From a virus, in IMG/VR virus record IMGVR_UViG_3300025030_000067, positions 26,535 to 90,534 of that record: a DNA stretch of 64,000 nucleotides; one strand, written 5' to 3'. The notes below the pieces were generated by a model. It saw only the letters and a list, made by a program, of their open reading frames with translations, was not told the DNA's origin and did no database searches. The position numbers were made by a program, and so were the translations under genes. How positions within the stretch are numbered: position 1 is the stretch's first letter; each line of letters opens with the position of its first letter. This document shows, one piece after another, positions 1 through 64,000 of this stretch.

Positions 1-1095
1 AACCCAGCTCTGGAGTGCTCCGCCAACGAAGCAACGACGCTCTGATTTGCCGCTTGGACCACTCATATAGGCGCAATGCGCGTCTGCCATGGAATGGATT
101 GCCGCTGCAGACGTGATCGGCACAATCAGGTCTATCTTCATGGTTTTCAGCAGGTCGAAGGCTGCCTGCCAATCGTTGTTGGTGGTCGTGCCATTCGAGC
201 CACCATTCAGGAAAGTCCAGCCAACATTTGCCGGGATCGTGCCGGCGTCAGTGTTGCGTGAGGCAAGCACGTATCCTGACAGTTTGTTGATGCCATCCAC
301 GATCGCCTGCAGGTCGGATTTGGCTGTGAACGCTGCTGTCTTGACGTCCTGTGTGGTTACCGTATCAAGCTGAATGGATAGGTCAGTCTTTGGCTGTTTT
401 GTGGTTGCAACAGCTGTGTACTTCGCCACTCCGGCAACGTTGAAGCTGTTGATGGCGTCTACCAGTGCCTGAATGGTTGTGAAGGAGTTCAGGTCGAGAT
501 TCAGGTTGTCAGCGGCCACGGCTGTTGCATTGGTGGTCAGCAGGTGCGTGGCGGCAGAGATGTTTACGGTCATGGTGCAGGACGCGGCGGCTCCGGTGTA
601 CTGGATGCTGAACGAGTCCTTGGTCAGGTTGTCGAAAATTTCAGCATTGTCGACGTACTGAATTGTGACCTTCTTGCCTGTGGTCCCGGCTTCGATTTTG
701 GCTTTCACCTGGTTGGCTGTCTGGCCGAATAGGTAGCTGGTCAGCGTGAGCACGTCAGCAACCGCAGCATCTTTGAATGTCTTGCTCGATGCTGTCGCAG
801 GGTTTACCGGAATCAGATAGACTTCGCTGGCTCCCTGTGCGCCTGGCGATGGATCGAACAGCAACTGTGCGCCCAGCCGTGCCTCTGCCGAGTCGGGATG
901 AACCAGCTGGTTCACCAGCGATGGGCTGTTGATTTTGATGGCGGTTCCTGGCGGGATAAGCCCGACCATTTCCGCGAGAATCGCTACCTTGTTTGCCCCA
1001 CCAAGTGGACTGTTGGCCAGTGCCGACGAATCGATGCGGCTGGCAGCCTGGGGGATCAGGTAGTATTTACCGTTCCAGAGAACTCCTTTGCCCAT
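1..1095 (-). CDS. Contractile tail sheath protein (C-terminus beyond window)
   Basis: The reading frame is open from an ATG at 1095, preceded by the strong ribosome-binding site GGAGGTAAG, to the left edge, so at least 365 residues are present and the C-terminus is missing. The N-terminal third has the layout of phage sheath proteins: a hydrophobic strand (KVAILAEMVGLIPPGT), a segment matching 'inject at position' sheath domains (INSPSLVNQLVHPDSAEARLG) and GASEVYLIPVNPAT. In myoviruses the sheath polymerises round the tail tube and contracts on adsorption. Its place downstream of the head-tail connector genes fits. Family assignment is by pattern only; a related tail protein is possible. Confidence 0.72.
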   Translation of the reverse strand, partial: MGKGVLWNGKYYLIPQAASRIDSSALANSPLGGANKVAILAEMVGLIPPGTAIKINSPSLVNQLVHPDSAEARLGAQLLFDPSPGAQGASEVYLIPVNPATASSKTFKDAAVADVLTLTSYLFGQTANQVKAKIEAGTTGKKVTIQYVDNAEIFDNLTKDSFSIQYTGAAASCTMTVNISAATHLLTTNATAVAADNLNLDLNSFTTIQALVDAINSFNVAGVAKYTAVATTKQPKTDLSIQLDTVTTQDVKTAAFTAKSDLQAIVDGINKLSGYVLASRNTDAGTIPANVGWTFLNGGSNGTTTNNDWQAAFDLLKTMKIDLIVPITSAAAIHSMADAHCAYMSGPSGKSERRCFVGGALQSWV

Positions 1096-1097
1096 TG

Positions 1098-1364
1098 TTA
1101 CTTACCTCCTTTTATTTGCCATTCGGCCCATGTCAATGCTGTCGGCATGGTCTCGAACAGTCCGAGTAATGTTGCCCATTCGCTTCTGTATTTCCTGCCG
1201 TTGATCTTCTCTGCTTGGCACAGGTGGGTGAATGCCGCTTTTGTCTCGACCCGGGCTTTCGGTATTTCACTCAAAAACTCTTCCAGGGTTACCGGGAACT
1301 CAGATACTTCCGTGGCTGGTTCTTGCGTTGGAGCAGATTCTGTTGTTGCATCGGCTTTTGCCAT
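1098..1364 (-). CDS. Small conserved phage protein between tail genes (88 aa)
   Basis: No family recognised. The first 25 residues are Ala/Thr/Glu-rich and probably disordered; the rest (from EFPVTLEEFLSEI) looks like a compact helical domain with four Trp/Tyr-rich turns. It ends 2 bp before the sheath start, so the two are probably translated together. The start is supported by AAGGAGG 8 bases upstream, and a copy of the dispersed 13-bp operator lies 21 bases upstream of the start codon. A tail-assembly role is inferred from position. Confidence 0.7.
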   Translation of the reverse strand: MAKADATTESAPTQEPATEVSEFPVTLEEFLSEIPKARVETKAAFTHLCQAEKINGRKYRSEWATLLGLFETMPTALTWAEWQIKGGK

Positions 1365-1384
1365 GATGTTTCCTCCTTGATGTT

Positions 1385-1397
1385 GATATACGCTACA
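1385..1397 (-). promoter_or_regulatory. Dispersed 13-bp operator-like motif
   Basis: Exact copy of TGTAGCGTATATC read on the minus strand, sitting just upstream of the ribosome-binding site of the 88-residue gene. See the finding on the dispersed motif. Confidence 0.6.
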
Positions 1398-1403
1398 GTT
1401 AAT

Positions 1404-2048
1404 TTAAATCTGAACGTTGGTGCCGGTTGCGTAATTACCGATTGGCACACGCTTGGTCCACGAATTCTGTACTTTGCAGCTGATCTGCACTGCTCGGTTG
1501 AAGACTGTCTGAGGCAGGTGCTCCTGTTCCGGCTTGAGGTCTGCGACTGTGATATCAATCTCATATGCCCCTATGCCGGCCAGTGAATCTTGGGCTTCGC
1601 AGATGAATCTCTGTACCAATCGTGCCAGCCAAATCGCTTCGTCTATTGTTGCGGTCACCACATCGACCCGGTATATTGCTGATGCGACATATCCTTTCGG
1701 GATGTCCCAGTGGGTTTGAGTTCCGGTTGCAGGGTATGGCTGTGACTCGCCCAATAGATCGTTCAGAAACTTATCTGCTGTGTTCTCTTGACCAAGGCTG
1801 ATTCCGATCTGCGGGAGCGGCATATCCAGCAGCGGGAAGTGTGGAAGGATGTATACCTGTCCGTCGTCTCTTTTGCGGAGATCACCCGTAAAAGTCTTAC
1901 GGGTGATGTAGGCGGTTATTTCCGCAATCTCTCCTGCGTCCAAATCGTCGAAAGTGTCATTGATCGCAAACCCGCCATCCGCTTTCGCTGCCGCAAACTT
2001 TTCGAAGAACAGTTTCACCAGATATTTATCTACGTTCGGGAATCCCAT
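1404..2048 (-). CDS. Probable tail terminator/completion protein (214 aa)
   Basis: The order connector, neck protein, this gene, small protein, sheath is that of tail-terminator genes in contractile-tailed phages, and the length (214 aa) is suitable. No catalytic motif is seen. The middle (PKGYVASAIYRVDVVTATIDEAIWLARLVQ) predicts alternating strand and helix, as in the tail terminator fold. The start codon overlaps the stop of the upstream gene by one base (TAATG), which indicates coupled translation. Function rests on gene order. Confidence 0.55.
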   Translation of the reverse strand: MGFPNVDKYLVKLFFEKFAAAKADGGFAINDTFDDLDAGEIAEITAYITRKTFTGDLRKRDDGQVYILPHFPLLDMPLPQIGISLGQENTADKFLNDLLGESQPYPATGTQTHWDIPKGYVASAIYRVDVVTATIDEAIWLARLVQRFICEAQDSLAGIGAYEIDITVADLKPEQEHLPQTVFNRAVQISCKVQNSWTKRVPIGNYATGTNVQI

Positions 2049-2815
2049 TATATTGTTCCCATGCTTACTGTTGCGGTCTGGAGGTCAAGTACCGCTGCCT
2101 GCTGCACCATGGCTTCTACTGCTGGCTTGCAAAAAGCAGATACCGCTCCGGCAATATTATGCGGCTTGTATCCGGGGTGTATCCATGACCCGGGAGCTGA
2201 CTTGTCGCTGACAATTCGGAAAGTCATATACTTGTTTTGAGTGGCCTTGGCGTAGGTCTTCTCGATCCTTACCATCCCCTCGAATCTGCCGTTCTTGTGC
2301 TGATAACCGCTTGTCGGGTTCTTCCCTGGTGCGTGTTGAGTCTCGGTACCCGTGAGCCTGCCGCCCCACTTGATGGCGTTGCCCTGCTTGACGCTCGCTT
2401 TGAGTGCTCTTGCCTGTTTGTAGACGTCCTTCGGCATTGCCGGGAAGTTGCTGTTTGGCGAACTTCCGTTGCCTGTGCCTTGCCGAAACGGGATGATGTT
2501 GTATCTGCCGTTCTTCCCGATTCGTGCCTTTGGTCCGTTCAGGAGTGCCGGCTTCATGTCGAATGGAGCGCAACCGTTTTCCAGCTGCTCCGCAACTTTT
2601 GATGTCGCGACGACCTGCTGGCTGATGCTGTTGCCTTGGGTCAACTGATCTCTGGTGACGATGCTGTCGGAATAGATGCGTCGCAGACCGATATTATTTT
2701 GAACCGGGAGCATACCGGGGATGGTTTGTATCCCCATCACAGCCTGCTGCCATTGAGCCTGGACGAATCCTGCTGCTCTCTCAACGGCTGCTTCTATGTT
2801 TGGGGTATCGTTCAT
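2048..2815 (-). CDS. Probable neck/minor tail protein (255 aa)
   Basis: Not recognised with confidence. It is basic, with many Lys and Arg from residue 90 on, and has a Gly/Asn-rich stretch around residues 110-125. The section 'VRIEKTYAKATQNKYMTFRIVSDKSAPGSWIHPGY' resembles the C-terminal strand region of HK97-gp10-like tail completion proteins, which often carry a WIHPG motif. It overlaps the upstream connector gene by four bases (ATGA) and the downstream gene by one, so it belongs to one tightly coupled operon of neck proteins. Confidence 0.5.
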   Translation of the reverse strand: MNDTPNIEAAVERAAGFVQAQWQQAVMGIQTIPGMLPVQNNIGLRRIYSDSIVTRDQLTQGNSISQQVVATSKVAEQLENGCAPFDMKPALLNGPKARIGKNGRYNIIPFRQGTGNGSSPNSNFPAMPKDVYKQARALKASVKQGNAIKWGGRLTGTETQHAPGKNPTSGYQHKNGRFEGMVRIEKTYAKATQNKYMTFRIVSDKSAPGSWIHPGYKPHNIAGAVSAFCKPAVEAMVQQAAVLDLQTATVSMGTI

Positions 2816-3444
2816 CTCGACTCCATGAGGTGTTTCTTGCGCAACATGACCTTGCTGCCGAGGTCGTCTCCGTGGGTAATTCTCTCAATTGGTGGCACAA
2901 ATACCAGCCATTCGATGTATGCCCGGTACTTGATCGTATATCTGATGGCGGTTGCTGGTTTGATGCCGGTTTTGCCGGACCAGTCCCAGGCAATATTCTT
3001 GCCTGATAGTCTAAAGTCGGTTCCTTCAACGTACTTCTGTTTGTTTTCGTCAATACAGAATATGCCGCTGACTCCCTCGTAATAGAGTTTGTCGGATATT
3101 CCTGCTCCTCTTACCAGTGGATCGCCCTGGCCGTATGGCAGTGGCCACATAAAAATTATCTTGTCTCCCTCGCTCACGGTGTCTGATGTGAGTGGGGAAA
3201 AGACGCAATCTCCCGGCATGAATACTCCGGTTTCCATCAGCTCTCGCCGCTGGCTGATATCGGTCACCAATCCCGTGATAATCTTTTCTTCTGCATACAG
3301 CCAACCGCCTGTTTCGTGTTCCATGCAGTTCGGGTTTGGTTGGCCACTGGCATCATGGCAGAAACAGCGCAGGCCAATCAGGTGCCGGACCTGCTCTCCT
3401 TCTTCGGCTACAAAGTTATCAACGGCGTCGATTGGAATTGGCAT
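2812..3444 (-). CDS. Head-closure/neck protein (210 aa)
   Basis: Begins at an ATG that overlaps the stop of the upstream gene (TGATG), so translation is coupled; a longer frame reaching 3459 has no ribosome-binding site. Residues 20-45 hold a Cys-rich segment (CFCHDASGQPNPNC) followed by H, a probable metal site. The rest is strand-rich (KIIFMWPLPYGQGDP, IRYTIKYRAYIEWLVFV). Position between the connector-like protein and tail genes suggests a head-closure role. No sequence family named with certainty. Confidence 0.5.
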   Translation of the reverse strand: MPIPIDAVDNFVAEEGEQVRHLIGLRCFCHDASGQPNPNCMEHETGGWLYAEEKIITGLVTDISQRRELMETGVFMPGDCVFSPLTSDTVSEGDKIIFMWPLPYGQGDPLVRGAGISDKLYYEGVSGIFCIDENKQKYVEGTDFRLSGKNIAWDWSGKTGIKPATAIRYTIKYRAYIEWLVFVPPIERITHGDDLGSKVMLRKKHLMESR

Positions 3445-4799
3445 CACAGCACCACGCACGAGATACCGCGATACAGGTTGCGCAGTCGCGGCAGATTGGT
3501 TTTGTTCCAGTCTTTGTATTCCTGGATGGCGGTGTCGTAGACGCCTTTTGCGTTGTAGCTCTGGCTTCTACTGACACCGTCCTTGCTGATGCTTTCGCTG
3601 GTCATTCCTGATCGCCACGCTTGCTCTGCGGTAGTCAGGATCGATATGGCCGAGGTGTAGCCGACCATCTTGATTATCTCTGCCGGGATCTTCTCGTCTA
3701 TGCCGAGAATGGCTTTGTACCGCCAGAAATCGGCGATGAATTCGCGCACGCCCCAGAAGTTTATGCCCATGAAGAATGTCCAGTATTGTGCGTACTGGCT
3801 GTTGTACGGCAGGACATCCACGTTCCCGCTCTTGCGGTTGACGGTCAGTGCGCCTGATTTCAGTTCCATGGCCCTGGTGTTACCGATGTAACCCACGAGG
3901 TCTGTCACTTTGCCTACCTGATGATATGGAAGGTCGAGGTGCCACCCCATGCCGCGTTTGTTAAAATCCTTCTCGTAAAAAGTGAGCGGTACCGCTTTCG
4001 AGTCGAAATATTCCCCCTGTTCCGGATTGGAATAGTACGGCTCGGTTGCTACTCGGGTTGGCTCCAAGAATATCTTGAGCATGCTCTCGACTTCCTGAGT
4101 GGCCTTTTCAATTTCGCTCTGCAGGAAGCCATCGGCCAGTTCTTCTTGGTCGAGCAGGATCCCTTCGGCGGCATCAGCGGATGGTAGCGAGAAGAAATCC
4201 ACGTCCACCTCGCAATAATTGCCGGTGGCGTCCAACAGGATCTCGCTGGTGCTGTTTTTGGTGATAGGGATTGGTGTACCCTTGCCCCAAGTCAGTGTGT
4301 TGCCTGTGGCTTTATATTCAAGGCCAACGACGCCCTTCTTGGTGCCCTTGGATACGCCCGTGATGGTTACTCCGGTCACGACGGCAGGCTGCCGCTTCGG
4401 CATCAGTTTGTATCCGGACACCAGATGTAAACCCTGGCAGTAGGTCCGCCGCATTTCGTCTGCCGTGATGATGGACACTTTGAACGCAGCGACCGAAGTC
4501 AGATCGCCTTGTGTCGCTGTGATCTTGTAGTCGCCTCGGTTGATATGCGTTGTCCCGTCTGCATCATTGATGTTGGCCAGATCGAACTCTACGACAATCC
4601 CCTTGGCTGCGCTTCCGCTGAATACGATGGCCTGGGTAGCCAGCGGGACGCCTTTCTTTTCCAGGGAAATAACTACTGGCTCCGAGGCCAGGTCGATGGC
4701 GGGAGAGGGTACGATCCTCGCCTTCACCACCGACCTTGGAGCCTCGTATCGGGAATATTCATCTCGGTTGAGATATATGCCGACCCCGGTAAGTGCCAT
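3444..4799 (-). CDS. Head-tail connector/adaptor protein with N-terminal strand-rich domain (451 aa)
   Basis: Two parts can be seen. Residues 1 to about 205 are strand-rich with Ig-like composition. Residues from about 215 are helical (DQEELADGFLQSEIEKATQEVESMLKIFLE) and resemble gp6-type connector proteins that dock on the portal, where a long helix with 'tP..Y....F' follows. A Trp/Phe-rich segment (YAQYWTFFMGINFWG) and a terminal basic tail follow. It is preceded by a small gene ending with TAA directly before its ATG. Connector function is inferred from the helical signature and position. Confidence 0.5.
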   Translation of the reverse strand: MALTGVGIYLNRDEYSRYEAPRSVVKARIVPSPAIDLASEPVVISLEKKGVPLATQAIVFSGSAAKGIVVEFDLANINDADGTTHINRGDYKITATQGDLTSVAAFKVSIITADEMRRTYCQGLHLVSGYKLMPKRQPAVVTGVTITGVSKGTKKGVVGLEYKATGNTLTWGKGTPIPITKNSTSEILLDATGNYCEVDVDFFSLPSADAAEGILLDQEELADGFLQSEIEKATQEVESMLKIFLEPTRVATEPYYSNPEQGEYFDSKAVPLTFYEKDFNKRGMGWHLDLPYHQVGKVTDLVGYIGNTRAMELKSGALTVNRKSGNVDVLPYNSQYAQYWTFFMGINFWGVREFIADFWRYKAILGIDEKIPAEIIKMVGYTSAISILTTAEQAWRSGMTSESISKDGVSRSQSYNAKGVYDTAIQEYKDWNKTNLPRLRNLYRGISCVVL

Positions 4800-5027
4800 T
4801 TATGCGATCTTCTTGGCGTCAACAGCGACAAACGCTGGCGTGAAACCTGTACCAGAAGAACCGTCCGGGGCTTTTGTGGCGACAGCACTGTGTGTGTGGA
4901 CTGAATATGCTGCTTTCAGTTCTTCGACTTCATCCACCAGCTTGTTGAACTCTTCGCGCATAGCGACCAGTTCTGCTCCATATGCTGCCTTGTTTGATCC
5001 GAATGTCCGTGTTGTTCGTGTTGCCAT
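4800..5027 (-). CDS. Small helical phage protein (75 aa)
   Basis: Good ribosome-binding site (AGGAGGTG). Residues 15-42 form an amphipathic helix or short coiled coil (MREEFNKLVDEVEELKAAY), followed by a HTHSAVATKAPD segment of the kind found at the ends of fibre and decoration proteins. Could be a head decoration or fibre-like cement protein; no family is assigned. Confidence 0.6.
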   Translation of the reverse strand: MATRTTRTFGSNKAAYGAELVAMREEFNKLVDEVEELKAAYSVHTHSAVATKAPDGSSGTGFTPAFVAVDAKKIA

Positions 5028-5060
5028 TGCGACACCTCCTGGTTATATGGGTTACTTCAG

Positions 5061-5435
5061 TTACTTCGCGAGTGCTTTGCTGCGTTTTGCGGCTTCGTCC
5101 ATGACGCTCTTGCGAGGGTTTTCACTGATGCGTGCTTCTTCCGCAATCAGCTCTTCAATCTCTTCGACCGTGATGGCTGCCCTGATCTTCTCAATCATCT
5201 CGGCTGCTGTTGCGATTTTGGCATCTGATTCTTTGCCGCCGTCTGCATCGACCTTTGGCTTCCAATAGTCGGGCAGGCCGATTGAGAGAAATGCGCCGGC
5301 TTCGTCGTTGTCGCACATGGCCAGAAACACGTCGGGTGTGTCAGTCTCTTTGAATTCGACCGTTACGGATTCGCCTTTTACCTTTGTGGCAATTTTGCCT
5401 TTGTGGCGGGATGCTATTTCGATGGTCTTTGACAT
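5061..5435 (-). CDS. Small head-region protein, possible head completion (124 aa)
   Basis: Unrecognised. N-terminal 55 residues are strand-rich and polar; residues 75-124 are helical with acidic repeats (AAITVEEIEELIAEEARISE) ending in a Lys-rich tail. It lies just downstream of the major capsid gene, separated from it by a hairpin and one operator-like motif, so it may be expressed at a different level from the capsid protein. Confidence 0.6.
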   Translation of the reverse strand: MSKTIEIASRHKGKIATKVKGESVTVEFKETDTPDVFLAMCDNDEAGAFLSIGLPDYWKPKVDADGGKESDAKIATAAEMIEKIRAAITVEEIEELIAEEARISENPRKSVMDEAAKRSKALAK

Positions 5436-5461
5436 AAAAGCTCCTTGGAGTGATTTGATAA

Positions 5462-5485
5462 GCGGGAGGCCGTTAAGCCTCCCGC
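5462..5485. terminator. GC-rich hairpin after the major capsid gene
   Basis: A perfect 9-bp stem (GCGGGAGGC) with a 6-base loop lies downstream of the capsid gene on the minus strand. There is no T-run, so it may be a transcript-end stabiliser or weak terminator rather than a classical one. Confidence 0.5.
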
Positions 5486-5492
5486 CTTGTTA

Positions 5493-5505
5493 CATATACG
5501 CTACA
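5493..5505 (-). promoter_or_regulatory. Dispersed 13-bp operator-like motif (variant)
   Basis: TGTAGCGTATATG on the minus strand, 12 of 13 to consensus, directly after the capsid stop codon and before the hairpin. Confidence 0.55.
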
Positions 5506-5506
5506 C

Positions 5507-6946
5507 TTATGGCGCAGTGTATGTACCGCAGTTTTTGTAGATCATCACTCGTTCAGGAGCTTTGATCACGGAAACGATGTACAGCAGCAGCATGAACGGG
5601 AAGGTTGTGCCTACCTGTGGCAGCGGCATTTTGATAAGCGGTGTCATCTGAGCGATGGCGATGTCGCGTGCGTCCGGCTTGATCACCAGTGCGATGCCGT
5701 CAGAAGGTTTACCGGCTGCATCCACAGTGCTCCATTCGCCCTTGTCAACGAAGGTCAGGTCGCCGGAAGCGGTCTGCGCAACCTTGGCAATCCATTTCGC
5801 GTCAGAACCGTTTGCCAGCTTACCGCGATAGATGCGGTATCCAGTAGCGCCGGCCAGGCGGGTAACTACGATGGTCACCTTTGTGGTGGCATCAGGTACT
5901 GCAATGGCACTGGTAATGGTCCCGAGGGATTCGCCAGTGTCGTTGAACGCGGCCACTGTGTAGTAATATGTGGCGGCGAGGTGCTGACCGGCAGCGTCGT
6001 CGGCTGCTGCTGGCTGGGTTGTGATTGCTGGTGCGGCAGGAACGCCAGCCGGTGCGGCAGCCAAAGGTGCGGCAGCTTCGACTTCCTGGAGCAGAATGGA
6101 GTAGTCGAAATTGAACCGACCGAACTGCGTATCGTATCCGTCAAGGTTTTGTCCCAAGGAATACGTCGGCTGCTGTCCGCCGTCCTTGTTGAAGCGAACC
6201 ATGTTGCGGGATGCGAACTGCTGGTTCAATCCTGCGGTTACGTGTGCCGACTGCAGCACGTTGTACCCGTTGACACTGGCCTGCTTGCCGGTGGTTACCA
6301 GGGACTGGGCGGCAACGTCCAGTTCATTGAAAGTCAGGGGAGCGCCCTTCATATCAATTACGTTCGCCGAGTTGGCAGCGGTCAGTGCAGCCAAGAGCCC
6401 GTCGAAGTTTACTTCTTCGCCGTTCTCGTCCTTGATTGCAGACTGGCCGAACACCAATTCACGCTCTACTTTTTCGAGAAGCTCCAGCGTGCGGTCACGG
6501 TTCTCGCGGACGGTGGGGTCTTCGAAAGCGCCGCCATTCTGTCCAGTGATCAGCATCTGGTGAGTGATCCCGCCGAGTACGCCGAGGAACTTGTTGTAGA
6601 TACCTTTACGCTCAAACGTAGAGGTTCCGCCCTTTGGTGCCCCGCCCTGACGGAAGCCAGCGCCACCGCTGCGGTTGGAACCGAAGCCTTTGTGGACGTT
6701 GTACTCGTAGTAAGGCTGCGCACTGGGAACCTTGGGGAGCATGTTGAACAGCTTGAAGTGCTGCTCGGTGATGAGTACTTCTGTCATCACTGCATCCAGG
6801 TTTTCCAGCATGAGTGGTCCGGACTGAATGCCTCCGGGACCGCTGTTGGTGGTTGCGAGTGCTTTGCGCAGGTCGTCGACGATACCGTCACCGGTCTGGT
6901 TGTAGCCACCGCTTTTCAACATCTGATCGTAACTTTGTACTTCCAT
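5507..6946 (-). CDS. Major capsid protein with inserted Ig/Fn3-like domain
   Basis: 479 residues. It follows scaffold and prohead protease genes, the usual order for the shell protein. Residues 55-290 carry the shell core (FKLFNMLPKVPSAQPYYEYN; ERELVFGQSAIKDENGEEVNFDGLL; LDVAAQSLVTTGK). Residues about 300-415 are an Ala/Pro-rich linker and an Ig/Fn3-like domain (TYYYTVAAFNDTGES; GYRIYRGKLANGSDAKW) that would project from the capsid surface. The core resumes in the C-terminal 60 residues (IKMPLPQVGTTFPFMLLLY). The N-terminus holds LRKA (26-29) and SGPLMLENLD (42-51), a block also present in the protease, so the N-terminal arm is probably removed on maturation. Identification rests on context and pattern. 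Confidence 0.82.
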   Translation of the reverse strand: MEVQSYDQMLKSGGYNQTGDGIVDDLRKALATTNSGPGGIQSGPLMLENLDAVMTEVLITEQHFKLFNMLPKVPSAQPYYEYNVHKGFGSNRSGGAGFRQGGAPKGGTSTFERKGIYNKFLGVLGGITHQMLITGQNGGAFEDPTVRENRDRTLELLEKVERELVFGQSAIKDENGEEVNFDGLLAALTAANSANVIDMKGAPLTFNELDVAAQSLVTTGKQASVNGYNVLQSAHVTAGLNQQFASRNMVRFNKDGGQQPTYSLGQNLDGYDTQFGRFNFDYSILLQEVEAAAPLAAAPAGVPAAPAITTQPAAADDAAGQHLAATYYYTVAAFNDTGESLGTITSAIAVPDATTKVTIVVTRLAGATGYRIYRGKLANGSDAKWIAKVAQTASGDLTFVDKGEWSTVDAAGKPSDGIALVIKPDARDIAIAQMTPLIKMPLPQVGTTFPFMLLLYIVSVIKAPERVMIYKNCGTYTAP

Positions 6947-6977
6947 TTGGGTGTTCCTCCTTTTGTTGTACGGTGCT

Positions 6978-7664
6978 TTACAGACCGATTATTTTTTTGA
7001 CGTCGTCGGGGAGACGGCCAACGTCTTTGTAAGTGCCGAATATCGACAGGTGACGAGCGTCTACCTGCCCTGCCTGTACTGCTTTTGTCAGCGATTCTGA
7101 AATATCAGATATTGATTTGGTGAGTTCCTCCACCACTTCAACACCGCCGATGCCGAACTTAGCCTGGCCGGGAGATAGTGGTTTCGCTCCGAGTTCGGTT
7201 ACCGACTTCTCGATGCGTTCCATATCTTCATGGCGAGATTTGGCAAGGGATGCGATCACCTTGGCCTGCTTGATGTTCAAATTCAGCAGAGCAGCGACAG
7301 ACTTTTTCAGCGAGTCAACTTCGCCGGCAAGGCCTACCGTCATCTCCTGGACCGATTTTTCGAGAGACGCGAACGCATCGCTGGCTTTTACCAGCTCTTC
7401 ATCGTAGTTCTCGTCCTGCGTGGATTTGTCGAGGTCGGCTTCACCTTCGCCATCTCCCTCTTCTTCGCCAACGGGCTCTGCGCCTTTGTCGTCCTCGTCA
7501 CCGTCCGGCTCTTTGTGGCTTTTGGTCAACTCATCGCCGAGTTCTTCTTCCAGAGACTTGGTCAACTCGTCCAGTTCGTCTTTGGGCTCTTCTTTGACGG
7601 ACTTTTCAAGATCATCAAGCTCTTCCATCGCCTTATCTAAGGCTTCTTGATTCTCTACACTCAT
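6978..7664 (-). CDS. Acidic scaffold-like head assembly protein with L-x-K-S repeats
   Basis: 228 residues, very acidic in the first half, with a predicted coiled coil at about residues 105-150, as expected of a capsid scaffold encoded between protease and shell genes. It contains about nine evenly scattered copies of L-x-K-S/A (DLEKSV, ELTKSL, ELTKSH, DLDKST, SLEKSV, SLKKSV, RIEKSV, ELTKSI, SLTKAV). If the prohead protease cuts near this motif, the scaffold would be shredded for exit from the head. Strong ribosome-binding site AAAGGAGG. Scaffold role is inferred from position and composition. Confidence 0.68.
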   Translation of the reverse strand: MSVENQEALDKAMEELDDLEKSVKEEPKDELDELTKSLEEELGDELTKSHKEPDGDEDDKGAEPVGEEEGDGEGEADLDKSTQDENYDEELVKASDAFASLEKSVQEMTVGLAGEVDSLKKSVAALLNLNIKQAKVIASLAKSRHEDMERIEKSVTELGAKPLSPGQAKFGIGGVEVVEELTKSISDISESLTKAVQAGQVDARHLSIFGTYKDVGRLPDDVKKIIGL

Positions 7665-7691
7665 TCGCGTTTCCTCCTTTTGATTTGCTGC

Positions 7692-8648
7692 TTACGGTTT
7701 ATGTAAAATTCCCGCTGCCTTTACTAACGCTGCGAGGTCTGGCCTGTATTGGGCACCATGTATTGCTTTCCGCAGGAAGTTGATGCTCTGGCCTTTTGAA
7801 TATCCCTGACATTTTTGCATATGTTCGACGGCCCCGGTCAGACCACCGTTGAACTTCCCGGCTGAGTTAAAGCATCCGCAGTCCGTGTTGTTGCCGTACA
7901 GGATGCCGCTCATGCCTCTGTCGAGGTTTTCCAGCATGAGTGGTCCGGCTGACGTAGTGGACATCGCTTTATTCAGATCTTCGACGTCTTCTTTGCTCAT
8001 AGGTGCATGTGCTCCACAGCTGTGCCCTGGGGTATAGAGCGGGTGATCTGGTGAGCATTTGCCGCAGCAGAACGACTTACGGAAGAGCTCTATGGTGGCA
8101 TCCTCGTTAACCGGCTTGTGTGTCACTGCGAGATTGCAAACTACCGACCTCACGATCTTGTTGCCTTTGCGCTGCAGCACTCCGCCTTCTACCGAATACG
8201 CCAGTGCTCGTTTGCCTCCGGACTTTTGAAACGCGAGCCCCAGCTCCCACATCTCGTCGGCCAGCTTGGTCTGCTCGCTGGTGGTTTCTCCGGTGGGTTT
8301 GAGCAGTTCTCCTTCTACCCATAGGCCTTTGTCTCTGATCTCAGCTCTTGTGGGATAGCCGATGATGATCGGCATCTTGGCGCCTTTGACTACTCCGCAG
8401 CTCGGGCACTTGGACAGTGCATGGATGTGTCCGCATTTGAGGCACTTGGCGTAGTGGTCATAGTTCAGGTATCCGGATTTCATAAGCGGTCCGAAGTCGA
8501 TTCCGGATTGCAAGATAACTTCACCGTCCTGGTCCATGCTTTCGGTGGATGCGTATCCGCGAACGATACGGCGATCTCCACCTGCGCTCTTGCGTAGCTC
8601 CATCTCGATCGGTAACTCAAACAGGACTTGGTTGTCGGTTTCTTCCAT
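7692..8648 (-). CDS. Prohead maturation protease (S78/HK97-type) with zinc-ribbon insert and capsid-like tail
   Basis: 318 residues. Residues 25-180 match the HK97-family prohead protease core: RIVRGYASTESMDQDGEVI, then catalytic His in NYDHY (about 65) and catalytic Ser in ALAYSVEGG (about 152), and a strand ending AVTHKPVN. Right after the His is an inserted zinc ribbon (CLKCGHIHALSKCPSCG, about 69-88). The C-terminal half is not part of the family: it has Cys clusters (CCGKC, CGC) and a segment, LNKAMSTTSAGPLMLENLD, nearly identical to the capsid protein's N-terminal arm. It also carries LRKS at 18-21 and LRKA near the end. It processes capsid and internal proteins during head maturation. 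Confidence 0.85.
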   Translation of the reverse strand: MEETDNQVLFELPIEMELRKSAGGDRRIVRGYASTESMDQDGEVILQSGIDFGPLMKSGYLNYDHYAKCLKCGHIHALSKCPSCGVVKGAKMPIIIGYPTRAEIRDKGLWVEGELLKPTGETTSEQTKLADEMWELGLAFQKSGGKRALAYSVEGGVLQRKGNKIVRSVVCNLAVTHKPVNEDATIELFRKSFCCGKCSPDHPLYTPGHSCGAHAPMSKEDVEDLNKAMSTTSAGPLMLENLDRGMSGILYGNNTDCGCFNSAGKFNGGLTGAVEHMQKCQGYSKGQSINFLRKAIHGAQYRPDLAALVKAAGILHKP

Positions 8649-8666
8649 CTGCTGCCCCTAGAACAC

Positions 8667-8700
8667 AAAAAGACGGCTCCGGGTTTACCCAGATGCCGCC
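8667..8700 (-). terminator. Intrinsic terminator upstream of the protease gene
   Basis: On the minus strand a GC-rich stem (GGCGGC...CTGGGT / ACCCGG...GCCGTC, with a small internal bulge) is followed by TTTTT. It separates the protease-capsid genes from the upstream effector genes. Confidence 0.7.
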
Positions 8701-8725
8701 TATAACTGCGCTGACTCGTAGTTGC

Positions 8726-8920
8726 CTATTCGCCGTTTGCGCCTGTCAAGCGTTGTTTCGTAACTTCGATGTTGCCTTTTGGTGTTACCGTTATGTTTAT
8801 TTCCTGCCCTTTGAAGTAAAAACAGAGCGGGAAATCATCTCTTTTAAGCACTGGTATTGCCGCCGTTTCTGCCTGTTTGCTCTTTCGGAGCAGATATATC
8901 AGCTTCGGGGCTTTGTTCAT
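8726..8920 (-). CDS. Small protein with LLRKS signature (64 aa)
   Basis: Short basic protein with LLRKSKQ at residues 10-16, the same signature seen in the head and internal proteins around it; the rest is strand-like (FPLCFYFKGQEINITVTPKGNIEV). Possibly a small internal head protein. No family recognised. Confidence 0.6.
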   Translation of the reverse strand: MNKAPKLIYLLRKSKQAETAAIPVLKRDDFPLCFYFKGQEINITVTPKGNIEVTKQRLTGANGE

Positions 8921-8942
8921 TTGTTCTGATTCTAAATATCGC

Positions 8943-8955
8943 TGTAGCGTATGTC
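8943..8955 (+). promoter_or_regulatory. Dispersed operator-like motif, plus orientation
   Basis: TGTAGCGTATGTC followed by AAA, in the 46-bp gap between two minus-strand genes; orientation is opposite to the flanking genes. Confidence 0.55.
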
Positions 8956-8966
8956 AAACATTTTGC

Positions 8967-9287
8967 TTACGGTTTTCCACCATATCGCTTTTTGTCTTTA
9001 ATCCTTCTGTTTGGTCGCTTGCTGGTCATGTACGGTCGCTCGACTGTCATGATCTTTGTCACATCCTCGTCCGTGACGAACCGCCAGTACTCAGCGACGA
9101 AGTATCGGGCTGGCGTAAACCCGTTCTTGATGGTTCTGATGGCTGCTCCGTAGCCAAGGTCTACCTCTTCTGCTGTAGCTATGAGGCGGTCAAGTTCGGT
9201 CCGGTAGCATGGCGGTGGTTCGCTTTCCCATCTCTTCAGGAAGCGCAGCCAGGCATGCCTGGTGATTTCTGCTTTGCGTAGTGGCAT
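8967..9287 (-). CDS. Uncharacterised basic protein (106 aa)
   Basis: RHAWLRFLKRWESEPP near the start resembles the 'H...R...R' beginning of DUF4258-like or RelE-like folds (ITRHAWLRFLKR), and the C-terminus is very basic (KRPNRRIKDKKRYGGK). A small nuclease or interferase-like fold is possible but not shown. It is coupled with the upstream gene, overlapping it by one base. Confidence 0.55.
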   Translation of the reverse strand: MPLRKAEITRHAWLRFLKRWESEPPPCYRTELDRLIATAEEVDLGYGAAIRTIKNGFTPARYFVAEYWRFVTDEDVTKIMTVERPYMTSKRPNRRIKDKKRYGGKP

Positions 9288-10195
9288 TAGTAACGGATCC
9301 CGGCTCTAGCTTTGAGTAGGCCCATCTTCTTGACCTCTGCCATCTTGGAGTAGTAGTGCGGATCCTCGTCGAGATGTACCAATACGATTTTGGCGATCTT
9401 GGTCTCATCATGGTCCACAACGTCGGCATGCTCTTGCTCGTCGAACATGCCGTCACAGAATTCGTCCAGGTTGTACCGTTTCCAGTCAATGCCCATGCTG
9501 TCGCCCAACTGCTTACACATAGCTTCACCGGACTTTTTAAGTTCCTGCGGCATTCCTCGCCTTGCGGCAGCCAGCAGGTCTTCTGCCGTCAGAGGACGTC
9601 CGGCCTTCACCGATGCCTCGTCAATGGCTCGCTGGGCTCTGTCTCGGAGTTCGTCTTCTCTGAAAAGCCGTCCCGGACCTGTTTTGATGCCGTTGTCGGA
9701 TTCTGTAGGCGGAATATACTGGTTCCCACTCTGCAACTTTTTACCCTTCATGCTGGTCAGTGCTTCTTTGAATTCACCGAACGGCCAGATACTCATGCTG
9801 CCAAAGAACCGTGGCTCGCTGTAGGATGCGTGGAAGGCCCGGACAGCTTCTCCAGGCGTGTTCAGGCCGACGAAACACTTGTCTTCGTCGTACTCAGTGA
9901 AATCCGGGGCTCTGGTTGTATGGACTACATAGACCTCGGAATTTGCGGAGGGATCTGGCCCAACAAAGACGTCTACTGCATCTCCGTCTGTGGCCAGCGT
10001 GCCTCTTATGTAACCGTATGGTAGCGACATTCTGCTCATGCCCTGGCTGCCGTCCTGCGGATTGTGCCATTCGCGACATCGGCTGCGTCCGGTCTCGATG
10101 CTGATCGGGAGACCATTGAAGTTGACCCTGCCATGGAGCTGGCGGGATTTGATCAGTGATGGTAGGTGCTTGATACTTTTTTTGTCTTCTATCAT
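9287..10195 (-). CDS. Polyvalent-type protein: inorganic-pyrophosphatase fold plus DUF5661-like domain
   Basis: 302 residues. Residues about 25-150 match the pyrophosphatase-fold domain found in phage polyvalent proteins: GYIRGTLATDGDAVDVFVGP, then VYVVHTTRAPDFTEYDEDKC and FVGLNTPGEAVRAFHASY. The DGDAVDVFVG stretch carries the acidic metal-binding residues. Residues about 220-290 resemble DUF5661 (MCKQLGDSMGIDWKRYNLDEF ... HVD-type acidic segment ... EDPHYYSKM). LIKS (residues 14-17) and LKKS (about 218) are the head-protein signature, which suggests it is packaged in the virion. Exact substrate unknown. Confidence 0.7.
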   Translation of the reverse strand: MIEDKKSIKHLPSLIKSRQLHGRVNFNGLPISIETGRSRCREWHNPQDGSQGMSRMSLPYGYIRGTLATDGDAVDVFVGPDPSANSEVYVVHTTRAPDFTEYDEDKCFVGLNTPGEAVRAFHASYSEPRFFGSMSIWPFGEFKEALTSMKGKKLQSGNQYIPPTESDNGIKTGPGRLFREDELRDRAQRAIDEASVKAGRPLTAEDLLAAARRGMPQELKKSGEAMCKQLGDSMGIDWKRYNLDEFCDGMFDEQEHADVVDHDETKIAKIVLVHLDEDPHYYSKMAEVKKMGLLKARAGIRY

Positions 10196-10593
10196 GCGAT
10201 GTCTCCGCTTACCTTGCTGTAAAGTTCCCCTGGCGATACCTGTCTTGGGCTTAAGCCCATTGCTGCGGCTGCCAGCTCAGAGCAGTACCAGCGACTGGGG
10301 TCGTCGAATCCAAGCGTAATAAGTCCAAGGATTCCCAGCCAGTCGTAACCCTTGCCGACTTGATTGAGAAGCCATGGCGCATCTTTCTGTAATTCAACTT
10401 CAACCACATCCCAGTTGTCCCGGTTAAAAGTCGTTACTGGAGCGGTTCGGACTTTTCCTGACCAGGCGTCGGCGGCACAGGCTATCCCACCCACTACAAT
10501 CTCGACGTGGCTGTACCGGCTTTTCGTCCACCACCTGATCACCTTGTCAAAAAACTTGCCCGGAGCTTTATAAAACCAGAGCTGTGCTTCCAT
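10192..10593 (-). CDS. NlpC/P60-superfamily (YiiX/LRAT-like) peptidase or amidase
   Basis: 133 residues. The circularly permuted NlpC pattern is visible: RYSHVEIVVGG near the start supplies the conserved His, and RWYCSELAAAAMGL supplies the catalytic Cys in the typical 'yCSel' setting. LLNQVGKGYDWLGILGLI is the usual helix before the Cys. Such proteins act on peptide or acyl bonds, often in cell-wall contexts. It overlaps the next gene by four bases (ATGA). Confidence 0.72.
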   Translation of the reverse strand: MEAQLWFYKAPGKFFDKVIRWWTKSRYSHVEIVVGGIACAADAWSGKVRTAPVTTFNRDNWDVVEVELQKDAPWLLNQVGKGYDWLGILGLITLGFDDPSRWYCSELAAAAMGLSPRQVSPGELYSKVSGDIA

Positions 10594-10611
10594 GCGTCGC
10601 CTCCGTTATTT

Positions 10612-10734
10612 TCAGTCCCAGCATCCAACAGGGAAATGTTCGGGGCAGCAAAAGAAATCCTTGCAGCCTCGGCATTGTTCTCCGAAGCATGGGTTCTCAC
10701 TTACTTCGGTTGTCTCTTCCGTATCGCGTACCAA
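10612..10734 (-). CDS. Tiny Cys-rich protein (40 aa, TTG start)
   Basis: An open frame of 40 residues fills the gap between two peptidase-like genes: a TTG start with GGAG about 10 bases upstream, then NPCFGEQCRGCKDFFCCPEH, with six Cys and a His in a pattern that could bind one zinc or Fe-S. The start lies inside the upstream gene's 3' end. Support is compositional only. Confidence 0.42.
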   Translation of the reverse strand: MVRDTEETTEVSENPCFGEQCRGCKDFFCCPEHFPVGCWD

Positions 10735-11111
10735 TATTTTAATTCTCCGCTTTCCAATACGTTAATTCCCTGCCACAGCTTGTTCGGGTTTGGGTCGTGG
10801 ACCACTACGCCATTCTGGTCGATGATTATCGCGTGAGTGGCGTTCTCAAACGTCTTGCTTGCCACGCAGGCCTCGAAGTAACCGTCTACGCTGTCTGTCA
10901 GCTCCAACCGATCTTTGTCCGGCATTAAGCACCCGATGTATTCGTATCCCATGGCGTAGAGGAAGTACCAGTACACGTCAAACCAGCCGCGTTCCGGAAA
11001 CTTGCGGAAGTTCGGCACCTGGTCAATTTCGAGATCAAATAAGCTGGCAACTACCGCTCGCTGGCAGTCTCCGGTACCAACGCAGACGATTGTCTGGTAT
11101 ATGGGTGTCAT
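10701..11111 (-). CDS. Papain-like (C39-type) cysteine peptidase homologue (136 aa)
   Basis: Start chosen at the ATG following GGAGAAAAG; a longer frame begins upstream without a site. The order Q...DCQRAVVASLF (Cys about 14), then HAIII (His about 100), then G-VVVHDPNP (Asp/Asn) matches the catalytic Cys-His-Asp order of C39-like papain-fold peptidases in phage genomes. It may cleave host or virion peptides on entry. Start overlaps the small upstream Cys-rich gene (ATGA). Confidence 0.6.
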   Translation of the reverse strand: MTPIYQTIVCVGTGDCQRAVVASLFDLEIDQVPNFRKFPERGWFDVYWYFLYAMGYEYIGCLMPDKDRLELTDSVDGYFEACVASKTFENATHAIIIDQNGVVVHDPNPNKLWQGINVLESGELKYWYAIRKRQPK

Positions 11112-11206
11112 TGTTTCTTTTCTCCTGGGCAATTATTGCATCCGAGTCCGCAGGATCCGTCGCAACGCTTCTCTTTTGTAACTGGGCACCGAAAGCAGGT
11201 TGCCAT
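11108..11206 (-). CDS. Tiny Cys-rich protein (32 aa)
   Basis: ATG preceded by TTGGAGGC; 32 residues with seven Cys (TCFRCP, KRCDGSCGLGCNNCPG), ending in an ATGA overlap with the next gene. The tight overlaps on both sides and strong ribosome-binding site argue that it is a real zinc-binding micro-protein. Confidence 0.55.
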   Translation of the reverse strand: MATCFRCPVTKEKRCDGSCGLGCNNCPGEKKQ

Positions 11207-11207
11207 G

Positions 11208-14200
11208 CTATGCCTCCAACTGTTTAATGTGGCGTTCGAGCATGGCGCCGACTTCTGCCGAGCCTTGCTTGCCGAGCCGTTCATGACCTTTGTATTTAAG
11301 GATGTTTTTAGCTGTTTTGGCGTATTTTTCGGGGGTCGAATAATCCGGGTGGTCGGTGTTTATCCCCATGCCGCCGCGACCTTTTTTATCGTGCCGCTCG
11401 AATGCGTCGTGAAGTTCCTTGACCATCTCATGGTGAGGTTGCCCTTTTTGCGCGACATTCGCTGTTGCTCCGGATGCTGTGGTGCGAGTGTATGCAGCAT
11501 GATCGGAGTGCTGTGACTTGCGTAAGATATGCGCTACAGAGAGGGCACAACTTTTCCTGACTGGCTCCTGTACTGTTTTGGGGCTTCCGTCGCCCTTTGG
11601 TCGTTTCGACTTGATCAGGTACATTTCACGTCTCCTTCCCTTAAATAACCTCACTTGCAGTAGTCCTGAGTGATCACCCGGGAGATGATCGGCCATGGGC
11701 TCTTTGTTTTCTTTGGCCGGCATGTTTTCTTCTTTCCATTTTTCCCAATGGGTGTGGGCTCCGTGGACCTCTTCTTCTGCATCGAGTATCCGCTGCTTGG
11801 TGTGATCATCCAGTGTGCCCCAGTGGGGGAGGTGGGCGAACCGTTCCTGTCGCAGTTTATGGAGCTGGTGGCTGCTCTCGGTACGTGCCAGCTTGATTGC
11901 GTAACGCTTCACTCGGCTGTCTTCGTGGGCATCGATGTGTGCAAGTGCCCCGGATGCAGTCGTGCGGTCGTAGGCTGTGACGTGCGATTTCAGGAGCCGA
12001 ACGGCTGCGGTTTCGCTGCTGACTCGTCCTTGCCTGCCTGCTCTCGTTTGTTCTTGGGTTTCTTCTTTTTGGACTTTGCAGCTGCAGCTTTCTTCTTGTC
12101 CGCAACATCCATTGTGTCCGCATCCGCAAGAGCTTTTTTCAAGAGTTCCGACTTCTTCTTGTACTTTTCCTCGTCGCTTAATTCCGCCATTGCTTCCTCC
12201 GTGCGATTTTATCAGGTGTGTTAAGGCTGGCCGCTGTAATGACTTTTTCACACCATCATCGGAACTATTCACCTTGTCAAGAGCCTGCTTTACGACCTGC
12301 TCTTTGTTCTTTGGCTCCGCTGGTCCCGAGAACATGTCCACCTCGGGGTTTTCCCGGCTGGCAACCTCGTTTTTGATGCCGTTGCTGATGGCTCGGAAGA
12401 CGTTTTCCAACCTGTTGCGAGATCCGGCTCGGTCGCTGATCGCCAGTATCATGTCAACGGAGTGATCAGTTTTGAACTTCGGGGTGTCTCCGGTGAAGTC
12501 CAGCGAGCCAGCGTTTTTAAGAGTGTGCTCCAGCTCTGCCTTACTCTGGTTCTGGTGTGCCAGTGTGTACTCGATCGCTTCCATCATGTCCGGCACCACG
12601 TCCAGGTCGTCATGGCCTTTGATCTGGGCGAAGTCGCCGACGCACCCGTTCAGCGCCTTGAGTATGTTCCTGATCTTCGGCTTGGCGCTCTCGGCTTGCA
12701 GCTCGGTCAGCATGGAGCTGCCGTATACTTTCGTGAAGACCGCGTTCTGGATCCGCTCGATGCATTTCTTGTTCGGGTCGCCGTCAGCATCGCGCAGGCC
12801 GGCTGATTCGTTCTTGCCCAGCTTGTCGAGGAATCCATTGATGAAGTCCATATTTTCGTCGTTGTAGATTTCACCGTCTTCGTCGACCGCGAACTTCTTG
12901 AGCAGGCTGTCGTCGATTCTGGCCGAGTCATTCCATGCCTGTTCTGCTGGCGAAGAGCCGAGGTTGCCGGTGTCGTTGGCTTCTCTGGCAAACTCTGCCC
13001 GGTCGGTATTTTTGTCGTCATCGCTGCGGACTCTGACCAGTACCGGGTTTTTCATCTTCTCGACATCTTCCGGCTTTATGCCGAACGTGTCCGCTTCGCC
13101 TTTCAGCCATTCCTTGTAGTGATCCGCCAGTCCGCGCTTGTACGCTTCCGTCAGGGCGATGGTGCGACCATTGCCGCTTTCGACAGCTCCATCCTTGCCG
13201 ACGATTGGAGCGCCATGAGCAGCCATTGAACCGGCACCGAAAAGTTCCGGCTTGATATCGTTCATCATGTTTGCCATTTGCATCTGGCTCGATAGGCGTT
13301 CCCGTTCTCGGGGCTGTATCTCTTGAGGGTAAGCTCTGTTGATATGTCCCTGGATGGTGTGGGAGGTCGTCAAGTCGTCGGATTCCACCAGCGCATACTT
13401 ACTGCTGACCTCGTTCATCTTGGCCGTGTAGGCTTTGTTCTCTTTGCCCATGACGAACTTAGGCTCTTTCTTGCCGGTGTCCACGCTCTGGACTTCCTTC
13501 TTGCCCTGGAGGCTGGATATCTGCTCTTTGTCCTTGCTCGGGTCGCCACCGGCGAAGTGTACCGTGTGGCCGTCGCTATCCTTCGACATGATTATGGAGT
13601 GGCCGTCTTTCTCGTATTTCGTCGCGGTGCTGTCGCGATCGACCTGGTGACCGTAGTGCTTCAACAGCTTCTCGCGGTAGTCGTCAATGGCCGCCGTGTA
13701 GGTGTTGCTCCGGCTGGTGTTTATGTTCTTGAGTACTGAGACTGGGTCGTCGCTGGCTGCTGCGGCTTCGCGCATCTTCTTCATGCCGCGTTCGGCTGTC
13801 TGTAGAGCTCCGTTCTCCCGGTTCTTCGCCTTGATCTCTTCATGCTCCGGCATGTCTTCTTTTTTGCCGCCCTTGTGCCCTTCGATTGGCTTCACCTGAT
13901 GGACTTCGCGCTCTTTCCAGCCTCGGCTCTTGAGGTGTTCGGCCAGCTGATCGCCGTGTTTCAGTTTGGCTCCCGAGTGTATCTCTTCTCCATGCTCATT
14001 TTGGTGCTTGAGCACGTCCTGGTGCTTCTTGACACGTTTGTCGTCGTGCTCTTGCACTACCGAGCCGTCCTGCCTGGTATATTGCTTTACGTGGGACTTG
14101 ATCAGCATGGACCGATCCATGAGATTGTCGGCTCTCAGGCTCTTGGTGAATATGTCGATATCCATCAGCGCCTGTTCCCAATTATTGAACCGGATGGCCC

Positions 14201-15710
14201 GGTCGTCGAGATACACGTCCGCGATTGGCTTTCCGTCGTTGCTGTCTTCTGGTTGATCGGTTTTTTTGTTGATCTCGTCATATGGGATGTCGTTAAATCC
14301 GAGATAGCCTCGCAGTGCCGGTGTTTCCTGCCGAGTGGTGAAAATGATGATTTTCCATCCCGCTTGCTTAAGTGCCTGCATGGCTGCCGAGACTTGCGGC
14401 AACGGTTCTCCGAACGTCTCGGCCCCTTGCCATCCCTGCGAGTAATCGGCAATTACTCCGTCGAAGTCCACACAGATGGTCTTCTGGTGGATGCTTGCCG
14501 ACTTTCTGAGCGTGGTCTCTTCCCGCAGGCTTTTGAGGAAGCCGAGCAGCTCCTTGGCTCCCTTGGTCCTGGCTAGTCGTACCAGCGCCGTTTGCATATG
14601 CGACTTGACCGCCGCTGCGTCCCATCTGTCTACTGCTTCTGATCGAACACCTGTCCGGTTGAGCGCTGCCGCGATATCCTGTTCTTTGTATCCGTGGTCG
14701 AACCGACCAAGGCCGAATTTCATTTTGATTATGGCGGATGCAATCGGGTCGTCGAGTGCGTCCAGCTGCTCTGCGATACCGTTTGCGAGTCCTTCTTGTT
14801 TAGCTGCGTTCGATTCGTTGGCTGGTCCTACTGCGGCTTTTGCTGCGATATCGCGCATGCCTGTTTCGTAATCGTCTTCACCCTGGGTGTCGTATGACTG
14901 TTCTTCCTTCAGTCGGTCGTTGTTGGTGATCAGGTGGCGCATGGCCGCCGTCTTGCCGGTACGGGCTATCGTTTTGGCGACGTTGCTCTCTGATGCGGTG
15001 CCGGCCAGATAATTCTTGAACTCCTGTATGTCGGCATCGCTGGCGTTGGTTCCGGATGTTCTCAGGGCTCCGATCGCCGCCGTGATGTATTCGCTGTACA
15101 GTTCGTTCGCTGCCGGGTCATCGTTGTGGAGCACTCCGTTGGCGACAACGTAGTTCGGGTTATATCCGTTTCTGCTGGCCAGGTGTTTGAGCGTCCCTTT
15201 CATTCTGTCAACTATGGCCGGGTGCTGCAATATCTCCGCCTCTGGCATGCCAATGCGTTCCATCCCGACCAGCGCCCTGCGTGTGCTTTCCTCTGCCGTC
15301 ACACGGCCACCTGTGCCCTTTGGTGCTTTCTCCGCCGTATGCTCTTCTTCTGTCCAGATGTGGTCTCGGCTAATATCTTTTATATGCGGAGGGTTTAGTG
15401 TGTATCCTTCGCGTACTGGTTTAACTTCGTATCCGGTCTCGTGGCTGCCACCGACGATATGTCCGCGCTTTTTGCGGTTCATCTCCGGGGTGCGGTAGTA
15501 GATCTTTTCGCCATGTTTCGGCTCGGAGCTTTCTTTGCCTCGTACCTTCACCTTGCGTTGGTGTTCTGCGACTTGTGCGATGGCCCCTGACGCGAGGTGT
15601 CGTGTGCCTGCGTGTACCGTATGGACTTCTTCATGCTTGGGCGGCTGGTAGTCGAACAGGCTCATTTGTGATTTTCTGAGGTAGAAGAATTGCGTGATGT
15701 GTTTGATCAT
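11208..15710 (-). CDS. Giant polyvalent virion protein (1,500 aa): HAD and DdrB/ParB-like domains, repeated KS-HV-YTR modules
   Basis: Start chosen at the ATG five bases after GGAGG; a GTG four codons upstream overlaps that site. Domains, numbered from the GTG frame: 150-400 helical, with a region (about 325-390) resembling sigma-70 region 4 (weak); 415-510 HAD-type phosphatase (VDFDGVIADY, FTTR, DVYLDDR); 755-1140 DdrB/ParB-superfamily domain of phage polyvalent proteins (VESGNGRTIALTEAY). A Cys cluster (1199-1215) follows. L-x-K-S recurs at about 15, 405, 540, 1170, 1194, 1243, 1368 and 1400, several times followed by HV...Y-x-R-TTASGA. Polyvalent proteins are known to be carried with injected DNA and protect it; that role is inferred here. 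Confidence 0.75.
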   Translation of the reverse strand: MIKHITQFFYLRKSQMSLFDYQPPKHEEVHTVHAGTRHLASGAIAQVAEHQRKVKVRGKESSEPKHGEKIYYRTPEMNRKKRGHIVGGSHETGYEVKPVREGYTLNPPHIKDISRDHIWTEEEHTAEKAPKGTGGRVTAEESTRRALVGMERIGMPEAEILQHPAIVDRMKGTLKHLASRNGYNPNYVVANGVLHNDDPAANELYSEYITAAIGALRTSGTNASDADIQEFKNYLAGTASESNVAKTIARTGKTAAMRHLITNNDRLKEEQSYDTQGEDDYETGMRDIAAKAAVGPANESNAAKQEGLANGIAEQLDALDDPIASAIIKMKFGLGRFDHGYKEQDIAAALNRTGVRSEAVDRWDAAAVKSHMQTALVRLARTKGAKELLGFLKSLREETTLRKSASIHQKTICVDFDGVIADYSQGWQGAETFGEPLPQVSAAMQALKQAGWKIIIFTTRQETPALRGYLGFNDIPYDEINKKTDQPEDSNDGKPIADVYLDDRAIRFNNWEQALMDIDIFTKSLRADNLMDRSMLIKSHVKQYTRQDGSVVQEHDDKRVKKHQDVLKHQNEHGEEIHSGAKLKHGDQLAEHLKSRGWKEREVHQVKPIEGHKGGKKEDMPEHEEIKAKNRENGALQTAERGMKKMREAAAASDDPVSVLKNINTSRSNTYTAAIDDYREKLLKHYGHQVDRDSTATKYEKDGHSIIMSKDSDGHTVHFAGGDPSKDKEQISSLQGKKEVQSVDTGKKEPKFVMGKENKAYTAKMNEVSSKYALVESDDLTTSHTIQGHINRAYPQEIQPRERERLSSQMQMANMMNDIKPELFGAGSMAAHGAPIVGKDGAVESGNGRTIALTEAYKRGLADHYKEWLKGEADTFGIKPEDVEKMKNPVLVRVRSDDDKNTDRAEFAREANDTGNLGSSPAEQAWNDSARIDDSLLKKFAVDEDGEIYNDENMDFINGFLDKLGKNESAGLRDADGDPNKKCIERIQNAVFTKVYGSSMLTELQAESAKPKIRNILKALNGCVGDFAQIKGHDDLDVVPDMMEAIEYTLAHQNQSKAELEHTLKNAGSLDFTGDTPKFKTDHSVDMILAISDRAGSRNRLENVFRAISNGIKNEVASRENPEVDMFSGPAEPKNKEQVVKQALDKVNSSDDGVKKSLQRPALTHLIKSHGGSNGGIKRRGKVQEEVGTLEKSSCGCGHNGCCGQEESCSCKVQKEETQEQTRAGRQGRVSSETAAVRLLKSHVTAYDRTTASGALAHIDAHEDSRVKRYAIKLARTESSHQLHKLRQERFAHLPHWGTLDDHTKQRILDAEEEVHGAHTHWEKWKEENMPAKENKEPMADHLPGDHSGLLQVRLFKGRRREMYLIKSKRPKGDGSPKTVQEPVRKSCALSVAHILRKSQHSDHAAYTRTTASGATANVAQKGQPHHEMVKELHDAFERHDKKGRGGMGINTDHPDYSTPEKYAKTAKNILKYKGHERLGKQGSAEVGAMLERHIKQLEA

Positions 15711-15752
15711 CCTTGCCTCCACTGTGGTCGTAGCAATAATACTATGCTATGC

Positions 15753-15765
15753 TGTGGCGTATATC
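15753..15765 (+). promoter_or_regulatory. Dispersed operator-like motif (variant)
   Basis: TGTGGCGTATATC followed by AAATTGTTTGCCG. The extended sequence closely matches the copy at 27453, including the downstream GTTTGCCG. It lies in the divergent region between the giant protein gene and the candidate RNA. Confidence 0.55.
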
Positions 15766-15815
15766 AAATTGTTTGCCGTATCATTTCAGGTTTAACCCTT
15801 TGGGTATGTGTATTC

Positions 15816-16174
15816 TGATGGTTCTTTGAAAACTGCATAGGGAAGATGATGGTCGGAGCGGTATCTACGCGCAAAGAGTATATGTGACGAATCTGACGGT
15901 AGCTGGTCCCGAGAGGTGTAAAAACTCCAGCGGAAAACAGAATTGATCGAGAGCACAGCCACAAACTACATGATCAGGTGAAAGTCCGGTGGTAAGGGTA
16001 GATCTTGGGCAGTCCGGGTAAGGGTGGCGTTGAGGGTATGTGCTACATGGGGTATCGGGATGATCATCGGAGTCAGAAATGGAGGCCGACCAAGGCGACT
16101 TGGTTGGGTGCCCAACACTCATTGCGATGAGGGCTATGTGTAGCGATCCCTATGCAGTTTTGAATCAACCATCA
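15816..16174. ncRNA. Candidate structured RNA (or small non-autonomous element) bounded by 28-bp inverted repeat
   Basis: No gene is seen between 15722 and 16194. The stretch is flanked by an inverted repeat (15816-15843 and 16147-16174), 25 of 28 positions paired, including an unbroken 15-bp arm (AAAACTGCATAGGGA). Inside are further hairpins: CTCAT-TGCG-ATGAG, GTTGGG-TG-CCCAAC, CCAA...TTGG and GCTGG...CCAGC. Long-range closure with many inner stems is typical of large phage structured RNAs. Terminal repeats beginning TGATGG could also be those of a MITE, but no target-site duplication or transposase is seen. Strand is uncertain; the plus strand leads into the cargo operon. Confidence 0.55.
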
Positions 16175-16193
16175 CAGGTAAACGGGGGCATTT

Positions 16194-16418
16194 GTGGCTA
16201 AATCAACGGTAAATATTGGCAAGCGAACGGCAGAACAGCAGTTCTATGCCGAGGCAGAAATTTTGGTATCGACTCCTGCTGGAGAGGGTGTCTTTTATGG
16301 CATGACTCATAGTCGCAATTCCTCACAGGAAGTTCTGGCGAAGGTCTGTTACGTCGATAGCATTGTGCTGGTCCCGCTTTCTGATGTGAAGATCGTACGG
16401 TCTGGAGGTGTCGCATGA
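16194..16418 (+). CDS. Small cargo protein (74 aa, GTG start)
   Basis: GTG start with CGGGGGC upstream. First gene of the plus-strand island, overlapping the next by four bases. Residues 20-72 look like a small beta-barrel (AEILVSTPAGEGVFYGM, AKVCYVDSIVLVPLSDVKIV). No family recognised. Confidence 0.6.
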   Translation: MAKSTVNIGKRTAEQQFYAEAEILVSTPAGEGVFYGMTHSRNSSQEVLAKVCYVDSIVLVPLSDVKIVRSGGVA

Positions 16419-16723
16419 AAGGCTTGCGTTGTTCGATCTACCAGAATCCATCTGGTAATTTTTCTGCTGGTGGCATCTCGTCGCGGGTTCGTCAGGTTAC
16501 TTTGGTTGGAGAAGACATCGATGGTGTCTTTGAACCGTCTGACGATGCGCCTGCCGTGCATCTCTGCAAGCGTCAGCTTACCGAAGATCGGGAACATGTC
16601 TTCGCAAAGCCGGTGGAGTTTGGTGCCTCGCATTCTATGATGGGCGGTTGTTTCATCTGGACGTCCGATGGCCGTTTCCCGGCAAACTATCCCATCCCTT
16701 TGCATGATCGCGTTGAGTCGTAA
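16415..16723 (+). CDS. Uncharacterised cargo protein (102 aa)
   Basis: Starts in an ATGA overlap with the upstream gene. Strand-rich: CSIYQNPSGNFSAGGISSRV, VTLVGEDIDGVFEPSDDAPAVHL, and a C-terminal PANYPIPLHDRVE. Phage genomes often carry similar short proteins next to methylases; no function can be assigned. Confidence 0.62.
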   Translation: MKGLRCSIYQNPSGNFSAGGISSRVRQVTLVGEDIDGVFEPSDDAPAVHLCKRQLTEDREHVFAKPVEFGASHSMMGGCFIWTSDGRFPANYPIPLHDRVES

Positions 16724-16729
16724 TTGTAC

Positions 16730-16742
16730 TGTAGCGCATATC
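16730..16742 (+). promoter_or_regulatory. Dispersed operator-like motif (variant)
   Basis: TGTAGCGCATATC followed by TAA, 7 bases before the ribosome-binding site of the methylase gene. Confidence 0.6.
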
Positions 16743-16761
16743 TAATTTTGGAGGTTTTTTG

Positions 16762-18354
16762 ATGTTGTCTAACAAAAGTTTCTATCCTACACCGGCTGCA
16801 CTCGTACAGAAGATGGTTTTCAAGATTAAGGGCCATCCGCGCAAGGTGTTGGAGCCGTCTGCCGGCAAAGGAGACCTGGCGGAAGGCGTTTCTTCCCGCT
16901 GGAAATACTCCGGCAGTCATGCCGCCGAACTGTCTGTGATCGAGATCAATCCGGACTTACAGGCGACCCTCCGGGGTAAGGGGCTCAGTCTGATCGACTC
17001 CGATTTTCTAGCCTACTCGGGTGCTGACCAGTTTGATCTGATCATCGCCAATCCTCCGTTCGACGACGGCGACAAGCACTTGCTCAAGGCTCTCGATATT
17101 ATGTATCGAGGCCAGATCATCTTCCTTCTAAACGCCGAGACGCTCCGTAATCCTCACACCAATGACCGCAAGCTGCTCGTGCGCCGACTGGAAGAGTCTG
17201 GAGCCGAGATTGAATTTATTCAGAATGCCTTTCTTGCTGCCGAGCGTAAGACCTCTGTTGAGGTTGCCCTGATAAACATCGTAATCGACCGCAAGGTTGA
17301 GGATGATCTGTTTGCTGGCTGCGACGATCACTCGGCTCGGGCTCATCAGACGGTTGCGGATAAGCATGAGGTGTCCACGGGCAAAACGATCGCCGAGCTG
17401 GTCCTTGAGTACGACGATATCATCCGGGTTGGCACTGACACCGTAGTCGGGTTCTATCGCAATTACCGGAAGGTTGGCCAGTATCTCTCGCTAAACGATT
17501 GTGGCAAAAACGACAAGTCATATTCTTCGGACGACCTCACCACTCTCATGCAAAACCAGGTCAATGCTCTTCTAAAATCTGTCCGCACCTGCTTCTGGCG
17601 TCGGACGTTGGAACTTAAAGACTTCAAGGCCAAGTTGACTGAGAAAAAACGCCGAGAGTTTGAGGATGCTCTGGTGTCGCATTGCCATATGGACTTCACC
17701 GAGTCGAATATCCGCCAGTTCATGCTTAACCTGGTCGGCTCTTACGAGCAGACGCTGACGGACGCCGTCCTGGACCTATTCGATATGTTCACCGTTCGGC
17801 ACTGCTACGAGCGGGGTGTTCACGAGAAAAATGTTCATATGTTCAACGGCTGGAAGACGAACAGCGCCTTCAAGGTTGGGCGCCGAGTAGTTATCCCGGT
17901 CCGGTCCGGCTATGGGTCTCCGTTCCTCGGGTACCGGGGCTGGGAGTTGAATTATTCCGCTGCCTCTTTCCTGGACGACGTTGACAAGGTCATGAATTAC
18001 TTTGATGGCGGTACTCCGTATCGCTCTCTTTCCAATGCCATCACGGGTTCCTTTGCCAATGGCGACAGTTCGGGGCAGTCCACCTATTTCAAATTCATTT
18101 GTCACAAGAAGGGCACCATCCATCTCACGTTCATAAGCGAGGACATCCTGCGGCGCTTCAACGTTGTTGCCTGTCGCGGCAAGGGCTGGCTGCCGGGTGA
18201 CTTCGGGGCGAAGGGCTACGGCCAGCTGTCGGCTCCCGAGCGTGCCGTGGTGGATTCGTTCGAGGGCGAGAAGTCCTACGATGCCAACCGTACCGTTGCT
18301 TTGTTCGGCGGATCCGCTCTGCCGCAGATAGAATTGTTTCAGGAGGCCGCATGA
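16762..18354 (+). CDS. N6-adenine DNA methyltransferase with DUF4942-like C-terminus
   Basis: 530 residues, started at the ATG after TTGGAGG. The N-terminal Rossmann domain shows VLEPSAGKGDLAEG (SAM-binding motif I), then FDLIIANPPFDDGD (NPPF, motif IV of adenine methylases), about residues 30-100. After residue 180 the protein continues with a large domain like DUF4942 (YRNYRKVGQYLSL; FNGWKTNSAFKVGRRVVIP; YFDGG), often fused to phage methylases. It probably modifies phage DNA to evade restriction. It is the largest gene of the cargo island and ends in ATGA overlap with the next gene. Confidence 0.82.
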   Translation: MLSNKSFYPTPAALVQKMVFKIKGHPRKVLEPSAGKGDLAEGVSSRWKYSGSHAAELSVIEINPDLQATLRGKGLSLIDSDFLAYSGADQFDLIIANPPFDDGDKHLLKALDIMYRGQIIFLLNAETLRNPHTNDRKLLVRRLEESGAEIEFIQNAFLAAERKTSVEVALINIVIDRKVEDDLFAGCDDHSARAHQTVADKHEVSTGKTIAELVLEYDDIIRVGTDTVVGFYRNYRKVGQYLSLNDCGKNDKSYSSDDLTTLMQNQVNALLKSVRTCFWRRTLELKDFKAKLTEKKRREFEDALVSHCHMDFTESNIRQFMLNLVGSYEQTLTDAVLDLFDMFTVRHCYERGVHEKNVHMFNGWKTNSAFKVGRRVVIPVRSGYGSPFLGYRGWELNYSAASFLDDVDKVMNYFDGGTPYRSLSNAITGSFANGDSSGQSTYFKFICHKKGTIHLTFISEDILRRFNVVACRGKGWLPGDFGAKGYGQLSAPERAVVDSFEGEKSYDANRTVALFGGSALPQIELFQEAA

Positions 18355-18557
18355 AACCGCAAGAGGTAGTCACTCGTCTGATGGAGATGCGCACGGAAGT
18401 CCTGCGCACGATGCCGCATGTTGGCTGTAGCCCGTTATTCAATCCGGAGACCGACCCTTTTTCTCCGTTTTGTAATTGCTACAAGCGTGACCTGCTTCGT
18501 GCTCTTTTGGCTGCCGAGGGCGATGTCCGTGTTGCTCTTGGCCTGGAGCCGTTCTGA
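18351..18557 (+). CDS. Small protein with Cys-rich centre (68 aa)
   Basis: Coupled to the methylase gene (ATGA). It has a helical N-terminus (EVVTRLMEMRTEVLRTM), a central VGCSP...FSPFCNCYKRDL with three Cys, and a helical C-terminus. No family recognised. Confidence 0.6.
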   Translation: MKPQEVVTRLMEMRTEVLRTMPHVGCSPLFNPETDPFSPFCNCYKRDLLRALLAAEGDVRVALGLEPF

Positions 18558-18608
18558 TGTCATTCCACCGTCCCGGCTTTTACCCGGTGAATGAAGGAGG
18601 TAATTGTA

Positions 18609-18788
18609 ATGGTTGATCCGCGCATAAAACTGATGGTCGATAAGCTCTGGCTGGAGTGTGAGTATGGCCGTATCGATGATGATTGGACGTGTGGCTTCCT
18701 CATGGACATGAAGGCCCGTATCAAGCTTGACCGTCCCTTTTCTGACAAACAGATTGAGAAAATTGAGCAGCTCTTCGAGAGGTACTAA
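18609..18788 (+). CDS. Small helical protein (59 aa)
   Basis: Start chosen at the ATG seven bases after GAAGGAGG; a frame starting at 18591 lacks a site. Entirely helical (RIKLMVDKLWLECEYGRIDDDW ... FSDKQIEKIEQLFERY); the last part resembles the 'fS.kQ...ie.lfeRy' ends of phage and DNA-primase-associated proteins. Function unknown. Confidence 0.6.
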   Translation: MVDPRIKLMVDKLWLECEYGRIDDDWTCGFLMDMKARIKLDRPFSDKQIEKIEQLFERY

Positions 18789-18790
18789 AA

Positions 18791-19027
18791 ATGAGCAATT
18801 CACTTATTGAATATGATCATGCGGTAAAAGAGGCACGGGCTGGGCGTGGTCGGTCGGTTTCAGATGAAGAGCTGTATAACCACATGCTGAAAAACTATCC
18901 CGAGTTTTCCCGCCTACCGTCGCTGCAGGACGTTATAAAACAGGCAATTGGTGGTGGGTACGCCGTGCGCCATGATTCTGGTCGGCTGTTCCTACTGCCT
19001 GACCATACCAAGGGGGTTTTGATATGA
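18791..19027 (+). CDS. Uncharacterised cargo protein (78 aa)
   Basis: Follows the previous gene by two bases and overlaps the next (ATGA). Helical with EARAGRGRSVSDEELYNHMLKNYPEF, then a short strand pair ending in a DHTKGVL segment. No family recognised. Confidence 0.58.
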   Translation: MSNSLIEYDHAVKEARAGRGRSVSDEELYNHMLKNYPEFSRLPSLQDVIKQAIGGGYAVRHDSGRLFLLPDHTKGVLI

Positions 19028-19503
19028 GTCGCACACCTGGCTCGTGGTCTGTTCGTGAAGCTTATTCCAATGGAGAGCCATGTGGCTTTGTAGTCCATTC
19101 CGGAGCCATTGATATCTGTGAAGTTGCATCTCGGGATGATGCTGATTTATTGGCTGCTGCTCCAGATCTTTATGCGGCTTGTGACGAAGCTGACACTGCT
19201 TTGGCGGTTATCGGTATTTCCGAACTTACTCCGCAGGCTCGGGGCTGCGTTCGTGAGGCTTGGCCGATGGTCCAGGCTGCGAGAGCGAAGGCTAGGCCGG
19301 GGAGCGTTTACGCCGAGGTCATTGACGAGGCTCACAAGTCGGAGATATCGCGGCTCGATGCTGTCAATTCCGATCTGCAGGCGGCACTGAAAATGATGCT
19401 GGATTATGTCAATGGCCTTCCAACAATGCCTTGCATCAGTAAGGCTATGGTGGTAGTGGGGGCTGCGCGTAGCGCCTTGTCCAAGGCCGGGGGTTCCGTA
19501 TGA
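19024..19503 (+). CDS. PGxW-type phage protein, long paralogue (159 aa)
   Basis: Begins MSRTPGSWSV and contains DDADLLAAAPDLYAACDEA, the signature of a common family of small phage proteins that start with (T/S)PGPW and carry DA.LIA.APDLL. The C-terminal part (residues 100-159) is a separate helical region ending with ...LPTMPCISKAMVVVGAARSAL. It is a paralogue of the following gene. Function is unknown in the family. Confidence 0.66.
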   Translation: MSRTPGSWSVREAYSNGEPCGFVVHSGAIDICEVASRDDADLLAAAPDLYAACDEADTALAVIGISELTPQARGCVREAWPMVQAARAKARPGSVYAEVIDEAHKSEISRLDAVNSDLQAALKMMLDYVNGLPTMPCISKAMVVVGAARSALSKAGGSV

Positions 19504-19796
19504 GCAAGCATAGTCCTGGACCGTGGGAGTATCGCCATTTTGCCGCATGTTCGACCGGGAACCATATTGAATCGGCGTCCGACATGGTGAAAATTGGCAG
19601 CAAAATGATTCATATTTACAACAAGCACGATGCCGTCCTTATCTCCGAGGCACCAAATATGCTTGGCATGCTGGAGCTTGCCTTGAAGTATCTGGAACAT
19701 CCAGACGTGCAGGCCATTCCTTTTGCTGCTCCAGCCGAGTGTGTTGCTGACCGTATGCGTGCTCTCATTGCAAAGGCAAAAGGCGGAAAGTCATGA
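19500..19796 (+). CDS. PGPW-type phage protein, short paralogue (98 aa)
   Basis: Starts MSKHSPGPWEYRHF and carries NKHDAVLISEAPNMLGMLELALKYLEHPD, the same family pattern as the upstream gene, and ends with CVADRMRALIAKAKG as is usual for it. Both overlaps are ATGA. It suggests an in situ duplication within the cargo operon. Confidence 0.68.
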   Translation: MSKHSPGPWEYRHFAACSTGNHIESASDMVKIGSKMIHIYNKHDAVLISEAPNMLGMLELALKYLEHPDVQAIPFAAPAECVADRMRALIAKAKGGKS

Positions 19797-19981
19797 TTGC
19801 CGCACGCTTCCGCAATGGTCGACTGTCGTTGGCAGTGCCTTCTCGTGGTGAGTTTGGTGATTGCATTTGCGAGCACATGCTGACTTATGACGAATTATTA
19901 GATATCCAGCAGAGTATAGATTCGGCTTTGTCGGAATATTTGGTTTATAAACTCTCTGATGGCGACGCCGATGTTGCCTGA
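19793..19981 (+). CDS. Small uncharacterised protein (62 aa)
   Basis: ATGA overlap with the previous gene. N-terminal strands (ARFRNGRLSLAVPSRGE), then CICEHMLTYDELLDIQQSIDSAL, a helix with a possible CxC site. No family recognised. Confidence 0.52.
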   Translation: MIAARFRNGRLSLAVPSRGEFGDCICEHMLTYDELLDIQQSIDSALSEYLVYKLSDGDADVA

Positions 19982-20150
19982 TCCTTTTGATCCGTTTGTC
20001 AACGTTGCCGGCTTCGTCAGAGAGTGTTGGCGGTGTGGTCATGTCTTGACCCGGGAGAATGACCATCTGCACAAGTGTCCTGTATGTGATGATTCTCGGC
20101 TTGTCCCGTACGGCAGTAGATTTGAGCTAACGGCGGATTTCCTTTATTGA
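19959..20150 (+). CDS. Small zinc-finger protein (63 aa)
   Basis: Contains CWRCGHVLTRENDHLHKCPVC, two CxxC knuckles spaced as a zinc ribbon. The start is uncertain: ATG 19959 lies inside the upstream gene, and an ATG at 19971 overlaps its stop. Likely a nucleic-acid-binding micro-protein. Confidence 0.58.
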   Translation: MATPMLPDPFDPFVNVAGFVRECWRCGHVLTRENDHLHKCPVCDDSRLVPYGSRFELTADFLY

Positions 20151-20155
20151 TCTGA

Positions 20156-20184
20156 TAGACAGCAGTAAATAGTCCTGATATAAT
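20156..20184 (+). promoter_or_regulatory. Sigma-70-type promoter
   Basis: TAGACA (5 of 6 to TTGACA), 17-bp spacer, TATAAT (6 of 6), ending 24 bases before the start codon of the zinc-ribbon gene. It is the best consensus promoter found by eye in the window. Confidence 0.75.
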
Positions 20185-20208
20185 TGCGGCATATTCCCTG
20201 GAGGGTGT

Positions 20209-20589
20209 ATGCCGCTTTTGTGTCCGGACTGTGCATATTCTGCTGACGAAGACGAACCTTACTGCTCCCGCTGCGGTCATGATCTTGTGCGTTCGCTCCG
20301 GCAGCGCAGTGTCCCTGTTGTGGTTCCTCGACAGGAGGTGGTAGTTGATCGCTTCAAGGTCAACTGCGTCTGCTATGGAGAGGTTCTTCGGTTTGATCCG
20401 GTTGACGAAGCGATGTCGTCTGTATTTCGCTGCGCCAAGTTCCAGCAGCGTGTTGATTGCATCGGTTGCCCGATCTGCACCAAGTGTGGGCAGCTCAAGT
20501 GTACTTGCGGTTTTGTCGGCATATCCATCGATGTGAAAATAAAAGGCACCGTCATCGAGACAGTGCCTTTGCGTGATCGGCTGGAATAG
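20209..20589 (+). CDS. Zinc-ribbon protein (126 aa)
   Basis: Begins MPLLCPDCAYSADEDEPYCSRCG, a classic zinc-ribbon start, and has a second metal cluster (CIGCPICTKCGQLKCTC). The middle is strand-rich. It has its own strong promoter and ends 6 bp before the convergent HNH gene, so it closes the plus-strand island. Role unknown. Confidence 0.68.
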   Translation: MPLLCPDCAYSADEDEPYCSRCGHDLVRSLRQRSVPVVVPRQEVVVDRFKVNCVCYGEVLRFDPVDEAMSSVFRCAKFQQRVDCIGCPICTKCGQLKCTCGFVGISIDVKIKGTVIETVPLRDRLE

Positions 20590-20595
20590 CTTTAG

Positions 20596-21156
20596 TTATG
20601 CGTTTTTCTTTGCTGCCCATTCCCTGTGGTATTTATTGTAACAATCCGCATGATAATAATTTTTCTTGTGTTTTTTCATATTAGCAACGTCATCGTACTC
20701 GTGACACCCACTACATTTTCTCCAGTCTTCGTTTCCGCACTCTTTTAATGCAATCATCTTTCGATGTATCGTTTGATGTTCTGCCCGGTTCTTGCAAATC
20801 ACTATTCCATACTTGTCGGTTCTTCCTTTGTTGTTATCCGTATGGTGAACCACTGCTCCAGGAGGCAATGGGCCACCTATCATTTTTTCTGCGATAACAA
20901 TATGTTCAAGCACATATCCATTGGAGCACGAACGCGGATGTTCTGGCATCAGGATCGTATTGTAACCTTTTGCTGTTTTGCGGTTGCCGCCTTTCCATTG
21001 GCTATGTTTTTCTCCATGTTGAGGTGGATTGTGCCCTGGACAATACTTGTTTGGGTCTCCTTTTTTGATGCCGAGCCTGGCATTGCTTCTGCTTTGGAAT
21101 TTCGTCTTTCCTCCGCATCCACAGTGACACTCTCCGTATGAAATATCTTTTTCCAT
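20596..21156 (-). CDS. HNH homing-type endonuclease (186 aa)
   Basis: Start chosen at the ATG after GAGGTGG, so the gene begins 6 bases inside the stop region of the MuF-like gene; the frame is open further upstream but without a start site. It has an N-terminal zinc cluster (GECHCGCGGKT), a HNH core (VVHHTDNNKGRTDKYGIVICKNRAEHQTIHRK) and a C-terminal CSGCHEYDDV...HKKNYYHADC zinc finger. Free-standing HNH genes of this kind are mobile in phages and spread by cutting alleles that lack them. It follows a head gene, as is usual. Confidence 0.82.
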   Translation of the reverse strand: MEKDISYGECHCGCGGKTKFQSRSNARLGIKKGDPNKYCPGHNPPQHGEKHSQWKGGNRKTAKGYNTILMPEHPRSCSNGYVLEHIVIAEKMIGGPLPPGAVVHHTDNNKGRTDKYGIVICKNRAEHQTIHRKMIALKECGNEDWRKCSGCHEYDDVANMKKHKKNYYHADCYNKYHREWAAKKNA

Positions 21157-21160
21157 CTTA

Positions 21161-22393
21161 TTAACCACCTCTGTTTCTGTGTTTTGCCCACGTCTCATGC
21201 CCGGTGTACTCATACGGCCCAGCACAGGCACACCAAGGGTGGACAAGTCCAGCAACGGCCTTGAGTGTTTCGGCACCATCGCTTCTCCCGCCTGGTACTG
21301 TTTTGCCCCCACGGACGGGGTGCGGCTTACGACCTATATTTGTTCCGTTATTGATCAGGCGCGACAGCTTAAACAGCCGGGGTGTTTTCCCGTCTTTCTG
21401 TAAAAAAAGGTGTTTGCATTGAGCGCAGGCATCCGGCATCGGTCTCTTGTAGACCAGTTTATCAATGTTGCCGTCCTGCAGCAGCTTGTGCGCCATGCCT
21501 TGTTTCTGTGCGTCCGTCAGCTCATAAAACGCCACTCGGTCCCAGTCTCTTGCCTTGTCGGTCATGGTATGGTGCAGCTCGCTCGAAAACTGTCGCCACG
21601 TCTCGACCGGCCTGTCTGGTGTCGCTATCCCCTGCATCTGCTTCTCGTCGCGGTCCAGCACCTTCCTGTTGAGTTTCCTCGCGTGGAAGTCGATTGCCAT
21701 ACTGCGCACTGTTTCGGCCTGCTTCTTCGCCCACAGTTTCCCGGCTTCCGTCGCAAGATCGGCTGCATTGTTGGTGATGAAGTTCGCTGTCTGTTGTTCG
21801 GCCACGGCGATCGCGTGTAGGTCGGGTGCCAGTATCGGCGCATGAAGTGCCAGCTGCATGACCTCCTGGTATGTCTTGCCGGCTTCCACCGCCTCGATAA
21901 ATTTACCCATCAAGAAAGCGTTGCGAACGAAGTACATCTCTGCCGGTACCGAGGCAGCGAAGGTTTCCGGGGTAATCCCGGCATCCACGAGTCCGAGTTG
22001 CTTCCATCGTTCGAGCAGATCGGGTGCTGGCTGATAATCCACCGACTGGATCTGGCCGGCGACGAATGCGAACCGGTCGTTGATTGCCTGTTGTAATTGT
22101 CTCAACTGATCGGCGGTCAGCGGGGAATGGGAGACCGCCTTTTCCAGCTCTCCCTTGTTGATCATCCTGGCGTACCGTTCGATATCCCTTGCCGCCTGCC
22201 AGTACTCCTGCTGCATCATGTGGAACAGGATTCTCATGGCCTTGGTCCGGGGCTCCTTCGGGGTGTTGTCACAGGCGCAGGCCTTGGTCAGTGTATCGAT
22301 TACTTCTGGTTCGATACCGCTGGCCACTGCCATGCCTGAGAGCGCCTTACGGAGCTGGTCGTCGGTGAGGTTGTGTTCGACGGTCAGGTTCAT
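21161..22393 (-). CDS. MuF-like minor head protein
   Basis: 410 residues. The C-terminal 110 residues show the phage Mu gpF/SPP1 gp7 pattern: PMPDACAQCKHLFLQKDGKTPRLF, then a closing HPWCACAGPY motif with conserved His and Cys. The N-terminal 300 residues are helical. In relatives the protein binds the portal and is needed for early head assembly or DNA ejection. It follows the portal and two internal proteins, and starts in a TAATG overlap with the upstream gene. Confidence 0.78.
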   Translation of the reverse strand: MNLTVEHNLTDDQLRKALSGMAVASGIEPEVIDTLTKACACDNTPKEPRTKAMRILFHMMQQEYWQAARDIERYARMINKGELEKAVSHSPLTADQLRQLQQAINDRFAFVAGQIQSVDYQPAPDLLERWKQLGLVDAGITPETFAASVPAEMYFVRNAFLMGKFIEAVEAGKTYQEVMQLALHAPILAPDLHAIAVAEQQTANFITNNAADLATEAGKLWAKKQAETVRSMAIDFHARKLNRKVLDRDEKQMQGIATPDRPVETWRQFSSELHHTMTDKARDWDRVAFYELTDAQKQGMAHKLLQDGNIDKLVYKRPMPDACAQCKHLFLQKDGKTPRLFKLSRLINNGTNIGRKPHPVRGGKTVPGGRSDGAETLKAVAGLVHPWCACAGPYEYTGHETWAKHRNRGG

Positions 22394-23751
22394 TATTTCG
22401 CCGATCTGTTGTGCTCTTTGACCATATTCATGTGCAGGTCTTCGTCGGCTGAGTCTTTTTCGGCGTGCCCTGCGGCTTTCAGGTGGAGTGCCGCCGCTTT
22501 TGCGTGGTCCTCTTTTGTTTTCGCCTTGTCGCCGACCTCGAACGCCTCTTTATCGGCTGCCTGGTATTCTGCGGATCCAGATCGGAACTTGCTGCCTGCT
22601 GGCTTCTCGGGTGCTTTGGCTTTTTTATCATGCTCTGCAGCCAACTCGTGCTTAACTGCAATCTTGGAGTGGACATCGAAAGCCGCATCGTCATGTTCGT
22701 TTTTAGCCATTTCCATGGCTTTGTTGTTGAGTTTGGCGGCTTCTTGGTGGTCTTCTTTGTTCCCGGATGCAGTCGCTTTTTTACTGGCAGAGAGTGCAAC
22801 CTGTCGCATGCCGTCTTTGCCACCTTTTTTGTAATAGTGTTCCGGTTCTGACGATTTGTTTGACTCTGTCGCCTTTTTCTCGTGCTCTGCAGCCTTGGCT
22901 TCATGCTCGGCACTTCCCTCGCTGTCGTAGTCCAATTTTGCCGCTTCCTTGTGGGCATCGGCTGCGGCCTTGTGGTCGTCGGTTGTACCGCTCTTCTTGG
23001 CTTTGTCGCTGGCTGCGTATGCCTTATCGGTGGCGCTGATGGCAATACCAGACAGTCTCTGAACTTCCTTTCCGTGGGTTCTGGCTTCACCCGTGTGAAA
23101 ATCAGCCTTTTTCTGGGCTTCTTTCTCTCCTGGCTTACCGTAATGCTTATTTGCAAGCGCCATGTATGCGGTTGACGCTCTCATGTGCTGTTCCATCGCC
23201 AGCATATGCAGGCTGCTGCGTTTATTCAGCGTTGCGCTGTCGTGTGATGGCAGTTCGTTCCCTTTATCGTCATGGGACTCGCTGAATGCATGCCTGGTGA
23301 TTTCGTTTGCGTGGTTGCCAGAGTTTTCTGCATGATTTTCTTCATTGCCGCGATGGTAGCTCGCCATGCTGTGATTGGCCTGCAGGTGTCGGCTGGCTGC
23401 GTGCATGTGTTCGTTGATCTGTTCGTTGGTTGATGCGTGTCGAAGTGCCTCTACGTGAGCGTGAGCAGCGTCTGCATGGTTGGCGGCGACTACCTTCGTA
23501 TCTCTTGGGTCGTCCCAGTTATGTTTTGCCTGAGTTTCTTCAGCAAGTTTGCTGGCTTTCTGTGCTGCCTGCCGCTTGTCGTCATGTTCTTTTACCTGGA
23601 CGCTGGCCCCCGACGCCGTCGTGCGGGTGTATTCCTTGACGTGGCTTTTTCGGAGTGCCTCGGTATGGATGCTTCCGCCGACTTCGCTCTTTTTCAATTG
23701 TTCCACGGCTTCTGATGCCTGATCGATGGCTTGTTTAAGTTCGGTGTTCAT
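22393..23751 (-). CDS. Ala/Lys/His-rich internal head protein with KS-HV-YTRTTASGA module
   Basis: 452 residues, strongly helical and biased to Ala, Lys, Glu and His, with imperfect repeats around A-A-D-A-H-K-E-A-A-K and A-E-H-E-A-K-A-A-E-H. Residues 33-60 hold LRKSHVKEYTRTTASG, the module that recurs in the giant polyvalent protein. The composition suits a DNA-binding or compressible internal protein. Lies between MuF and a second internal protein. Good ribosome-binding site (AAGGAGAG). Confidence 0.68.
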   Translation of the reverse strand: MNTELKQAIDQASEAVEQLKKSEVGGSIHTEALRKSHVKEYTRTTASGASVQVKEHDDKRQAAQKASKLAEETQAKHNWDDPRDTKVVAANHADAAHAHVEALRHASTNEQINEHMHAASRHLQANHSMASYHRGNEENHAENSGNHANEITRHAFSESHDDKGNELPSHDSATLNKRSSLHMLAMEQHMRASTAYMALANKHYGKPGEKEAQKKADFHTGEARTHGKEVQRLSGIAISATDKAYAASDKAKKSGTTDDHKAAADAHKEAAKLDYDSEGSAEHEAKAAEHEKKATESNKSSEPEHYYKKGGKDGMRQVALSASKKATASGNKEDHQEAAKLNNKAMEMAKNEHDDAAFDVHSKIAVKHELAAEHDKKAKAPEKPAGSKFRSGSAEYQAADKEAFEVGDKAKTKEDHAKAAALHLKAAGHAEKDSADEDLHMNMVKEHNRSAK

Positions 23752-23764
23752 TGAGTATCTCTCC

Positions 23765-25075
23765 TTATGGCATAGTCCAGATTAGGCCGTGGCCTTTTGA
23801 TGCTGCCCATTGCTTGGCGTGTTTCTTGGCTTCGGCATATGGCATGTTCGGTGTCACGATGTAGTCTTCGCCTTCCTTGTGGTTTGCGAAGTCAATCTTT
23901 CTATTCTGGCTGAACATCCATCTGCCTGTTCCCTTCGGTGTCTTACCGTGGGACATTTCGTGTTCAGTAGTTTCTACCGTTACTCGCGAGGTTGGAATGG
24001 CTGGTTTGCTCTGCGTTGCGGAGGGAGCCGGGGTTTCTGCTTTCGGTTCTTCCTTGATCTTGGAGATGTACCGTGCGTAGTCGTATCCTTGCGAGTCCAC
24101 CAGATACCGGTTGCCGTTCGTATGCTTCAGGATGAATGATTTGTGGCCGTTGGCTTCTTGCTTCTTCATGAACTCTTTGCTGAATGAGGTTCCGCCTGGC
24201 ACGATCTCACCTTTGTATGTTCTCGGGTGTGTACCGTATACTTCGCCCATGGTGTGATGCCTGGCCTCGGTGCCTTCGACTTCTTTGGCTGGTATATGTG
24301 GCGGGTGCCCGTTTCTGGCATCGTCGCTGTCGGCATGACTAAATTTTTCCAGTTTTGAGTGCATCCTTTTCACGTACCGGTTTGACACCTGCTGCAGGTG
24401 CTCGCTTGCTTCCGTTTCGGTCATGTCGGCTTTCGGAGCTGCTGCTTTCTCTGCCATCATCTTCACATCGGACAGGACATCGTGAGCTGCTTTGGCTGTT
24501 GGGTTGGCTTTGAGGGCTTCCAGCTTGTGGTCGATGAATGGTTTGTATTCGGCCATCTTCGGGTCGGCGGCTATCTTGGCTACCGCTTCGTGGGTCATAC
24601 TCACCAGTTTGGCGACGTGCTGTTCATGCTCGGTTTGCTCTGGATTGGCTGCGAGCTTGTCTTGGCGATTTTGCTCACGCTCGTGCTCTAAAGACGTTTC
24701 AAAGTGGTGTTGGTTTTTTCGCATGTGGTATGTGTATGGCGATGAATCTTCTTTATAAAGTTTTGCTGCTTGATGGTGGAGGTTCATGGCGTGCTGATGG
24801 GCTGCAGCAGCCTCGGCGTGCGTGTGGGTGCTGAGTCCATTAGTGGCAAGATCGTAGCTGATATTGTCGGCGTGGTGGCTGGCTTCCATGTGGTGTTCGG
24901 GAAGCCCTTGCGCTCCCTTTGCCTGAATGTGGCTCACGGTGCCGCTGGCATTCGTTCTTTCGTACCCGACGTGGTGCGGATCCCCAAACAAGCTCATTTG
25001 GCTCTTCTTGAGGATTTCTGCCATCTGCTGGCCGAGGTCGATCGCTTTCGCGAGGTCTTCAATTTCTTTACTCAT
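23765..25075 (-). CDS. His-rich internal head protein with LKKSQMSLF module (436 aa)
   Basis: Start chosen at the ATG after AAGGAGCC; an ATG six codons upstream overlaps that site. LKKSQMSLFG (about 23-32) is nearly the same as LRKSQMSLFD at the start of the giant polyvalent protein, and is followed by YERTNASG. The centre is helical and His-rich; residues 275-330 form a strand domain (HKSFILKHTNGNRYLVDSQGYDYARYI), and the last 70 residues a small domain ending GHGLIWTMP. Probably packaged with the genome. Confidence 0.66.
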   Translation of the reverse strand: MSKEIEDLAKAIDLGQQMAEILKKSQMSLFGDPHHVGYERTNASGTVSHIQAKGAQGLPEHHMEASHHADNISYDLATNGLSTHTHAEAAAAHQHAMNLHHQAAKLYKEDSSPYTYHMRKNQHHFETSLEHEREQNRQDKLAANPEQTEHEQHVAKLVSMTHEAVAKIAADPKMAEYKPFIDHKLEALKANPTAKAAHDVLSDVKMMAEKAAAPKADMTETEASEHLQQVSNRYVKRMHSKLEKFSHADSDDARNGHPPHIPAKEVEGTEARHHTMGEVYGTHPRTYKGEIVPGGTSFSKEFMKKQEANGHKSFILKHTNGNRYLVDSQGYDYARYISKIKEEPKAETPAPSATQSKPAIPTSRVTVETTEHEMSHGKTPKGTGRWMFSQNRKIDFANHKEGEDYIVTPNMPYAEAKKHAKQWAASKGHGLIWTMP

Positions 25076-25131
25076 GGTGGCTGGCTCCTTCATCGTTTCG
25101 TTATATTGGTTAAGCCATGTGTCTTGAATGA

Positions 25132-26865
25132 TCAGTCGAGTGTGATCTTGAGGAACTTCGTCTCGGGCTGTGACTTCCGCATTGACTTGTAATACTGGTC
25201 ACTGTCGCCGCCCTGTTGATCGTCTCCCTGGTCTTCGTCCTGATCCGGTTCTTCTTCTGCCTGTTGCTGCTGTGCGAATGTGTTCAGGTAGTTCGGGATC
25301 GGCACGTCTGCAGGGTAATTCCATGGGTTCTTGTCGTACTTCTCTTTGTTCTCGTCGCCCTCCTGGAGCTTGCTGTACTGCTCTGGCGGCAGGTAGAATC
25401 CGATGGGGGCTCCGCCTTCTTCCATGCGACATTCGTTCTTGGTGATCCATTTGGAGACTCGGCTGGTGCGGATATCGACCGCCTGTTTCTCGTCTTCCGG
25501 GTTCAGGCCAACAACTATCAGCTTGAGGTCGTCATATCTAGGTTTAATGAGTGCGTCGGTGAGCCATTCCGCCATGTCGGTGATGGAAGGGATGAGTCCG
25601 TGTTCTTTCGAGAACTCAATTTCTCCGGAGGCATTACCGGCAAAGATGCTACCGCCGCCTGCGCCACTGTCGGTCTCCATGTTCAGTGTGCTGGGGTGGG
25701 CTCCGTAGGCCGAGCATTTGAACATGACCATCATCCTGATCATCTGGTCGAACAGCATGTCCTTTGGAGACTCGCGGAGCTTCACGCTTTCGATCTTGAA
25801 GTTCTCCATGTCGCCGGCAGGGATTACCGGCAGGCGCCAGTTGTTGCCGACTCCACCAGCCTCGCCAAGTATCTGCTGCTTGAACGCGGCCAAGCCTTCT
25901 TTGTCGTAGTCGCCGGAGACCGTCAGCACCTGCTCGGGATAGTTGGTCTTGAACATCTCGCGGTTGTATGTGAATGCCATGAGCAGGCTGGTGGTGATGT
26001 CCAGTGACTCTTCCAAGCGGGATGTACCGTATCCCCATCGGTTGAGCCGGTCGCTCGGGTTACTGATGTGGACGCTGATTTCGTCGTCGGTGAATGCAGC
26101 TGTGATCATACCGTCGATCATCTGGACATAGCTGGCACGGGCGAGGTCAAACCCGGTGGAGTACGACATCTTGTTTATCGTGTCTCGGCCTACCTTGCCG
26201 TTGCTCTCGTTCTTTTGAGCCCATGCCCGAATTGACTCATCCACGTTCTTGATCGTCTCTCCTGGCAGCCAGTGGAATGCTGCGTAGCCTTGGCCGTCTC
26301 GGCGTTTGTATCGGAGGATGCATTTGCGGTCGATGATCAGCTCCGTGCGGGTCAGAACGCCGACGAGGTCTTTCAATCGGGTATGTGGCCGGACGTTGTG
26401 CGGGTAGAGGTAGATGTGTTCGGTGGGCGTCGGGTCGCTGATGAATTTCTCCATCTCGTGGCAGCGTTCTTTATCCTGTCTGGTGACCTTGTAGTCGGGA
26501 TCATCTGCGCGGTCGTGAACAACTCTGAATCCAATCTCCTTGTTCTTGCCCTCATTGGCCTTCTGCCAGATGCGTTTCTGCTGGTCGGTCCGGGCTCTGA
26601 TCAGGATGCGGTCGAGGGTGGATTTTTCTGCGGCTTCGTACAGGATGGAAAACTGCGGGGTGCCTATTGGCTTTTCTCGGGCTCCCATTACTATTGAGTT
26701 GTTTAATGCGAATTTGGAGAAGAAAGACGCTTTATTTTCGTCTCTTCGCATTTTATTAGCTTCTGATTTTATCAGGTCGTCCGCTGAATGTTTTGGCACC
26801 AATAATCCTGATGAAAGTTGCACTGACTCTTCAAACACTCTGTTCAGGAATAATTTGTTATGCAT
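25132..26865 (-). CDS. Portal protein
   Basis: 577 residues. The mid-protein segments NRWGYGTSRLEESLDITTSLLMAFTYNREMFKTNYPEQ and VSGDYDKEGLAAFKQQ match the stem and crown helices of phage portals, followed by a loop and the phrase GAHPSTLNMETDSG seen in SPP1/HK97-class portals. The C-terminus is acidic and glutamine-rich (EEEPDQDEDQGDDQQGG) and ends YYKSMRKSQPE, again the K-S signature. Twelve copies form the DNA entry ring. The next gene upstream is a HNH endonuclease that overlaps its start by 8 bases. Confidence 0.88.
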   Translation of the reverse strand: MHNKLFLNRVFEESVQLSSGLLVPKHSADDLIKSEANKMRRDENKASFFSKFALNNSIVMGAREKPIGTPQFSILYEAAEKSTLDRILIRARTDQQKRIWQKANEGKNKEIGFRVVHDRADDPDYKVTRQDKERCHEMEKFISDPTPTEHIYLYPHNVRPHTRLKDLVGVLTRTELIIDRKCILRYKRRDGQGYAAFHWLPGETIKNVDESIRAWAQKNESNGKVGRDTINKMSYSTGFDLARASYVQMIDGMITAAFTDDEISVHISNPSDRLNRWGYGTSRLEESLDITTSLLMAFTYNREMFKTNYPEQVLTVSGDYDKEGLAAFKQQILGEAGGVGNNWRLPVIPAGDMENFKIESVKLRESPKDMLFDQMIRMMVMFKCSAYGAHPSTLNMETDSGAGGGSIFAGNASGEIEFSKEHGLIPSITDMAEWLTDALIKPRYDDLKLIVVGLNPEDEKQAVDIRTSRVSKWITKNECRMEEGGAPIGFYLPPEQYSKLQEGDENKEKYDKNPWNYPADVPIPNYLNTFAQQQQAEEEPDQDEDQGDDQQGGDSDQYYKSMRKSQPETKFLKITLD

Positions 26866-27334
26866 TGGCCGTCTCCTGATAATTCTTCCAAGACTGGTTG
26901 TTTAATATTTTAGCGGTCTGAGCGATTGATAGTCCGTATCTCTGGCCGATTGATTTATATGTTCCGGTTTTCCCGTTTCGTCGCATTTCCTGCACTTGCT
27001 TGAGTGTTACCTTTGCTTCGTTGTGACGTTCTCCGTCTGGTTGACGCCGCTTCTTGGTCCTGTCTGCTACGTTTTCTATGTTTGTTCCGACGAACAGGTG
27101 GTCGGGTCGGATGCATCTGGGGTTGTCGCATTTATGCAGGACTTGCAATCCTTCTGGTATCGGGCCGTTGTGCATCTCCCAAGAGAATCGGTGCGCTTTC
27201 CCCATTTTCCCGTGGTGGTGAAAGAACCCGTATCCGTCTTTATCTCTTGCTGCCTGCCACTCCCAGCACTCTTTGCTCTTGTCTACTTTCTCCCAGAAGT
27301 TTTCTTCCGGCGTTCTGACTGGCCATCTTGGCAT
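26858..27334 (-). CDS. HNH homing endonuclease with C-terminal helix-turn-helix
   Basis: 158 residues. ECWEWQAARDKDGYGFF and AHRFSWEMHNGPIPEGLQVLHKCDNPRCIRPDHLFVGT form a complete HNH_3-type domain with the H-N-H residues and structural CxxC. Residues 115-155 (VTLKQVQEMRRNGKTG...SIGQRYGLSIAQTAKILNNQSW) are a DNA-binding helix-turn-helix as in AP2/HTH homing enzymes. It overlaps the portal gene start, so it sits exactly at a conserved gene boundary. Confidence 0.86.
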   Translation of the reverse strand: MPRWPVRTPEENFWEKVDKSKECWEWQAARDKDGYGFFHHHGKMGKAHRFSWEMHNGPIPEGLQVLHKCDNPRCIRPDHLFVGTNIENVADRTKKRRQPDGERHNEAKVTLKQVQEMRRNGKTGTYKSIGQRYGLSIAQTAKILNNQSWKNYQETANA

Positions 27335-27411
27335 TTCACATCTCCGTGTGCGTCCCGATTATTCTCTGTGCCCAGGACGGTCGGAGTTCCGTCTTTTCTC
27401 CCGCTAAAGAT

Positions 27412-27448
27412 AGGGCACAGCATGTCTTGTTAGACAATACTGTGCCCT
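27412..27448. promoter_or_regulatory. Long double-stem hairpin next to an operator motif
   Basis: AGGGCACAG (27412-27420) pairs with CTGTGCCCT (27440-27448), and inside it TGTCT pairs with AGACA across a TGTT loop. There is no T-run on the minus strand after it. The operator motif follows five bases later. It could terminate or process the transcript from the gene at 27483-27725. Confidence 0.5.
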
Positions 27449-27452
27449 AATT

Positions 27453-27465
27453 TGTAGCGTATATC
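27453..27465 (+). promoter_or_regulatory. Dispersed 13-bp operator-like motif
   Basis: Exact TGTAGCGTATATC followed by AAACTGTTTGCCG, closely matching the extended copy at 15753. Orientation is opposite to the neighbouring minus-strand genes. Confidence 0.6.
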
Positions 27466-27482
27466 AAACTGTTTGCCGCTGG

Positions 27483-27725
27483 TTAGCCTTTAACCATATA
27501 CAGAGTTTTACCTCTTATAATTGCAAGAAGTTCTGCATCTGTCTTCTCTTGGACCGGTCCATATACCGTCTCTGCAACACCGTGAATCCAATTAAGGAGC
27601 TTCTCTGCATCCGCGATCACGTCATCGCTATTTATCCCTCGTCCATGGCTGTCCGCACTTTCCAATATTTCTTTACTCATCTTCAAACACGTTAATCTTA
27701 ATTTTCGTTGGTTCATTGGTTTCAT
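27483..27725 (-). CDS. Small helical protein next to the TIGR array (80 aa)
   Basis: Helical (CLKMSKEILESADSHGRGIN; DAEKLLNWIHGVAETVYG), no family recognised. It lies directly after the left TIGR array on the minus strand, downstream of tas, so it could be cotranscribed with the system. The first MKP is preceded by AAAGGGAG. Confidence 0.55.
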   Translation of the reverse strand: MKPMNQRKLRLTCLKMSKEILESADSHGRGINSDDVIADAEKLLNWIHGVAETVYGPVQEKTDAELLAIIRGKTLYMVKG

Positions 27726-27728
27726 CTC

Positions 27729-27872
27729 CCTTTTGGGTTTAATGTTTGGGCGCTTTGTAGATCTGGTTTTCTAATTATGCTTGGCACGCTTCCTTGTATT
27801 GGTGTTCTTATGTGGAGTGGCTCGCTACGTCAACGTGGTTTTCTTTTGCACCTTGGCTATGCTGCTTGCTTC
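27729..27872. repeat. TIGR array, tas-distal part: four 36-bp units
   Basis: Units begin at 27729 (degenerate), 27765, 27801 and 27837. Each has a 9-bp box A (GGTTTTCTT type), 8 variable bases, a 9-bp box B (TGGCTCGCT type) and 10 variable bases. Variable pairs are ATTATGCT/TCCTTGTATT, ATGTGGAG/ACGTCAACGT and TTGCACCT/TGCTTGCTTC. The last unit overlaps the tas stop codon and its box B has decayed. The period is exactly 36 bp with constant segment lengths. This is the structure reported for TIGR arrays, which yield 36-nt dual-spacer guide RNAs. Not a CRISPR: repeats are too short and alternate with two spacers. Confidence 0.85.
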
Positions 27873-28864
27873 TCCCCGCCATGGACGTATCCCAGCTTCG
27901 CCTCGTGGTAGGGTAGCGACACCGGCAGACCCTCAATGGTCCTCCAAGCTGTGTAGAGGTCGATCAGGAACATCTTGACCATGTAGCGCATCGCGGCGTT
28001 GTGTCGGTGCCCCTTCTCGCTCACGGTTTTCTCTTTGCCCTTGTCGTTGGTTTCGGTTCGGTCCTTCCAGTTGGTGTGATTTTCCAGACGGTTCTTGTAG
28101 TCGTCATATATCGTCCGGTATTTGCTCTCACCGGCTCTCAGGAAGCTGCTGGCGAGCACTCCCATCAGTTTTGTTTTGAGGAATGGGTTGAATGTGATTC
28201 CGTTCCTGATCGCTGAGTTACCTTCTTTGTCGATATACGCTACAGTCTGGAGATGCTCTTTCCTTCGTGATCGGCCTTTGCCATCATCTGCGCAGTCGAG
28301 TCCTGCATACTTCCAGATGCTGCTCGGGTGTCTGGACTTGGTGATGTCGATCTCGCTGATGATCACTCCTGCCATGGCTGGGCCTATGCCTCTGACGCCT
28401 TCGAGGAATTCGACGTATATCGGGTAATCTTCGAGTATCTTGCCGAGCATCCGGAAGTGCCGGTTCTCTTGGGATTCGAGGTCTTTGTATTGCGATATCA
28501 GGCAGAGCTCCGTGTAGTCACTGATCACTGGATTTCCCTTGAATTTCTTTTTGCTGGGCAGGCCGTCTGCCGTCAGTAGTGAGTAGTGTTTATCGAGCAG
28601 TTGGGACACAAGCCCTGCGATCTTCTTTTCTTCTTTTTCCGTCTGTTCCAGCTCCGCGACTGCTCCGGTGGTGACCAGTTTGTTGGCATTCCGTATCCGT
28701 GCCAGCAGTTGCTGCGATTCGGCGTCGAGTCCTTCTTCTGGTTCGCTTGGTGCCTGGCCGAGTTTGGCCTTGAAGTTGCCGACTATCCTGTTTCCGGTTT
28801 GGATGCGGAGCTTCTGGATGTCGTAGCTCCCTCTTACGATGGTTTTCAGATTTCCTGCTGACAT
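27857..28864 (-). CDS. tas: Tas protein: Nop/IS110-C-terminal-like guide-RNA-binding protein without nuclease domain (TasA-like)
   Basis: 335 residues. Residues 60-150 are helical with a coiled coil. Residues 152-190 carry FLEGVRGIGPAMAGVIISEI and SSIWKYAGLD, the Transposase_20 signature of IS110 C-terminal domains, which is related to the Nop domain of box C/D RNP proteins. The N-terminal DEDD/RuvC catalytic domain of IS110 transposases is absent, and no HNH motif is seen, so this is not an active transposase. Flanking 36-bp dual-spacer arrays on both sides identify it as a TIGR-associated protein. With no fused nuclease it matches the TasA type and would bind DNA under RNA guidance. Ribosome-binding site AAGGAGG at the edge of the right array. 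An operator-like motif copy (28232-28244) lies inside the gene. Confidence 0.85.
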   Translation of the reverse strand: MSAGNLKTIVRGSYDIQKLRIQTGNRIVGNFKAKLGQAPSEPEEGLDAESQQLLARIRNANKLVTTGAVAELEQTEKEEKKIAGLVSQLLDKHYSLLTADGLPSKKKFKGNPVISDYTELCLISQYKDLESQENRHFRMLGKILEDYPIYVEFLEGVRGIGPAMAGVIISEIDITKSRHPSSIWKYAGLDCADDGKGRSRRKEHLQTVAYIDKEGNSAIRNGITFNPFLKTKLMGVLASSFLRAGESKYRTIYDDYKNRLENHTNWKDRTETNDKGKEKTVSEKGHRHNAAMRYMVKMFLIDLYTAWRTIEGLPVSLPYHEAKLGYVHGGEKQAA

Positions 28865-28870
28865 GATGCC

Positions 28871-29302
28871 TCCTTGGTTGGTTTGGTGGTTCCTCTCTTT
28901 AGTAGTGGTTTTCTTAAACCGAATGGCTCGCTATTGTCTGTTGGTTTTCTTAATGTTAATGACTCGCTCTACGTATCTGTGTTTCTTTTGATGAATGGCT
29001 CGCTTCGTTATGCTGGTTTTATCTTCTTTATCGGCTCGCTCACTACATTTGGGTTTCTTTTCTGGAATGACTCGCTTCGGTCGTTTGGGTTTCTCCCATT
29101 TCTTGGCACGCTCAATATTGCTGGGTATCTCTTTTTTTCTGGCTCACTTCGTCAGGATGGGTTTCTTCTGCGTTTTGGTTCGCTCTTTCATCATGGTGTT
29201 ATTACAAGTGCTGGCTCGCTGTCTTCACTTGGGTTTCTTTTTGAATTTGGCTCGCTATGAAAAGATGGTTTCCTTTCTCATTATGGCTTCTCTTTCTATA
29301 AG
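28871..29302. repeat. TIGR array, main part: 10 good 36-bp units plus degenerate ends
   Basis: Units start at 28907, 28943, 28979, 29015, 29051, 29087, 29123, 29159, 29195 and 29231; those at 28871 and 29267 are decayed. Consensus: GGKTTTCTT, 8 variable, TGGCTCGCT, 10 variable. Spacer pairs in order: AAACCGAA/ATTGTCTGTT, AATGTTAA/CTACGTATCT, TTGATGAA/TCGTTATGCT, TTCTTTAT/CACTACATTT, TTCTGGAA/TCGGTCGTTT, CCATTTCT/CAATATTGCT, TTTTTTTC/TCGTCAGGAT, CTGCGTTT/CTTTCATCAT, ACAAGTGC/GTCTTCACTT, TTTGAATT/ATGAAAAGAT. All differ, while boxes and lengths hold. Open frames seen across it give a 12-residue pseudo-repeat and are judged non-coding. The transcribed strand is not settled. Confidence 0.88.
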
Positions 29303-29327
29303 TCTCCGTCACAGAATGATGCCGATG

Positions 29328-30068
29328 CTACGGAATCGTTATTTTGTGCTTGCCAAATACCGGGTTGATCTTAATCGCGCACCATGCGATTGCGTATAGC
29401 AGCTTCGATGTAATCCACCAGCAGCGGTCAGTAGTGTCGTTCAAGTTGATTGCCCATTGTTGGTATTCTTCCCGATTGACGATGCCGTTGTATCCGCCGC
29501 CATTGTTGTTTATCCCTGGGCCTTGCCAAATGAAAACGGCGTGATCGTCGGAACGGAAGTATGACCGAAACTTTCTGGCGAATGGCTGTATCTCCGGGGT
29601 GTAGACGAATGGGCTTGTGTCGTCGTATAGGCCGATGATCGGGAGTATCTTCTTGCCCTTGTACAGCACTTTGATGAAGTGCGACGATATCGCGATGTTC
29701 AGGTAATTCTTGAACTTCGTCATTTTATCCGAGTAATAGATGTCCATCATGTACCAGTCGAAGTTGGTGGAGCACTGCTGTTCTATTTCTTCGATCAGTG
29801 CGATCGCCAGCGGCTTGTTTGTTCTGGCTCTGTACCAATTGATCTTGTCGTCCTGGTCGCGTATGGAAATCTTCTGTACGTCCGGTTCGTCAAAGAGGTA
29901 GTAGGCAATGATCGTGCGGTGTTCTTTGTATTCGCTTGAGACCACTGCCATGCCGATCTTCGCCATGAGCTCCATTTCTTCCACCGTGAAGTCGCCCAGC
30001 ACGGTGTTGAAGCCCAGTCTCTTGATTTCCAGAAAATCCGCTCCGGATGATGCGTACACAATTTTCAT
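29328..30068 (-). CDS. Glycoside-hydrolase-like TIM-barrel protein (246 aa)
   Basis: LEIKRLGFNTVLGDFTVEEMELM, AYYLFDEPDVQ and NFDWYMMDIYYSD are the first strands of a (beta/alpha)8 barrel; DEPD has the position of the acid in GH-A-like hydrolases, and FIWQGPG is a late-barrel strand with Trp. Similar proteins are found in phages and may trim surface glycans or peptidoglycan, but the exact family is not named. Separated from the TIGR array by 26 bp. Confidence 0.55.
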   Translation of the reverse strand: MKIVYASSGADFLEIKRLGFNTVLGDFTVEEMELMAKIGMAVVSSEYKEHRTIIAYYLFDEPDVQKISIRDQDDKINWYRARTNKPLAIALIEEIEQQCSTNFDWYMMDIYYSDKMTKFKNYLNIAISSHFIKVLYKGKKILPIIGLYDDTSPFVYTPEIQPFARKFRSYFRSDDHAVFIWQGPGINNNGGGYNGIVNREEYQQWAINLNDTTDRCWWITSKLLYAIAWCAIKINPVFGKHKITIP

Positions 30069-30069
30069 G

Positions 30070-30399
30070 TCACTGTTCTCCGTGGTAGAAGATTGGTATG
30101 CCGCGAGTGCTTGCGTGCTGATGCTCCATGACGCTGCCGGGGCTGTCTCTCCACCCTGGCACCATCACTACGGCGTCGCATTTGTCGAGTAGCGGGATGC
30201 AGACCTTGCGCATCCAGTCGCCATGCTGCATGTGGGCGAACTGCGGGTCTTCATCCCAGAAGGCGGTTATTCTGTGAGGGATGATCGGGGCGAATCCAAG
30301 GTGCATCATGTGCTTGCCGACTACTTCGGCGGCGTCAATGTTGGCTTGGACTTCTTCTCTGGTGGGGGCTGTGTACTTTCCTGCGACGTAGCAAATCAT
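30070..30399 (-). CDS. DUF4406 / nucleoside 2-deoxyribosyltransferase-like protein
   Basis: 109 residues, started at the ATG after AGGAGAAAG. MICYVAGKYTAPTREEVQANIDAAEVVGKHMMHLGFAPIIPH and LLDKCDAVVMVPGWRDSPGSVMEHQHASTRGIPIF fit the fold: a nucleotide-binding N-terminus, and the gW..S.G...E motif with catalytic-type Glu near residue 90. Members remodel nucleosides or bind nucleotides. Coupled (ATGA) to the upstream zinc-finger gene. Confidence 0.75.
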   Translation of the reverse strand: MICYVAGKYTAPTREEVQANIDAAEVVGKHMMHLGFAPIIPHRITAFWDEDPQFAHMQHGDWMRKVCIPLLDKCDAVVMVPGWRDSPGSVMEHQHASTRGIPIFYHGEQ

Positions 30400-30545
30400 T
30401 TCTTTCTCCTGGATCGTTTTTCGTTGCTGTGGAGTGCTGCGTGGGATTTGTTGCAATGTTCTCGTTTTTCCCAGTTGTGGTCCAGTTCTTGTTCTCCTTG
30501 AACCAGTTCAGTGCCGCACCATAGGCAGACCTTTTGATTGGTCAC
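30396..30545 (-). CDS. Tiny zinc-finger protein (49 aa, GTG start)
   Basis: GTG start after AGGAGAG, with residues VCLWCGTEL...HNWEKREHCNKSHAALH: CxxC plus C/H pairs forming one zinc site, and a basic tail. Four-base overlaps on both sides support it. Confidence 0.55.
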   Translation of the reverse strand: MTNQKVCLWCGTELVQGEQELDHNWEKREHCNKSHAALHSNEKRSRRKK

Positions 30546-30667
30546 TTATCTCTCCTGATGGTTCCGGTCTTTTTTAGTTTCCGCCGTTCGTGCCGGTTGG
30601 CCGGTGCAGTCGGTGCCGGCACAACAAGCAATAGGTTGTTGAATCCTCCAAGGCACACCGTCAGCAT
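30542..30667 (-). CDS. Tiny basic protein (41 aa)
   Basis: ATG five bases after GGAGG, beginning inside the end of the upstream gene; ends with NRHERRKLKKTGTIRRDK, a basic tail. Overlaps the next gene's GTG by four bases. Function unknown. Confidence 0.45.
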   Translation of the reverse strand: MLTVCLGGFNNLLLVVPAPTAPANRHERRKLKKTGTIRRDK

Positions 30668-31182
30668 AATTTCCTCCGAATGGCACTATGTATTTTTGGG
30701 TCGTATGTTTCTCCTATTGCTTCTGCGTATTCGGTCAGAAGGAACCAGCTGCCCAGCGCCTGCCCTTCGTCTCCCGCCTGAATTATTTCTCCCGGTAAAA
30801 GGTAGTGGTGACCATCGGGTTGCAGTCTTCCTACTGAGAATTCCCTGGCCTCTTCTTGTGATTGATGCAGATACATCTCCACCTGCTGGCCGATTGGTTT
30901 CTCTTCGTCTCTGACCATCCCGAGTATCCCGTAACCGGATATGTCCCGGTATGGCGATTCTCCGAGCGCATGTTTGTCTGTGGCAATCCGGAACAGCTTG
31001 TCGATGATCCTGGTCACTAGCTGCATATCGCCGTACTGCTCCGGCTGGACTCCGTTCGGGTAGAGGATGCGGAGGATGTCGCCACTTTTACCGACGCTGT
31101 CGCCGTATGCCGTGTTCTTGACGTCCACTTCTTTACCGCTGGCTTGGCCGGCGTTCTCGTATTTACCGATTTCTTTCCGCAT
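30661..31182 (-). CDS. DUF6378/DUF1599-like nucleotide-metabolism-type protein (173 aa)
   Basis: Residues 20-95 read DVKNTAYGDSVGKSGDILRILYPNGVQPEQYGDMQLVTRIIDKLFRIA and SPYRDISGYGILGMV. This 'YGDS...iLriLYP...Y.d...v.RI.DKl.Ri...E.p..DiaGY' pattern is common in phages and belongs to the MazG-like alpha-helical superfamily or a sister group. Residues 96-173 form an extra C-terminal part. A nucleotide house-cleaning role is inferred only from the fold. Confidence 0.6.
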   Translation of the reverse strand: MRKEIGKYENAGQASGKEVDVKNTAYGDSVGKSGDILRILYPNGVQPEQYGDMQLVTRIIDKLFRIATDKHALGESPYRDISGYGILGMVRDEEKPIGQQVEMYLHQSQEEAREFSVGRLQPDGHHYLLPGEIIQAGDEGQALGSWFLLTEYAEAIGETYDPKIHSAIRRKLC

Positions 31183-31447
31183 TGGTGACCTGCTCCTTTT
31201 TCTTTATTCTCCAGCGTCTGCCGGCCACGTTTGCCAGTTGCGGCAGCTCTGCCAGTTCCCCGTGCGGTCCAGTCACGTCATTCGCTTCTCTAGCTGCATC
31301 CCATTCCTCATATTCGCCTCTTACAGCGTCGGCTTGTTCCTGCTCTGTCAATGCTGACCATCTGCCGTGTTTTGCCCTGCCTCGGTTATATTCCTTGGCG
31401 ACCTCTTGAAAAAATCCTGTCAGCGGGTGGTTGGTGATGTCGGGCAT
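31163..31447 (-). CDS. MazG-like helical phage protein (94 aa)
   Basis: EVAKEYNRGRAKHGRWSALTEQEQADAVRGEYEEWDAAREANDVTGPHGELAELPQLANVAGRRW contains the E..E/E..D pattern of MazG-like pyrophosphatases (EYEEW ... ELAEL). Overlaps both neighbours. Possibly limits host nucleotide signals or non-canonical dNTPs. Confidence 0.58.
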   Translation of the reverse strand: MPDITNHPLTGFFQEVAKEYNRGRAKHGRWSALTEQEQADAVRGEYEEWDAAREANDVTGPHGELAELPQLANVAGRRWRIKKKEQVTNAERNR

Positions 31448-31620
31448 GCGGCTTCTCCGGTACTTCTTGTTGATATTGATATTTCGATGTTGGTGCGACA
31501 GTTCGGGCAGATCACGATGGCTGCCAGCTTGGTTTCGTCGGGTCCGCAGACCACGTCCTTATGGGTGAGGTCGGCGTTGATTGCTTTGTTGCAGTTCGGG
31601 CATCCCGTGAACAGTGTCAT
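31420..31620 (-). CDS. Small zinc-ribbon protein (66 aa)
   Basis: Start taken at the MTLFTGCPNC ATG, which overlaps the upstream gene (ATGA); the frame is open further upstream. Two CxxC pairs (CPNC, CPNC) about 31 residues apart form a zinc ribbon. Confidence 0.6.
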   Translation of the reverse strand: MTLFTGCPNCNKAINADLTHKDVVCGPDETKLAAIVICPNCRTNIEISISTRSTGEAACPTSPTTR

Positions 31621-31814
31621 AGTCGGTCCTTTCCGTATCTGATGCCGTTGCTCTTTTTGCATGTGATGCGGTGGTAGTATGTTTTCCCGTTAACCTCGAT
31701 CAGCACATGCTCCTTGCACTTGTCGCATTTTTCCCAACGGCGACCGGTGTTGCCTGCGGTCTTCTTGAAGTCTGGCACCTGGACTTCTTTGGGTGGCGTG
31801 GTGGCTTCTTTCAC
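31617..31814 (-). CDS. Small zinc-binding protein (65 aa)
   Basis: WEKCDKCKEHVLIEVNGKTYYHRITCKK holds a CxxC and a further H/C pair. Coupled by ATGA overlaps with both neighbours. No family recognised. Confidence 0.58.
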   Translation of the reverse strand: MKEATTPPKEVQVPDFKKTAGNTGRRWEKCDKCKEHVLIEVNGKTYYHRITCKKSNGIRYGKDRL

Positions 31815-32206
31815 TGCTTCCTCCCGTTTGCTTCGAGTAGTGCCGCCTTACACATGGCTTCTGGAAATGTTGAGGCGACCACTCGGTATCGTTTGCTGTC
31901 AATATCTGTGGCGTGTTGTATGACGACGGTCACGTCCTCGGGAGTCACGAATATATCAACATCGTTGCCATGCGACTTGATCGCTTCAAGGACTTGCCAT
32001 GCCTGGCTGTTGTTGGCCGATGGTCGCCAGTCATCTACGTGCGCTGGGCACGAAGTCATGGCCTTGTTCTTTTCCTCTGCTTGGCAGTAGCAGGCGGTAT
32101 TCCGAAAGTGTACTGCCCATCCCATGATCTTCTCGGCCACCAGCTTATTCAGGTCTTCGTCTGGCTCCATCTGGTTGACGTATTGTGGGTATTCGTCGGT
32201 GGTCAT
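31811..32206 (-). CDS. ABA-sandwich-type phage protein (131 aa)
   Basis: Start at MTTDEY, which overlaps the upstream stop (ATGA). LNKLVAEKIMGWAVHF ... DDWRPSANNSQAWQVLEAIKSHG ... KRYRVVASTFPEAMCKAALLEANG is the pattern of the small phage ABA-sandwich domain (W.PS.d...A..v.e; a...S...A...A.L.A). An inserted CYC...SC segment is unusual. Function unknown. Confidence 0.65.
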   Translation of the reverse strand: MTTDEYPQYVNQMEPDEDLNKLVAEKIMGWAVHFRNTACYCQAEEKNKAMTSCPAHVDDWRPSANNSQAWQVLEAIKSHGNDVDIFVTPEDVTVVIQHATDIDSKRYRVVASTFPEAMCKAALLEANGRKQ

Positions 32207-32400
32207 GGTTTCTTTGGTCTCCGATAGCTGCCAAGCCTGTCCTCGCATTGGCCGATTATTGATTTCAGGGTGCGCCGGTATTCCTGGCGTCCTCGTGTTG
32301 ATTCTTTGCTTCGTGCCAGCCTTATGACGATGGTGTACATCTGGTCAGTGTCCTCGATGGTTTCCATCCCTTGGCCGTGTCGATTTGGTGCTTTTTTCAT
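32203..32400 (-). CDS. Small basic protein (65 aa)
   Basis: First gene after the tandem operator copies. Basic, helical (MYTIVIRLARSKESTRGRQEYRRTLKSIIGQ). ATGA-coupled with the next gene. No family recognised. Confidence 0.55.
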   Translation of the reverse strand: MKKAPNRHGQGMETIEDTDQMYTIVIRLARSKESTRGRQEYRRTLKSIIGQCEDRLGSYRRPKKP

Positions 32401-32457
32401 TGGTTGCCTTGTAGCGGAATGTGTCTATTTACTCGACGCTTGTATCACATTATCTGT

Positions 32458-32491
32458 GGTATACGCTACAGCTTTTTAGATATGCGCTACA
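32458..32491 (-). promoter_or_regulatory. Tandem pair of operator-like motifs
   Basis: Two minus-oriented copies (32458-32470 TGTAGCGTATACC; 32479-32491 TGTAGCGCATATC) repeat every 21 bp, that is two helical turns, upstream of the 32400-start operon. This is the only tandem pair noticed. Confidence 0.65.
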
Positions 32492-32502
32492 CTATAGGCT
32501 CA

Positions 32503-32520
32503 CAGGGGCTTTCGCCCCTG
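32503..32520. promoter_or_regulatory. GAAA-loop hairpin downstream of the variable region
   Basis: On the minus strand CAGGGGC-GAAA-GCCCCTG: a perfect 7-bp stem with a GRNA-type tetraloop, 36 bp after the stop codon of the variable gene. Hairpins or cruciforms with GRNA loops just after the variable region are a known feature of DGR targets and assist retrohoming. It could alternatively be a terminator. Confidence 0.7.
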
Positions 32521-32556
32521 CTAACCCATCAGATAACCAGAGAGTCAGATTGCAGA

Positions 32557-33531
32557 TTATCCTATAAAAGCGGGACGGAAGCCGACGTAGCTGTACACGT
32601 TGGAGCGCTGATTGATCAAGCTCAAGGCAGCCAGGCCAGCATTCGAGGAGTAGCTCCAACCGCCACCCCGGAGCGGCATGGCCTCGAAGTTTTCGGTGTT
32701 ATCGGCCCATACGTGGCCTGGTATGCCGAGGCTGCCGTCGCAGGGACACAGCAGCGCCTGGTAGATGGATGCCGGGAGGGGTTGATCTGCCTTGGCGGTG
32801 ATTTCGGCGAATGGCGTGCTCAACCAGTCTCTGTCGGTGATCTTGTTGGAGATCTCAATGTCGCTCTTTCCGTTGATGACTGCACCGGTTTCCGCCCATG
32901 CTGATTCTTTGGCTGTGAATTCGTTGTTTCTCGGCATGATGATCTTGCCACTGGCCAGCTTCAGTCCGTCCACCCATTCCCAGACGTTGCCCACCAGATC
33001 GGCAATCCCGTGCATTGTGCCATCGTGGCGCCATGTATCCGGTCCTGATCCGGTCAGGGTCTTGCCGCCGTCGCCCGATGGCATGCCGGACTCTTCTTCA
33101 TTCTTGTGCGACTTGCCATAATCGGTGTTGCCGTGCGCGTCTCCGTATCCGTTTTTTGCCATCCAGAGTGCGACTGCTGCCCACTCCCAGTTGGTGAGCA
33201 TGTGGAAGCCTGGGCCAGCGGCTATGCAGGCCGCTCGTGCGTTGTCGAAGTTGATGCCGGTTTTAGGGGTCTGGTAGGGGAGTGAGATCGCTTGGCCGTT
33301 GCTGATGATGGCCTGGTAGGTGCCGATGTGGATCTCGCTCTTTTCGACGCCGTTGACGATGAAGGCCGGGTGCAGTCCAGTTCCCATGCTTTCGCTGATG
33401 TCCTCGCACTTGAACGCTGGTATCACGTTGAAGTATGACGGGTAGCCCTTGGTGGTCCGCCTGACGGTTTGCTTGCCCTCTGATGCTCTTTCTACCTGTT
33501 CCCTCAGTGAATCCTTGATGATGATGTTCAT
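32557..33531 (-). CDS. DGR-type variable protein with FGE-sulfatase/C-type-lectin fold
   Basis: 324 residues. Residues 80-324 show the formylglycine-generating-enzyme (C-type lectin) fold: FHMLTNWEWAAVALW, HGIADLVGNVWEWVDGL and the ending LRGGGWSYSSNAGLAALSL ... SNVYSYVGFRPAF. This C-terminus is the canonical variable region of diversity-generating-retroelement targets. The Asn, Ser and Tyr codons (AAT, AAC, TAC, AGC) fall where adenine-templated changes occur. A GAAA hairpin follows. Such proteins are usually receptor-binding tips. No reverse transcriptase, Avd or template repeat is seen in the window. Start has AAAAGGAGG. Confidence 0.85.
   Translation of the reverse strand: MNIIIKDSLREQVERASEGKQTVRRTTKGYPSYFNVIPAFKCEDISESMGTGLHPAFIVNGVEKSEIHIGTYQAIISNGQAISLPYQTPKTGINFDNARAACIAAGPGFHMLTNWEWAAVALWMAKNGYGDAHGNTDYGKSHKNEEESGMPSGDGGKTLTGSGPDTWRHDGTMHGIADLVGNVWEWVDGLKLASGKIIMPRNNEFTAKESAWAETGAVINGKSDIEISNKITDRDWLSTPFAEITAKADQPLPASIYQALLCPCDGSLGIPGHVWADNTENFEAMPLRGGGWSYSSNAGLAALSLINQRSNVYSYVGFRPAFIG
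32566..32670 (-). other. Presumed DGR variable region (VR)
   Basis: Covers the codons from LRGGGW to GFRPA at the end of the variable protein gene. Boundaries are approximate, since the template repeat needed to set them is not in the window. Confidence 0.65.
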
Positions 33532-33594
33532 GTAAACCTCCTTTTAGTGGTGTTGCTTGGTATAAGCCTGGTGGCTAAAATGATGCTGGACGCT

Positions 33595-33921
33595 CTATCT
33601 GCCTTGCAGCCGTCTCAGGGCGCTTACCAGCATCGCTTGTTCTGCCTGCATATTCTTTTCGGGAAAATGGAACTCCTGTTGGCTGCTCCAGATGTTGCCT
33701 TTCGGTCCGATCTGCTGTCTCGGCTTCCCGTTTTCCATTATCCAGATCAATCCCCATTTTTCCGGCAGGTCTTTTGCCGTGATGATTCCAGCGGGGCAGA
33801 GGTAGAATCGGTATGTTCCCATTCCCATCCATGGGTTGCGGCGGAACAGTTTTTTTGCGTCGGCCAGAAAGTCGGAACGGCTTGTCTTGCATTCGATCAG
33901 GGTGGAGGTGCCATCGACAAA
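33595..33921 (-). pseudogene. MmcB/VRR-NUC-like nuclease, N-terminally truncated
   Basis: The frame is open for 109 codons from just after an in-frame TGA at 33922-33924. It reads DGTSTLIECKTSRSDFLAD...KKLFRRNP, then MGMGTYRFYLCPAGIITAKDLPEKWGLIW: the ECK.SR.DF catalytic strand and the RYYL.P.G...LP.GWGL end of PD-(D/E)XK nucleases of this type. The residues before ECK, with the conserved acid, are missing, and no start codon with a site precedes it. The upstream sequence encodes another intact protein. Either a remnant or a product of frameshifting from that gene. Confidence 0.6.
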
Positions 33922-34238
33922 TCAATTGGCTTGTACCATCCGTCTATTTGCAGTGTGACCGCTACTCGGCCAAGCGGTTTGTGTTCCGGACCACCAACTC
34001 TCCTTGCATTGAGCCCTTTACAGAGGTGGTCTACCAGGGCGGCATTGCCTACTGCACCGTCTGTCCATGGTGCGGCAATCAGATCAAAGTCCCGCTTGAG
34101 CGAACCATGGACTCCTACGGCGTACCCGACTTCTCGCGCCAGCTTCCAGATAAGTCGAATGTCCGGCAGCTTTGGGTCTTCCCATCCAGGCGCTGGTTTA
34201 TCATGCTGTGGTGGTGCTACTAAATCCGGCCATGCCAT
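33897..34238 (-). CDS. Conserved phage protein with nucleotidyltransferase-like motif (113 aa)
   Basis: LPDIRLIWKLAREVGYAVGVHGSLKRDFDLIAAPWTDGAVGNAALVDHLCKGLNARRVG followed by KPLGRVAVTLQIDGWYKPIDLS. This is a widespread phage family; HGSLKRDFDLI resembles the GS...D.D motif of nucleotidyltransferases. Its last codons overlap the truncated nuclease frame. Function unknown. Confidence 0.65.
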   Translation of the reverse strand: MAWPDLVAPPQHDKPAPGWEDPKLPDIRLIWKLAREVGYAVGVHGSLKRDFDLIAAPWTDGAVGNAALVDHLCKGLNARRVGGPEHKPLGRVAVTLQIDGWYKPIDLSMAPPP

Positions 34239-34251
34239 TGTCCTGCCTCCG

Positions 34252-34458
34252 TTATCCGATGCTGTACCCGTCCGGCACAGCCGTTGTTCGGGTTTCGATG
34301 TTGTCGTATTCCTCTACTTCCCATGAGGCCAAGTTGAGGTCTACGTTGCAGGTGATGTTTTCCTCGCTACTCAGTAGCTCTTCGACTTCATCGTCTGGCA
34401 CGTCAATGTGCTGCCGGAACGTGATTGTCATCTTCCCGGTGATGTGGATCCGCTTCAT
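34252..34458 (-). CDS. Small strand-rich protein (68 aa)
   Basis: KRIHITGKMTITFRQHIDVPDDEVEELLSSEENITC... a strand-helix arrangement with acidic centre; ATGA-coupled with the upstream coiled-coil gene. No family recognised. Confidence 0.58.
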   Translation of the reverse strand: MKRIHITGKMTITFRQHIDVPDDEVEELLSSEENITCNVDLNLASWEVEEYDNIETRTTAVPDGYSIG

Positions 34459-35789
34459 GGTTGCTCCGGGTCATACTCACTGGGCTCGCCCTTCGCCAGC
34501 TTGACTAGTTCGACGATCTGCTTTTCAATATTTGCGTCCGCTAGAGTGGATCCGTCCAGGCTGCCGTCGTATGGCGGTTCTTGTGTTGGGAAGTACAGTA
34601 TGGCTTCCCCGTATCCATTTTCCATGTGGATGTGTATCTGGTAGTTTTCCGGCAGCTCGCCGCAGACCAGCTGTGTCATGCCGTGGATGGTCATTCCGAG
34701 TGGGACTATCTCGATCGGCATCTGTGTGTTCATTGCGGCCTTTAGTCGGACCATGTCTTCCTCGCTGAGTTCGACTGGCGATACCACGAAGAGGGGGCTG
34801 CTGCGCTCTTTGATGTACTGTTCGAGTGCCCTGATCTTGTCCAGATGCTTTTTGCTGATCTCGAATTCTTTTTCGAATAGATCTCTGTAATAATTCGCGG
34901 AATCGTTGCCCCAATCCGTCGATCGGTTCCAGCGGATTGTCTTTTCCGCAGTTTCGCACCTCAGTTCGTACTTTTGAATGTTCGTTTCCAGCTCCGCGAT
35001 GCGGTCCATTTGCCGGTCGATCACCACCGCTGCTTCTTTGAGCTGTGTGTGGGCGCCTTGTACCGCTTGCGCTTGCACCGCGACCACGTTGGCCTGCTCT
35101 GCGATGCGATGCACCAGTATTTCGGAGTCGATCAGCCTTGACACCTCTTCCGGCGTGTACTGGCTGTTGTTGTCTCGTATCCGGGCGAACATCACGTCGT
35201 GCTCGATCTGTAGGTTCTCGTTTTCCGACTCCAGGTCTTCGACGCTTTCCTGCAACTTGTCGTACTTGTCTGTTACGCACTTGATGATGTCGATGTCTGC
35301 TGGATCTGTTGGCGTGTTGTATGCGCCGACGTGGTCCCTTATCGACATGATCATGCCATGCATTCGCTTATTGGCGTCTTCCAGCTCGGCCATGCGTGCT
35401 ACTCTCTCCCTACTCCGCGCTGCCCCATTACGAGCCTCGCCTGGCGTTACTCCGAGATCATCCAGGGCTCTTTTGAAATCGTCACGTTCGGACTCCAGTT
35501 CGGTGACCCGTGTCCGCAGCTTCTGGCGTTCCATGGCGGTACAGTTGCAGCCGGCGTGGCCTGCTCCGTTCAGGAGGTTGCAGTCGCCGTCATGATCGAC
35601 TGTGGTGCTTTCCAGTAGGATGCTGGCTGGCATGCTCTTTGCCCAATCGAGCGCGGCTTTATGCAGCTGTTCTTCGCGTTGCAGGTGCGACATTATGGAC
35701 TCGTGATGCTGGCGTCTGGTTAACAGTCCTCCGCCTTGGCTGTTTGCTGCGTCTTCCAGTAAGGATATTGCTGCTTCTCTCGGCGTCAT
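34455..35789 (-). CDS. Coiled-coil protein with C-terminal globular domain (444 aa)
   Basis: Residues 85-330 are a long coiled coil in several segments (RQKLRTRVTELESERDDFKR; ESVEDLESENENLQ; MDRIAELETNIQKYE), with a short Cys-rich stretch (CNLLNGAGHAGCNC) before it. Residues 345-444 are globular and strand-rich (VSPVELSEEDMVRLKAAM...). Coiled-coil proteins of this kind occur in phage early regions; no function is assigned. Confidence 0.6.
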   Translation of the reverse strand: MTPREAAISLLEDAANSQGGGLLTRRQHHESIMSHLQREEQLHKAALDWAKSMPASILLESTTVDHDGDCNLLNGAGHAGCNCTAMERQKLRTRVTELESERDDFKRALDDLGVTPGEARNGAARSRERVARMAELEDANKRMHGMIMSIRDHVGAYNTPTDPADIDIIKCVTDKYDKLQESVEDLESENENLQIEHDVMFARIRDNNSQYTPEEVSRLIDSEILVHRIAEQANVVAVQAQAVQGAHTQLKEAAVVIDRQMDRIAELETNIQKYELRCETAEKTIRWNRSTDWGNDSANYYRDLFEKEFEISKKHLDKIRALEQYIKERSSPLFVVSPVELSEEDMVRLKAAMNTQMPIEIVPLGMTIHGMTQLVCGELPENYQIHIHMENGYGEAILYFPTQEPPYDGSLDGSTLADANIEKQIVELVKLAKGEPSEYDPEQP

Positions 35790-35811
35790 GATTCCTCCTT
35801 TGAGGTTGTGG

Positions 35812-35997
35812 TTAATCTACGTCGATATTGAGTATTGCGACGTCAGCCACAACCTTGTGCTCGTGAGCGCCGACCCGTTTCCAGACTTGACAGAGTCCGT
35901 TTCTATCGTTGCATCCGATTTGCAGCGTCTTCGGCCAGGTCTTAGCCAATTCTTGCAGTGCTGTGATGGCCTGTTTTTCCTTTAGTGTTGGCGTCAT
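35812..35997 (-). CDS. Small uncharacterised protein (61 aa)
   Basis: LKEKQAITALQELAKTWPKTLQIGCNDRNGLCQVWKRV: helix followed by a two-strand unit with two Cys. Coupled by ATGA with the upstream 45-residue gene. Confidence 0.55.
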   Translation of the reverse strand: MTPTLKEKQAITALQELAKTWPKTLQIGCNDRNGLCQVWKRVGAHEHKVVADVAILNIDVD

Positions 35998-36131
35998 GAT
36001 TCCTCCTTGGGTTTATTGTTGAAGTTTCTGCTTTGGTATTTGTATTCGGCTATCTCGATCATCTGCTCTTGCTTGGACATCCGCTGGAACTTCCGTGACC
36101 GCATAAGTTTGAGCAGCAGCTGATCTTTCAT
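35994..36131 (-). CDS. Tiny helical protein (45 aa)
   Basis: ATG preceded by GGAGGAAA; MKDQLLLKLMRSRKFQRMSK...MIEIAEYKYQSRNF, basic and helical, ending in an ATGA overlap. Overlaps at the 3' end and the tight gap after the upstream gene support it. Confidence 0.5.
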   Translation of the reverse strand: MKDQLLLKLMRSRKFQRMSKQEQMIEIAEYKYQSRNFNNKPKEES

Positions 36132-36133
36132 GG

Positions 36134-36373
36134 CTATTTTCCTCCGGTTGCAGGTGCTTCTATGTCTGCCCAGTGGCTGGGGTGACTATTTCTCATGGCT
36201 GGTTTGCCACTCAGCCTGTCCTTGTCGTGTTCCCAGTGCGGCTGCGGTTTTTTGTAGAACTCATCCTCATCCCATCTTCCAAATACCATGTTTATTCCGT
36301 TAAAAATTGGTTCTGGGTAGTAGAGCAGTATCCGTCTATCTTTTGGAGCGGTTTCTATTGGCTGCCAGTTCAT
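36134..36373 (-). CDS. DUF551-like phage protein (79 aa)
   Basis: Begins MNWQPIETAPKDRRILLYYPEP and ends PSHWADIEAP, the conserved 'W.pi.taPkd..ill...' and 'THWmplP' ends of DUF551, a family common in phage accessory regions. Confidence 0.75.
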   Translation of the reverse strand: MNWQPIETAPKDRRILLYYPEPIFNGINMVFGRWDEDEFYKKPQPHWEHDKDRLSGKPAMRNSHPSHWADIEAPATGGK

Positions 36374-36385
36374 TGTAATTCTCCT

Positions 36386-36425
36386 TTGTAGTGGCCTTCC
36401 CCTGCTGTAAGCCGGTCCACTACAA
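36386..36425. terminator. Hairpin after the large terminase gene
   Basis: TTGTAGTGG pairs with CCACTACAA around a GC-rich interior. There is no T-run; it lies between the terminase stop and the ribosome-binding site of the DUF551-like gene and may set the transcript end. Confidence 0.45.
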
Positions 36426-36448
36426 TGACGTTGGTAGGGTTTCGGCGT

Positions 36449-38515
36449 CTATTGCGGTTCGCATTTCGCCCATCCTCTCTTTTCCGCTACGTGTTGAGCA
36501 TTGTCGCTTGGTGGTACCTTAACAGTGATGCCGCACTGCTCGCAGCGGTAGTGCTCGGGGTTGGCCTGCTGCGTCCAGTCGTGGACACCTTTAGCAGTGG
36601 CCTTCTTGGCCTCTGTCGCGAAATCTCCGAACGCTATGTTTCTGCCTTCGAGCTTGATGCGAGACAGTGCCAGCTCGCAGTACAGATCGGCATGCAGGAA
36701 GTGAGGGTCGAGACCGATGTTCTCGAAGACCATCCGGAACTTGCCCTGGCTCTCGTCGATCATCTCTTTGCGCCTGGCTACCTTCTGCAGGTGTACCCAG
36801 AACATCTGCTCACACAGAAACATAGTCACCGGGCGTCCGACGTTGTCCTGTACCGTTGCCTCGATGCCGCGTTCGTGCGGCTGTTCTTTGAGGCGGTGGA
36901 CATACTTCATCAGGTTCCACTCGATGCCGTGATACCGGGATATTTTCACGGTGTATTTGTTCTTGGTTTCTTCGCTACTTCTCTTTTCGCTTTGGTTGTC
37001 TTTTGGTCGGTCTCCCCAGATACAGATGTCATCGTCTCCCTTCTTGTCGTAGGAGTAGTCGGCCAGCCATACGCGACCTTTGTGGCGTTTTGCGAATCGT
37101 CGGGCTTCATTGATGTTCGGGAGTGCATCGACTACCGCAACATTGACGTCATACTGTTCCATGAGTTCGTCGCAGCGGTCCCATGGGTCGTCGGCGTAGA
37201 TCACTTCGATGTGAACGAGACGCGACTTACTCAGGCCGTTGTCGGTCTTCGGACCCCAGCAGCGTATGGTCACCACGTTAAATCCCCCCATCTGGTCAAC
37301 TCCCATGGCGCAGTTGCCTGCTTTGTTCAGCCATTTGAGGTCTGCGTTGACGGTGGCTCGGAGGATATCTTCGTTGACTATCTGGGATTCCGGCGCAAGG
37401 TATGCAATGCCGAGCTTGCTGTTGAAAAATTCTTGCAGGTCGGATGCTTCTTGGTATGCAGTCAGTAGCTTCTCTGCGTTCTGTCGGCATGAGAGTGTCT
37501 GCGGTATGTGGTAACCGATCACCTTGGAGGTCGGGTTATGCGGGATCCAGATTCCTTCCCTGGGGTTGTCGATTACTTCCTTGCAGACGGGGCAGATGTA
37601 GAACACGTTCGGGAGGTGGCGCAGGCTCGGAGTGACGCCGGCTGACTTCTCGCCGATGCAGTTCGGGAACACGTCGGCCAGCACCACTCCGTCGCTGCCT
37701 TTGCATTTGCACTTGCTGTGGAATCGGTGCTGGTTACTGCGCTTGTAGTATTTGTCGATGTTCGCGTCCGGGTAGCCTGCCGTGCTGAACTTGAAATCGA
37801 TAGGGTAGGGGCTGTGGCTGATACGCTCCATAGCTCGGTCGATGTCGCCTTCCATCATGCGGCGTACTTCGTCGAACAGGACGCCGAGCATTGGTATTGA
37901 TTCGGTCGATGTCTTTCCTTGCATGTAGGAGAAAAATACCTGCGAGGCTCCGAGCGATCGCACTCGTTTCTGGTCGGTACGGCGCTTCTCTCCCTCGTCA
38001 GCGGTTGGGTCCTCTCCCCATAGCGGCTTGATCTCCGGTATCGATCGCACGGTTGGTTTGAACCGGACGTCGGAGAAGATCATCGCCATTGCCTGGTCGG
38101 GCAGGAAGTAGCCGAAGTATTTCCCCCAGAACCGCATCGCCAGCCAGACGAGCAGCAGGAATCCGCCGATGGTCTTTCCTACCTGGGCGCCACACATCCA
38201 AACCGCCTGCAGTCCTTCCTCGTTCTTGTCGCCGGTCAGCTGAAATGCCTTGTATGGCTCCAGCAGGTATTCGTGGCCTTCCCATGTGAACGGCTCGTTG
38301 TCTACCTTGAGCGTCGGGCGTATCTTCTCGACGAAGCTGTACAGATCGTCCGGGCAGTCCTTGGCGATAGATGGCATTGTTGAAAATCGGCTATCATCTG
38401 ATATCAGTGCCCGTTGCCGAGCCACCTTCCGGAGTTCCAGATGGTGGGCGAGCATTTGTAAATACTCGTCGGGGTATGTGCCTTTTTTATTCGATCTGTT
38501 TGCCGTTGAGCGCAT
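36449..38515 (-). CDS. Terminase large subunit, GpA family
   Basis: 688 residues. The ATPase domain has Walker A CGAQVGKTIG (about 129-138), Walker B GVLFDEVRR with the catalytic Asp-Glu, and a motif III segment STAGYPDANIDKYY. A zinc site (CKCKGSD ... CPVCKEV) separates it from the nuclease half, where MGVDQMGGFNVV and the later VVDALPN supply acidic residues. It ends with a Cys pair (YRCEQCGI). The length and zinc cluster are those of GpA-type motor proteins, which cut and package concatemers into the head. Confidence 0.93.
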   Translation of the reverse strand: MRSTANRSNKKGTYPDEYLQMLAHHLELRKVARQRALISDDSRFSTMPSIAKDCPDDLYSFVEKIRPTLKVDNEPFTWEGHEYLLEPYKAFQLTGDKNEEGLQAVWMCGAQVGKTIGGFLLLVWLAMRFWGKYFGYFLPDQAMAMIFSDVRFKPTVRSIPEIKPLWGEDPTADEGEKRRTDQKRVRSLGASQVFFSYMQGKTSTESIPMLGVLFDEVRRMMEGDIDRAMERISHSPYPIDFKFSTAGYPDANIDKYYKRSNQHRFHSKCKCKGSDGVVLADVFPNCIGEKSAGVTPSLRHLPNVFYICPVCKEVIDNPREGIWIPHNPTSKVIGYHIPQTLSCRQNAEKLLTAYQEASDLQEFFNSKLGIAYLAPESQIVNEDILRATVNADLKWLNKAGNCAMGVDQMGGFNVVTIRCWGPKTDNGLSKSRLVHIEVIYADDPWDRCDELMEQYDVNVAVVDALPNINEARRFAKRHKGRVWLADYSYDKKGDDDICIWGDRPKDNQSEKRSSEETKNKYTVKISRYHGIEWNLMKYVHRLKEQPHERGIEATVQDNVGRPVTMFLCEQMFWVHLQKVARRKEMIDESQGKFRMVFENIGLDPHFLHADLYCELALSRIKLEGRNIAFGDFATEAKKATAKGVHDWTQQANPEHYRCEQCGITVKVPPSDNAQHVAEKRGWAKCEPQ

Positions 38516-38993
38516 CTTCGATTTCCTGATCTGTCATTTCGTGGATTGGTTTCTTTGGAATCTCAAGCGTGAGCGTATTCTTGCGCCCACTGATCCGTTC
38601 GAGGTAGAAGTGGAGTGATCTTTCGCTACCTGCAAGTGCCAACGACAACAACTTTTGGCTGCATGCTGCGGTGCCTTTTGCCCTCCCAACCTCCAACGCC
38701 GTAACCAATTCAGGTAATTCATTTTTCTTTTGGCAGAAAACTTGATGCGTGATACCCGATAGGGCGGCGATTTCCTTGTCCCATAATCCCTGTGTTGCCC
38801 AGCTCTCTATCTTTCCATAGTCAGGTATCCATGGTTTTCGTCCGCCGCCTTTACCCTGTCTGCTTTTCTTTTTAATGTCCGGTTTTTTGTCTTGCTTTTT
38901 CTTTTGTTTTTCAGGTACTTGTGCCTTGACTGTTGTTTTCTTTGTCGAAGTCTTTGGCGCTTCTTTCGCTGGTGTTGTTTTCTTCTTTTCCAT
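38487..38993 (-). CDS. Terminase small subunit-like DNA-binding protein
   Basis: 168 residues. The first 50 are Lys-rich and disordered. IESWATQGLWDKEIAALSGITHQVFCQKKNELPELVTALEVGRAKG is the helix-turn-helix and following helix of phage small terminases. It overlaps the large-subunit gene by 29 bases. It recognises the packaging start and recruits the large subunit. An operator motif lies just before its ribosome-binding site. Confidence 0.75.
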   Translation of the reverse strand: MEKKKTTPAKEAPKTSTKKTTVKAQVPEKQKKKQDKKPDIKKKSRQGKGGGRKPWIPDYGKIESWATQGLWDKEIAALSGITHQVFCQKKNELPELVTALEVGRAKGTAACSQKLLSLALAGSERSLHFYLERISGRKNTLTLEIPKKPIHEMTDQEIEDALNGKQIE

Positions 38994-39008
38994 GGCTTAC
39001 TCCTGTTA

Positions 39009-39021
39009 CGTATACGCTACA
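39009..39021 (-). promoter_or_regulatory. Dispersed operator-like motif (variant)
   Basis: TGTAGCGTATACG on the minus strand, just upstream of the small terminase ribosome-binding site CAGGAG, and within 10 bases of the end of the methylase frame. Confidence 0.6.
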
Positions 39022-39027
39022 GCGATA

Positions 39028-40499
39028 TCACTTCTTTGCTCTCTGCTTCTCAACCTCAGAGAAAGGTATCAGCTTCCCCTTGTCGCCCATCAGCATCGGT
39101 TCCTCGCCGCAGTAGTCGAAGTATCGCTTGAGGGATGCTTGTGCATACCCTGGACTGAACTCCATGCCTCTGCCTTTGCGGCCTGATTTGCGGCAGGTGA
39201 CGATGGTGGTGCAGAGCCCGAAAAGAGGTCGAGCACGATCTCTCCGGGGCGGCTGCTTGATCTCACGTTCCGCTCCACGAGTCTGACTGGCTTCATGGTC
39301 GGGTGTATTTCGCTCTTGCCTGGCTTGTCGATTCTGATGATTGTTGTGGGCTGTGCGTTACGGACTTCTGTCAGGTGTGCAATGAGCTGTTTCTTGTCGA
39401 GCTTGGAGAGATCGAGGTCATCGTCGATCACGGTGGTCTGCGTGAAGTCTCCGGCGAAGTAGTGAGCTGCCCCTGACTTCCATCCGTACAGGATTGGCTC
39501 GTGCTTGTTGTTGTAGTCGCTGCGTGCGAGTACTGCTGCGTTCTTTACCCATATCAGGCATTGCTTCCACATGATGCCTGGTGTGTTGCAGATCGCGTTG
39601 CGGAAAACGTCTCCGACCCCGCCACCTTCGGCATGAGCTACGTAGAAGCATCCACCTGCCTTGAGAGCGTGGTGCATGGACGAGAATACCGCCATGAGGA
39701 ACTTGCGGAAATCTTCCTCGTTGAGGTTGTCGTTGTCTATTTTTCCTGCCTTGGTTTCGTAGGCAATGTTGTAGGGTGGATCCATCCAGACGCAATCGGC
39801 CTTATCTCCCATCATCAGCTTGTCGATGTCAGCGATGCTTGTGGAGTCGCCACAGAGCAGGCGGTTCTCCCCGAGTACCCAGAGGTCTCCGAGTTTGACG
39901 AATGGTTCTGGCACCGGTTCCACGTCAGGGTCTTCTTCGCCGAGCGTTTCTTTCTTGCCAGCGTCCAGTAGGTCTTTCAGTTCCTGTTCGTCGAATCCGG
40001 TCAGGCTCATGTCGTATCCGCTGTCGTTCAACTCCTGGAGTAGTTGCGCCAGCAGGTCATCGTCGAATTCTCCACCGTGTTGGTTGGCTGCAATGTTGGC
40101 CGCACGTTCCTTTGGTTCGTCCCAGGCTACTTCTCTGTATGAGAATTTGCCGTCTGGGGTTTCGATATAACCGATTGCGACGGTTCCGGTGTTGTCGGAG
40201 TGTTCTTCTTTGGTGATCGGCCATGACGAGTCAAGATTTTTCCCGCGCTGGTGTCCTGATACCAATCGTCCGGTTGTGCGGTTGAATACTACCCCTCCCA
40301 GATCGCCGAATTCCTTCATTGCCGCATTGAGCATCTCAAGCTTTTGTGGGGTGATCGTTCTGGGGTTGTATCCGCTGGAGCGAAGGTCAGCCGCAGTCGT
40401 TGGTGACATCTCTGTTGCCGGGGTCGCGAGGTTGCCCACGGTTTTATCTGGATCTTTCTTGCGTTTTACTTTGCTGCGTATCTTGGCTGTTACTGTCAT
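39028..40499 (-). pseudogene. ParB-domain / adenine or cytosine-N4 DNA methyltransferase, broken by a 1-base deletion near 39212
   Basis: Residues 1-165 are a ParB-like nuclease domain (GVVFNRTTGRLVSGHQR). From about 215 it is a beta-class methylase: DCVWMDPPYNIAYE (DPPY), WVKNAAVLARSDY, and EIVLDLFSGS (SAM motif I). The frame then changes to nonsense (APPSSPAANQ). The other frame continues correctly with TTIVTCRKSGRKGRGMEFSP and GYAQASLKRYFDYCGEEPM, ending at a TGA at 39028. One G missing in GGCTCT-GCACC explains it. Either a sequencing error or a true frameshift removes the last 60 residues and motif X. Confidence 0.85.
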
Positions 40500-41086
40500 G
40501 GTGATGGCTCCTTTGATATGTCTGCTGCAAATGTGAGGTCTGACAGGTATATTCCTTTGGTGGCGTTGCTGTATCTGCCTTGCAGGTACAGCCTGACCAT
40601 TTCAAGGCTTATTTCGAGCTCCTCTGAGATGCTTTTATTGCTTTTGCCTGCTTCCTTCATTTCAGCGATCTGCACTTTCTTGATCACCGCCTCTTCTGCG
40701 TAATACTGCCCCTTAAACTCGTCTGACCTGAAAGTGCGGCATTGTTTTATGTCGCCCTGTCTCATGTATCCAATGGTTTTCCTGTCCAGGGCTACGAGAG
40801 CGAATATATCGACGTCTTGAGAGGTGTATCTCTTCTGTTTGTTTTTGCCGTTGGTCTTGATGTGGAAGAAGTAGGCGGGTGTGCTTTCGCAAACTCGGTT
40901 GGCTGATGGATTCTTTTTTGCGGCCAGCGTGGTCTTAACTTGGATCTTGAGCAGTCTGCTATCTACATCTACCACCACGTCGTACGGGAGCCCTTGCTCT
41001 GACGGGTAGGCCACATATCCTTGCAGGATCAGGTCTGCGCATACGAGGTATTCACCTGCTTTGCCGATTTGTAATGCGTTTTCCAT
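40496..41086 (-). CDS. PD-(D/E)XK endonuclease-like protein (196 aa)
   Basis: IGKAGEYLVCADLILQGYVAYPSEQGLPYDVVVDVDSRLLKIQVKTT shows the E...D...Q-x-K catalytic pattern (Glu about 12, Asp about 36, QVK about 49-51) of the group-I-intron-associated PD-(D/E)XK family. Residues 140-175 (VQIAEMKEAGKSNKSISEELEISLEMVRLYL) form a C-terminal helix-turn-helix. Together with the adjacent GIY-YIG gene it suggests a homing hot-spot. ATGA overlap with the methylase gene. Confidence 0.75.
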   Translation of the reverse strand: MENALQIGKAGEYLVCADLILQGYVAYPSEQGLPYDVVVDVDSRLLKIQVKTTLAAKKNPSANRVCESTPAYFFHIKTNGKNKQKRYTSQDVDIFALVALDRKTIGYMRQGDIKQCRTFRSDEFKGQYYAEEAVIKKVQIAEMKEAGKSNKSISEELEISLEMVRLYLQGRYSNATKGIYLSDLTFAADISKEPSP

Positions 41087-41107
41087 CCGCTTCTTCCTTT
41101 GTGGTTT

Positions 41108-41120
41108 AGTATACGCTACA
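41108..41120 (-). promoter_or_regulatory. Dispersed operator-like motif (variant)
   Basis: TGTAGCGTATACT on the minus strand directly upstream of the PD-(D/E)XK gene's ribosome-binding site AAAGGAAG; it overlaps the stop region of the GIY-YIG gene. Confidence 0.6.
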
Positions 41121-41823
41121 CACTGGCCGCAGCGGTATCACATTGTCCTTGCTTTGGCTGGAATCCGTTCTTGTGGCGACCTTGTGAATGAGCCTTTATC
41201 ATGCTTATTCTGATTTTCTCTCGGTGTTCTGGAGAATTAGTTTTCCCTTTATGTGCAATCCGCAATTTGTTTTTTTGTTCTTCGCTCATTGGGTTGTAAA
41301 TCCTGTTTTTTAATCCTTTTGCGCCTTTTTCTCTCATCGTCTCGCTAGTACATCGTTTCTTTGCGGCAATGCTCTGTTTTTCTCTTGTAGCTGCGGTCAC
41401 TGTTTTACCTTTTTGTGCTTTGCTGATTTGCATTTTTTGTTCATCTGAAATTGGTCCCATTGGATTCTTTTGGAACCTTATTTTCTGTGATGTTGCCATC
41501 TGGCTTCGGGTTTGTTCCCCGTGGGTTAATACTCCGCACCGGTTACTGGCTTGCATATTATTAAATGTTACGTCCGCTTTTAAAAGCCACACCCTTTCCC
41601 GTTCTCTCAAGTCATCCAGAGTTTTTACGGTTTCCAGTAAGAGGAACTCGAAGTCAGTGGCTCCATGCTTTGTCCATGACCTTTGCAGCCATGGGGCGTG
41701 ATGTTTTCCGCTGTTCAGATCAGATATGTGTTTGTTCCATCTCCTGCTAATGTTGACGGAGCTACCGATATATTGGATTCCAGTCGATATTTGTTTTATC
41801 GCGTAAATCCCAGCGATCTTCAT
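41116..41823 (-). CDS. GIY-YIG homing endonuclease with NUMOD3 repeats
   Basis: Started at the ATG overlapping the upstream stop (ATGA). GIYAIKQISTGIQYIGSS is the GIY-YIG catalytic motif, with Arg in RRWNKH and Glu in LLLETV. From residue 110 several NUMOD3-type repeats follow (QKIRFQKNPMGP; SDEQKMQISKAQKGK; EKIRISMIKAHSQG), which bind DNA. It lies between a DUF7694-like gene and the PD-(D/E)XK gene. Confidence 0.9.
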   Translation of the reverse strand: MKIAGIYAIKQISTGIQYIGSSVNISRRWNKHISDLNSGKHHAPWLQRSWTKHGATDFEFLLLETVKTLDDLRERERVWLLKADVTFNNMQASNRCGVLTHGEQTRSQMATSQKIRFQKNPMGPISDEQKMQISKAQKGKTVTAATREKQSIAAKKRCTSETMREKGAKGLKNRIYNPMSEEQKNKLRIAHKGKTNSPEHREKIRISMIKAHSQGRHKNGFQPKQGQCDTAAASV

Positions 41824-42218
41824 GCGTTTCTCCATCCTACTAACGGCTCTGGCAGAATCCAGAAGTGCCGCATCGATGCGACGTTCACAATATCCTTATC
41901 CATCGGCAGCACCTCTACCGCGTAAGCGTCACCGAGGCCGATTTCCCTTTTGATTTGCATCAATTCTTCCCAGCTGATGTCTTCTTCCCATGATCCGTAT
42001 TTCGACAGCATTGTGCGGCACACGGAGACGCGGATCACATCCGGGCTTTCTTGGTATACCTGTGCAAGGAACTTGTTGCTGCGCCATACCTCGATGATTC
42101 CTGGAGGTGTGTTTGCCGGCCAACCGTCTTTTGGTTGCACGGTCATTGTGGCGGGGTGTCTGCGGTTCTCGATTCTCATGGCGAGTCGTATCTGCTGGAC
42201 GCGTTTCTGGTTTTTCAT
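41820..42218 (-). CDS. DUF7694-like phage protein (132 aa)
   Basis: MRIENRRHPATMT ... EVWRSNKFLAQVYQESPDVIRVSVCRTML ... ISWEELMQIKREIGLGDAYAVEVLPMDKDIVNVASMRHFWILPE. This 'fLaQ.y.e...rlsv.r....W.eLq.iK...G..AvEvyP...vVn.anmRHlwvl' pattern is a common conserved family next to phage early genes. Function unknown. Confidence 0.7.
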   Translation of the reverse strand: MKNQKRVQQIRLAMRIENRRHPATMTVQPKDGWPANTPPGIIEVWRSNKFLAQVYQESPDVIRVSVCRTMLSKYGSWEEDISWEELMQIKREIGLGDAYAVEVLPMDKDIVNVASMRHFWILPEPLVGWRNA

Positions 42219-43006
42219 TTAGGGAACTCCTTGTATTCTTTGCCGTCGATTATCTCTGTCTTTGATTTCCCTCCCCATGATTTGAAGAAGAAGGCGGTGT
42301 TTGCTTGTTCGCACTGCTCTTTGATATCCATCACCCATTCCGGCTGCATCTGCCTGGCGTTGTGCCCCGTCTCGCCTCCGACTATTACCCAGTCCAGCAT
42401 GTCTGCCAATTTGGTTCGGTGTTGGTCTTCCAGTCCTCTGAATGGGTATCTCTTGAGCCCAGCGGCCAGTGTTATATATTCTTTGCCGAGGTCTAGTGGC
42501 CCCAGCAGTGGCTCTACGCTGATGAAGTGTTTGCCGGCGTATGTCTTGACCAACGGCACTATACGCTCGTCGGCATCCTGCTGGTTGGTGACCGTGACTC
42601 CCAGCCATACGAAGTCCGGCGTTTTGTCGAAAAACTTCCACTTATGCTGATCGAAGAATTCCTTCATTCGCTCTGGTTGCTTCGTCAGTATCTGGTAAAT
42701 GTGTTGTTGGTGGTGTTCAATTATGTCCATCACCCGGGAGACGAACTCGAACGGGATGGCCGGATCGAACAGATCGCCCATACTGTTGACGAATATCCGC
42801 TTTGGATTCTTCCATTGGCTGGGAATGTTCAGGCGCTCTTCGTGGCATGTGGGCTCGAAGCCGTTGCGGTATTGATGCTTTATTTTTGGGTTTGGGTGGC
42901 ACTTCATGCGTGTTGCGAAGGATTTTGCATAACAGTAACTGCAATCTTTGCTGCATCCTGTTATTGGGTTCCATGTGTGGTCTGTCCAGCTGATGCTGGT
43001 TGACAT
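42215..43006 (-). CDS. Gp37/Gp68 (DUF5131) radical-SAM-like protein
   Basis: 263 residues. Starts SISWTDHTWNPITGCSKDCSYCYAKSFATRM: the CxxxCxxC cluster (C19-C23-C26 region) typical of this family and similar to the Fe-S motif of radical SAM enzymes. Continues with IFVNSMGDLFDPAIPFEFV, ILTKQPERM and FISVEPLLGPLDL, then VIVGGETGHNARQM, all conserved in DUF5131. A nucleotide or amino-acid modifying role is suspected for the family but unproven. Good site AGGAGGCG. Confidence 0.88.
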   Translation of the reverse strand: MSTSISWTDHTWNPITGCSKDCSYCYAKSFATRMKCHPNPKIKHQYRNGFEPTCHEERLNIPSQWKNPKRIFVNSMGDLFDPAIPFEFVSRVMDIIEHHQQHIYQILTKQPERMKEFFDQHKWKFFDKTPDFVWLGVTVTNQQDADERIVPLVKTYAGKHFISVEPLLGPLDLGKEYITLAAGLKRYPFRGLEDQHRTKLADMLDWVIVGGETGHNARQMQPEWVMDIKEQCEQANTAFFFKSWGGKSKTEIIDGKEYKEFPK

Positions 43007-43030
43007 ATCGCCTCCTGGTAATTTATTAGC

Positions 43031-43062
43031 GCCGGGAGGGTAGTGCTGGTTACCCTCCCGGC
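43031..43062. terminator. Strong GC-rich hairpin between HU and Gp37/68 genes
   Basis: GCCGGGAGGGTA pairs perfectly (12 bp) with TACCCTCCCGGC across an 8-base loop. No T-run on the minus strand; a further 100 bp up to the HU stop has no gene and several small stems, so this may be a structured 3' untranslated region. Confidence 0.55.
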
Positions 43063-43163
43063 AAGCCCGATGCTGTTGCGATTGTACAGGCAGCGTGGGC
43101 TTCCACCGGCCAGTTAGACTGTCCAGCTGCCCATCACCTCCCCAGCAGAGCGGGTACTCTCGA

Positions 43164-43403
43164 TTACTTTGAAGCCTTGAATGTCAGTCCTGTTTTGGCA
43201 GCGATCTGGATCTCTGCGCCGGTCTGGGGATTGCGCCCCTTACGTGCTGCTCGGGTGGTCTGTTTGAATGTACCGAAACCTACCAGTGTCACCTTGTCGG
43301 CTGCCTGGATAGTTTTGGTAAATGCAGCTATCGTTGCTGCTGTGTCTTTCTTTGACTGTCCCGTCTCTTCTGCAATTGCATCAATCAGTTCTGCTTTTGT
43401 CAT
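43164..43403 (-). CDS. HU-family DNA-binding protein
   Basis: 79 residues from the ATG after AAGGAGAAG (the frame is open upstream but without a start site). MTKAELIDAIAEETGQSKKD... and VTLVGFGTFKQTTRAARKGRNPQTGAEIQI are the complete HU fold, with the GFGTF core and the RNPQTG DNA-bending arm. A phage HU could compact DNA or aid packaging, integration or recombination. Confidence 0.95.
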   Translation of the reverse strand: MTKAELIDAIAEETGQSKKDTAATIAAFTKTIQAADKVTLVGFGTFKQTTRAARKGRNPQTGAEIQIAAKTGLTFKASK

Positions 43404-43440
43404 GGCCTTCTCCTTTTGCTGTGTTTTTTGATCCTGCTTT

Positions 43441-43671
43441 TTACGAGTGGCTGTTGATATAATCGATTGCTTCCTGCACGGTTGTGATCTTTTCAGCGTC
43501 TTCATCGGATATGACGATGTCGAACTTTTCTTCCAGTCCCATTATGAGCTCTACCTGGTCGAGTGAATCTGCGCCGAGGTCATCCATGAGGTTTGCTTCC
43601 GGAGTGAGCAGGGCTGCTTCTACGCCCAGCTGTTCTGAGATTACTTCTTTCACCTGCTCCGCTTTTGGCAT
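43441..43671 (-). CDS. Acyl carrier protein
   Basis: 76 residues from the ATG after AGGAGAAAA; an upstream extension ([10 protein letters not shown]) has no site. [57 protein letters not shown] is a complete ACP: the Ser of DSLD receives 4'-phosphopantetheine, and the acidic helix II that binds FAS enzymes is present. It lies between DUF2303 and HU genes. ACP genes are unusual in phages; it may redirect lipid synthesis, acylate a product or bind a host ACP partner. Confidence 0.93.
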
Positions 43672-43792
43672 TCGTTTTCTCCTGATGGGTTTATTTACGT
43701 CCGGGTCCGGCCTTTTCCTATCAGCCATTCGTACTGCGGTCCTACCCGGCTCTCTCTGGCGGGGCTGCCTGGCTGGCCCCTCTGGGTTTTTG

Positions 43793-44512
43793 TTACTGCA
43801 GGATGGTCGTGCCTTTCGGTAATTCTTCTTCCATCCAATCCTTGATGTTGAAGATGGCGGTGTTCTGCCAGTTTCCTCCGTCGGCTTCGAAGAGTGCTGC
43901 GGTTGTCCCTGCTCTGTCGCTGGACTTATTTACCCTGAACACGAAGGCTGCGGGTGGCTGCTCTACCTGAGTGAATGTCCGGTATGGCGCCAGGAGGATA
44001 GGGTTGGGAAGGATGGCGTTTTCTATCCTGGGGCCAGCCTTCACCGTTACCTGTTGCGATATACCGTCATCTACTGCCTTAACCGATGATTCGTCGGTGA
44101 TATTCCCGACCATTTTCAGCAGCGCTGCCGTGGTCTCGTCCTGCACGAAGTATGTCTGGAGCGCGATCATGAATTCATCCAGCGGCATGAATTGGCCGTA
44201 CCTGAATGTTTTGTGATCTATCTCTGCCGTGAGGTACGAGTGGCGCTGTATCCATGGGCCTTCGACCGTGGATACGACTTCGACCCGTTTGTGGCTGGCG
44301 ATGTGTACCACCGCGTTTGTTAGATCGATATTGTCCGGGTTCTGTCGGAAGTAGTCCGCGATACCTGTCAGTGTCGCGATTTTGATCTCTTCCTGGACTG
44401 GTGGCTTGATGGGCGACATTGATGAAAGAGTGTATTTACGACCGTCCACTTCTCTCGTTTCTGCGTTGCCTATCACTAGTTGCTGGATCTTCTCGATTGC
44501 TGCTTTAATCAT
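43793..44512 (-). CDS. DUF2303 (YfdQ-like) phage protein
   Basis: 239 residues. [51 protein letters not shown], then [25 protein letters not shown] and [25 protein letters not shown] are the conserved parts of DUF2303, often near phage early and recombination genes. Function is unknown. Confidence 0.88.
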
Positions 44513-44515
44513 GGC

Positions 44516-44872
44516 TTAGTTGCCTCCTGCTGTTTTGAGGTGAACTACCTTACTTGGGGCTGTGTCCATCGGCAGCGACTGCTGTGCTGGGTTGTACTCG
44601 GTGGCGACCGGGCCGTCTTTGGTCATTGCGAGGAAGACCTGTGTTTCTTGCGGCAGGTCTTTGGCGAGTTTGGTGGTCATGATCGTTGTAATCGTGCCGA
44701 AGTCGCGGTTTGCGTTGGGCTTGATTTTGATCTTGATGGTGAGCTCTCTGGTCTCACCGGTTTTATTCGGATCCTGAATGTCCGCGTACAACTCTTTCAG
44801 TTTGAAGTCGGCCATCCCGACTACTTCACCGTTTTTAAGGTTTGCCAAGCTTACGTCTTCTTGTTCGTGCAT
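44516..44872 (-). CDS. Conserved phage protein upstream of the DUF2303 gene (118 aa)
   Basis: Strand-rich (KNGEVVGMADFKLKELYADIQDPN; RELTIKIKIKPNANRDFGTITTIMTTKLA). In phages with DUF2303 the gene beside it often has this layout, but no name is given. Good site GGAGGTAAC. Confidence 0.6.
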   Translation of the reverse strand: MHEQEDVSLANLKNGEVVGMADFKLKELYADIQDPNKTGETRELTIKIKIKPNANRDFGTITTIMTTKLAKDLPQETQVFLAMTKDGPVATEYNPAQQSLPMDTAPSKVVHLKTAGGN

Positions 44873-44908
44873 GTTGTTACCTCCGTTTTTATTTGTCTGC
44901 TGACCGGC

Positions 44909-45091
44909 TCAAGCCTTGTCCTCAGAATGATACTGGGCAGTCCACAGATCGGTGCAATTGTCGCTGCAGCAATATGCTTTGATTTTACCTTTGTGATTGA
45001 TGGCGACCGTTGCTGTGTATCCGTGGTGCATTTTCTTTCCGCATTGGCTGCATGGTTTGCTGCTGGTGAGTGCGACGTCTTTGCGTGTCAT
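44909..45091 (-). CDS. Small zinc-binding protein (60 aa)
   Basis: Start at the ATG overlapping the upstream stop (ATGA). CSQCGKKMHHGYTATVAINHKGKIKAYCCSDNCTDL holds a CxxC...C..C treble-clef-like site. Confidence 0.6.
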   Translation of the reverse strand: MTRKDVALTSSKPCSQCGKKMHHGYTATVAINHKGKIKAYCCSDNCTDLWTAQYHSEDKA

Positions 45092-45663
45092 GGTTTCCGT
45101 TTTCCTTGTTTCATCTCGTAGTCTGGGTTGTCGTACAACCGTCCAGTGATTACGACCAGCGGGACGTGTTCTATCCCTTTGCCGGCGTGTAGGCGCCATG
45201 TTTTAATTCGGCGCTTGTGGGTGAGGCAGATCGTGAATGCTTCGTTTTGCGCATGGAGTTCGTCGGTCCTGTACCCTTCGAATGCCGTGTGTGTGCATCC
45301 CTCTACCTGACACTGGTTCTCTTTGTTGCTTTCTCTTTTTGCCTGGCTGGCCATCACGTAGTGTTCTTCGATATACGCTCCACAGAGGGTACAGCTCTTC
45401 GAGTGGGTGATATAAATGTGATTCCTGTTTTGGTCCTTCCTTAACCGGTAGGTGTACATCATGCCGCCACAGTTGGGGCAGGTCATGCATCCGGAGCAGG
45501 TTTTCTTAGTGCTATTGTGTTTGGCGCATGCGAACGTCCTGTCTCCGTTTTTCTTGTAGTGTCGGCAGTTCGGGTAATGGCCTCGGTCTTGGAGCATCCT
45601 TGCCATTCGTGCCTGTTCGTGTTCGTTGGGCCACCATCTGCGACCAGGAGTATCATCAAACAC
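45088..45663 (-). CDS. Multi-zinc-finger protein (191 aa)
   Basis: Has at least four Cys clusters: HYPNCRHYKK...FACAKHNS, KKTCSGCMTCPNCGG, SCTLCGAYIEEH and CQVEGCTHTAF...C..H. Such multi-ribbon proteins bind nucleic acid; no family is named. A degenerate operator motif (45370-45382) lies within the codons for GAYIE. Confidence 0.6.
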   Translation of the reverse strand: MFDDTPGRRWWPNEHEQARMARMLQDRGHYPNCRHYKKNGDRTFACAKHNSTKKTCSGCMTCPNCGGMMYTYRLRKDQNRNHIYITHSKSCTLCGAYIEEHYVMASQAKRESNKENQCQVEGCTHTAFEGYRTDELHAQNEAFTICLTHKRRIKTWRLHAGKGIEHVPLVVITGRLYDNPDYEMKQGKRKP

Positions 45664-46237
45664 TTTTAGCTCCGTTCAGCCAGTCATTGAATTCTCTGAG
45701 TATTGTGTCAAAATCCTCCTGGTTAATTTCAGTGCAGCTTTCTACTCCCATGAGTTTTTTGAACGCATCTTTGCATTCCTGATCACATTTGATATACGCT
45801 CCAGTCTTCTCGGAAAGAAACGCGCTGAACCTCTGATTCTTGAAAAACGCTACGTGCAGTCCCTTGAGTGCCTTTGCATCTATTGTTCCTCGTTTGACCT
45901 CGACAGGCGCTTGTTGGCCTTCTGGCCGGATTGTCACAGTAACGAGTTGTCCTGTCATGGCCGTGAGCACAGGACCGTGTGATGCCTGGTGTTCGAATAC
46001 CGTTTCAACTACTAGAGAGAATCTCTTGCCTTTGCTCGGCACATCCACGATGAACGCCGGGTCTATGGTCAGGGTTGCGTCTTTTGTAACGAAGTCGACA
46101 ATCACCTTGCGATCTATCAGTGACGTGATGGCGGCTGCAAGCACCGAGTTGTCGGGGAGTTCTATGGTGCATCGCCATGCTTTGGCGGCTCTCATCCATT
46201 TACGCTCGATAAATGTGCAGGGGATATTGTTGGTCAT
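45656..46237 (-). CDS. Uncharacterised early protein (193 aa)
   Basis: Start at MTNNIP, overlapping the upstream stop (ATGA). Strand-rich with an alternating basic and hydrophobic pattern (KAWRCTIELPDNSVLAAAITSLIDRKVIVDFV) and a helical C-terminus. A degenerate operator copy (45791-45803) lies in the coding sequence. No family recognised. Confidence 0.6.
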   Translation of the reverse strand: MTNNIPCTFIERKWMRAAKAWRCTIELPDNSVLAAAITSLIDRKVIVDFVTKDATLTIDPAFIVDVPSKGKRFSLVVETVFEHQASHGPVLTAMTGQLVTVTIRPEGQQAPVEVKRGTIDAKALKGLHVAFFKNQRFSAFLSEKTGAYIKCDQECKDAFKKLMGVESCTEINQEDFDTILREFNDWLNGAKSV

Positions 46238-46494
46238 GGGGCTGGATGACAAAGTGTGTTGCGGTCACAGTGTGTGCAGATGGTACTGCGCAGGGTGGTG
46301 TTCTGGGCTGCAGTTATCGCGGCCAGATACAAGTCGTCCAGCAGGGTTATTTGCTCGTGCATGGCGGGGCAATTCTTTTTGAGTGTTTCCTGTATTTCGA
46401 GGATTTGTTTTTCGATCGGTTCTTTGCCACTGTCTGCGCATTGCGCTAAGTGGTCGGTGTCTTCAAATGGGCATAGGGTTACTTTTGAAATCAC
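46234..46494 (-). CDS. Small early protein with Cys pairs (86 aa)
   Basis: Helical centre (EKQILEIQETLKKNCPAMHEQITLLDDLYLAAITA) and a C-terminal CTHCDRNTLCH. No family recognised; second gene of the early minus-strand operon. Confidence 0.58.
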   Translation of the reverse strand: MISKVTLCPFEDTDHLAQCADSGKEPIEKQILEIQETLKKNCPAMHEQITLLDDLYLAAITAAQNTTLRSTICTHCDRNTLCHPAP

Positions 46495-46512
46495 TTTTGT
46501 TCCTCCGGGGTT

Positions 46513-46755
46513 TTATGCAGCTAGTTTTGTTTTTTTAGCTTTTCTGCGTCCATATTGTCCGCCGACCTGCATTTGCGTCAGAGCCTTTTTGACTTCCGCC
46601 TCAATAAACTTGTGAGGCTTGCCCGGAATATACGGTAAACGCCCACTGGTACAGAGGTTAGAGACGTACGTTCTGCCCCATCCGGTGAACCTCATAACGT
46701 CGTCGGTGTCCCAGAGCCTTTCAATTGATGCCTTGTTATTTTCACAATCGTTCAT
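46513..46755 (-). CDS. Helix-turn-helix protein: excisionase- or Cro-like (80 aa)
   Basis: IERLWDTDDVMRFTGWGRTYVSNLCTSGRLPYIPGKPHKFIEAEVKKAL is a winged helix-turn-helix of the excisionase/MerR-like HTH_17 type (recognition helix RTYVSNLC, then PYI...HKF). It is the first minus-strand gene, divergent from the repressor, the position of Cro or an early regulator; an excisionase role also fits. Confidence 0.75.
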   Translation of the reverse strand: MNDCENNKASIERLWDTDDVMRFTGWGRTYVSNLCTSGRLPYIPGKPHKFIEAEVKKALTQMQVGGQYGRRKAKKTKLAA

Positions 46756-46772
46756 AATATTACACTTTCACC

Positions 46773-46800
46773 TTTATTTTTTTATTAGCCGTGATATAAT
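46773..46800 (+). promoter_or_regulatory. Possible repressor-gene promoter
   Basis: A perfect TATAAT (46795-46800) lies about 108 bp upstream of the repressor start; TTTATT 16 bp before it is a weak -35. The same GATATAATTGCG decamer context occurs in the strong promoter at 20179. Confidence 0.5.
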
Positions 46801-46907
46801 TGCGTAAAGTTGAAACTTATTCGTGTTTTATAGCATTAAAAATAATGTGTCAACAGTTATTTATATGTCTCTCTCTTTTCTTTATTTACGGTTGGAGGGG
46901 AGGTGGT

Positions 46908-47552
46908 ATGGGGATTGGAGAGAGATTTAAAAAAGTCAGGGTGTGTTTGGGGTTATCTCAACCTGAAATGTCAGAGCGAATCAGTCTGTCACGTAATGCC
47001 TGGCAGACGTATGAACTTGAGCGTTCTACTCCTGGGACGGCTGTATATCAATCGTTGCTGAATTTGGGTTTCTCTGTTGATTGGATTCTAAACGGTGTTG
47101 GGACGATGAAAATAAATGAGGCTGAACATGCTTTACAAGGTTATTCATTTTTGCCGTTATACGCGACGGTCGGCAGCATGGGACCAGGCAGCGTCGGTGA
47201 TGATCGAGTTATTGATTGGCTTGCATTCAAGGATGAATGGTTACGCCTTGAATTGCGGACGTCTGCCGTGAACTTGGCTCTTATTGTCGCCGAGGGCGAT
47301 TCCATGTTACCGACCATTAACCCGGGAGATATGTTGGTTGTTGATCACTCCCGCAGCGCTTTATCTGGTGATGGTGTCTATGTGCTCAGTCTGTTTGGAA
47401 ATTGCCTTGTGAAGCGTGTTCAGGTTCTTGTCGATGGCTCAGTAACCATTGTTTCCGACAATCCGGCATATGCTCCGCAGATCGTTAAGAGTGCCGAACT
47501 TGATGGGTTGCATATCGCTGGCCGTGTTGTCTGGCACGGAAAGAGGGTATAA
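46908..47552 (+). CDS. cI: CI-type phage repressor with S24 peptidase domain
   Basis: 214 residues from the ATG after GGAGGGGAGG; the frame extends 36 codons upstream but is unlikely. Residues 1-65 are an XRE helix-turn-helix (KKVRVCLGLSQPEMSERISLSRNAWQTYE). The C-terminal part is a LexA/CI S24 fold: EGDSMLPTINPGD (nucleophile Ser about 128), LVKRVQ (general-base Lys about 166) and a likely cleavage region near TVGSMGPGS. It would maintain lysogeny and be cut on RecA activation. It overlaps the integrase gene by one base. Confidence 0.92.
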   Translation: MGIGERFKKVRVCLGLSQPEMSERISLSRNAWQTYELERSTPGTAVYQSLLNLGFSVDWILNGVGTMKINEAEHALQGYSFLPLYATVGSMGPGSVGDDRVIDWLAFKDEWLRLELRTSAVNLALIVAEGDSMLPTINPGDMLVVDHSRSALSGDGVYVLSLFGNCLVKRVQVLVDGSVTIVSDNPAYAPQIVKSAELDGLHIAGRVVWHGKRV

Positions 47553-48727
47553 TGGCGAAGGTGTACGTTCATAAAAAAAGAGGGTTTCAGGTCAGGTTCA
47601 CTCTCTATTTTCCGGATGGCTCATCCATTGAGAGATATCGATATTTTCCGACAAAGCCGGAGGCTGAATCGGTCAGGCGCAATTGCGAGTTTCTGGAAAG
47701 TGGCAGCCGTTCCGGGAATTTATCCCACCGTGAAGTGATACTGGCTCGGCACGATGGCTTGATAAATGAGGAAGAGGCTCGTTTGTTAACTGGGGGAAAG
47801 CTCGCTGTTGATTATGATCTCGATCGTATTATGGAGGCGCACCGCGTAACTATTGCGATATCTCACACTCCGGTGGCATTCGACAAGGCACACGCAAAAG
47901 CAAAGCTGATTTCTGACTGGCTCGCTTTACATCCTATTCCATCTCTGACGGATTCTGATGTGAAGGGGTATGTTTTAGATAGGCGGGAGGGTCGCCTAAA
48001 GTTCGTTAATGCCAAGACAAATTTCGTCCGAGTTGGTGTTCGGGATAAAACCATTTCCAACGAGATCCAGATTATGTGCGGCATCATCGACGAGGCCGTA
48101 AAGCTGAAAATGGTGGAGATCAATGTGGCCAGACTGGTGTCTGTCCCAGTGAAATCATCCAAGGTCAGACGATCTCTCACGCTGCTCGAAATATCCGCTT
48201 TGCTCAAGGCTGCTGACGCCAATCACCATCTCATGCATGGCCAGGTTCGCGAGTTCATATTGTTTGCTCTTTTTACTGGGTGGCGCCGGTCAGAACTTCG
48301 AACTATTACGTGGGATGATATAAATTTTGAATCGAAGAAGTTAATCGTACAGTCAAAGTTGATTGAGGGAGAAGAGGAATTTAACGCCAAGGCTGGAGTT
48401 GCTCGGTCGATGACCATCCCGGACAAGCTGATGCCGATCATCGAGGGCATGGAGCGCAAGGGGAGGTTTCTTTTTGGCGGCGATGCCCCTCGGGACATTG
48501 ATTCAATTTCGCAGGTCGTGAAACTGGTTATGCGGCGTGCTGGTATAGAGGGTGTTTCTTTGCATACCTGCCGGCACACGTTTGGTTCTTGGATCCTGCG
48601 GAAGACGGGCGGAGATCTCAAGGCTACGCAGGAATTGCTCGGCCATCTGGATATAAATACGACTGCTCTCTACATGCACAACATTCTCGACGGCAACGAT
48701 CCTTCGCAATCGCTTTCCTATGAGTAA
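47552..48727 (+). CDS. int: Tyrosine-family integrase
   Basis: 391 residues. It has an N-terminal arm-binding domain, a core-binding helical domain (about 95-190), and a catalytic domain with Arg in FTGWRRSELRTITWDDI, HTCRHTFGSWI (H-x-x-R), the GHLDINTTALYMH block and nucleophile Tyr in ALYMH (about 374). Its start overlaps the repressor stop (TAATG), so repressor and integrase are coexpressed. The tRNA-His-like attP lies just downstream. Confidence 0.95.
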   Translation: MAKVYVHKKRGFQVRFTLYFPDGSSIERYRYFPTKPEAESVRRNCEFLESGSRSGNLSHREVILARHDGLINEEEARLLTGGKLAVDYDLDRIMEAHRVTIAISHTPVAFDKAHAKAKLISDWLALHPIPSLTDSDVKGYVLDRREGRLKFVNAKTNFVRVGVRDKTISNEIQIMCGIIDEAVKLKMVEINVARLVSVPVKSSKVRRSLTLLEISALLKAADANHHLMHGQVREFILFALFTGWRRSELRTITWDDINFESKKLIVQSKLIEGEEEFNAKAGVARSMTIPDKLMPIIEGMERKGRFLFGGDAPRDIDSISQVVKLVMRRAGIEGVSLHTCRHTFGSWILRKTGGDLKATQELLGHLDINTTALYMHNILDGNDPSQSLSYE

Positions 48728-48731
48728 TTTT

Positions 48732-48744
48732 CGTATGCGCTACA
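48732..48744 (-). promoter_or_regulatory. Dispersed operator-like motif (variant)
   Basis: TGTAGCGCATACG on the minus strand, just after the integrase stop; orientation is against the integrase gene. Confidence 0.55.
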
Positions 48745-48826
48745 GTATTTTTGTCTTTTCTTTGTCTATTTTTACTGTTGCACTGACAAACGCAGTATTT
48801 GTGGGCACTGGCGGGGTTTCGCTCTC

Positions 48827-48852
48827 GGGTTCAAATCCCTCTGGCCACCCCA
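48827..48852 (+). other. tRNA-His 3'-end-like repeat, copy 1 (attP candidate)
   Basis: GGGTTCAAATCCCTCTGGCC then ACCCCA. The CCA end with a C before it (discriminator C, specific to tRNA-His) and a T-arm identify the 3' end of a tRNA; there is no full tRNA upstream. Phage integrases commonly use such tRNA ends. Confidence 0.65.
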
Positions 48853-49002
48853 AAAACTCCGTTACCCTTTTTGGGTTTCTTGCTGAATAAGTTTTTTCTG
48901 GTTTTGTTGGTTTTTGCTTTTTTTCTTTGTCATTCCGTTGTCTACTTTTTTTGTCAAACCCGCAGAACTAGAGCCTTTGCGGTCTGGCTGGTTTCAAAAT
49001 GA

Positions 49003-49028
49003 GGGTTCGATACCCTCCAGCCACCCCA
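49003..49028 (+). other. tRNA-His 3'-end-like repeat, copy 2 (attP candidate)
   Basis: GGGTTCGATACCCTCCAGCC then ACCCCA, 21 of 26 identical to copy 1, 176 bp downstream. Here the T-stem is perfect (GAGGG/CCCTC) and AGCCACCCCA equals the usual tRNA-His terminus. Either copy may be the crossover core. Confidence 0.7.
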
Positions 49029-49100
49029 AAAATTTCGGCCCATAAAACCTAGTATTGCAGCGCTGCTGCCGGTTTAATGGGCTTTCTTTTTCGAGACAAG

Positions 49101-49141
49101 TTTCAGTATACGCTACAATCGTTCACCATTTTATACTGAAA
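49101..49141. promoter_or_regulatory. Inverted repeat enclosing an operator motif, upstream of the tandem-HTH gene
   Basis: TTTCAGTATA (49101-49110) and TATACTGAAA (49132-49141) form a perfect 10-bp inverted repeat. A minus-oriented motif copy (49105-49117, TGTAGCGTATACT) overlaps its left arm. The site lies 33 bp before the next gene and looks like a combined operator. Confidence 0.6.
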
Positions 49142-49173
49142 AGTTTGTCAATCCTTTGTCAAGGGAGGTCGTT

Positions 49174-49752
49174 ATGGAATTCGCCGAAGTCTTGCGTAGC
49201 CGTCGTGAGGAATTAAAGCTGGGTGTTCGTGAGTTAGCTCGTGCCACCGAGAAGCCCTGGGTGCCCCAACCGATCAAGTCAGCCATTTATATCAGCCGTC
49301 TCGAAAACAAGGTGGTTGAGGAGATGCGTGCCGAAGCGATCTCTATCGACAAGCTTTGGGCACTTGGTGTTGCTCTACAGGTGTCGCCATTGGTGTTGTT
49401 GGCTTCGAGTCGGAACATGCCATCGCTGCTGGATGTTGTCTCTACGTTTGCATTGCGAGATTGCGCACCTGTTCCGTTCTCGTCTTTTTTGAAGGACAGG
49501 CGGAATGGGCTCGATCTCACGCTGTTGGGTGTAGAGGAAATGTCCCTGTCGGTATCTCCCTGGTCTATTTCAACTGGATATCTGTCGCAGCTTGAGACCA
49601 ACGTCGACGATCTGTCGGAGCGGTTGTCCGCCGAGAAGCTGTGGACGCTTGGCCGAGTATTCGACGTGGATCCTTTGTTGATGTATGTCCTCTCTCGTGG
49701 GATTGATCCAATGTATTTGTCGTCGGCTTCTCGCGACCGGCTATTTTCCTGA
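49174..49752 (+). CDS. Protein with two tandem XRE-like helix-turn-helix domains (192 aa)
   Basis: Start at the ATG after GGGAGG. Residues 1-75 and 98-175 are two similar domains: FAEVLRSRREELKLGVRELARATEK...YISRLEN and FSSFLKDRRNGLDLTLLGVEEMSL...YLSQLET, each ending in a 'W.LG..L.V.PL' helix. An internal duplication of an XRE fold is evident. It may be the regulator that reads the nearby operators, for example a second repressor or antirepressor. Confidence 0.72.
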   Translation: MEFAEVLRSRREELKLGVRELARATEKPWVPQPIKSAIYISRLENKVVEEMRAEAISIDKLWALGVALQVSPLVLLASSRNMPSLLDVVSTFALRDCAPVPFSSFLKDRRNGLDLTLLGVEEMSLSVSPWSISTGYLSQLETNVDDLSERLSAEKLWTLGRVFDVDPLLMYVLSRGIDPMYLSSASRDRLFS

Positions 49753-49775
49753 TATCATTTTGGTTTGTCGTCTTA

Positions 49776-49804
49776 CCCGAACTCGTAGCCATTACGAGTT
49801 CGGG
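49776..49804. terminator. Perfect 12-bp hairpin after the tandem-HTH gene
   Basis: CCCGAACTCGTA pairs with TACGAGTTCGGG across a 5-base loop. It is followed by GG and not by T, and ends 8 bases before the GTG of the next gene, so it might regulate translation instead of terminating transcription. Confidence 0.6.
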
Positions 49805-49811
49805 GGGTTAT

Positions 49812-50210
49812 GTGAGCGGCAATCAGTTTGACATACGCCACAGCGGTGTGTATGCTTCCCCAATGCTAGATATTGACGACCCGTGGGTGAATCCTGCCCC
49901 TGCGTTATTCATACCAAAGCAAAAACCGGAACGGGACGAGGATTATTTAGCGTTCATCCGGACTCTGCCTTGTTCAAAATGTGGTCGCCCAGCTCCTTCT
50001 TGTGCTCATCACCATCCCCTCGCTGGTCATTCATCCACTGGTTCAAAAACTTCTGACTACAGGAGCGTTCCGCTCTGCTGTGAGTGCCACATTCCTGGAG
50101 TTCACCAGTATGGCAAGCTCACCTTTTGGGGTAATTTGGAAGCTGTCGAGGATCTTATCGCCAGGCTTAACATTCGCTATTTTTTTGGCGCTAATGTAGC
50201 GCATATCTAA
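49812..50210 (+). CDS. HNH/DUF968-like protein (132 aa, GTG start)
   Basis: [53 protein letters not shown] has the CxxC...HH...CCxCH arrangement of small HNH-like phage nucleases (DUF968/NinG-like), between recombination genes. GTG 49812 has GGGGGG upstream; ATG 49863 is an alternative. A motif copy (49830-49842) lies in the first codons, and another overlaps its final codons. Confidence 0.65.
50195..50207 (+). promoter_or_regulatory. Dispersed operator-like motif (variant)
   Basis: TGTAGCGCATATC overlaps the end of the HNH-like gene and lies just before the SSB ribosome-binding site AGGAGG. Confidence 0.6.
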
Positions 50211-50224
50211 CACAGGAGGTAATT

Positions 50225-50647
50225 ATGTCATCGCTTAACAAGGTTATGCTGATCGGTCGGCTGGGCAAGGATCCAGAGGTAAAATTCACCAGTTCCGGCA
50301 CCGCTGTCTGTAATTTCAGTCTCGCTACTTCGGAGACGTTTAAGGACAAGTCCGGCGAGAAGCAGGAAAAAACGGAGTGGCACAACGTGCAACTCTGGCA
50401 GAAGCTTGCGGAGATTGCTGGTGAGTATCTGATTAAAGGTTCCCTGGTGTACATCGAGGGGCGTCTGCAGACTCGTAAATGGCAGGACAAAGAGGGTAAC
50501 GATCGCTACACAACTGAGATTGTCGGTGAGCGCATGCAGATGCTGGGCAGCAAAGGTGATGGCGGGAGGTCTGATCGCGCCGCTTCCGGTTCTCAGTCTT
50601 CTGGTTATGAGAATAGCTCTATGCCGGATGATGACGTCCCGTTTTGA
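50225..50647 (+). CDS. ssb: Single-stranded DNA-binding protein
   Basis: 140 residues. [35 protein letters not shown]...[51 protein letters not shown] is a complete OB-fold SSB, followed by a Gly/Ser tail and the acidic tip DDDVPF that docks on repair proteins. Strong site AGGAGGTAA. Confidence 0.97.
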
Positions 50648-50678
50648 CCACTTTTTATTAAATTATTGGAGGTAACAC

Positions 50679-51191
50679 TTGAACAGATTAATTGTGATTA
50701 TCGCAGCTGTTGCGCTGCTACCGAAGTTGGCCGGCTCGGCGGAATATTCCCGCACCGTTTCCGCCGAGAATGTGATTGAAAACCGTGGCGGGAAGGTCTT
50801 GCTCGTACCTCGTTCTGGCCTTTCCAAAAGAATCGAACGTTTTGCTGTTACCTATGGCGCCAAGCCGGATATTGCTCCAGAGTTGGCTGAATTGATTTCG
50901 GTGCATGAGCATCCTCGTGTCCTTGCGGCCATTGCGGCCAAGGAGTCCGGATTTAATTTATCGGCTCGTGGATCCGCTGGAGAGGTTGGCGCCTATCAGA
51001 TTATTCCAAAGCTGCACGGACATCCTGGCCGCACATGGGATTCCCAGACCAAGGCTGCCGAGCGGTTGTTGAATGAGCTGGTTTCTGACGCCAATGGAAA
51101 GCTTGAACCTGCTGTCCGTCATTATAATGGTGCCGGTCCGAAGGCGGTAAAATATGCCAAGCATGTTCTGGCGCTGGCTAAATCTATTTAA
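50679..51191 (+). CDS. SLT-type lytic transglycosylase with signal peptide
   Basis: 170 residues, TTG start 6 bases after GGAGG. NRLIVIIAAVALLPKLAGSAEYS is a signal peptide. The catalytic domain has AAIAAKESGFNLSARGSAGEVGAYQIIP (Glu of KESGF, GAYQI strand) and AVRHYNGAGPKAVKYAKHVL. It would cut peptidoglycan from the periplasm, at lysis or as a wall-penetrating enzyme. Confidence 0.88.
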   Translation: MNRLIVIIAAVALLPKLAGSAEYSRTVSAENVIENRGGKVLLVPRSGLSKRIERFAVTYGAKPDIAPELAELISVHEHPRVLAAIAAKESGFNLSARGSAGEVGAYQIIPKLHGHPGRTWDSQTKAAERLLNELVSDANGKLEPAVRHYNGAGPKAVKYAKHVLALAKSI

Positions 51192-51193
51192 AG

Positions 51194-51331
51194 TGTAGCG
51201 TATATCTAACTATTTGCTTGACGTTCTGGTTTTCGTATCGTAAGTATCCTGAAAATTAAATATGACTATGCTGTATGCAGACAGCTTGTTCAACCTTTCC
51301 CTTAGTCGGGTTTTCTCGGCTGTTGGATGAA
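51194..51331 (+). promoter_or_regulatory. Leader element A: operator motif, promoter-like boxes and leader RNA
   Basis: Exact TGTAGCGTATATC, then TTGACG 11 bases later, TAAGTA 17 bp after it, then TCCTGAAAATTAAATA. The first 70 bp align without gaps with the element at 54704. It ends in the terminator at 51332-51370, so transcripts may be short unless read-through occurs. The next gene is the replication initiator. Confidence 0.65.
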
Positions 51332-51370
51332 ACCCTCATCAGGATCTGCATATCCTGGTGGGGGTTTTTT
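51332..51370 (+). terminator. Intrinsic terminator before the replication genes
   Basis: ACCCTCATCAGGAT pairs over 14 bp (two G-T pairs) with ATCCTGGTGGGGGT, followed by TTTTTT. A strong attenuator-type terminator in the leader of the replication operon. Confidence 0.9.
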
Positions 51371-51392
51371 ATTTGGCTATTAAGGAGCATTC

Positions 51393-52139
51393 ATGGCTCG
51401 CATCAGGACGATAAAACCGGAATTTCCACAGTCTGAGAGCATGGGGCGTGTTTCTCGTGATGCCCGGTTGCTCTTTATCATGCTTTGGACACTTGCTGAC
51501 GATGCCGGGAGGCTTCGAGGAAATTCGCGAATGCTCGCGAGCCTTCTTTTCCCTTACGACGAACTCTCAGCGGAAACTATCGATGAGTGGATGAACACTC
51601 TCGAATCCGAGGGGTGTGCGCTCCGGTACTCTGTTGATGGAACGCATTATGTTCAGATATGTAACTGGCTGGATCATCAGAAGATTGACAAGCCGAGCAA
51701 GTCAAAAATTCCATTGCCTCCTGATAATTCGCGAACAGTCGCGAACACTCTCGACGATTCGCGAGGTGTCGTGACAGGAAAGGACCAAGGAGAGGATCGA
51801 GGACTGGATCATGGAGAGGATCGAGGACCAGGGGAAGGTGAGGTTGTCGTAGATATTCATTCTCCTACTCGGTTGACTTGTACTGACGTTCGGTTTCTCT
51901 TTCAGGCTTCTTTTGGAATACAAATGCCGGCTGGGGCAAATAACGTTGCTGTTGAAATCTGCGAGCGATACACCGCCGCTGCCATTAAAGACGCCTTTGA
52001 AATTGCTTCCGTTCAGAACAAACCTAATCTGGCGTATGTCCGGGGAGTTCTTGTGGGTGTTTCGCAGCCATCACCTAAAGCCGGTCTGGGCGTGATGAAG
52101 GTCGTTGCCAGCTCCGACCCCGAGTATTACAAATCATGA
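51393..52139 (+). CDS. Phage replication initiator-like protein (248 aa)
   Basis: MARIRTIKPEFPQSESMGRVSRDARLLFIMLWTLADDAGRLRGNSRMLASLLFPYDELSAETIDEWMNTLE is the winged-helix N-terminal domain of phage replication proteins of the O/DnaD-like kind. A flexible Gly/Asp/Glu linker (about 105-150) and a helical C-terminal domain follow. It is coupled (ATGA) to a DnaC-like loader, the usual pair for origin melting and helicase loading. Confidence 0.82.
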   Translation: MARIRTIKPEFPQSESMGRVSRDARLLFIMLWTLADDAGRLRGNSRMLASLLFPYDELSAETIDEWMNTLESEGCALRYSVDGTHYVQICNWLDHQKIDKPSKSKIPLPPDNSRTVANTLDDSRGVVTGKDQGEDRGLDHGEDRGPGEGEVVVDIHSPTRLTCTDVRFLFQASFGIQMPAGANNVAVEICERYTAAAIKDAFEIASVQNKPNLAYVRGVLVGVSQPSPKAGLGVMKVVASSDPEYYKS

Positions 52140-52822
52140 GTGCCTCTTGTTCCATCCATAATGAAAATATACCTTGCGTGGTGTGTGAGCTGCTTCGTTC
52201 TGACCGTGAACGTATCGAAGTTTTAAGAGCCGCGAATGAGGCTACTATTTTGGCCGACCGGTTCAAGTCTGTTGGTATTGGCCTACGTTTTCAACACTCC
52301 GTCTGGTCTGATTACAAGTTGGTGGCTCCTGCTGCTGGCACCGCTATCGCTGCGTGCCAGAAATATGCTACGGACGACTCCTTGGATGTTGGTCGTAATC
52401 TGCTACTGCTTGGGGCTCCTGGCACTGGAAAGAATATGCTTGCTGCCCTGGTGTGCAAAGACTTGGTGGCTGGTGGTCGTATCGTGCTCCATACCACCGT
52501 TGCCAAGCTGGTCCGGCGCATTCGGGACTCCTGGCGTGGTGGTACGTTCGGAGATGGTGAGACGGCGGCGTTCGAGATATTTACGACGCCTGACTTATTG
52601 GTGCTTGACGAGATCGGAGTGCAGCGAGGCAGCGAGGATGAGGCCCGGATTGTCTTCGACGTTCTCAATGATCGATACGATGCCATGAAGTCCACCGTAC
52701 TCATATCGAATGAGCGGCTGTCGGATATTGAGTCGTATCTTGGAAAGCGCACCATGTCTCGGATTTTAGAACAGCACGTCCTGGTTCCGTTTACTTGGGC
52801 GGATTATCGGTGCCGGCCATGA
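52136..52822 (+). CDS. DnaC-like helicase loader ATPase
   Basis: 228 residues. Walker A GAPGTGKN (about 98-105), Walker B LLVLDEIG, sensor I STVLISNER, and an Arg-finger region GKRTMSRILEQH make up an AAA+ ATPase of the DnaC/IstB type. An N-terminal Cys/His segment (CSIHNENIPCVVC) may bind zinc. Acts with the upstream initiator to load the replicative helicase. Confidence 0.92.
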   Translation: MSASCSIHNENIPCVVCELLRSDRERIEVLRAANEATILADRFKSVGIGLRFQHSVWSDYKLVAPAAGTAIAACQKYATDDSLDVGRNLLLLGAPGTGKNMLAALVCKDLVAGGRIVLHTTVAKLVRRIRDSWRGGTFGDGETAAFEIFTTPDLLVLDEIGVQRGSEDEARIVFDVLNDRYDAMKSTVLISNERLSDIESYLGKRTMSRILEQHVLVPFTWADYRCRP

Positions 52823-52983
52823 AAGTAATCACTCTCTCGGATCAGCTCGAATGGAGCCGGTCTTGTTTGAAAAAAATGCAGGACACTCGCAGGCCGCAGG
52901 AAGAGGTGGACCTTCAGGAGTCTGTCTGCTGGACGCTAGAAGCGAGAATTCAGGAAAAGACAGCGGTTGCTGGTGTTTTGTAA
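52819..52983 (+). CDS. Small helical protein (54 aa)
   Basis: ATGA overlap with the loader gene. SDQLEWSRSCLKKMQDTRRPQEEVDLQESVCWTLEARI: helical, no family. Overlaps the next frame. Confidence 0.5.
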   Translation: MKVITLSDQLEWSRSCLKKMQDTRRPQEEVDLQESVCWTLEARIQEKTAVAGVL

Positions 52984-53407
52984 AGCTGGCCGTTCATACG
53001 ATGCTCTCCATCCTACGTGCAAGAGCTGCGAGCGACAGGCTGCCATGGTGTGCCGTGGGTCTCTGCAGGCCAAGGCCAGCAAGCATGGCAACACGAAGAT
53101 TGAAGTTGATGGAATAAAGTTTGATTCGAAGCGGGAGGCCGCTCGGCACCTTCACCTACTGATGTTGTTGCGAGCGGGGATGATCAGCGATTTGAAGCTT
53201 CAGGTTCCTTTTGTGCTGCAGCCGGCAGTGGTCTTGGATGGCAGAAAAAAACCGGCTTTACGGTATTTTGCCGACTTCACTTATCTGGAGCGTGGTCGCC
53301 TGGTGATCGAGGATGCAAAGTCGCCGCACCTTCGGAAGCATCCAGTGTACCGGAATAAAAAACACCTGATGATGTCGGTTCTTGGTCTGGCTATCACGGA
53401 AGTTTGA
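52967..53407 (+). CDS. DUF1064 phage endonuclease-like protein (TTG start)
   Basis: Residues 36-146: SKHGNTKIEVDGIKFDSKREAARHLHLLMLLRAGMISDLKLQVPFVL ... RYFADFTYLERGRLVIEDAKSPHLRKHPVYRNKKHLM are the DUF1064 core, with the PD-(D/E)XK-like D-F...E-D-x-K residues. An N-terminal HPTCKSCERQA zinc knuckle precedes it. The start is uncertain: TTG 52967 or further in. Confidence 0.78.
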   Translation: MLVFCKAGRSYDALHPTCKSCERQAAMVCRGSLQAKASKHGNTKIEVDGIKFDSKREAARHLHLLMLLRAGMISDLKLQVPFVLQPAVVLDGRKKPALRYFADFTYLERGRLVIEDAKSPHLRKHPVYRNKKHLMMSVLGLAITEV

Positions 53408-53435
53408 TCATTGTGGCGTCTGGTCTTGTGCCGTG

Positions 53436-53448
53436 TGTAGCGTATGTC
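53436..53448 (+). promoter_or_regulatory. Dispersed operator-like motif (variant)
   Basis: TGTAGCGTATGTC, five bases before the ribosome-binding site TTGGAGG of the 38-residue gene. Confidence 0.6.
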
Positions 53449-53464
53449 GATCTTGGAGGTTTTT

Positions 53465-53581
53465 ATGGTATGGGTATCTGATTCTGGTAACAGGCTGTCA
53501 AAAATAGAGATCGAAGCGGCGCATGCCGAGGGGCTGTTTACCGATGCCGAGTACCTGTTTTATCTCTCGGAGGTGGTGTAA
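53465..53581 (+). CDS. Micro-protein (38 aa)
   Basis: ATG after TTGGAGG; sequence ends AEGLFTDAEYLFYLSEVV, helical and acidic. Overlaps the next start by one base (TAATG). Confidence 0.5.
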   Translation: MVWVSDSGNRLSKIEIEAAHAEGLFTDAEYLFYLSEVV

Positions 53582-53652
53582 TGGCCTTTGTAACGTTGGG
53601 TGGCTTGGCATGTTTGCTCTTCTGCCTCTGGGAAATTGCACATGGGAGATAG
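53581..53652 (+). CDS. Single-span membrane micro-protein (23 aa)
   Basis: MAFVTLGGLACLLFCLWEIA is one hydrophobic helix; GGAGG lies 6 bases before the ATG. Possibly a small lysis or signalling peptide, but too short to be sure. Confidence 0.4.
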   Translation: MAFVTLGGLACLLFCLWEIAHGR

Positions 53653-53659
53653 AGCTTTG

Positions 53660-53851
53660 ATGATGCCGATCGCTGGGCTTTCGTTTGCTGATGTCTCTCT
53701 TGCTGCAATGGAGTGCCATGGGAACAGGGTACGCACTGCCAAACGTCTCGGAGTTGGCACGCGGTCCCTTGATGCTGCAATCGATCGAGAAGGTTTGCAG
53801 CGGTGGTTCGTGTCAGGCCGTGGCCGGGGTGTTCGACCCCGTTCGATATGA
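53660..53851 (+). CDS. Fis-type helix-turn-helix protein (63 aa)
   Basis: Start at the ATG 9 bases after GGGAGAT. FADVSLAAMECHGNRVRTAKRLGVGTRSLDAAIDREGL is the Fis/NtrC C-terminal helix-turn-helix. It is followed directly by a second small DNA-binding gene. Confidence 0.75.
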   Translation: MMPIAGLSFADVSLAAMECHGNRVRTAKRLGVGTRSLDAAIDREGLQRWFVSGRGRGVRPRSI

Positions 53852-54031
53852 GTGACTCGTGAGCAGATTGTCGAACAGGCACTCGCTGGGTATTTGCGCG
53901 AAGACGCTGCCGAAATTCTTGGAATCTCCAAGGGCTATCTGCGGGATTTATGCGAGCGGTTCAGTATTACGGAATTTTCCGAAAATCGCGGCTATCGTGT
54001 CCGGGTTGGGTTGAGAGGTTATTGTGGGTAA
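53852..54031 (+). CDS. Small helix-turn-helix protein (59 aa, GTG start)
   Basis: IVEQALAGYLREDAAEILGISKGYLRDLCERFSITEF: a helix-turn-helix (AAEILGISKGYLRDL) with wing-like tail. GTG immediately follows the upstream TGA; overlaps the next gene's GTG. Confidence 0.6.
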   Translation: MTREQIVEQALAGYLREDAAEILGISKGYLRDLCERFSITEFSENRGYRVRVGLRGYCG

Positions 54032-54200
54032 ATACAAAGGGACTGAGGCTCGGTACAACGTATTGAGCGTGCGCTTGGATGATGATCTGGCGGAGTCGGT
54101 TCGTTCGCTGGTCCCGGTCGGCGTAACTTTAAGCGACTACTTGCGGGAGCTTTTTCGCCGCGAATGTAGCGCATGTCAAAATATCAAGGAGGCGGTATGA
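54024..54200 (+). CDS. Ribbon-helix-helix-like protein (58 aa, GTG start)
   Basis: YNVLSVRLDDDLAESVRSLVPVGVTLSDYLRELFRREC: a beta-strand with alternating residues then two helices, the CopG/Arc layout. A motif copy (54165-54177) lies in its last codons. ATGA overlap with the next gene. Confidence 0.62.
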   Translation: MGKYKGTEARYNVLSVRLDDDLAESVRSLVPVGVTLSDYLRELFRRECSACQNIKEAV

Positions 54201-54532
54201 CACAAATTGGTCTTGATTTTTCTGCTGGCGAATCGTTGAAAGAGTCGGGTATTTCAGCTGTTCTTGCGAGCGCTGACGCCGCGAATTTTAACTGGACCGA
54301 CTATGCCTTGTCTCTCCTGGAATACTTCGCAAAAAGCGTCCGACAGTTTTCTTCTGATGAGTTTCGGGCGCACTTTGTTAACCAGTTACCGGAACCTCCG
54401 CATCCGAACGCCTTTGGAGCGCTTTTCAATCGTGCCGCCAAGGCAGGCATCATCCGTCACGTCGGATATATAAAATCCGTTCGGGCTTCCGCTCATCGAC
54501 GGGTAGTTGGTGTCTGGCAGGTGGCAGTATGA
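54197..54532 (+). CDS. Winged-helix phage protein (111 aa)
   Basis: Start at ATG after AAGGAGGC. FRAHFVNQLPEPPHPNAFGALFNRAAKAGIIRHVGYIKSVRASAHRRVVGVW resembles phage winged-helix proteins ('P.d.rA.G.....A.r.GlI...g...s.r...H......W.'), common next to replication genes. Confidence 0.65.
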   Translation: MTQIGLDFSAGESLKESGISAVLASADAANFNWTDYALSLLEYFAKSVRQFSSDEFRAHFVNQLPEPPHPNAFGALFNRAAKAGIIRHVGYIKSVRASAHRRVVGVWQVAV

Positions 54533-54696
54533 ATCCGGTCTGGGTGGCTTTTTGTTGTGGACTTTTCCTTGGATCGATCGCTGGTATAATGGTGATTGCG
54601 CTCTGCATGGCTGCGAAGCGTGGCGACGATCTTCCTCTTTGTCATTGCGACGATGCGGAACAAGGAAGGGCTTGCGGATCGTGTGATCGTCCATAG
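54529..54696 (+). CDS. Small membrane protein with Cys-rich tail (55 aa)
   Basis: VWVAFCCGLFLGSIAGIMVIALCMAA is one membrane helix; the cytosolic tail CHCDDAEQGRACGSCD holds five Cys. ATGA overlap with the upstream gene. Confidence 0.55.
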   Translation: MNPVWVAFCCGLFLGSIAGIMVIALCMAAKRGDDLPLCHCDDAEQGRACGSCDRP

Positions 54697-54703
54697 GGTA
54701 ATC

Positions 54704-54832
54704 TGTAGCGTATGCCTAAATTATCACTTGCATCTGTTTTGCCGATATGGCACTGTTCCTGAAAATTAAATAGCAACCGCTGGTCCAGAGCGTGTTTAAA
54801 TTATGGTGGATCCGGGAAACCGGTTGCACCCG
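54704..54832 (+). promoter_or_regulatory. Leader element B, homologue of the one at 51194
   Basis: TGTAGCGTATGCC, then CACTTGCAT in the register of TTGACG, and TCCTGAAAATTAAATA at the same distance, with no gaps against element A over 70 bp. It ends in a terminator before the cytosine methylase gene. Confidence 0.65.
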
Positions 54833-54869
54833 CCCCTGAGGAAGCTGGACCCTTCCGATGGGGTTTTTT
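54833..54869 (+). terminator. Intrinsic terminator before the cytosine methylase gene
   Basis: CCCC...GGAAG pairs with CTTCC...GGGG (with a 3-base internal loop), followed by TTTTTT. Parallels the terminator at 51332. Confidence 0.8.
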
Positions 54870-54880
54870 ATTGTCTTTTG

Positions 54881-54893
54881 TGTAGCGTATATC
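54881..54893 (+). promoter_or_regulatory. Dispersed 13-bp operator-like motif
   Basis: Exact TGTAGCGTATATC followed by AAT, between the terminator and the methylase ribosome-binding site AAGGAA. Confidence 0.6.
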
Positions 54894-54922
54894 AATTTAA
54901 TTATTTTACAAGGAACGTGCTG

Positions 54923-56611
54923 ATGACTCCTTTAATCCTGAAATACCGTGACCGGTTTCGTAAATTTCCCCAGCTGGACATGAATTTTGGGGAGCTGATT
55001 ATTGACAACTTTGCTGGAGGCGGTGGTGCCTCCACCGGTATCGAGAAAGCTATTGGCCGTCCGGTCGATATCGCTATTAATCATGATCCAGGTGCTGTGG
55101 CTATGCACGAGACCAACCATCCTCAGACTCGGCATTTTTGCGAGTCTGTGTGGGATATTGATCCGCGAGAAGTATGTGCTGGCCGTCCGGTAGGCCTGGC
55201 GTGGTTTTCTCCGGACTGCAAGCATTTCAGTAAAGCAAAGGGTCGGAAGCCAGTCGAGAAGAAGATACGGGGGTTGGCTTGGGTTGTGTTGCGCTGGGCT
55301 GCTACGGTTCGCCCCAGGGTAATTATGCTGGAAAACGTGGAAGAGTTTGTCACGTGGGGTCCGCTGGTTACCGATCCTAATGGCGATTGCTACCCGTGCC
55401 CCAAAAACAGGGGTCGCACGTTTCAGTCTTTTGTGAATGCTTTGCGCCGGCAAGGTTACAAGGTTGAGCACAAGGAACTCCGTGCCTGTGATTATGGGGC
55501 TCCAACGATCCGAAAACGGTTGTTTCTGATTGCTCGTTGCGACGGGCAGTCAATTGTCTGGCCGGAACCAACTCACGGTGACCCGAAGGGTGAGCCAGTG
55601 AAGAGTGGGCAACTTGCGCCCTGGCGTACTGCCGCCGAATGTATTGACTGGAGCATCCCGGCGCCATCCATTTTTGAACGCAAAAAGCCGTTGGCAGATG
55701 CCACGTTGCGGCGGATTGCCAAGGGTATCATGCGTTACGTGGTGAATAACCCTGATCCGTACATTGTGACCTACTATGGCTCGAAAGGACCGGACTTTCG
55801 TGGGCAGCCGTTGGACGAGCCGTTAAAAACTCAGACGACGGAAAATAGGCATGCTTTGATTGTTCCCTCCATTATTCCAATCGCCAATTACAACGGCAGC
55901 AACACTGCGCATCCCGCTGACGACCCATTGCGAACAATAACAGCTTGGCCTAAGGGTGGCCACTTCGCTCTCTGTTCTGCTTTCCTCGCCAAGCACTACG
56001 GTGGCGTAGTGGGGCATGGGGTAGAACAACCGACTGGCACGGTAACGACCGCCGATCACCATTCAGTCGTAACAGCCTCGCTTATCCGCCAATTCGGTCA
56101 GAGTGTCGGCTCGTCTCCCTCGGCACCGGTAGGTACTATCACCTCGGGTGGTCTTGGAAAGACCGGATTGATTGCGTCGCACCTGGTTAAGCTGCGGGGA
56201 ACTTGCAGGGACGGCCAGCGCGTGACCTCTCCGATGCCCACCTGCACCGCCTCCGGAACCCATGTTGGTGAGGTGCGCACTTTCCTGCTGAAATATTATG
56301 GCAGCGACCAAGACCCTAAAATGGGCGACCCGCTCCACACCATCACCACTCGTGATCGTTTTGGCTTGGTAACTGTCCGTGGCGAGGAATATCAGATAGT
56401 AGATATCGGAATGAGAATGCTGGCGCCTCGCGAATTGTTCCGTGCCCAGGGCTTCCCTGAGAATTACATAATCGACCGGGACTCGCATGGAAAACCAATC
56501 ACTAAAACGGAGCAGGTTGCTCGTTGTGGGAATTCGGTTTGCCCTCCAATGTCCGAGGTATTGGTACGGGCAAACATGGTCGAAGCGGAAGTGTTAAGGA
56601 AGAAAGCCTGA
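54923..56611 (+). CDS. C5-cytosine DNA methyltransferase
   Basis: 562 residues from the ATG after AAGGAAC. LIIDNFAGGGGASTGIEKAIG (SAM motif I), WFSPDCKHFSKAKG (catalytic Cys; SPDC replaces the usual PPCQ), MLENVEEFVTWG (ENV, motif IV), DYGAPTIRKRLFLIAR (motif VIII) and the late M-L-A-P-R-E-L-F-R-A-Q-G-F-P plus GNSV motif X are all present. The centre is an unusually long target-recognition region with repeated 'T.T....GHF/GLV' phrases. Protects phage DNA or modifies it. Confidence 0.93.
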   Translation: MTPLILKYRDRFRKFPQLDMNFGELIIDNFAGGGGASTGIEKAIGRPVDIAINHDPGAVAMHETNHPQTRHFCESVWDIDPREVCAGRPVGLAWFSPDCKHFSKAKGRKPVEKKIRGLAWVVLRWAATVRPRVIMLENVEEFVTWGPLVTDPNGDCYPCPKNRGRTFQSFVNALRRQGYKVEHKELRACDYGAPTIRKRLFLIARCDGQSIVWPEPTHGDPKGEPVKSGQLAPWRTAAECIDWSIPAPSIFERKKPLADATLRRIAKGIMRYVVNNPDPYIVTYYGSKGPDFRGQPLDEPLKTQTTENRHALIVPSIIPIANYNGSNTAHPADDPLRTITAWPKGGHFALCSAFLAKHYGGVVGHGVEQPTGTVTTADHHSVVTASLIRQFGQSVGSSPSAPVGTITSGGLGKTGLIASHLVKLRGTCRDGQRVTSPMPTCTASGTHVGEVRTFLLKYYGSDQDPKMGDPLHTITTRDRFGLVTVRGEEYQIVDIGMRMLAPRELFRAQGFPENYIIDRDSHGKPITKTEQVARCGNSVCPPMSEVLVRANMVEAEVLRKKA

Positions 56612-56672
56612 TCATCATTCTGTTTATTTGGCTTTGTGAAGGTGTAGTCAATTCTTTTCGGAGGTTTTTTAT

Positions 56673-57041
56673 ATGTCAACACGGGCTTTAATCGCAGTAC
56701 CCAAAGAGGACGGCATTCATTACGTCTATTGCCATCATGACGGCTATCCGTCCGGGCTTGGTGCCGTTCTCCACGATCATTACAATTCATTTGAGGCTGC
56801 TTGTTCCATTCTGGATTTGGGCAACCTGTCTGGCTTGGAGGCAACCTTAGAAGCAAGCGATTTTTATCATCGCGATCGCGAAGAACCGATGGAGGATAAC
56901 TGCTCGATTGTTGTTGCTGATACCGACGAGCTGTTCGAAGTTGTACGCGATTACGACGCTGAGTATTGCTACCTCTGGGATGCTGTGAATAACCGCTGGA
57001 TTTGCCGTGACACTAAAACATGTATCGAAAGGAGTTTGTAA
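56673..57041 (+). CDS. Conserved phage protein (STR-AL-A/GYP family, 122 aa)
   Basis: STRALIAVPKEDGIHYVYCHHDGYPSGLGAVLHDHYNSFEAACSILDLGNLSGLE is a widespread phage family with fixed 'STR..I...........YCH.DGYP.g.G..L..hY'. Function unknown. TAATG overlap with the next gene. Confidence 0.8.
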   Translation: MSTRALIAVPKEDGIHYVYCHHDGYPSGLGAVLHDHYNSFEAACSILDLGNLSGLEATLEASDFYHRDREEPMEDNCSIVVADTDELFEVVRDYDAEYCYLWDAVNNRWICRDTKTCIERSL

Positions 57042-57712
57042 TGTCTTTGTTGTTTCTCGATATCGAAACCATCCCTTCTCAAAAACCTGGCATGCTGGAA
57101 GAGTTCCGCGCCGTTGTTGAGCCTCCCGGAAACATCACCAAGCCAGAATCCATAGCAAAATGGATGGAAGAAAACGCCGCTGACAAGGCGCAGGAGTCGT
57201 ACCTCAAGACCTCATTTGATGGCGCTTTGGGAGAAGTTGTCTGCATTGGCTATGCCTTCGAAGATGAACCGGCTAACGTCTGCTGGCGGTCTTCACTGGG
57301 CACCTCGGAAGAGGTGATACTTTCCGAATTCTTCTGTGCGGTGACCGAGAACGCTGTTCGCACGAAGTCGCACCCTACCTATGTCGGCCACAATGTGCTG
57401 CAGTTCGATCTCCGGTTTCTGTTTCAACGTGCCGTGATAAATGGCGTAAAGCCTCCATATCCGCTGCGCCAAGATTCTCGCTACAACGGCGATGGAACCT
57501 ACGACACGATGTTGGCCTGGGCTGGCTGGGGTAATCGCGTCAAGCTCTCAAAGCTTTGCGACGCTCTTGGTGTTCCAGTTAAGACCGGTGGCATTGATGG
57601 CTCGCAGGTGTGGCTGTATGTGCAGGCTGGTCGCTTCCGTGAGGTAGCCGATTACTGCATTGAGGATGTTGAGGCAGTTCGTGAAGTTCATCGTCGCATG
57701 ACTTTTTACTAA
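57041..57712 (+). CDS. DnaQ-like 3'-5' exonuclease
   Basis: 223 residues from the ATG of the TAATG overlap. LLFLDIETIPS (ExoI, D-x-E), VGHNVLQFDLRFLFQRAV (ExoII, with N-x-x-x-F-D), and ADYCIEDVEAVREVHRRM (ExoIII, Y-x-x-x-D) are the motifs of DEDDy exonucleases, near to PolB-type exonuclease modules. It may proofread or process ends during replication or recombination. Confidence 0.86.
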   Translation: MSLLFLDIETIPSQKPGMLEEFRAVVEPPGNITKPESIAKWMEENAADKAQESYLKTSFDGALGEVVCIGYAFEDEPANVCWRSSLGTSEEVILSEFFCAVTENAVRTKSHPTYVGHNVLQFDLRFLFQRAVINGVKPPYPLRQDSRYNGDGTYDTMLAWAGWGNRVKLSKLCDALGVPVKTGGIDGSQVWLYVQAGRFREVADYCIEDVEAVREVHRRMTFY

Positions 57713-57721
57713 GGGGGATTT

Positions 57722-59041
57722 ATGTCGGAAGAATTGGTTGATGATGTTGTGGAGGCTGACGGTCGGTATTCCATGACTGATCTGATAGAAAACGGTGATG
57801 ATCGTGATATCCGAATGATTCTCGGTAGTCGGGATCGCATCCGTCCTGCTGGTAAAATTCGCCCTGGTATCAAGGCTCCAGTAGGGACTTGTTCTGCTGC
57901 CCAAAAAGCATTGTACGAGAAGATGTTGGCCGAAAACATTGGTTTCGACGCTATCGACGCCGAGATGTTGAAGCTTGAAGGCAAGGGCTCCACTCGCAAG
58001 TCCTGCCTTCGTCCTTCCAATTGTGATTATTTCGTTATTCGCGACGAGGACTTTTCCCGCGCTTCGGATGCCGAGCTGATTCGCTCGAAATACGCCGATC
58101 CTGACGGCAAGGTGCGGCGAATCCCAGTCTGGTTCCTGATGTCGGAGCGACACCGTGCTATCCCTCATGCTTTTACCGCGTTTGATGGCGGTGGGAACCT
58201 GCGCTGCGTCTCCTTTTATGATGGCGACAAGCTGAAATTCCGGTATCTCCCTCGTGAAATAAAAGCAGCGAAGCCCGAGGACTGGAAAGTCCTGGATTCG
58301 GAAAACGAAGACGATGCCACCAAGGCTTGCGGTCTGAAAGTGTCTTTGACTGGTGCGTACCATATTCAGATACCTGGTGTCCGCTCTGTCGGTGGAGTGC
58401 TGGTGAACACCAAGTCCTGGTATGGGCTCTCTGATGCTATGGCCGTCATAAACGAGGTCAGGAAGGTTATGGGGCGCTTCGACGGTCTGTTCCACGGCGA
58501 ACCGTTTTTTGAGCTGGTGAAGGTCGTGCAGACCATGAAGGTCGAAGGCAAGACCACTAAGCAGTGGATTGTGACTCTTGAGCTCTCCGTTGACATGATG
58601 GAGCTTGCCCGGTATGCCGAGCCGCAGGCTGTCGCTGCCCGGTCTGTGTCTGCTCTCTCACTGCTCACTGGCCGTCAGCCTGGCGCCATGTCGCCAGCCG
58701 TGTCACAGCCTGTTTCTGATGTGCCTGTTGCGGTGCCCGGACCAGAGCCTTTTGCTGGGTCCGAAAGTGCCGGAGCCGAGGTGAAGCCTGATTATGATCA
58801 TGCTGCAGCAGCGAAAGCTCTCTCTGATCTCATTTCACCACATGGGCTTACACTGGAAGAGGTGGAGATTTATTCCGCCAGTCAGGGGCTCGGTCAGGTT
58901 TTCGAGGATATGAGCAAAGCTGAAATGACGGATTTGTACAAGATAGTCCGTGCTGCGCTGAAAGAAGATGCGGAGAACTTTGTCGGGATGGTTCGGGAAA
59001 TCGCTGGGACCGTACCACCAGACGAGGCGGATCCGTTTTAA
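57722..59041 (+). CDS. Gp3-like / recombination-directionality-factor-type protein (439 aa)
   Basis: GSRDRIRPAGKIRPGIKAPV...LYEKMLAENIGFDAIDAEM and IPGVRSVGGVLVNTKSWYGLSDAMAVINEVRKVMGRFDG match proteins labelled 'hydrolase or metal-binding' or RDF-like in phages, where the middle strand domain is shared with recombination directionality factors. The four-Cys site common in relatives is reduced to CLRPSNC. Residues 300-345 are a Pro/Ala linker and 360-439 a helical tail. Function inferred. Confidence 0.55.
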   Translation: MSEELVDDVVEADGRYSMTDLIENGDDRDIRMILGSRDRIRPAGKIRPGIKAPVGTCSAAQKALYEKMLAENIGFDAIDAEMLKLEGKGSTRKSCLRPSNCDYFVIRDEDFSRASDAELIRSKYADPDGKVRRIPVWFLMSERHRAIPHAFTAFDGGGNLRCVSFYDGDKLKFRYLPREIKAAKPEDWKVLDSENEDDATKACGLKVSLTGAYHIQIPGVRSVGGVLVNTKSWYGLSDAMAVINEVRKVMGRFDGLFHGEPFFELVKVVQTMKVEGKTTKQWIVTLELSVDMMELARYAEPQAVAARSVSALSLLTGRQPGAMSPAVSQPVSDVPVAVPGPEPFAGSESAGAEVKPDYDHAAAAKALSDLISPHGLTLEEVEIYSASQGLGQVFEDMSKAEMTDLYKIVRAALKEDAENFVGMVREIAGTVPPDEADPF

Positions 59042-59044
59042 CGA

Positions 59045-59340
59045 ACTGACGGGTGGGTCGCTGCCCTCCCTTAACCGGTGAGCCCAATAGTTGGGGAACT
59101 TCTGCTGATTGGCCAAGCCCTCGGGGTAGCAGATGCAAATACGGGTCGAACAGTGGGTGGCGTGACAGCTCGGAAAGACGAGCCTTGATTTTTACAGTTT
59201 GCAGCGTGGCCCAAGGACACCGAAACGGGCTTCTATCCGTGGCGTAAGCCCCGCTCTGCCGGGAGTCATGACCTCGTATCGGGCATTACCGGAATTCTGG
59301 TCCAAGTTGTGTTGGTATAAGCCACGCTGCAATTCATTAT
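59045..59340 (+). ncRNA. Candidate structured RNA in a 320-bp gene-free gap
   Basis: No credible gene. A 12-bp perfect inverted repeat (TTGCAGCGTGGC at 59199-59210, its complement at 59321-59332) closes a 110-base interior with GC-rich inner stems. Before it, TCTGCT...AGCAGA and GCTCG-GAAAGA-CGAGC followed by TTGATTTTT form more hairpins; the latter could be the terminator of the upstream operon. Downstream come AT-rich bases and TATGGAGG for the next gene. It resembles the candidate RNA at 15816 in style, not in sequence. Confidence 0.5.
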
Positions 59341-59361
59341 TCAAATAAATATGGAGGTTTT

Positions 59362-59811
59362 ATGTCTGGTTACAGTGGTTGCAAATTCTGTCAGGGCAAG
59401 GGTTGTCTCGCCTGCCCTGGTGAAAAGATGAAGGCGGAGGCAAAAGAGGCGGAACGGCGACTGAATAAAAACCCTCTATCCGAATCTGGCGCACGGTTTG
59501 CGGGGCTTGTGCTAGATGCAATCAACAGTCAGCCGGATCATTTGGGGCACAAAACAGAGCCGGTCAGCTTCACCCAGCCGAATCAGCCTCGCTATGAAAA
59601 CGGCATCTACCGCGACTGCCCAAAGTGCCGTGGCATTGGCTGTGTCTCGTGCCCGGAAGAGGCCGACAAGGAATATAAAAGGCAGTTCCCGGATGGTCCG
59701 CAGCCTATCGCGACGTTTAAAATTGATCCTAATGATCCTAATGATCCTCATGCAGCTGCGAAGGCTGTACGTGGTTTTCTTGAGTCCACCATAAAACATG
59801 GGGAGGTTTGA
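59362..59811 (+). CDS. Protein with two DnaJ-like zinc knuckles (149 aa)
   Basis: CKFCQGKGCLACPGE (N-terminus) and CPKCRGIGCVSCPEE (about 92-106) are duplicate CxxCxGxGCxxCP knuckles; the linker is helical. NDPNDPNDP is a short repeat near the end, at DNA level GATCCTAAT. Overlap is absent; the next gene follows by one base. Confidence 0.65.
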   Translation: MSGYSGCKFCQGKGCLACPGEKMKAEAKEAERRLNKNPLSESGARFAGLVLDAINSQPDHLGHKTEPVSFTQPNQPRYENGIYRDCPKCRGIGCVSCPEEADKEYKRQFPDGPQPIATFKIDPNDPNDPHAAAKAVRGFLESTIKHGEV

Positions 59812-59812
59812 A

Positions 59813-61159
59813 ATGTGCAAAGTCCTTCATACTGCTGATCTTCATTTCAGTATCAACACCGATAAGCTTGTCGAGGTCGTTCGCACCACGGATTTTCTGC
59901 TTGAGCGTGCCGTGATTGAACGTCCTGATGTGATCGTCCTCGCAGGGGATTCTGTAGACGAGTATGACGGCAGGATTCGACTCGATTCCGAGTGTGCTCG
60001 TGCCGCCATCTCTTTTGTGGAGCGTGCCGCTGATGTCGCTCCAGTGATAATCATCCGGGGCACTAAGAGCCACGACAGGGAGTCTCCGGCCATCTTCTCC
60101 CATCTACGCGCAAAACATCCTATTCATGTTGCTACCGAAATTGAGCAGATATGTCTCTGGTCTGACGGCCATTTCTATTCTGCAGATCCTGTCTGCGGTG
60201 AGTCTGTCGTATGCGCTTTCACTCTGGTTCCGTCTCTGGACAAGTCGTATTTGATGGCTGCCGACGACAGTTCTATCCGCTCCGGGAACATGGCTTTCAA
60301 GGAGGCGGTTCATGATCTCTTCGCCGGTTTCGGCATCGTAAATGACCAGTTCACGGCTCACAATATCCCGACCATCCTTGTGACGCACGGCATGCTGACC
60401 GGTGCCTGCTTTTCTTCCGGTCAGACCGCAATTGGTGAAGACCTGGAGTTCGGTCTCAATGACCTACATGCAGCCAAGGCAACCTATACCGCTCTTGGTC
60501 ATGTCCACAAGCACCAGGTCTTTCCCGGTAACGTAGTGTACTGCGGATCCCCTGGCCGTTTGAATTTTGGTGAGGCAGAGGATAAGGGTTTTGTGATTGC
60601 CGAGTTCTCTGATGCCGAGTGTGTTGATGTTCGGTTTGAGCAGACTCCCGCCAGGCGCTTCTGTTTTGGCGAGGTGCCGGAGTACACCGATGCGCAGGAC
60701 GTCTATGTTCGGGCAAATGCTCTTGCGGTTGATTGCCGTGGTGCTGATGTCCGCTTTCGCCTGCAGCTGCCAGAGGAATGCCGTGCTGATGTTGATCGTG
60801 ATCGTCTCGAGCAGATATTCTTGTTGGCCGGCGCAAACAAGGTCAAGCTTGAGATATCAATTATTCCGAAGCAGCGGTCGCGGTCGGAGGGCATCTCTCG
60901 CGTGGATTCGTTGCCGGAGAAGGTGTTGCGCTGGGGTGCTGTGGTTGGTGAGTCTATTCCTGACAGCGTCCTTGCGCTTGCCAGTGTTATTGAAGGCATC
61001 ACTGCCGAGGAACTGCTGGTGCAGGCGCAGGTTGCAGCTGATCCGCCTTTGGAGGCCGTGCCTGCCGTTCCTGTGGCTCAGTCTCGCATCGCTGGTGTCC
61101 ATGCTGCGTGTGATCGGTTCTTTGTGAATCAGGGTGGCCAGGCTGGGTTATTCGGGTAG
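59813..61159 (+). CDS. SbcD/Mre11-like metallophosphoesterase (448 aa)
   Basis: Start at the ATG after GGGGAGG. KVLHTADLHFSINTDKL (D-x-H), VIVLAGDSVDEYDG (GD), IIIRGTKSHD (GNHD variant with Thr-Lys-Ser in place of Asn), VTHGMLTG (GH) and YTALGHVHKHQ (GHxH) are the metal-binding motifs in order. The C-terminal part has an SbcD-like cap. It may act as a nuclease in recombination. The missing Asn of GNHD is unusual. Confidence 0.85.
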   Translation: MCKVLHTADLHFSINTDKLVEVVRTTDFLLERAVIERPDVIVLAGDSVDEYDGRIRLDSECARAAISFVERAADVAPVIIIRGTKSHDRESPAIFSHLRAKHPIHVATEIEQICLWSDGHFYSADPVCGESVVCAFTLVPSLDKSYLMAADDSSIRSGNMAFKEAVHDLFAGFGIVNDQFTAHNIPTILVTHGMLTGACFSSGQTAIGEDLEFGLNDLHAAKATYTALGHVHKHQVFPGNVVYCGSPGRLNFGEAEDKGFVIAEFSDAECVDVRFEQTPARRFCFGEVPEYTDAQDVYVRANALAVDCRGADVRFRLQLPEECRADVDRDRLEQIFLLAGANKVKLEISIIPKQRSRSEGISRVDSLPEKVLRWGAVVGESIPDSVLALASVIEGITAEELLVQAQVAADPPLEAVPAVPVAQSRIAGVHAACDRFFVNQGGQAGLFG

Positions 61160-61182
61160 GTTGTCAAATTGACGGGGATGAA

Positions 61183-61692
61183 ATGAGCGGTATGTTCGGG
61201 GAAAACATAGAGAGGCCGAAATATAAGAGCGTTGAGTGGTACACGCCATCATGGGTGTTCAGTACTCTCGGACTTACGTTCGATCTTGATCCGGCCAGTC
61301 CGCACGACATGGAAACGATGGTGCCAGCCTGTACCAAGTACACTTTGTTCGATAATGGCCTAAAGAAGCCGTGGTTTGGTCGTGTATGGCTGAACCCACC
61401 GTATGGCCCGGACACAGGGACGTGGGTTCGGCGAATGGCGCAGCACGGGAATGGAATAGCACTGGTGTTCAGCCGGACGGATGCAAGCTGGTGTCAAGAT
61501 GCTATGCGATCGGCGCAGGCGATGTTGTTTGTTTCTGGCCGGATAGAGTTTGTCCCTGGACGCGAGAATGCCCATAAAAAAAGCCGGTGCGGTGCCGGTA
61601 CTGTGCTCTTTGCCTGGGGAAGCGATTGCGTCGACGCATTGAGGAAACTCAGTGATCGTGGCGTGTTTATTGATGCAGCACAACGTACTTAG
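61183..61692 (+). CDS. Phage-type N6-adenine DNA methyltransferase (Dam)
   Basis: 169 residues. VEWYTPSWVFSTLGLTFDLDPASPHDMET, FGRVWLNPPYGPDTGTWVRRMAQHGNGIALVFSRTDASWCQD and AMLFVSGRIEFVPG are the core of phage Dam (DNA N6-adenine methyltransferase) family proteins. NPPY is the catalytic motif. Probably modifies GATC sites in phage DNA. Confidence 0.92.
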   Translation: MSGMFGENIERPKYKSVEWYTPSWVFSTLGLTFDLDPASPHDMETMVPACTKYTLFDNGLKKPWFGRVWLNPPYGPDTGTWVRRMAQHGNGIALVFSRTDASWCQDAMRSAQAMLFVSGRIEFVPGRENAHKKSRCGAGTVLFAWGSDCVDALRKLSDRGVFIDAAQRT

Positions 61693-61718
61693 CGTTTGTT
61701 TTGAAAGGAGAAAACAGC

Positions 61719-62042
61719 ATGTTGCCAAGAAAAATCGAAGAAATCGTAACTCCTGTCGTTGAAAAATTCATTGCGAGTCAAAATGGTAGATACCGGCAGC
61801 ATTGCAGCGATGAAATGCTGCTGGCGTTGATTGTATTTCGGCTTGGCGATCCGTCTCGTCGCGACGAGAAAAAATGTGTTGCCGAGGCGATGCTCGATGG
61901 TGATCGGAACGCTGCTTACGATGCTACCTGCTGGCTGTTTGAGCATATTCTAGAGCACAAATGCCGAGCTGGTGGAAACGGGCATCATGTAGCACAGGCG
62001 TTTTCAGAGGCCATGTCGGTTTTGCTGGAACCAGATCATTGA
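61719..62042 (+). CDS. Uncharacterised helical protein (107 aa)
   Basis: ATG after AAAGGAG. EEIVTPVVEKFIASQNGRYRQHCSDEMLLALIVFRLGD ... YDATCWLFEHILEHKCRAGG: all helical with a few Cys/His. No family recognised. Confidence 0.58.
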   Translation: MLPRKIEEIVTPVVEKFIASQNGRYRQHCSDEMLLALIVFRLGDPSRRDEKKCVAEAMLDGDRNAAYDATCWLFEHILEHKCRAGGNGHHVAQAFSEAMSVLLEPDH

Positions 62043-62098
62043 TGGCTTCCGGGCTCACGGATACGGATTGTGTGGTTCGACTGCACGAAGGAGGGGTT

Positions 62099-62428
62099 AT
62101 GCCTAAATTTGAACGCGAAAATAGATATTTGGTGTTGAAGCGTCGTGATATTTCCAATTCTTTGACCGAGTTGGAACAGCAGATATTGCGTGAAATCACA
62201 ACCAAAGTGCGGCTCTACCGAGAGGGCGCTATGCAAAAACAGCCTCTGAAATGCGTTGTAGTAGAGCACGACTGGCCGGAATACGAGCCAACATGTAAGG
62301 CTATTGAACAGCGCATGACAGCCAAGTGCACTTGCTGCGCGAGGGGTGGTGAATACAACGGGTTTGGTAGTGATGGTCCACTACTATTTCACTGCGATTT
62401 ACCAAACGGGTGCAGTTGCCACGACTAA
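62099..62428 (+). CDS. Phage protein with DUF551/'LK.rD' pattern and Cys cluster (109 aa)
   Basis: ATG after GGAGGGG. FERENRYLVLKRRDISNSLTELEQQILREI is shared with a common phage small-protein family ('ryivlK..D'), then VVEHDWPEYEPTCKAIEQR and a C-terminal CTCCARGG ... CDLPNGCSC. No function known. Confidence 0.62.
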   Translation: MPKFERENRYLVLKRRDISNSLTELEQQILREITTKVRLYREGAMQKQPLKCVVVEHDWPEYEPTCKAIEQRMTAKCTCCARGGEYNGFGSDGPLLFHCDLPNGCSCHD

Positions 62429-62445
62429 GGCACAACAAGGGGCTG

Positions 62446-62718
62446 ATGAGCATGAGTTTTGATACTTCCGTTGTAGAGCGAATTCATCCCGACTACTGGC
62501 GCAACAGTCAGCTTTCGGTCGCTCGTTTCAGCTCGGGATGCAAGATCAATGGCATCTCGTATATTCTGGATCCCGACACGGATCATCTCGTCCGGTTCGA
62601 TGTCTGGCAGGTCGAAATAAAGGACAAGGCGAAGCAGAAGCGTGTCGCTGCAGCCGAAAAAAAGAAATGGGATGCTGCCGCTCAGTCAGGGCTATTTGAA
62701 TCTTTGGGGGCTGCGTAG
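62446..62718 (+). CDS. Uncharacterised basic protein (90 aa)
   Basis: ATG after AAGGGGC. VARFSSGCKINGISYILDPDTDHLVRFDVWQVEIKDKAKQKRVAAAEKKKWDAAAQSGLFESL. The basic helix and 'qsGLFesl' tail recall replication-associated or clamp-binding motifs (Q..L.F.), though uncertain. Confidence 0.55.
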   Translation: MSMSFDTSVVERIHPDYWRNSQLSVARFSSGCKINGISYILDPDTDHLVRFDVWQVEIKDKAKQKRVAAAEKKKWDAAAQSGLFESLGAA

Positions 62719-62726
62719 CGTATGCC
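62714..62726 (+). promoter_or_regulatory. Dispersed operator-like motif (variant)
   Basis: CGTAGCGTATGCC followed by AAA, overlapping the stop of the previous gene and the ATG of the next small frame. Confidence 0.5.
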
Positions 62727-62862
62727 AAACTTTGTTGCTTTGTTGGTCATGGTCGTAGGAATGGCGCTGGACCACTATGGGGTTATTACTGCTCCTGCTT
62801 ATTGGACTGCTTATGGCTTTTGTGGTGGCCTTCTTTCATTCTGGGTGTCTTCTCGTGGCTGA
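62722..62862 (+). CDS. Small membrane protein (46 aa)
   Basis: MPNFVALLVMVVGMALDHYG then TAPAYWTAYGFCGGLLSFWVS: two hydrophobic segments, a possible holin-like or pinholin-like peptide. No clear ribosome-binding site, and it overlaps the next gene in another frame. Confidence 0.35.
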   Translation: MPNFVALLVMVVGMALDHYGVITAPAYWTAYGFCGGLLSFWVSSRG

Positions 62863-63040
62863 TCGTTGTTTGCGCTGTGGTCGTCGCCTTAAAGATCCGG
62901 TCAGCATGGCTCGCGGGTATGGAGCTGTATGTTTCCGTAAGTTGCGCCTCAGGAAGTCCAGGCGGAGGAAGCGCATGGTTGATTTTGACTGGCGGCAGCT
63001 TGATCTGTTTCGCGGACCAATGCAGCAAGAGTTGTTTTAG
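62777..63040 (+). CDS. Membrane protein with DUF6011-like zinc domain (87 aa)
   Basis: Residues 1-22 are hydrophobic (LLLLLLIGLLMAFVVAFF). Residues 29-55 read DRCLRCGRRLKDPVSMARGYGAVCFRKL, the small treble-clef pattern of DUF6011 (CxxCGR.L.dp.S...G.G..C). A membrane-anchored DUF6011 is unusual. Confidence 0.6.
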   Translation: MGLLLLLLIGLLMAFVVAFFHSGCLLVADRCLRCGRRLKDPVSMARGYGAVCFRKLRLRKSRRRKRMVDFDWRQLDLFRGPMQQELF

Positions 63041-63101
63041 ACATCATTGTGTTTGTTGGCCTTTGGATGCTTGGAAGTAAAAACGAAGCACAGGAGTTGA
63101 T

Positions 63102-63221
63102 ATGACCTTTTACCAAATTACATTCAAAAATGGAAAGACCATGGAGTTTGCGTCTTTTGATGTCGCCAGCGGGTACGCTGATTCCTTCGGGTTAAAACCA
63201 CCTGTTGAAGTGATGCTTTAG
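63102..63221 (+). CDS. Micro-protein (39 aa)
   Basis: ATG after CAGGAG. ITFKNGKTMEFASFDVASGYADSFGLKPP. A compact strand-helix fold; ends 1 base before the next gene start. No family recognised. Confidence 0.5.
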   Translation: MTFYQITFKNGKTMEFASFDVASGYADSFGLKPPVEVML

Positions 63222-63222
63222 T

Positions 63223-64000
63223 ATGGAAAAAGTAATAACTGAACAACAGCTCAAGACTCTATTTCTTCGGCAGCGGCAATCGCTGCCGTTGCACATATTG
63301 AAGCAAATGACGTTAAGGAGAGTTGCTGCATGGCGTGATTACTGGCAGGGGCGAAACATGGATGTCTATGTATCTCTGGGCGGGAAGGATTCTCATGCCT
63401 TACTGCACCTGGTGCGCACCATGTTCCCTGATGTGCCTGGCGTCTTTGTTGATACCGGTCTTGAGTATCCGGAGGTAAGGGAGCTTAATTTGCGAACTCC
63501 GAACGTGATCGTTCTCAAGCCAAAAATGAATTTCAAGCAGGTGATTGATAAATATGGCTGGCCGGTTATCTCAAAGAAAATGGCGCAATATATTCATGAA
63601 ATACAGACTCCAACGGAGAAGAATAAAAACGTAGTGCGGTTGCGGACTACTGGATTTCGGGCGAACGGCACTCACAGTCCTATGTCGAAAATCAGCGATA
63701 AATGGCTGTACCTCAAGGACGCTCCCTTCAAAATCAGCAACGCCTGTTGTCACGTCATGAAAGTAAATCCATTGCGATCCTTTGCAGCCAAATCAAGGCT
63801 GGTGCCAATTATCGGGACCACCTCTGATGAATCGAAAGCGAGAGAGCATAATTTCATTCGGCACGGATGTAATGCCTATGGAAACAAGTTCCCGGTATCG
63901 ACTCCGATCATCTTTTGGACTGAGCAGCATGTGCTCCAGTACATTCGCGACAACCAGATCGAAGTAGCTGGCTGTTACGGCGATTTACATGAGGTTGCGG
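63223..64000 (+). CDS. PAPS-reductase-family ATP pyrophosphatase (C-terminus beyond window)
   Basis: 259 residues seen. DVYVSLGGKDSHALLHLV is the PP-loop (SGGKDS-type), PGVFVDTGLEYPEV and NACCHVMKVNPL follow as in phosphoadenosine phosphosulfate reductase-like proteins, and IIGTTSDESKAREHNFI is the R-stretch. Phage copies act in sulfur metabolism or DNA/RNA thiolation-type chemistry; which is not known. The frame reaches the right edge. Confidence 0.85.
   Translation, partial: MEKVITEQQLKTLFLRQRQSLPLHILKQMTLRRVAAWRDYWQGRNMDVYVSLGGKDSHALLHLVRTMFPDVPGVFVDTGLEYPEVRELNLRTPNVIVLKPKMNFKQVIDKYGWPVISKKMAQYIHEIQTPTEKNKNVVRLRTTGFRANGTHSPMSKISDKWLYLKDAPFKISNACCHVMKVNPLRSFAAKSRLVPIIGTTSDESKAREHNFIRHGCNAYGNKFPVSTPIIFWTEQHVLQYIRDNQIEVAGCYGDLHEVA

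Follow-up and report, generated by a model that had tools for sequence, protein, structure and literature searches.

The element and its distribution

The element lies at 15816–16174 of the window, the 64,000-nt stretch of viral DNA analysed here (bases 26535–90534 of a 90.5-kb record, G000), and is present in a single copy in that record. It separates a long minus-strand gene from a short rightward operon. A second copy is found at locus L006 in a related phage. The features at this locus are as follows.

11208–15722, minus strand: divergent neighbouring gene, 1504 aa, with a ddrB-ParB domain (relative of P1 DdrB/Prt)
15753–15768, plus strand: 16-bp motif TGTGGCGTATATCAAA, repeated through the genome; putatively promoter-like or operator-like
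15816–15843, plus strand: 5' arm of the closing helix, P1 (inverted repeat); identical in L006
15821–15835, plus strand: rrn-type boxA, GTTCTTTGAAAACTG, from blastn of the outer 37 nt and checks of position relative to rRNA genes
15844–16146, plus strand: structured interior of ~300 nt, with the fold settled only for the hairpin at 16080–16114
16080–16114, plus strand: hairpin with a GNRA loop and two compensatory pair changes relative to L006
16147–16174, plus strand: 3' arm of P1 (inverted repeat)
16184–16188, plus strand: putative Shine-Dalgarno sequence GGGGG (GGAGG in L006), 10 nt after P1
16194–16418, plus strand: first downstream gene, 74 aa, GTG start, no family found
16415–16723, plus strand: second downstream gene, 102 aa, no family found
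16759–18354, plus strand: third downstream gene, encoding a DUF4942 protein and preceded at 16730 by another copy of the 16-bp motif

Between the end of the 16-bp motif and the 5' arm lie 47 nt. The motif has 17 matches in the window at up to three mismatches, where 0.18 are expected, and 24 in the 90.5-kb record at up to two mismatches, with none for a reversed-pattern control. Its places in the window (TGTAGCGTATATCAAA) include 15753, 16730, 27453 and 51194, and it also occurs in related phages. Several copies directly precede a Shine-Dalgarno sequence and start codon, and the motif probably serves the phage as a promoter or operator. In both phages that carry it, the element is located between this putative promoter and the putative Shine-Dalgarno sequence of the next gene. 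The first-pass annotation had placed the element at a boundary between structural genes and a cargo island. This is partly right, but what was taken for the cargo side includes a portal-like gene (25132–26865) and a terminase-like gene (36449–38515). At gathering score, Rfam yields a single match in the whole window, an int-alpA RNA (RF02996, 38.8 bits) at 27353–27420 on the minus strand, close to the motif copy at 27453. Outside the window, the record encodes a reverse transcriptase (L025, G000 6717–7328, minus strand) accompanied by a small neighbouring frame and a frame resembling a variable protein, and these surroundings look like a diversity-generating retroelement. A retron was considered and rejected, as this is the record's only reverse transcriptase match, ~35 kb from the element and in the context just described.

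Back-translated scans of viral contigs identified L006, on a 22-kb contig (record G003), as the sole homologue in the searched collections. It aligns with the element over 430 bp at 92% identity and occupies the same position, ahead of an opposite-strand ddrB-ParB gene; the adjoining 777 bp by this gene are 84% identical. Homology extends past the 5' arm by ~35–50 nt and past the 3' arm by 14 nt, and the conserved stretch reaches the downstream Shine-Dalgarno sequence in both phages. The gene that follows differs, being the 74-aa frame in the window and a 654-aa DUF3560 protein in L006, where a GTG start with GGAGG follows the element at a distance of 20-odd nt.

Whole-element blastn found no match among plasmids, phages and E. 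coli genomes, and genome-contig scans with an element-derived peptide and with the ddrB protein found no relative. A terminase search yielded 16 viral loci, including the already known relative L005, and the element is absent from all 15 of the other records, many of which are short fragments. Two short matches among these 15 (E 0.045 and 0.09) span only the first 14–18 nt of the query, adjoining the promoter-like motif. In G002 (the record of L005), G014 and G017 the motif is retained and is followed by a short leader lacking the element. As the element is present in two phages and absent from three relatives that have the motif, it is an accessory feature carried by part of this phage group. 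Pattern matches at L007–L011 were rejected as relatives and attributed to chance, as was a 22-nt match in phage G001 (L027), which falls in what reads as a TnpB-like region.

Closing helix, interior fold and boxA

The two arms of the inverted repeat, each of 28 nt, pair at 25 of 28 positions (89%) across 303 intervening nucleotides. P1 is continuous over its inner 15 bp, with mismatches at 15824, 15825 and 15828. The repeat receives a score of 19 in a scoring scan, whereas no repeat in 60 dinucleotide shuffles (2 kb) exceeds 13 and the runner-up of the window also scores 13; the inverted repeat reported in the first-pass annotation is therefore real. The predicted fold of the plus strand has a free energy of −128.2 kcal/mol (z = −4.2), with none of 100 shuffles equally stable, and the minus strand gives z −3.15. 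The 5' arm of P1 is paired with a probability above 0.9 in both the window copy and the L006 copy. Several inner stems had also been described. Such stems are predicted in each sequence alone, but the best interior folds of the two copies differ, and the only high-probability structures common to both ensembles are P1 and the hairpin at 16080–16114. On open frames, of which the earlier statement named none of note, there is an 85-aa frame on the minus strand, but it is not conserved, as L006 has indels of 3 nt and 1 nt across it.

The core alignment of the two copies (372 columns) contains 23 substitutions and 5 gap columns. The substitutions are clustered, and the longest unchanged run covers 140 of the 372 columns (p 0.00025). 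The 92% identity does not prove constraint, because fourfold-site identity varies by block among the shared genes, ranging from 0.57 to 0.93 between the window and L006 in the neighbouring gene (a mosaic). The hairpin, CCGACCAAG-GCGA-CTTGGTTGG, has five paired positions altered in L006, yet every pair is retained, two of them through a double change, and the loop is of the GNRA type in both (GCGA in the window, GCAA in L006). In simulations, all nine pairs are retained with a chance of 0.12, and all are retained together with two double changes with a chance of 0.027. Drawn from two copies, both in related phages, this pair retention lends modest support to RNA structure. The conservation of the closing helix in L006, the two compensatory changes in this one hairpin and the frame-breaking indels make a folded RNA of ~360 nt at 15816–16174 likely.

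Searches with Rfam covariance models, run both at gathering score and with a cutoff of E 10, found no bacterial family that matches the element; one chance-level snoRNA (E 3) overlaps its 5' end. The GOLLD, ROOL and HEARO classes, named in the first-pass annotation as ones to check, have no match up to E 10, and neither the OLE family nor the group I and group II intron families match the element. A likeness of GGTGAAAGTCC (15977–15987) to RNase P or group II RNA was unsupported by cmscan. The earlier suggestion of a new structured phage RNA is borne out by the compensatory changes, by the same placement in a second phage and by the lack of Rfam matches beyond chance-level eukaryotic families.

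The outermost bases had been said to resemble rRNA spacer sequence by chance, which was wrong. A single blastn run of the outer 37 nt (15812–15848) against plasmids, at E up to 10, matched 13 places in 9 records, and one place per record (9 of the 13) was inspected. Six of these nine are at the position of an rrn boxA, five in 16S–23S spacers and one lying 203 nt upstream of a 16S gene, while the remaining three are intergenic, at distances of ~20 to 400 nt upstream of plasmid genes. Given the weak E-values (1 to 5), the case for boxA depends on the location of the matches; rRNA operons are estimated to form a small share of the plasmid collection. Matches were also found in 20 phage records. 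Sixteen fall within annotated genes and look like chance, three are in unannotated stretches and one is in a record without annotation; two of these last four are one Tn916 sequence.

The arm agrees with 10 of the 11 positions of GYTCTTTAANA, a consensus that is gamma-proteobacterial (PMC5725501) and may differ from that of the host. Among 13 phage records searched with up to two mismatches, exact GTTCTTTGAAAACTG appears only at the element, in G000 and in G003, and the boxA arm is identical in L006. The three mismatches of P1 all fall inside the 9-nt boxA core (chance 0.026, calculated post hoc), the pattern to be expected were boxA conserved in its own right. A literature search returned no paper combining 'boxA' with the 13-mer of the arm. 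Sequences resembling boxA also occur directly ahead of a gene at L076 2501–2522 and L078 1501–1524, in plasmids of Bacillus arachidis and Vagococcus fluvialis.

Possible function and alternatives

These observations are most consistent with a cis-acting leader RNA, folded and headed by boxA, at the 5' end of the rightward operon from 16194; it would load Nus factors and then be closed by the helix. A probability of roughly 0.5 is assigned to this reading. The element is probably a built-in transcription aid of an uncatalogued type. In rRNA operons boxA loads NusB–S10, and leader and trailer must pair in a helix longer than 17 bp (PMC10250234), boxA is also present in mRNA leaders (PMC5725501), and the put (PMC9378689) and canT (PMC11658703) RNAs provide parallels as cis-acting antiterminators. 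Transcription would start near the 16-bp motif, exposing boxA in the nascent RNA within ~50–70 nt. Host NusB–S10 could then bind, judging from the identity with rrn boxA, and the modified polymerase would read on across the structured body of 300 nt and then the operon, in the manner of an rRNA operon. As the 3' arm emerges it would pair with the boxA arm to form a 25-bp helix resembling the rRNA leader-trailer helix. Closure would end the boxA-exposed state and offer a site for RNase III, and would leave free the Shine-Dalgarno sequence of the next gene, 10 nt downstream. Several features argue against a leader of this type: boxA is buried once the helix closes, the rightward operon is short and has no excess of terminator-like sites (7 versus 4.8 expected), and related phages manage without the element.

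The element could instead be a stand-alone phage non-coding RNA of ~330–360 nt acting in trans, with boxA and P1 serving only in transcription and excision, as in rRNA, and the downstream gene incidental. The long closing helix, the dense fold, the strong sequence conservation and the different downstream genes would all suit such an RNA, and elaborate RNAs of the GOLLD and ROOL kind are already known (PMC12286853). However, no terminator-like site directly follows the 3' arm, Rfam has no match, and conservation continues into the Shine-Dalgarno sequence of the next gene in both phages. On the last of these grounds a cis-acting leader is favoured, and a separate RNA is regarded as a real but doubtful possibility. 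A plain leader hairpin, controlling mRNA stability or translation without antitermination, seems unlikely. Its boxA would be repressive, as at suhB, or unused. In suhB a boxA near the Shine-Dalgarno sequence represses translation (PMC5725501), and the end of P1 is 10 nt ahead of such a sequence here. However, the boxA of the element is ~360 nt upstream in sequence and imperfectly paired, and the 300-nt structured body would be superfluous.

Two further explanations operate at the level of DNA. The long inverted ends, and the presence of the element in two phages but not at the same place in three motif-bearing relatives, would be compatible with a MITE-like or other mobile element, which was the second suggestion of the first-pass annotation. 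This is very improbable, as there is one copy per genome, no direct repeat or visible target-site duplication flanks the arms, and no copy was found in the plasmids, phages and E. coli genomes searched or in the genome scan; in addition, homology reaches past both arms and compensatory changes are present. Long palindromic arms between divergent genes could belong to an origin of replication, a site of recombination or a similar structure, but the retained GNRA loop, compensations that tolerate G-U pairs and an rrn RNA signal in one arm all point to RNA, and a DNA-level role is the least credible of the explanations considered.

If the leader reading with boxA loading is correct, the element would represent a phage copy of the whole rRNA-operon layout, boxA-headed and helix-closed, for the phage's own genes. 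Few systems are known in which RNA alone brings about processive antitermination. A search for boxA together with a long-range helix ahead of an operon is offered as a rule that may uncover unrecognised antiterminator RNAs in mobile elements. Within the searches made, the family and its boxA-in-helix layout appear to be new; the class is known in outline.

Comparison with known systems

The element shares with rRNA operons the boxA sequence and a long leader-trailer helix around structured RNA. It differs in that boxA lies within the helix arm rather than 18–19 nt ahead, in having no rRNA and in preceding protein genes. GOLLD, ROOL and HEARO are similar in size class and phage setting. The put RNA of HK022, which is far smaller than the element, is likewise found in a phage leader, and it helps polymerase to run on. 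It works through direct contact with polymerase (PMC9378689).

The canT antiterminator of Tn916 resembles the element in having a boxA on the 5' side of several hundred nucleotides of structured RNA, in the leader of a mobile element's operon. In contrast to the element, the canT region lacks a comparable closing helix in a repeat scan, and the element lacks the pemK motif and has no significant similarity to canT outside boxA. In the Tn916 of the Streptococcus phage IPP61 record (KY065497), positions 2166–2266 of L085 match Rfam pemK RNA (RF02913) at 55 bits. Judged by sequence, the core of canT is this RNA. Of two published alterations, the S3 mutation (3 bp, at nt 283 after orf8) hits the opening bases of the pemK match, and the match is lost entirely in the 162-bp deletion. 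Both alterations, and the 452-nt canT fragment, come from PMC11658703. The words pemK, Rfam and boxA are absent from the main text of that paper, and no paper tying pemK to antitermination appeared in literature listings that largely leave out subscription papers. An exact rrn-type boxA (TGTTCTTTGAAAACTGAATA) lies directly upstream of canT at 2003–2022 of L085; the published fragment begins within it and so lacks half of boxA.

With a pemK model built for this purpose and run with filters off, the element scores 3.6 bits (E 0.44) and five canT-type loci, three of which were used to build the model, score 58–126 bits. Given these scores, and no cmscan match up to E 10, the element was rejected as a pemK RNA. 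A distant tie to canT through AGTCCG and GTATG-GCTACATG was likewise rejected as not significant, since shuffled sequences did as well in 13 of 300, 40 of 500 and 45 to 238 of 400 cases. The sequence GGTGAAAGTCC also resembles the last hairpin of the pemK/canT RNAs (L093, ~478–493), and it is located in the most variable stretch between the phage copies.

Leaders of similar plan are found in the Listeria plasmids pLIS48 (L080 2445–2860) and pLIS50 (L096 1501–1906), where boxA is accompanied by arms of 33 nt separated by 341 nt. The two sequences were compared; the boxA core and inner parts of the arms are retained in the second plasmid at ~90% identity, and the fold has z −3.83. There is no Rfam match at gathering score. 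In pLIS48 the leader precedes genes including one for a SpaA-type protein. The pLIS48 leader shares with the element its boxA, long inverted arms, an interior of ~340 nt and the leader position, but its boxA is just inside the arms, and outside boxA the two show weak matches only. As there is no clear sequence similarity outside boxA, the shared plan may be convergent. More tentatively, phages, Listeria plasmids and Tn916-type elements might have arrived separately at one device, a 300–450-nt leader headed by a host rrn boxA and often closed by a leader-trailer-like helix, through which host polymerase would treat the operon as an rRNA operon; the element would then found a new RNA family.

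What the first reader, a model, noticed from the sequence alone, without database searches (positions are those of the whole stretch)
27729..29302. A TIGR-Tas system: 36-bp dual-spacer arrays flanking a nuclease-less Nop-domain protein
Seen: 14 or more units with an exact 36-bp period, two conserved 9-bp boxes (GGKTTTCTT and TGGCTCGCT) and two non-conserved segments of constant length (8 and 10 bp), lying on both sides of a gene for a Transposase_20/Nop-type protein that lacks the IS110 catalytic N-terminus. Known: TIGR arrays encode 36-nt tigRNAs with two spacers that pair with both DNA strands, held by Tas proteins with a Nop domain; TasR and TasH have nuclease domains and TasA none. Inference: this is a phage-borne TasA-type locus. 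It would bind DNA and perhaps block rival phages, host genes or replication, instead of cutting.
Basis: partly seen in the sequence, partly recalled or inferred. Interest (0 to 1): 0.97.

Follow-up and report, generated by a model that had tools for sequence, protein, structure and literature searches.

The report
Phage TIGR-TasA RNA-guided DNA-binding system
A bacterial virus carries a small, removable cassette of one protein gene and 14 split-guide RNA units, a real but already described kind of system (TIGR-Tas) that should steer a non-cutting protein to chosen DNA sites outside the virus's own genome; comparison with about 70 related arrays shows an unreported pairing rule between the two halves of each guide.

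Summary
The finding is real and correctly identified. On the minus strand, 11 units (29292-28897) precede and 3 units (27858-27755) follow a 335-residue gene (27857-28864). The protein passes the NCBIfam TIGR-Tas cut-off, its model matches TasH and TasR cryo-EM structures, and it has no nuclease domain, so it is TasA type. Relatives carry the same arrays, and the edge repeat shows compensatory base changes as published for tigRNA. TIGR-Tas, including phage TasA, was described in 2025, so this is a new member of a known kind. New observations: (1) sister phages lack a 1.84-kb cassette at a clean empty site; (2) spacers turn over fast, with in-register duplication of units; (3) spacer-pair matches to own and related phage genomes do not exceed chance; (4) in 1074 pairs the last bases of spacers A and B are strongly coupled (Watson-Crick pairs enriched, T-T at 0.28), and a weak codon-frame signal suggests some pairs read 17-bp targets sharing the central base pair. 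Likely function: RNA-guided binding and blocking of foreign or host DNA. Targets remain unknown.

The parts
28893..29292 (-). [quoted passage not shown]
   Evidence: lag-36 identity against shuffles
27857..28864 (-). tasA gene, 335 residues, Nop-domain Tas protein without nuclease domain
   Evidence: NCBIfam NF052498 134 bits, cut-off 100; AF2 model matches TasH/TasR, E about 1e-8
27751..27858 (-). Downstream TIGR array, 3 units; its first truncated edge repeat overlaps the tas stop codon (TAG at 27859-27857); ends with AGCG (3'-truncated edge)
27483..27725 (-). 80-residue ORF of unknown function, inside the cassette that sister phages lack
   Evidence: no Pfam, NCBIfam, PHROGs or PADLOC hit; absent from sister phages
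27482..29319 (-). Extent of the cassette (array, tasA, array, 80-aa ORF) missing at an empty site in L083 and L084; CGGCA present at both borders
27411..27449 (-). Hairpin (TAGGGCACAGTAT / ATGCTGTGCCCTA) followed by a weak T run; possible terminator of the operon
   Evidence: Inverted repeat I4; sequence; not called by the simple terminator scan

Best explanation
This is a TIGR-TasA system carried by a roughly 90-kb tailed phage. The minus-strand transcript holds 14 split guides; these should be cut into 36-nt tigRNAs (5'-AGCCA, spacer A, AGAAAMCCA, spacer B, AGCG-3') whose two ends pair through edge-repeat positions 2-7 and 3-6. A TasA homodimer (Nop fold, coiled coil, no nuclease) should bind one tigRNA, open a 17-18 bp DNA site by pairing spacer A to one strand and spacer B to the other, and bend and occlude the DNA without cutting it. 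Targets are not in the phage itself; the most likely role is guide-directed silencing of competing mobile elements or of host genes, as an optional cassette. Shown here: protein family and fold, array anatomy, RNA covariation, absence of a self-target excess, presence/absence and spacer turnover. Inferred: expression, processing, DNA binding, blocking, and the kind of target.
For: NCBIfam TIGR_Tas_endo 6.9e-39, 134 bits, cut-off 100. PDB sequence hits to TasR 9mty (1.4e-14) and TasH (3.2e-10). AF2 model (pLDDT 77.8) starts at the coiled-coil helix; the best 11 structure matches are all TasH/TasR, then an IS110 recombinase. Array 9/9/9/9 with truncated ends; same arrays in most of 26 relatives and in 62 of 64 further loci. 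Edge positions 2-7 paired in 97% (A-U 513, G-C 422, G-U 408) and 3-6 in 98% (C-G 1170, U-A 140), while loop positions 3-6 do not pair, matching the published edge/loop distinction (PMC12045711). TasA is the only gene recurring near most arrays. No own-genome target excess. Fast spacer turnover beside conserved flanks.
Against: No native target was found: IMG/VR scans with four guide targets gave 0, 2, 2 and 6 independent hits with no coherent pattern. Expression and processing are untested. The first base of each repeat is A (AG..CCA), not the U of the TasR UG..CCA motif, so one published box C/D pair is missing here.
Confidence: 0.85

Rival explanations
1. TasA regulates the phage's own genes or replication, with spacers matching its own genome.
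For: A non-cutting guide-directed binder could serve as a repressor; the cassette lies in the late-gene region of the minus strand.
Against: Own-genome matches of true spacer pairs equal those of re-paired spacers (A_rcB up to 3 mismatches 100 against 92 expected, up to 4 938 against 934); no zero- or one-mismatch site.
Confidence: 0.07
2. The 36-bp repeats are iterons or a centromere-like site bound by the protein as DNA, for partition or replication, and no guide RNA is made.
For: Repeats flank the gene of their putative binder; TasA loci with ParB-like genes are published (PMC12045711).
Against: Edge positions 2-7 and 3-6 covary as RNA pairs; the 9-nt spacers are hypervariable while the repeats are kept; no ParB-like gene adjoins; the family is known to bind 36-nt RNAs.
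Confidence: 0.04
3. The array is a protein-coding 12-residue repeat on the plus strand (ORF 28874-29260).
For: The period is a multiple of three and the plus-strand frame is open for 128 codons.
Against: In most of 18 relatives' arrays all six frames carry stops, and single-base length changes break the frame.
Confidence: 0.01
4. The gene is a decayed IS110 transposase and the repeats are unrelated.
For: Weak Transposase_20 match at threshold (21.4 bits, cut-off 21.3) and PHROGs label transposase.
Against: IS110 family model 27 bits against cut-off 140, while TIGR-Tas scores 134 against cut-off 100; most relatives start at the same coiled coil without a DEDD domain and carry the array.
Confidence: 0.01
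5. TasA recruits the separate neighbouring HNH protein (26858-27334) as a nuclease in trans.
For: The HNH_3 gene is the second gene downstream of tasA.
Against: It looks like a homing endonuclease, is itself missing from sister phages, and has no counterpart in G001, which has a TIGR locus; no HNH gene recurs near tasA.
Confidence: 0.03

Closest known systems
TIGR-TasA, dual-repeat type (Faure et al. 2025, PMC12045711; Flavonifractor plautii FpTIGR-TasA as the tested example)
   Same: Solo Nop-domain protein, 36-nt units, 9-nt spacers, edge and loop repeats, truncated array ends, phage-borne, arrays up- and downstream
   Different: Box D reads AG (or AA in many relatives) instead of the UG described for TasR; cassette includes an 80-aa ORF of unknown function; no clear terminator directly after the array
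TasR (9mty) and TasH (9w04, 21kl)
   Same: Nop fold and tigRNA logic; best structural and sequence matches
   Different: They carry RuvC or HNH nuclease domains; this protein has neither
IS110 bridge-RNA recombinases
   Same: Related Nop/Transposase_20 RNA-binding core
   Different: No DEDD catalytic domain, guide arrays instead of one bridge RNA
Box C/D snoRNP (Nop5)
   Same: Nop domain, box C and box D, two guides per RNA
   Different: TIGR systems target DNA; no fibrillarin or L7Ae partner; no k-turn

Membership tests
TIGR-Tas | Tas protein with Nop domain | tested here: met
   NCBIfam NF052498 134 bits over cut-off 100; structure match to TasH/TasR E about 1e-8
TIGR-Tas | Array of two alternating 8-12-nt repeats separated by about 9-nt spacers next to tas | tested here: met
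   9/9/9/9 units, 11 + 3; 454 of 484 units 9+9 in relatives
TIGR-Tas | Array starts with 5'-truncated and ends with 3'-truncated edge repeat | tested here: met
   AGCCA starts, AG../AGCG ends in both arrays
TIGR-Tas | Rho-independent terminator after the array | tested here: inconclusive
   None called on this strand; a hairpin with a weak T run lies after the 80-aa ORF
TIGR-Tas | Shared box C/box D in both repeats, with an extra covarying pair in the edge repeat only | tested here: met
   Edge 2-7 and 3-6 covary; loop 3-6 does not pair; first box D base differs from the published U
TIGR-Tas | Processing into 36-nt tigRNA bound by Tas | not testable with these tools
   Needs small-RNA sequencing
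TIGR-Tas | Tandem-spacer recognition of both DNA strands | tested here: inconclusive
   No targets found; A9-B9 coupling suggests the spacers meet at one DNA site
TasA subtype | No HNH or RuvC domain | tested here: met
   Only Transposase_20 reaches its Pfam cut-off; model starts at coiled coil H3-34
TasA with tasParB operon | ParB-like gene in the tas operon | tested here: not met
   Neighbouring genes are an 80-aa ORF, a 246-aa unknown and an HNH gene
IS110 transposase | N-terminal DEDD catalytic domain | tested here: not met
   Match only to profile positions 123-275, 27 bits against cut-off 140; model
CRISPR-Cas | Single 25-36-nt repeat with cas genes | tested here: not met
   Two alternating 9-nt repeats; no defence-family hit for tas or its immediate neighbours in PADLOC-DB

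The most novel reading that the evidence does not exclude
In this TasA clade the two 9-nt spacers of many tigRNAs share one central target base pair, so the unit reads a 17-bp site instead of two abutting 9-bp halves, and TasA is a programmable non-cutting repressor carried as an optional phage cassette.
Probability: 0.3. Interest if true: 0.65.

Novelty: new member of a known kind. Interest (0 to 1): 0.5.

Why it matters
What TasA does and what TIGR arrays target in nature are open questions in the founding paper. This locus supplies a natural test pair: sister phages about 86-95% identical in shared flanks, with and without the cassette at one site. The comparative set (more than 70 arrays) shows that spacers change much faster than their surroundings, that units duplicate in register, and that the last bases of the paired spacers are coupled, whereas the paper reports no obvious covariation between the spacers. 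If the shared central base pair is real, searches for native targets should use 17-bp as well as 18-bp patterns.

Tried and rejected
Coding-repeat reading: rejected, relatives' arrays have stops in all frames. Self-targeting and targeting of about 1 Mb of relatives' contigs: no excess over re-paired spacers or control arrangements. Targets in the sister phages without the cassette: nothing at two or fewer mismatches. Targets of the L028 and L029 arrays in their MAG genomes: none, while planted 18-mer controls were found. Exact IMG/VR scans of single guide targets: 0, 2, 2 and 6 independent hits without a coherent pattern. Start-codon idea: reconstituted targets resembling Shine-Dalgarno plus ATG were 11 against 4.3 expected in the first set (post hoc) but only 13 against 7.8 in a fresh set with the same rule; left as suggestive. 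A codon-model signal for abutting 18-bp targets (z 3.1-3.4) vanished when the last base of each spacer was masked (z 0.27, positive control 13), so it is not evidence that spacer pairs are cut from contiguous coding DNA; it reflects the A9-B9 coupling. Host identification by phage or plasmid similarity failed at DNA level.

Full report
OBSERVATION. The feature is real. On the minus strand, an 11-unit array (29292-28897) precedes, and a 3-unit array (27858-27755) follows, a 335-residue gene at 27857-28864. The unit is AGCGAGCCA, 9 nt, AGAAAMCCA, 9 nt; both repeats begin AG and end CCA. Identity at lag 36 is 0.56 across the larger array; the highest value over lags 20-99 in 300 Markov shuffles was 0.41. 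[quoted passage not shown] A mature guide would be AGCCA, 9, 9, 9, AGCG, that is 36 nt.

PROTEIN. NCBIfam NF052498 (TIGR-Tas system RNA-guided endonuclease) matches at 134 bits against a cut-off of 100, E 6.9e-39; the IS110 model reaches 27 bits against a cut-off of 140. In the PDB by sequence the best hits are TasR 9mty (1.4e-14) and TasH (3.2e-10). An AlphaFold2 model from 18 relatives (pLDDT 77.8) starts directly with the coiled-coil helix (residues 3-34) and has no N-terminal nuclease; the eleven structure matches with E below 0.001 are all TasH or TasR, followed by the IS110 recombinase ISCro4 at E 0.12. This is a TasA-type protein. The family name says endonuclease, but no nuclease domain is present.

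RELATIVES. A single-protein scan of IMG/VR gave 26 relatives, most with 36-bp arrays; profile scans found 232 and 206 matching places, of which 80 each were fetched, and 62 of 64 further loci carry arrays. In the first set 454 of 484 units have exactly 9+9 spacers. Only tasA recurs near most arrays (79 of 87 loci; the next family is in 14), so the protein probably acts without a fixed partner.

RNA EVIDENCE. Across 94 loci, edge-repeat positions 2-7 form A-U (513), G-C (422) or G-U (408) in 97% of copies, and positions 3-6 form C-G (1170), U-A (140) or U-G (50) in 98%; at the level of locus consensus there is no unpaired case. In the loop repeat, 2-7 is G-C but 3-6 does not pair. That is the edge/loop distinction described for tigRNA by Faure et al. 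(PMC12045711). A difference from their TasR motif is that the first repeat base is A, so the published U-A pair is an A-A here.

NATURAL HISTORY. The window belongs to a 90,534-bp virus record with terminase and portal genes related to those of known phages. A relative with a similar gene set, G001, has TasA at 76% identity, similar to portal (74%) and terminase (72%), but its TIGR locus sits on the other side of the 128-aa gene, and the two phages share no spacer. Fragments of closer relatives lack the cassette: in L083 and L084 the sequence runs ...GTAGCATCGGCA|AACAGTTTG..., while the window phage has ATCGGCA, then 1.84 kb (window 27482-29319: array, tasA, array, 80-aa ORF), then GCGGCA|AACAGTTTG. 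CGGCA at both borders fits insertion with a short duplication or deletion by microhomology; direction is undecided. L088 has the same empty core with a different left flank. These contigs are fragments, so a copy elsewhere in those genomes is not excluded.

SPACER TURNOVER. G005 and G006 are 96-97% identical in upstream flanks yet share 5 of 24 units at up to one mismatch per spacer; L010 and L028 are 84% identical across the locus and share 5 of 16. Shared units lie near both ends of the array as well as elsewhere, so there is no sign of end-polarised acquisition. Within arrays, identical spacers occur 24 times in register (A with A, B with B) and never across registers: units duplicate whole and A and B then re-assort.

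TARGETS. In the own genomes of 15 phages, matches of true pairs equal those of re-paired spacers in every arrangement, and a wider search of 996 kb gave no excess. Own-gene regulation is therefore unlikely. Scans of IMG/VR with single guides gave only chance-like hits. The L028 and L029 arrays have no target in their MAG genomes at 17 or more of 18 bases, with planted controls found.

A9-B9 COUPLING. In 1074 non-redundant pairs, the last base of spacer A and the last base of spacer B of the same unit are coupled (mutual information z 13.3, far above any other pair of positions). With expectation computed within each array and bootstrap over 72 loci: T-T 0.28 (0.15-0.43), A-T plus T-A 1.42 (1.32-1.52); G-C and C-G are also enriched (1.32, 1.30), G-T and T-G depleted (0.61, 0.70); 54 loci lie above and 8 below expectation for A-T/T-A. 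The coupling is weak or absent between A9 and B9 of the preceding unit. Faure et al. report no obvious covariation between spacers. Enrichment of strict Watson-Crick pairs with depletion of G-T fits two spacers reading the same central DNA base pair better than an RNA-RNA pair. As a check, units with complementary A9/B9 (349) show a codon-frame link at offset -1 (one shared base pair) with z 2.8, non-complementary units (725) 0.4. That is one of ten comparisons and was made after the coupling was seen, so it is a lead. A pure mixture does not explain why A-A is only mildly depleted.

MECHANISM. From the anatomy and the biochemistry published for the family: transcription with the neighbouring genes, processing into 36-nt guides by a host RNase that needs Tas, a TasA dimer with one tigRNA, unwinding and strong bending of a 17-18 bp site, no cleavage. 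Binding would block transcription or replication of the target. Fast spacer turnover, lack of self-targets and optional carriage favour foreign or host targets. These functional steps are inference.

VERDICT. Confirmed TIGR-TasA locus; new member of a known kind, with an unreported coupling rule and a natural presence/absence pair that make the open questions testable.

Noticed in passing
window 32569-32679 (gene 32557-33531, minus strand); template and reverse transcriptase at G000 7712-7822 and 6489-7541, outside the window: A diversity-generating retroelement with a remote target: the FGE/C-type-lectin-like gene in the window ends in a variable repeat 90% identical to a template about 51 kb away beside a reverse transcriptase gene; 11 of 12 mismatches to the template are at template adenines. 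A second variable repeat (8255-8365, 7 of 7 at adenines) lies beside the template.
   Followed up: partly
window 27353-27420 (-): Rfam int-alpA RNA (RF02996, 38.8 bits, cut-off 35.8) directly upstream of the HNH gene and overlapping the hairpin after the TIGR cassette.
   Followed up: no
window 26858-27334 (-): HNH_3 homing-type endonuclease gene next to the portal gene, missing from sister phages L083, L084 and L088 at this place.
   Followed up: partly
window 39090-40499 (-), 40496-41086 (-), 54803-56611 (+), 11208-15722 (-): ParB-like plus DNA methyltransferase fusion, a PD-(D/E)XK-type protein next to it, a C5 cytosine methylase, and a 1504-aa protein with a ddrB-ParB domain.
   Followed up: no
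window 57722-59041 (+): Protein matching the Gp3-like recombination directionality factor family, although no serine resolvase/integrase domain was found in this phage or in G001.
   Followed up: partly
L010 units 12 and 14, L028 unit 13: Reconstituted targets AAGGAG-N7-ATGGA look like a ribosome-binding site plus start codon, with the halves kept and the middle varying between units; fresh data support this only weakly.
   Followed up: yes
L016:5001-6041, L019:4986-6182: TasA proteins with insertions of tens of residues at the same place (after the YAGLD motif), unlike the other relatives.
   Followed up: no

Follow-up and report, generated by a model that had tools for sequence, protein, structure and literature searches.

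Evidence for a remote second target of a complete diversity-generating retroelement in an uncultured phage

Second variable regions (VRs) distal from the reverse transcriptase (RT) cassette of a diversity-generating retroelement (DGR) have been reported in four gut prophage species (Nature 2025, PMC12629997). Remote variable proteins are also described from cyanobacteria, Treponema and Thiohalocapsa, where diversification in trans has been proposed (PMC7517822, PMC4891356, PMC10907252), and Roux et al. state that their DGR survey could not detect remote targets (PMC8144416). Phage DGR targets carry a GC-rich hairpin downstream of the VR, with a 4-nt loop following a 5'-GRNA rule, and in BPP-1 enlarging the loop by as little as 2 nt brings activity close to background (PMC3240598). 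The gene described here adds a well-supported case to a kind already known, distal second VRs in phages. It was found in a window of 64,000 nucleotides (contig 26,535-90,534) of an IMG/VR virus record of 90,534 bp, a linear metagenomic contig from an uncultured phage. Sequence comparison indicates that the same genome carries a complete phage DGR and that the gene is almost certainly its second, remote target. Among named phages there was no close DNA match (query coverage at most 11%), and all protein matches were under 60% identity.

The window gene and the cassette on the same contig

The landmarks of the locus, in window coordinates, are as follows:

32557..33531, minus strand: almost certain remote DGR target gene (VR2 protein, 324 aa), predicted FGE-type C-type-lectin-fold variable protein, PHROG 2889
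32569..32678 (contig 59103-59212), minus strand: variable region VR2, 110 bp, delimited by comparison with the template repeat (TR)
32521..32568, minus strand: end of the ORF and flank past the TR homology, a putative IMH region with spacer, from comparison with the VR1 flank
32503..32520, minus strand: target hairpin/cruciform with a 7-bp GC-rich stem and a GAAA loop, from a stem-loop scan

The gene, VR and hairpin lie where the initial annotation had placed them (ORF 32557-33531 on the minus strand, hairpin 32503-32520), and its VR estimate of 32566-32670 is close to the extent defined by the TR, 32569-32678. The 324-aa product ends in ...MPLRGGGWSYSSNAGLAALSLINQRSNVYSYVGFRPAFIG, and the hairpin, CAGGGGC-GAAA-GCCCCTG on the sense strand, lies exactly 36 bp past the stop. 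It is the single perfect GC-rich 7-bp stem with a 4-nt loop in a scan of the 90.5-kb contig. The AlphaFold model of the protein (pLDDT 93.8, pTM 0.93) has TaqVP (5VF4) as its best PDB match, over the whole length (TM 0.90, 38% identity), followed by TvpA and Mtd; at the profile level the protein matches TaqVP with 1.4e-109 and PF03781 with 1.5e-6. The model and these matches predict an FGE-type C-type-lectin DGR variable protein with a C-terminal VR. Judging from the TaqVP family and PHROG 5302 (tail), the gene probably encodes a second variable adhesin of the virion, a receptor-binding lectin.

The gene sits between terminase and portal, away from the tail genes. Between the portal and the remote target lie an int-alpA RNA (RF02996, 38.8 bits; window 27353-27420, minus strand) and, adjoining it, an IS110-like transposase ORF (27857-28864, minus strand). 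Upstream of the terminase, at window 39090-41086 on the minus strand, are a DNA methyltransferase and a PD-(D/E)XK endonuclease-like protein; the methyltransferase (39090-40499), 5.5 kb upstream of the remote target, has a ParB-like PHROG match in its N-terminal part. Elsewhere in the window, a 1,504-aa protein (11208-15722, minus strand) has a PHROG match named phosphoheptose isomerase at residues 402-519 and otherwise large domains without assigned function.

A complete DGR, comprising VR1 target, Avd, TR and RT, is located in the first 26 kb of the contig, just outside the window. The cassette occupies contig 6489-9307 on the minus strand, and in the order of transcription consists of:

contig 9307-8243, minus strand: VR1 target gene, 354 aa, adjacent to the RT; TR match at 8255-8365
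contig 8166-7831, minus strand: Avd (bAvd, 8.8e-33; PHROG 'Avd protein of DGR', 5.4e-39)
contig 7821-7712, minus strand: TR, 110 bp, from a repeat search
contig 7541-6489, minus strand: RT (RVT_1, 3.2e-18; PHROG 1423, reverse transcriptase, 1.8e-130)

The RT sequence, read from the DNA, displays IGALTSQ and YMDD; an IGxxxSQ motif is typical of DGR RTs. Upstream of the VR1 target are genes for a tail-fibre-like protein and the baseplate. A profile search of the whole contig gave one RVT_1 match, at contig 6717-7328; this match and the TR matches given below bear out the earlier observation that the window itself is devoid of RT, Avd and TR. It had been proposed on that basis that the DGR lies in an unsequenced part of the phage, acts from the host or has been lost; all three possibilities are rejected, because the cassette is sequenced on the same contig, with the TR ~51 kb from VR2. 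The VR as query gave two further copies on the contig. With the TR as query (word size 7), the matches on the contig are 7712-7821, 8255-8365 and 59103-59212 only, and no further targets or templates were found.

The 110-bp TR holds 25 adenines. All mismatches between the TR and either VR fall at these adenines: 7/7 for VR1 (hypergeometric p = 1.5e-5) and 11/11 for VR2 (hypergeometric p = 1e-8). The search suggested by the initial annotation, for an RT with a nearby imperfect copy of the VR, is thereby positive on the contig itself, the copy differing at adenines only. Its identification of the gene as a DGR target, with VR and hairpin of canonical type, is correct. VR1 and VR2 agree at all non-adenine TR sites and across 32 bases beyond; the VR flanks (CTTTTATAGGATAA) and the TR flank (CTCTCGCCTGTTGC) diverge just past the 3' end, where an IMH/IMH* function is putative. 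In the mechanism that we consider most likely, a complex of RT and Avd would copy the TR transcript and make errors at adenines; the resulting cDNA would then replace both the adjacent VR1 and VR2, 51 kb away. Recognition of VR2 would depend on its homology to the TR, on the 3' flank common to both targets (a putative IMH) and on the hairpin with its GAAA loop. We infer this homing chemistry, and the use of IMH and hairpin, from sequence.

Since the contig is metagenomic and linear, it might be chimeric or combine two prophages, such that the RT and the window gene do not belong to one genome. This is hardly credible, given that VR2 equals the TR of this very contig at every non-adenine site and that a diverged contig of 79.9 kb from another sample (G001) is collinear with ours (G000) along its whole length and likewise carries both targets. 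Collinearity extends over 69 ORF matches, which include overlapping reading frames, the number of genes being smaller. Both share the order terminase, remote target, portal, head, baseplate, VR1, Avd and RT, and in G001 the remote VR and the TR are 63 kb apart on the same strand. Thus, chimeric assembly is ruled out as the source of the arrangement.

Diversification of the remote target among relatives

The TR is 100% identical in four records (this contig, L007, L008 and L009). The VR1s of L007-L009 and the VR2s of L034, L035 and L036 display 13-19 differences from it each, of which at most one site per VR is not an adenine. Across relatives, VR1 and VR2 both vary at A sites, and the TR stays constant in the four records that share it. 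The closest comparison is that of L034 with L035: around VR2 there are 0 differences in 1,901 bp (L034 5297-7307 outside the VR), and inside the 110-bp VR2 there are 24, five of them Ns. The firm differences number 19, of which 18 coincide with TR adenines and one does not. Because these two relatives differ inside VR2 but not around it, the remote target is diversified in nature. The check for variation at A sites of the 3' end that the initial annotation had proposed is thus positive as well, between near-identical relatives.

The five uncalled VR2 bases of L035 are at adenine sites in four cases, and in L037, which equals L034 apart from one far base and its broken VR, an assembly gap falls inside VR2. 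Ns and a gap of this kind are what a VR that varied within the sampled population would be expected to leave. The gene bodies of G000 and L034 are separated by 39 synonymous and seven nonsynonymous codon changes; judging from these, the scaffold seems to be conserved, in contrast to the VR, which is rewritten.

In G001, all eight mismatches between TR and VR1 are at A, as are 10 of the 13 between TR and VR2, the other three being non-A. The 3' part of the G001 TR (L010) is adenine-poor (GGCGCGAGC) and equal to VR1 there, and the G001 VR2 (L038) looks derived from an older, adenine-rich TR. Judging from these sequences, a VR copy may have been written over the G001 TR, in which case VR2 would be a record of the earlier template. 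A further relative, G002 (17.2 kb), retains a VR1-type target with its hairpin (L099:389-631, minus strand); Avd, TR and RT are absent, and the gene that comes after the RT in G000 lies almost immediately beyond the hairpin. Since all 11 differences between the VR of this target and the G000 TR are still at A, the cassette was either lost recently or diversification occurs in trans.

Old paralogues with similar variable regions

Outside the VRs, the bodies of the two target genes share 56% nucleotide identity and are alike at 40% of third codon positions, whereas within the VR codons the third positions of VR1 and VR2 agree at 40/40. In a tree of the gene bodies without VRs, the VR1 type forms one clade (100/99) and the remote type another (100/100). 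The latter includes RT-adjacent targets of other phages, namely, those of L013 and L014 and two in tandem in L039. On this sequence evidence the targets are old paralogues, and a recent duplication of the VR1 gene is rejected, given the separate clades and the 56% body identity. The simplest reading would be an old target pair, one member of which has ended up at a distance from the cassette in this lineage, with the shared TR going on to rewrite the VR of the displaced target. A Geobacter MAG has, next to its DGR, tandem targets that are 54-55% identical to the window protein, and its RT is the closest found in a bacterial genome (70%). In bacterial genomes with related RTs no remote target was seen, the matches to the window protein adjoining the DGR.

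Given its distance from the RT, VR2 could instead be a fossil, a former target whose likeness to VR1 stems from past duplication. The three non-A differences of the G001 VR2 from the current TR, as if it had homed less often, would fit this explanation. However, the gene bodies of L034, L035 and L037 are near-identical and their VRs differ at A sites, and bodies as divergent as those of the two targets, placed in separate clades, accompany VRs that match at all non-A sites, so that VR identity is not a residue of duplication. We consider the fossil explanation very improbable.

A somewhat less remote prospect, though still improbable, is that VR2 varies by recombination with VR1 copies (gene conversion), without direct retrohoming at the remote site. 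Indeed, the 56 bases after the VR, outside the TR, hold one mismatch between the VR1 and VR2 loci, and in relatives these 56-bp flanks carry alleles common to both loci. The shared flank alleles suggest exchange between the loci, and gene conversion between targets may therefore add to homing. Nevertheless, no VR2 examined equals any VR1 examined, and the GAAA hairpin of VR2, kept in L034-L037, differs from that of VR1, implying that conversion does not extend over the entire target. It may thus supplement retrohoming at the remote site rather than replace it.

The VR2 hairpin conforms to the GRNA loop rule; that of VR1 (9-bp stem, 7-nt loop GGTTTCT; L002 at about 8185-8209, minus strand) departs from it. 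Across this target and those of L007, L008, L009, L099 and L013, the hairpin has an 8-9-bp stem and a 7-nt loop, the loop being GGTTTCT, GGTTGTT or GGTTTTT. In G001, GAAGA is present at the hairpins of both targets. Since VR1, with its 7-nt loop, varies at A sites across relatives, the loop rule of BPP-1 may not hold here. More tentatively, and with the balance rather against it, the sequences could be read as two old paralogous lectins, 51 kb apart and both kept as targets by one DGR, for which the different hairpins (9-bp/7-nt and 7-bp/GAAA), the position or the orientation set separate diversification rates, with exchange keeping the 3' flanks alike. If true, such an arrangement would violate the 4-nt GRNA loop rule established in BPP-1.

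Comparison with described systems

Well-supported remote targets in phages show that lists of DGR targets are incomplete. The lineage also offers a natural comparison, in which one TR and RT serve, as proposed, two varying targets with different hairpins and positions, and it allows asking whether the hairpin loop or the position tunes the diversification rate.

The RT is a homologue of that of the Bordetella phage BPP-1 DGR (mtd/avd/TR/brt), with 36% identity to brt, and the two systems share Avd, TR and a GC-rich hairpin with a GAAA loop after a target VR. BPP-1 has one adjacent target (mtd), whereas here there are two, the adjacent one with a 7-nt loop. The window protein is predicted to have the same full-length fold as TaqVP of the Thermus aquaticus prophage DGR, an FGE-type C-type lectin with a C-terminal VR (PMC6328139); TaqVP, however, is part of a compact DGR and adjoins its RT, and the window protein is encoded 51 kb away from the RT. 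As in cyanobacteria, Treponema and Thiohalocapsa, the target lies away from the RT, with the related TR elsewhere in the genome, but the remote targets in those organisms are on bacterial chromosomes, and here everything is within one phage genome. The inducible gut prophages (PMC12629997) likewise have distal second VRs. By contrast with these, the nearest bacterial-genome RT is here from a Geobacter MAG and not from a gut isolate, and diversification of the remote VR at A sites is seen between near-identical relatives.
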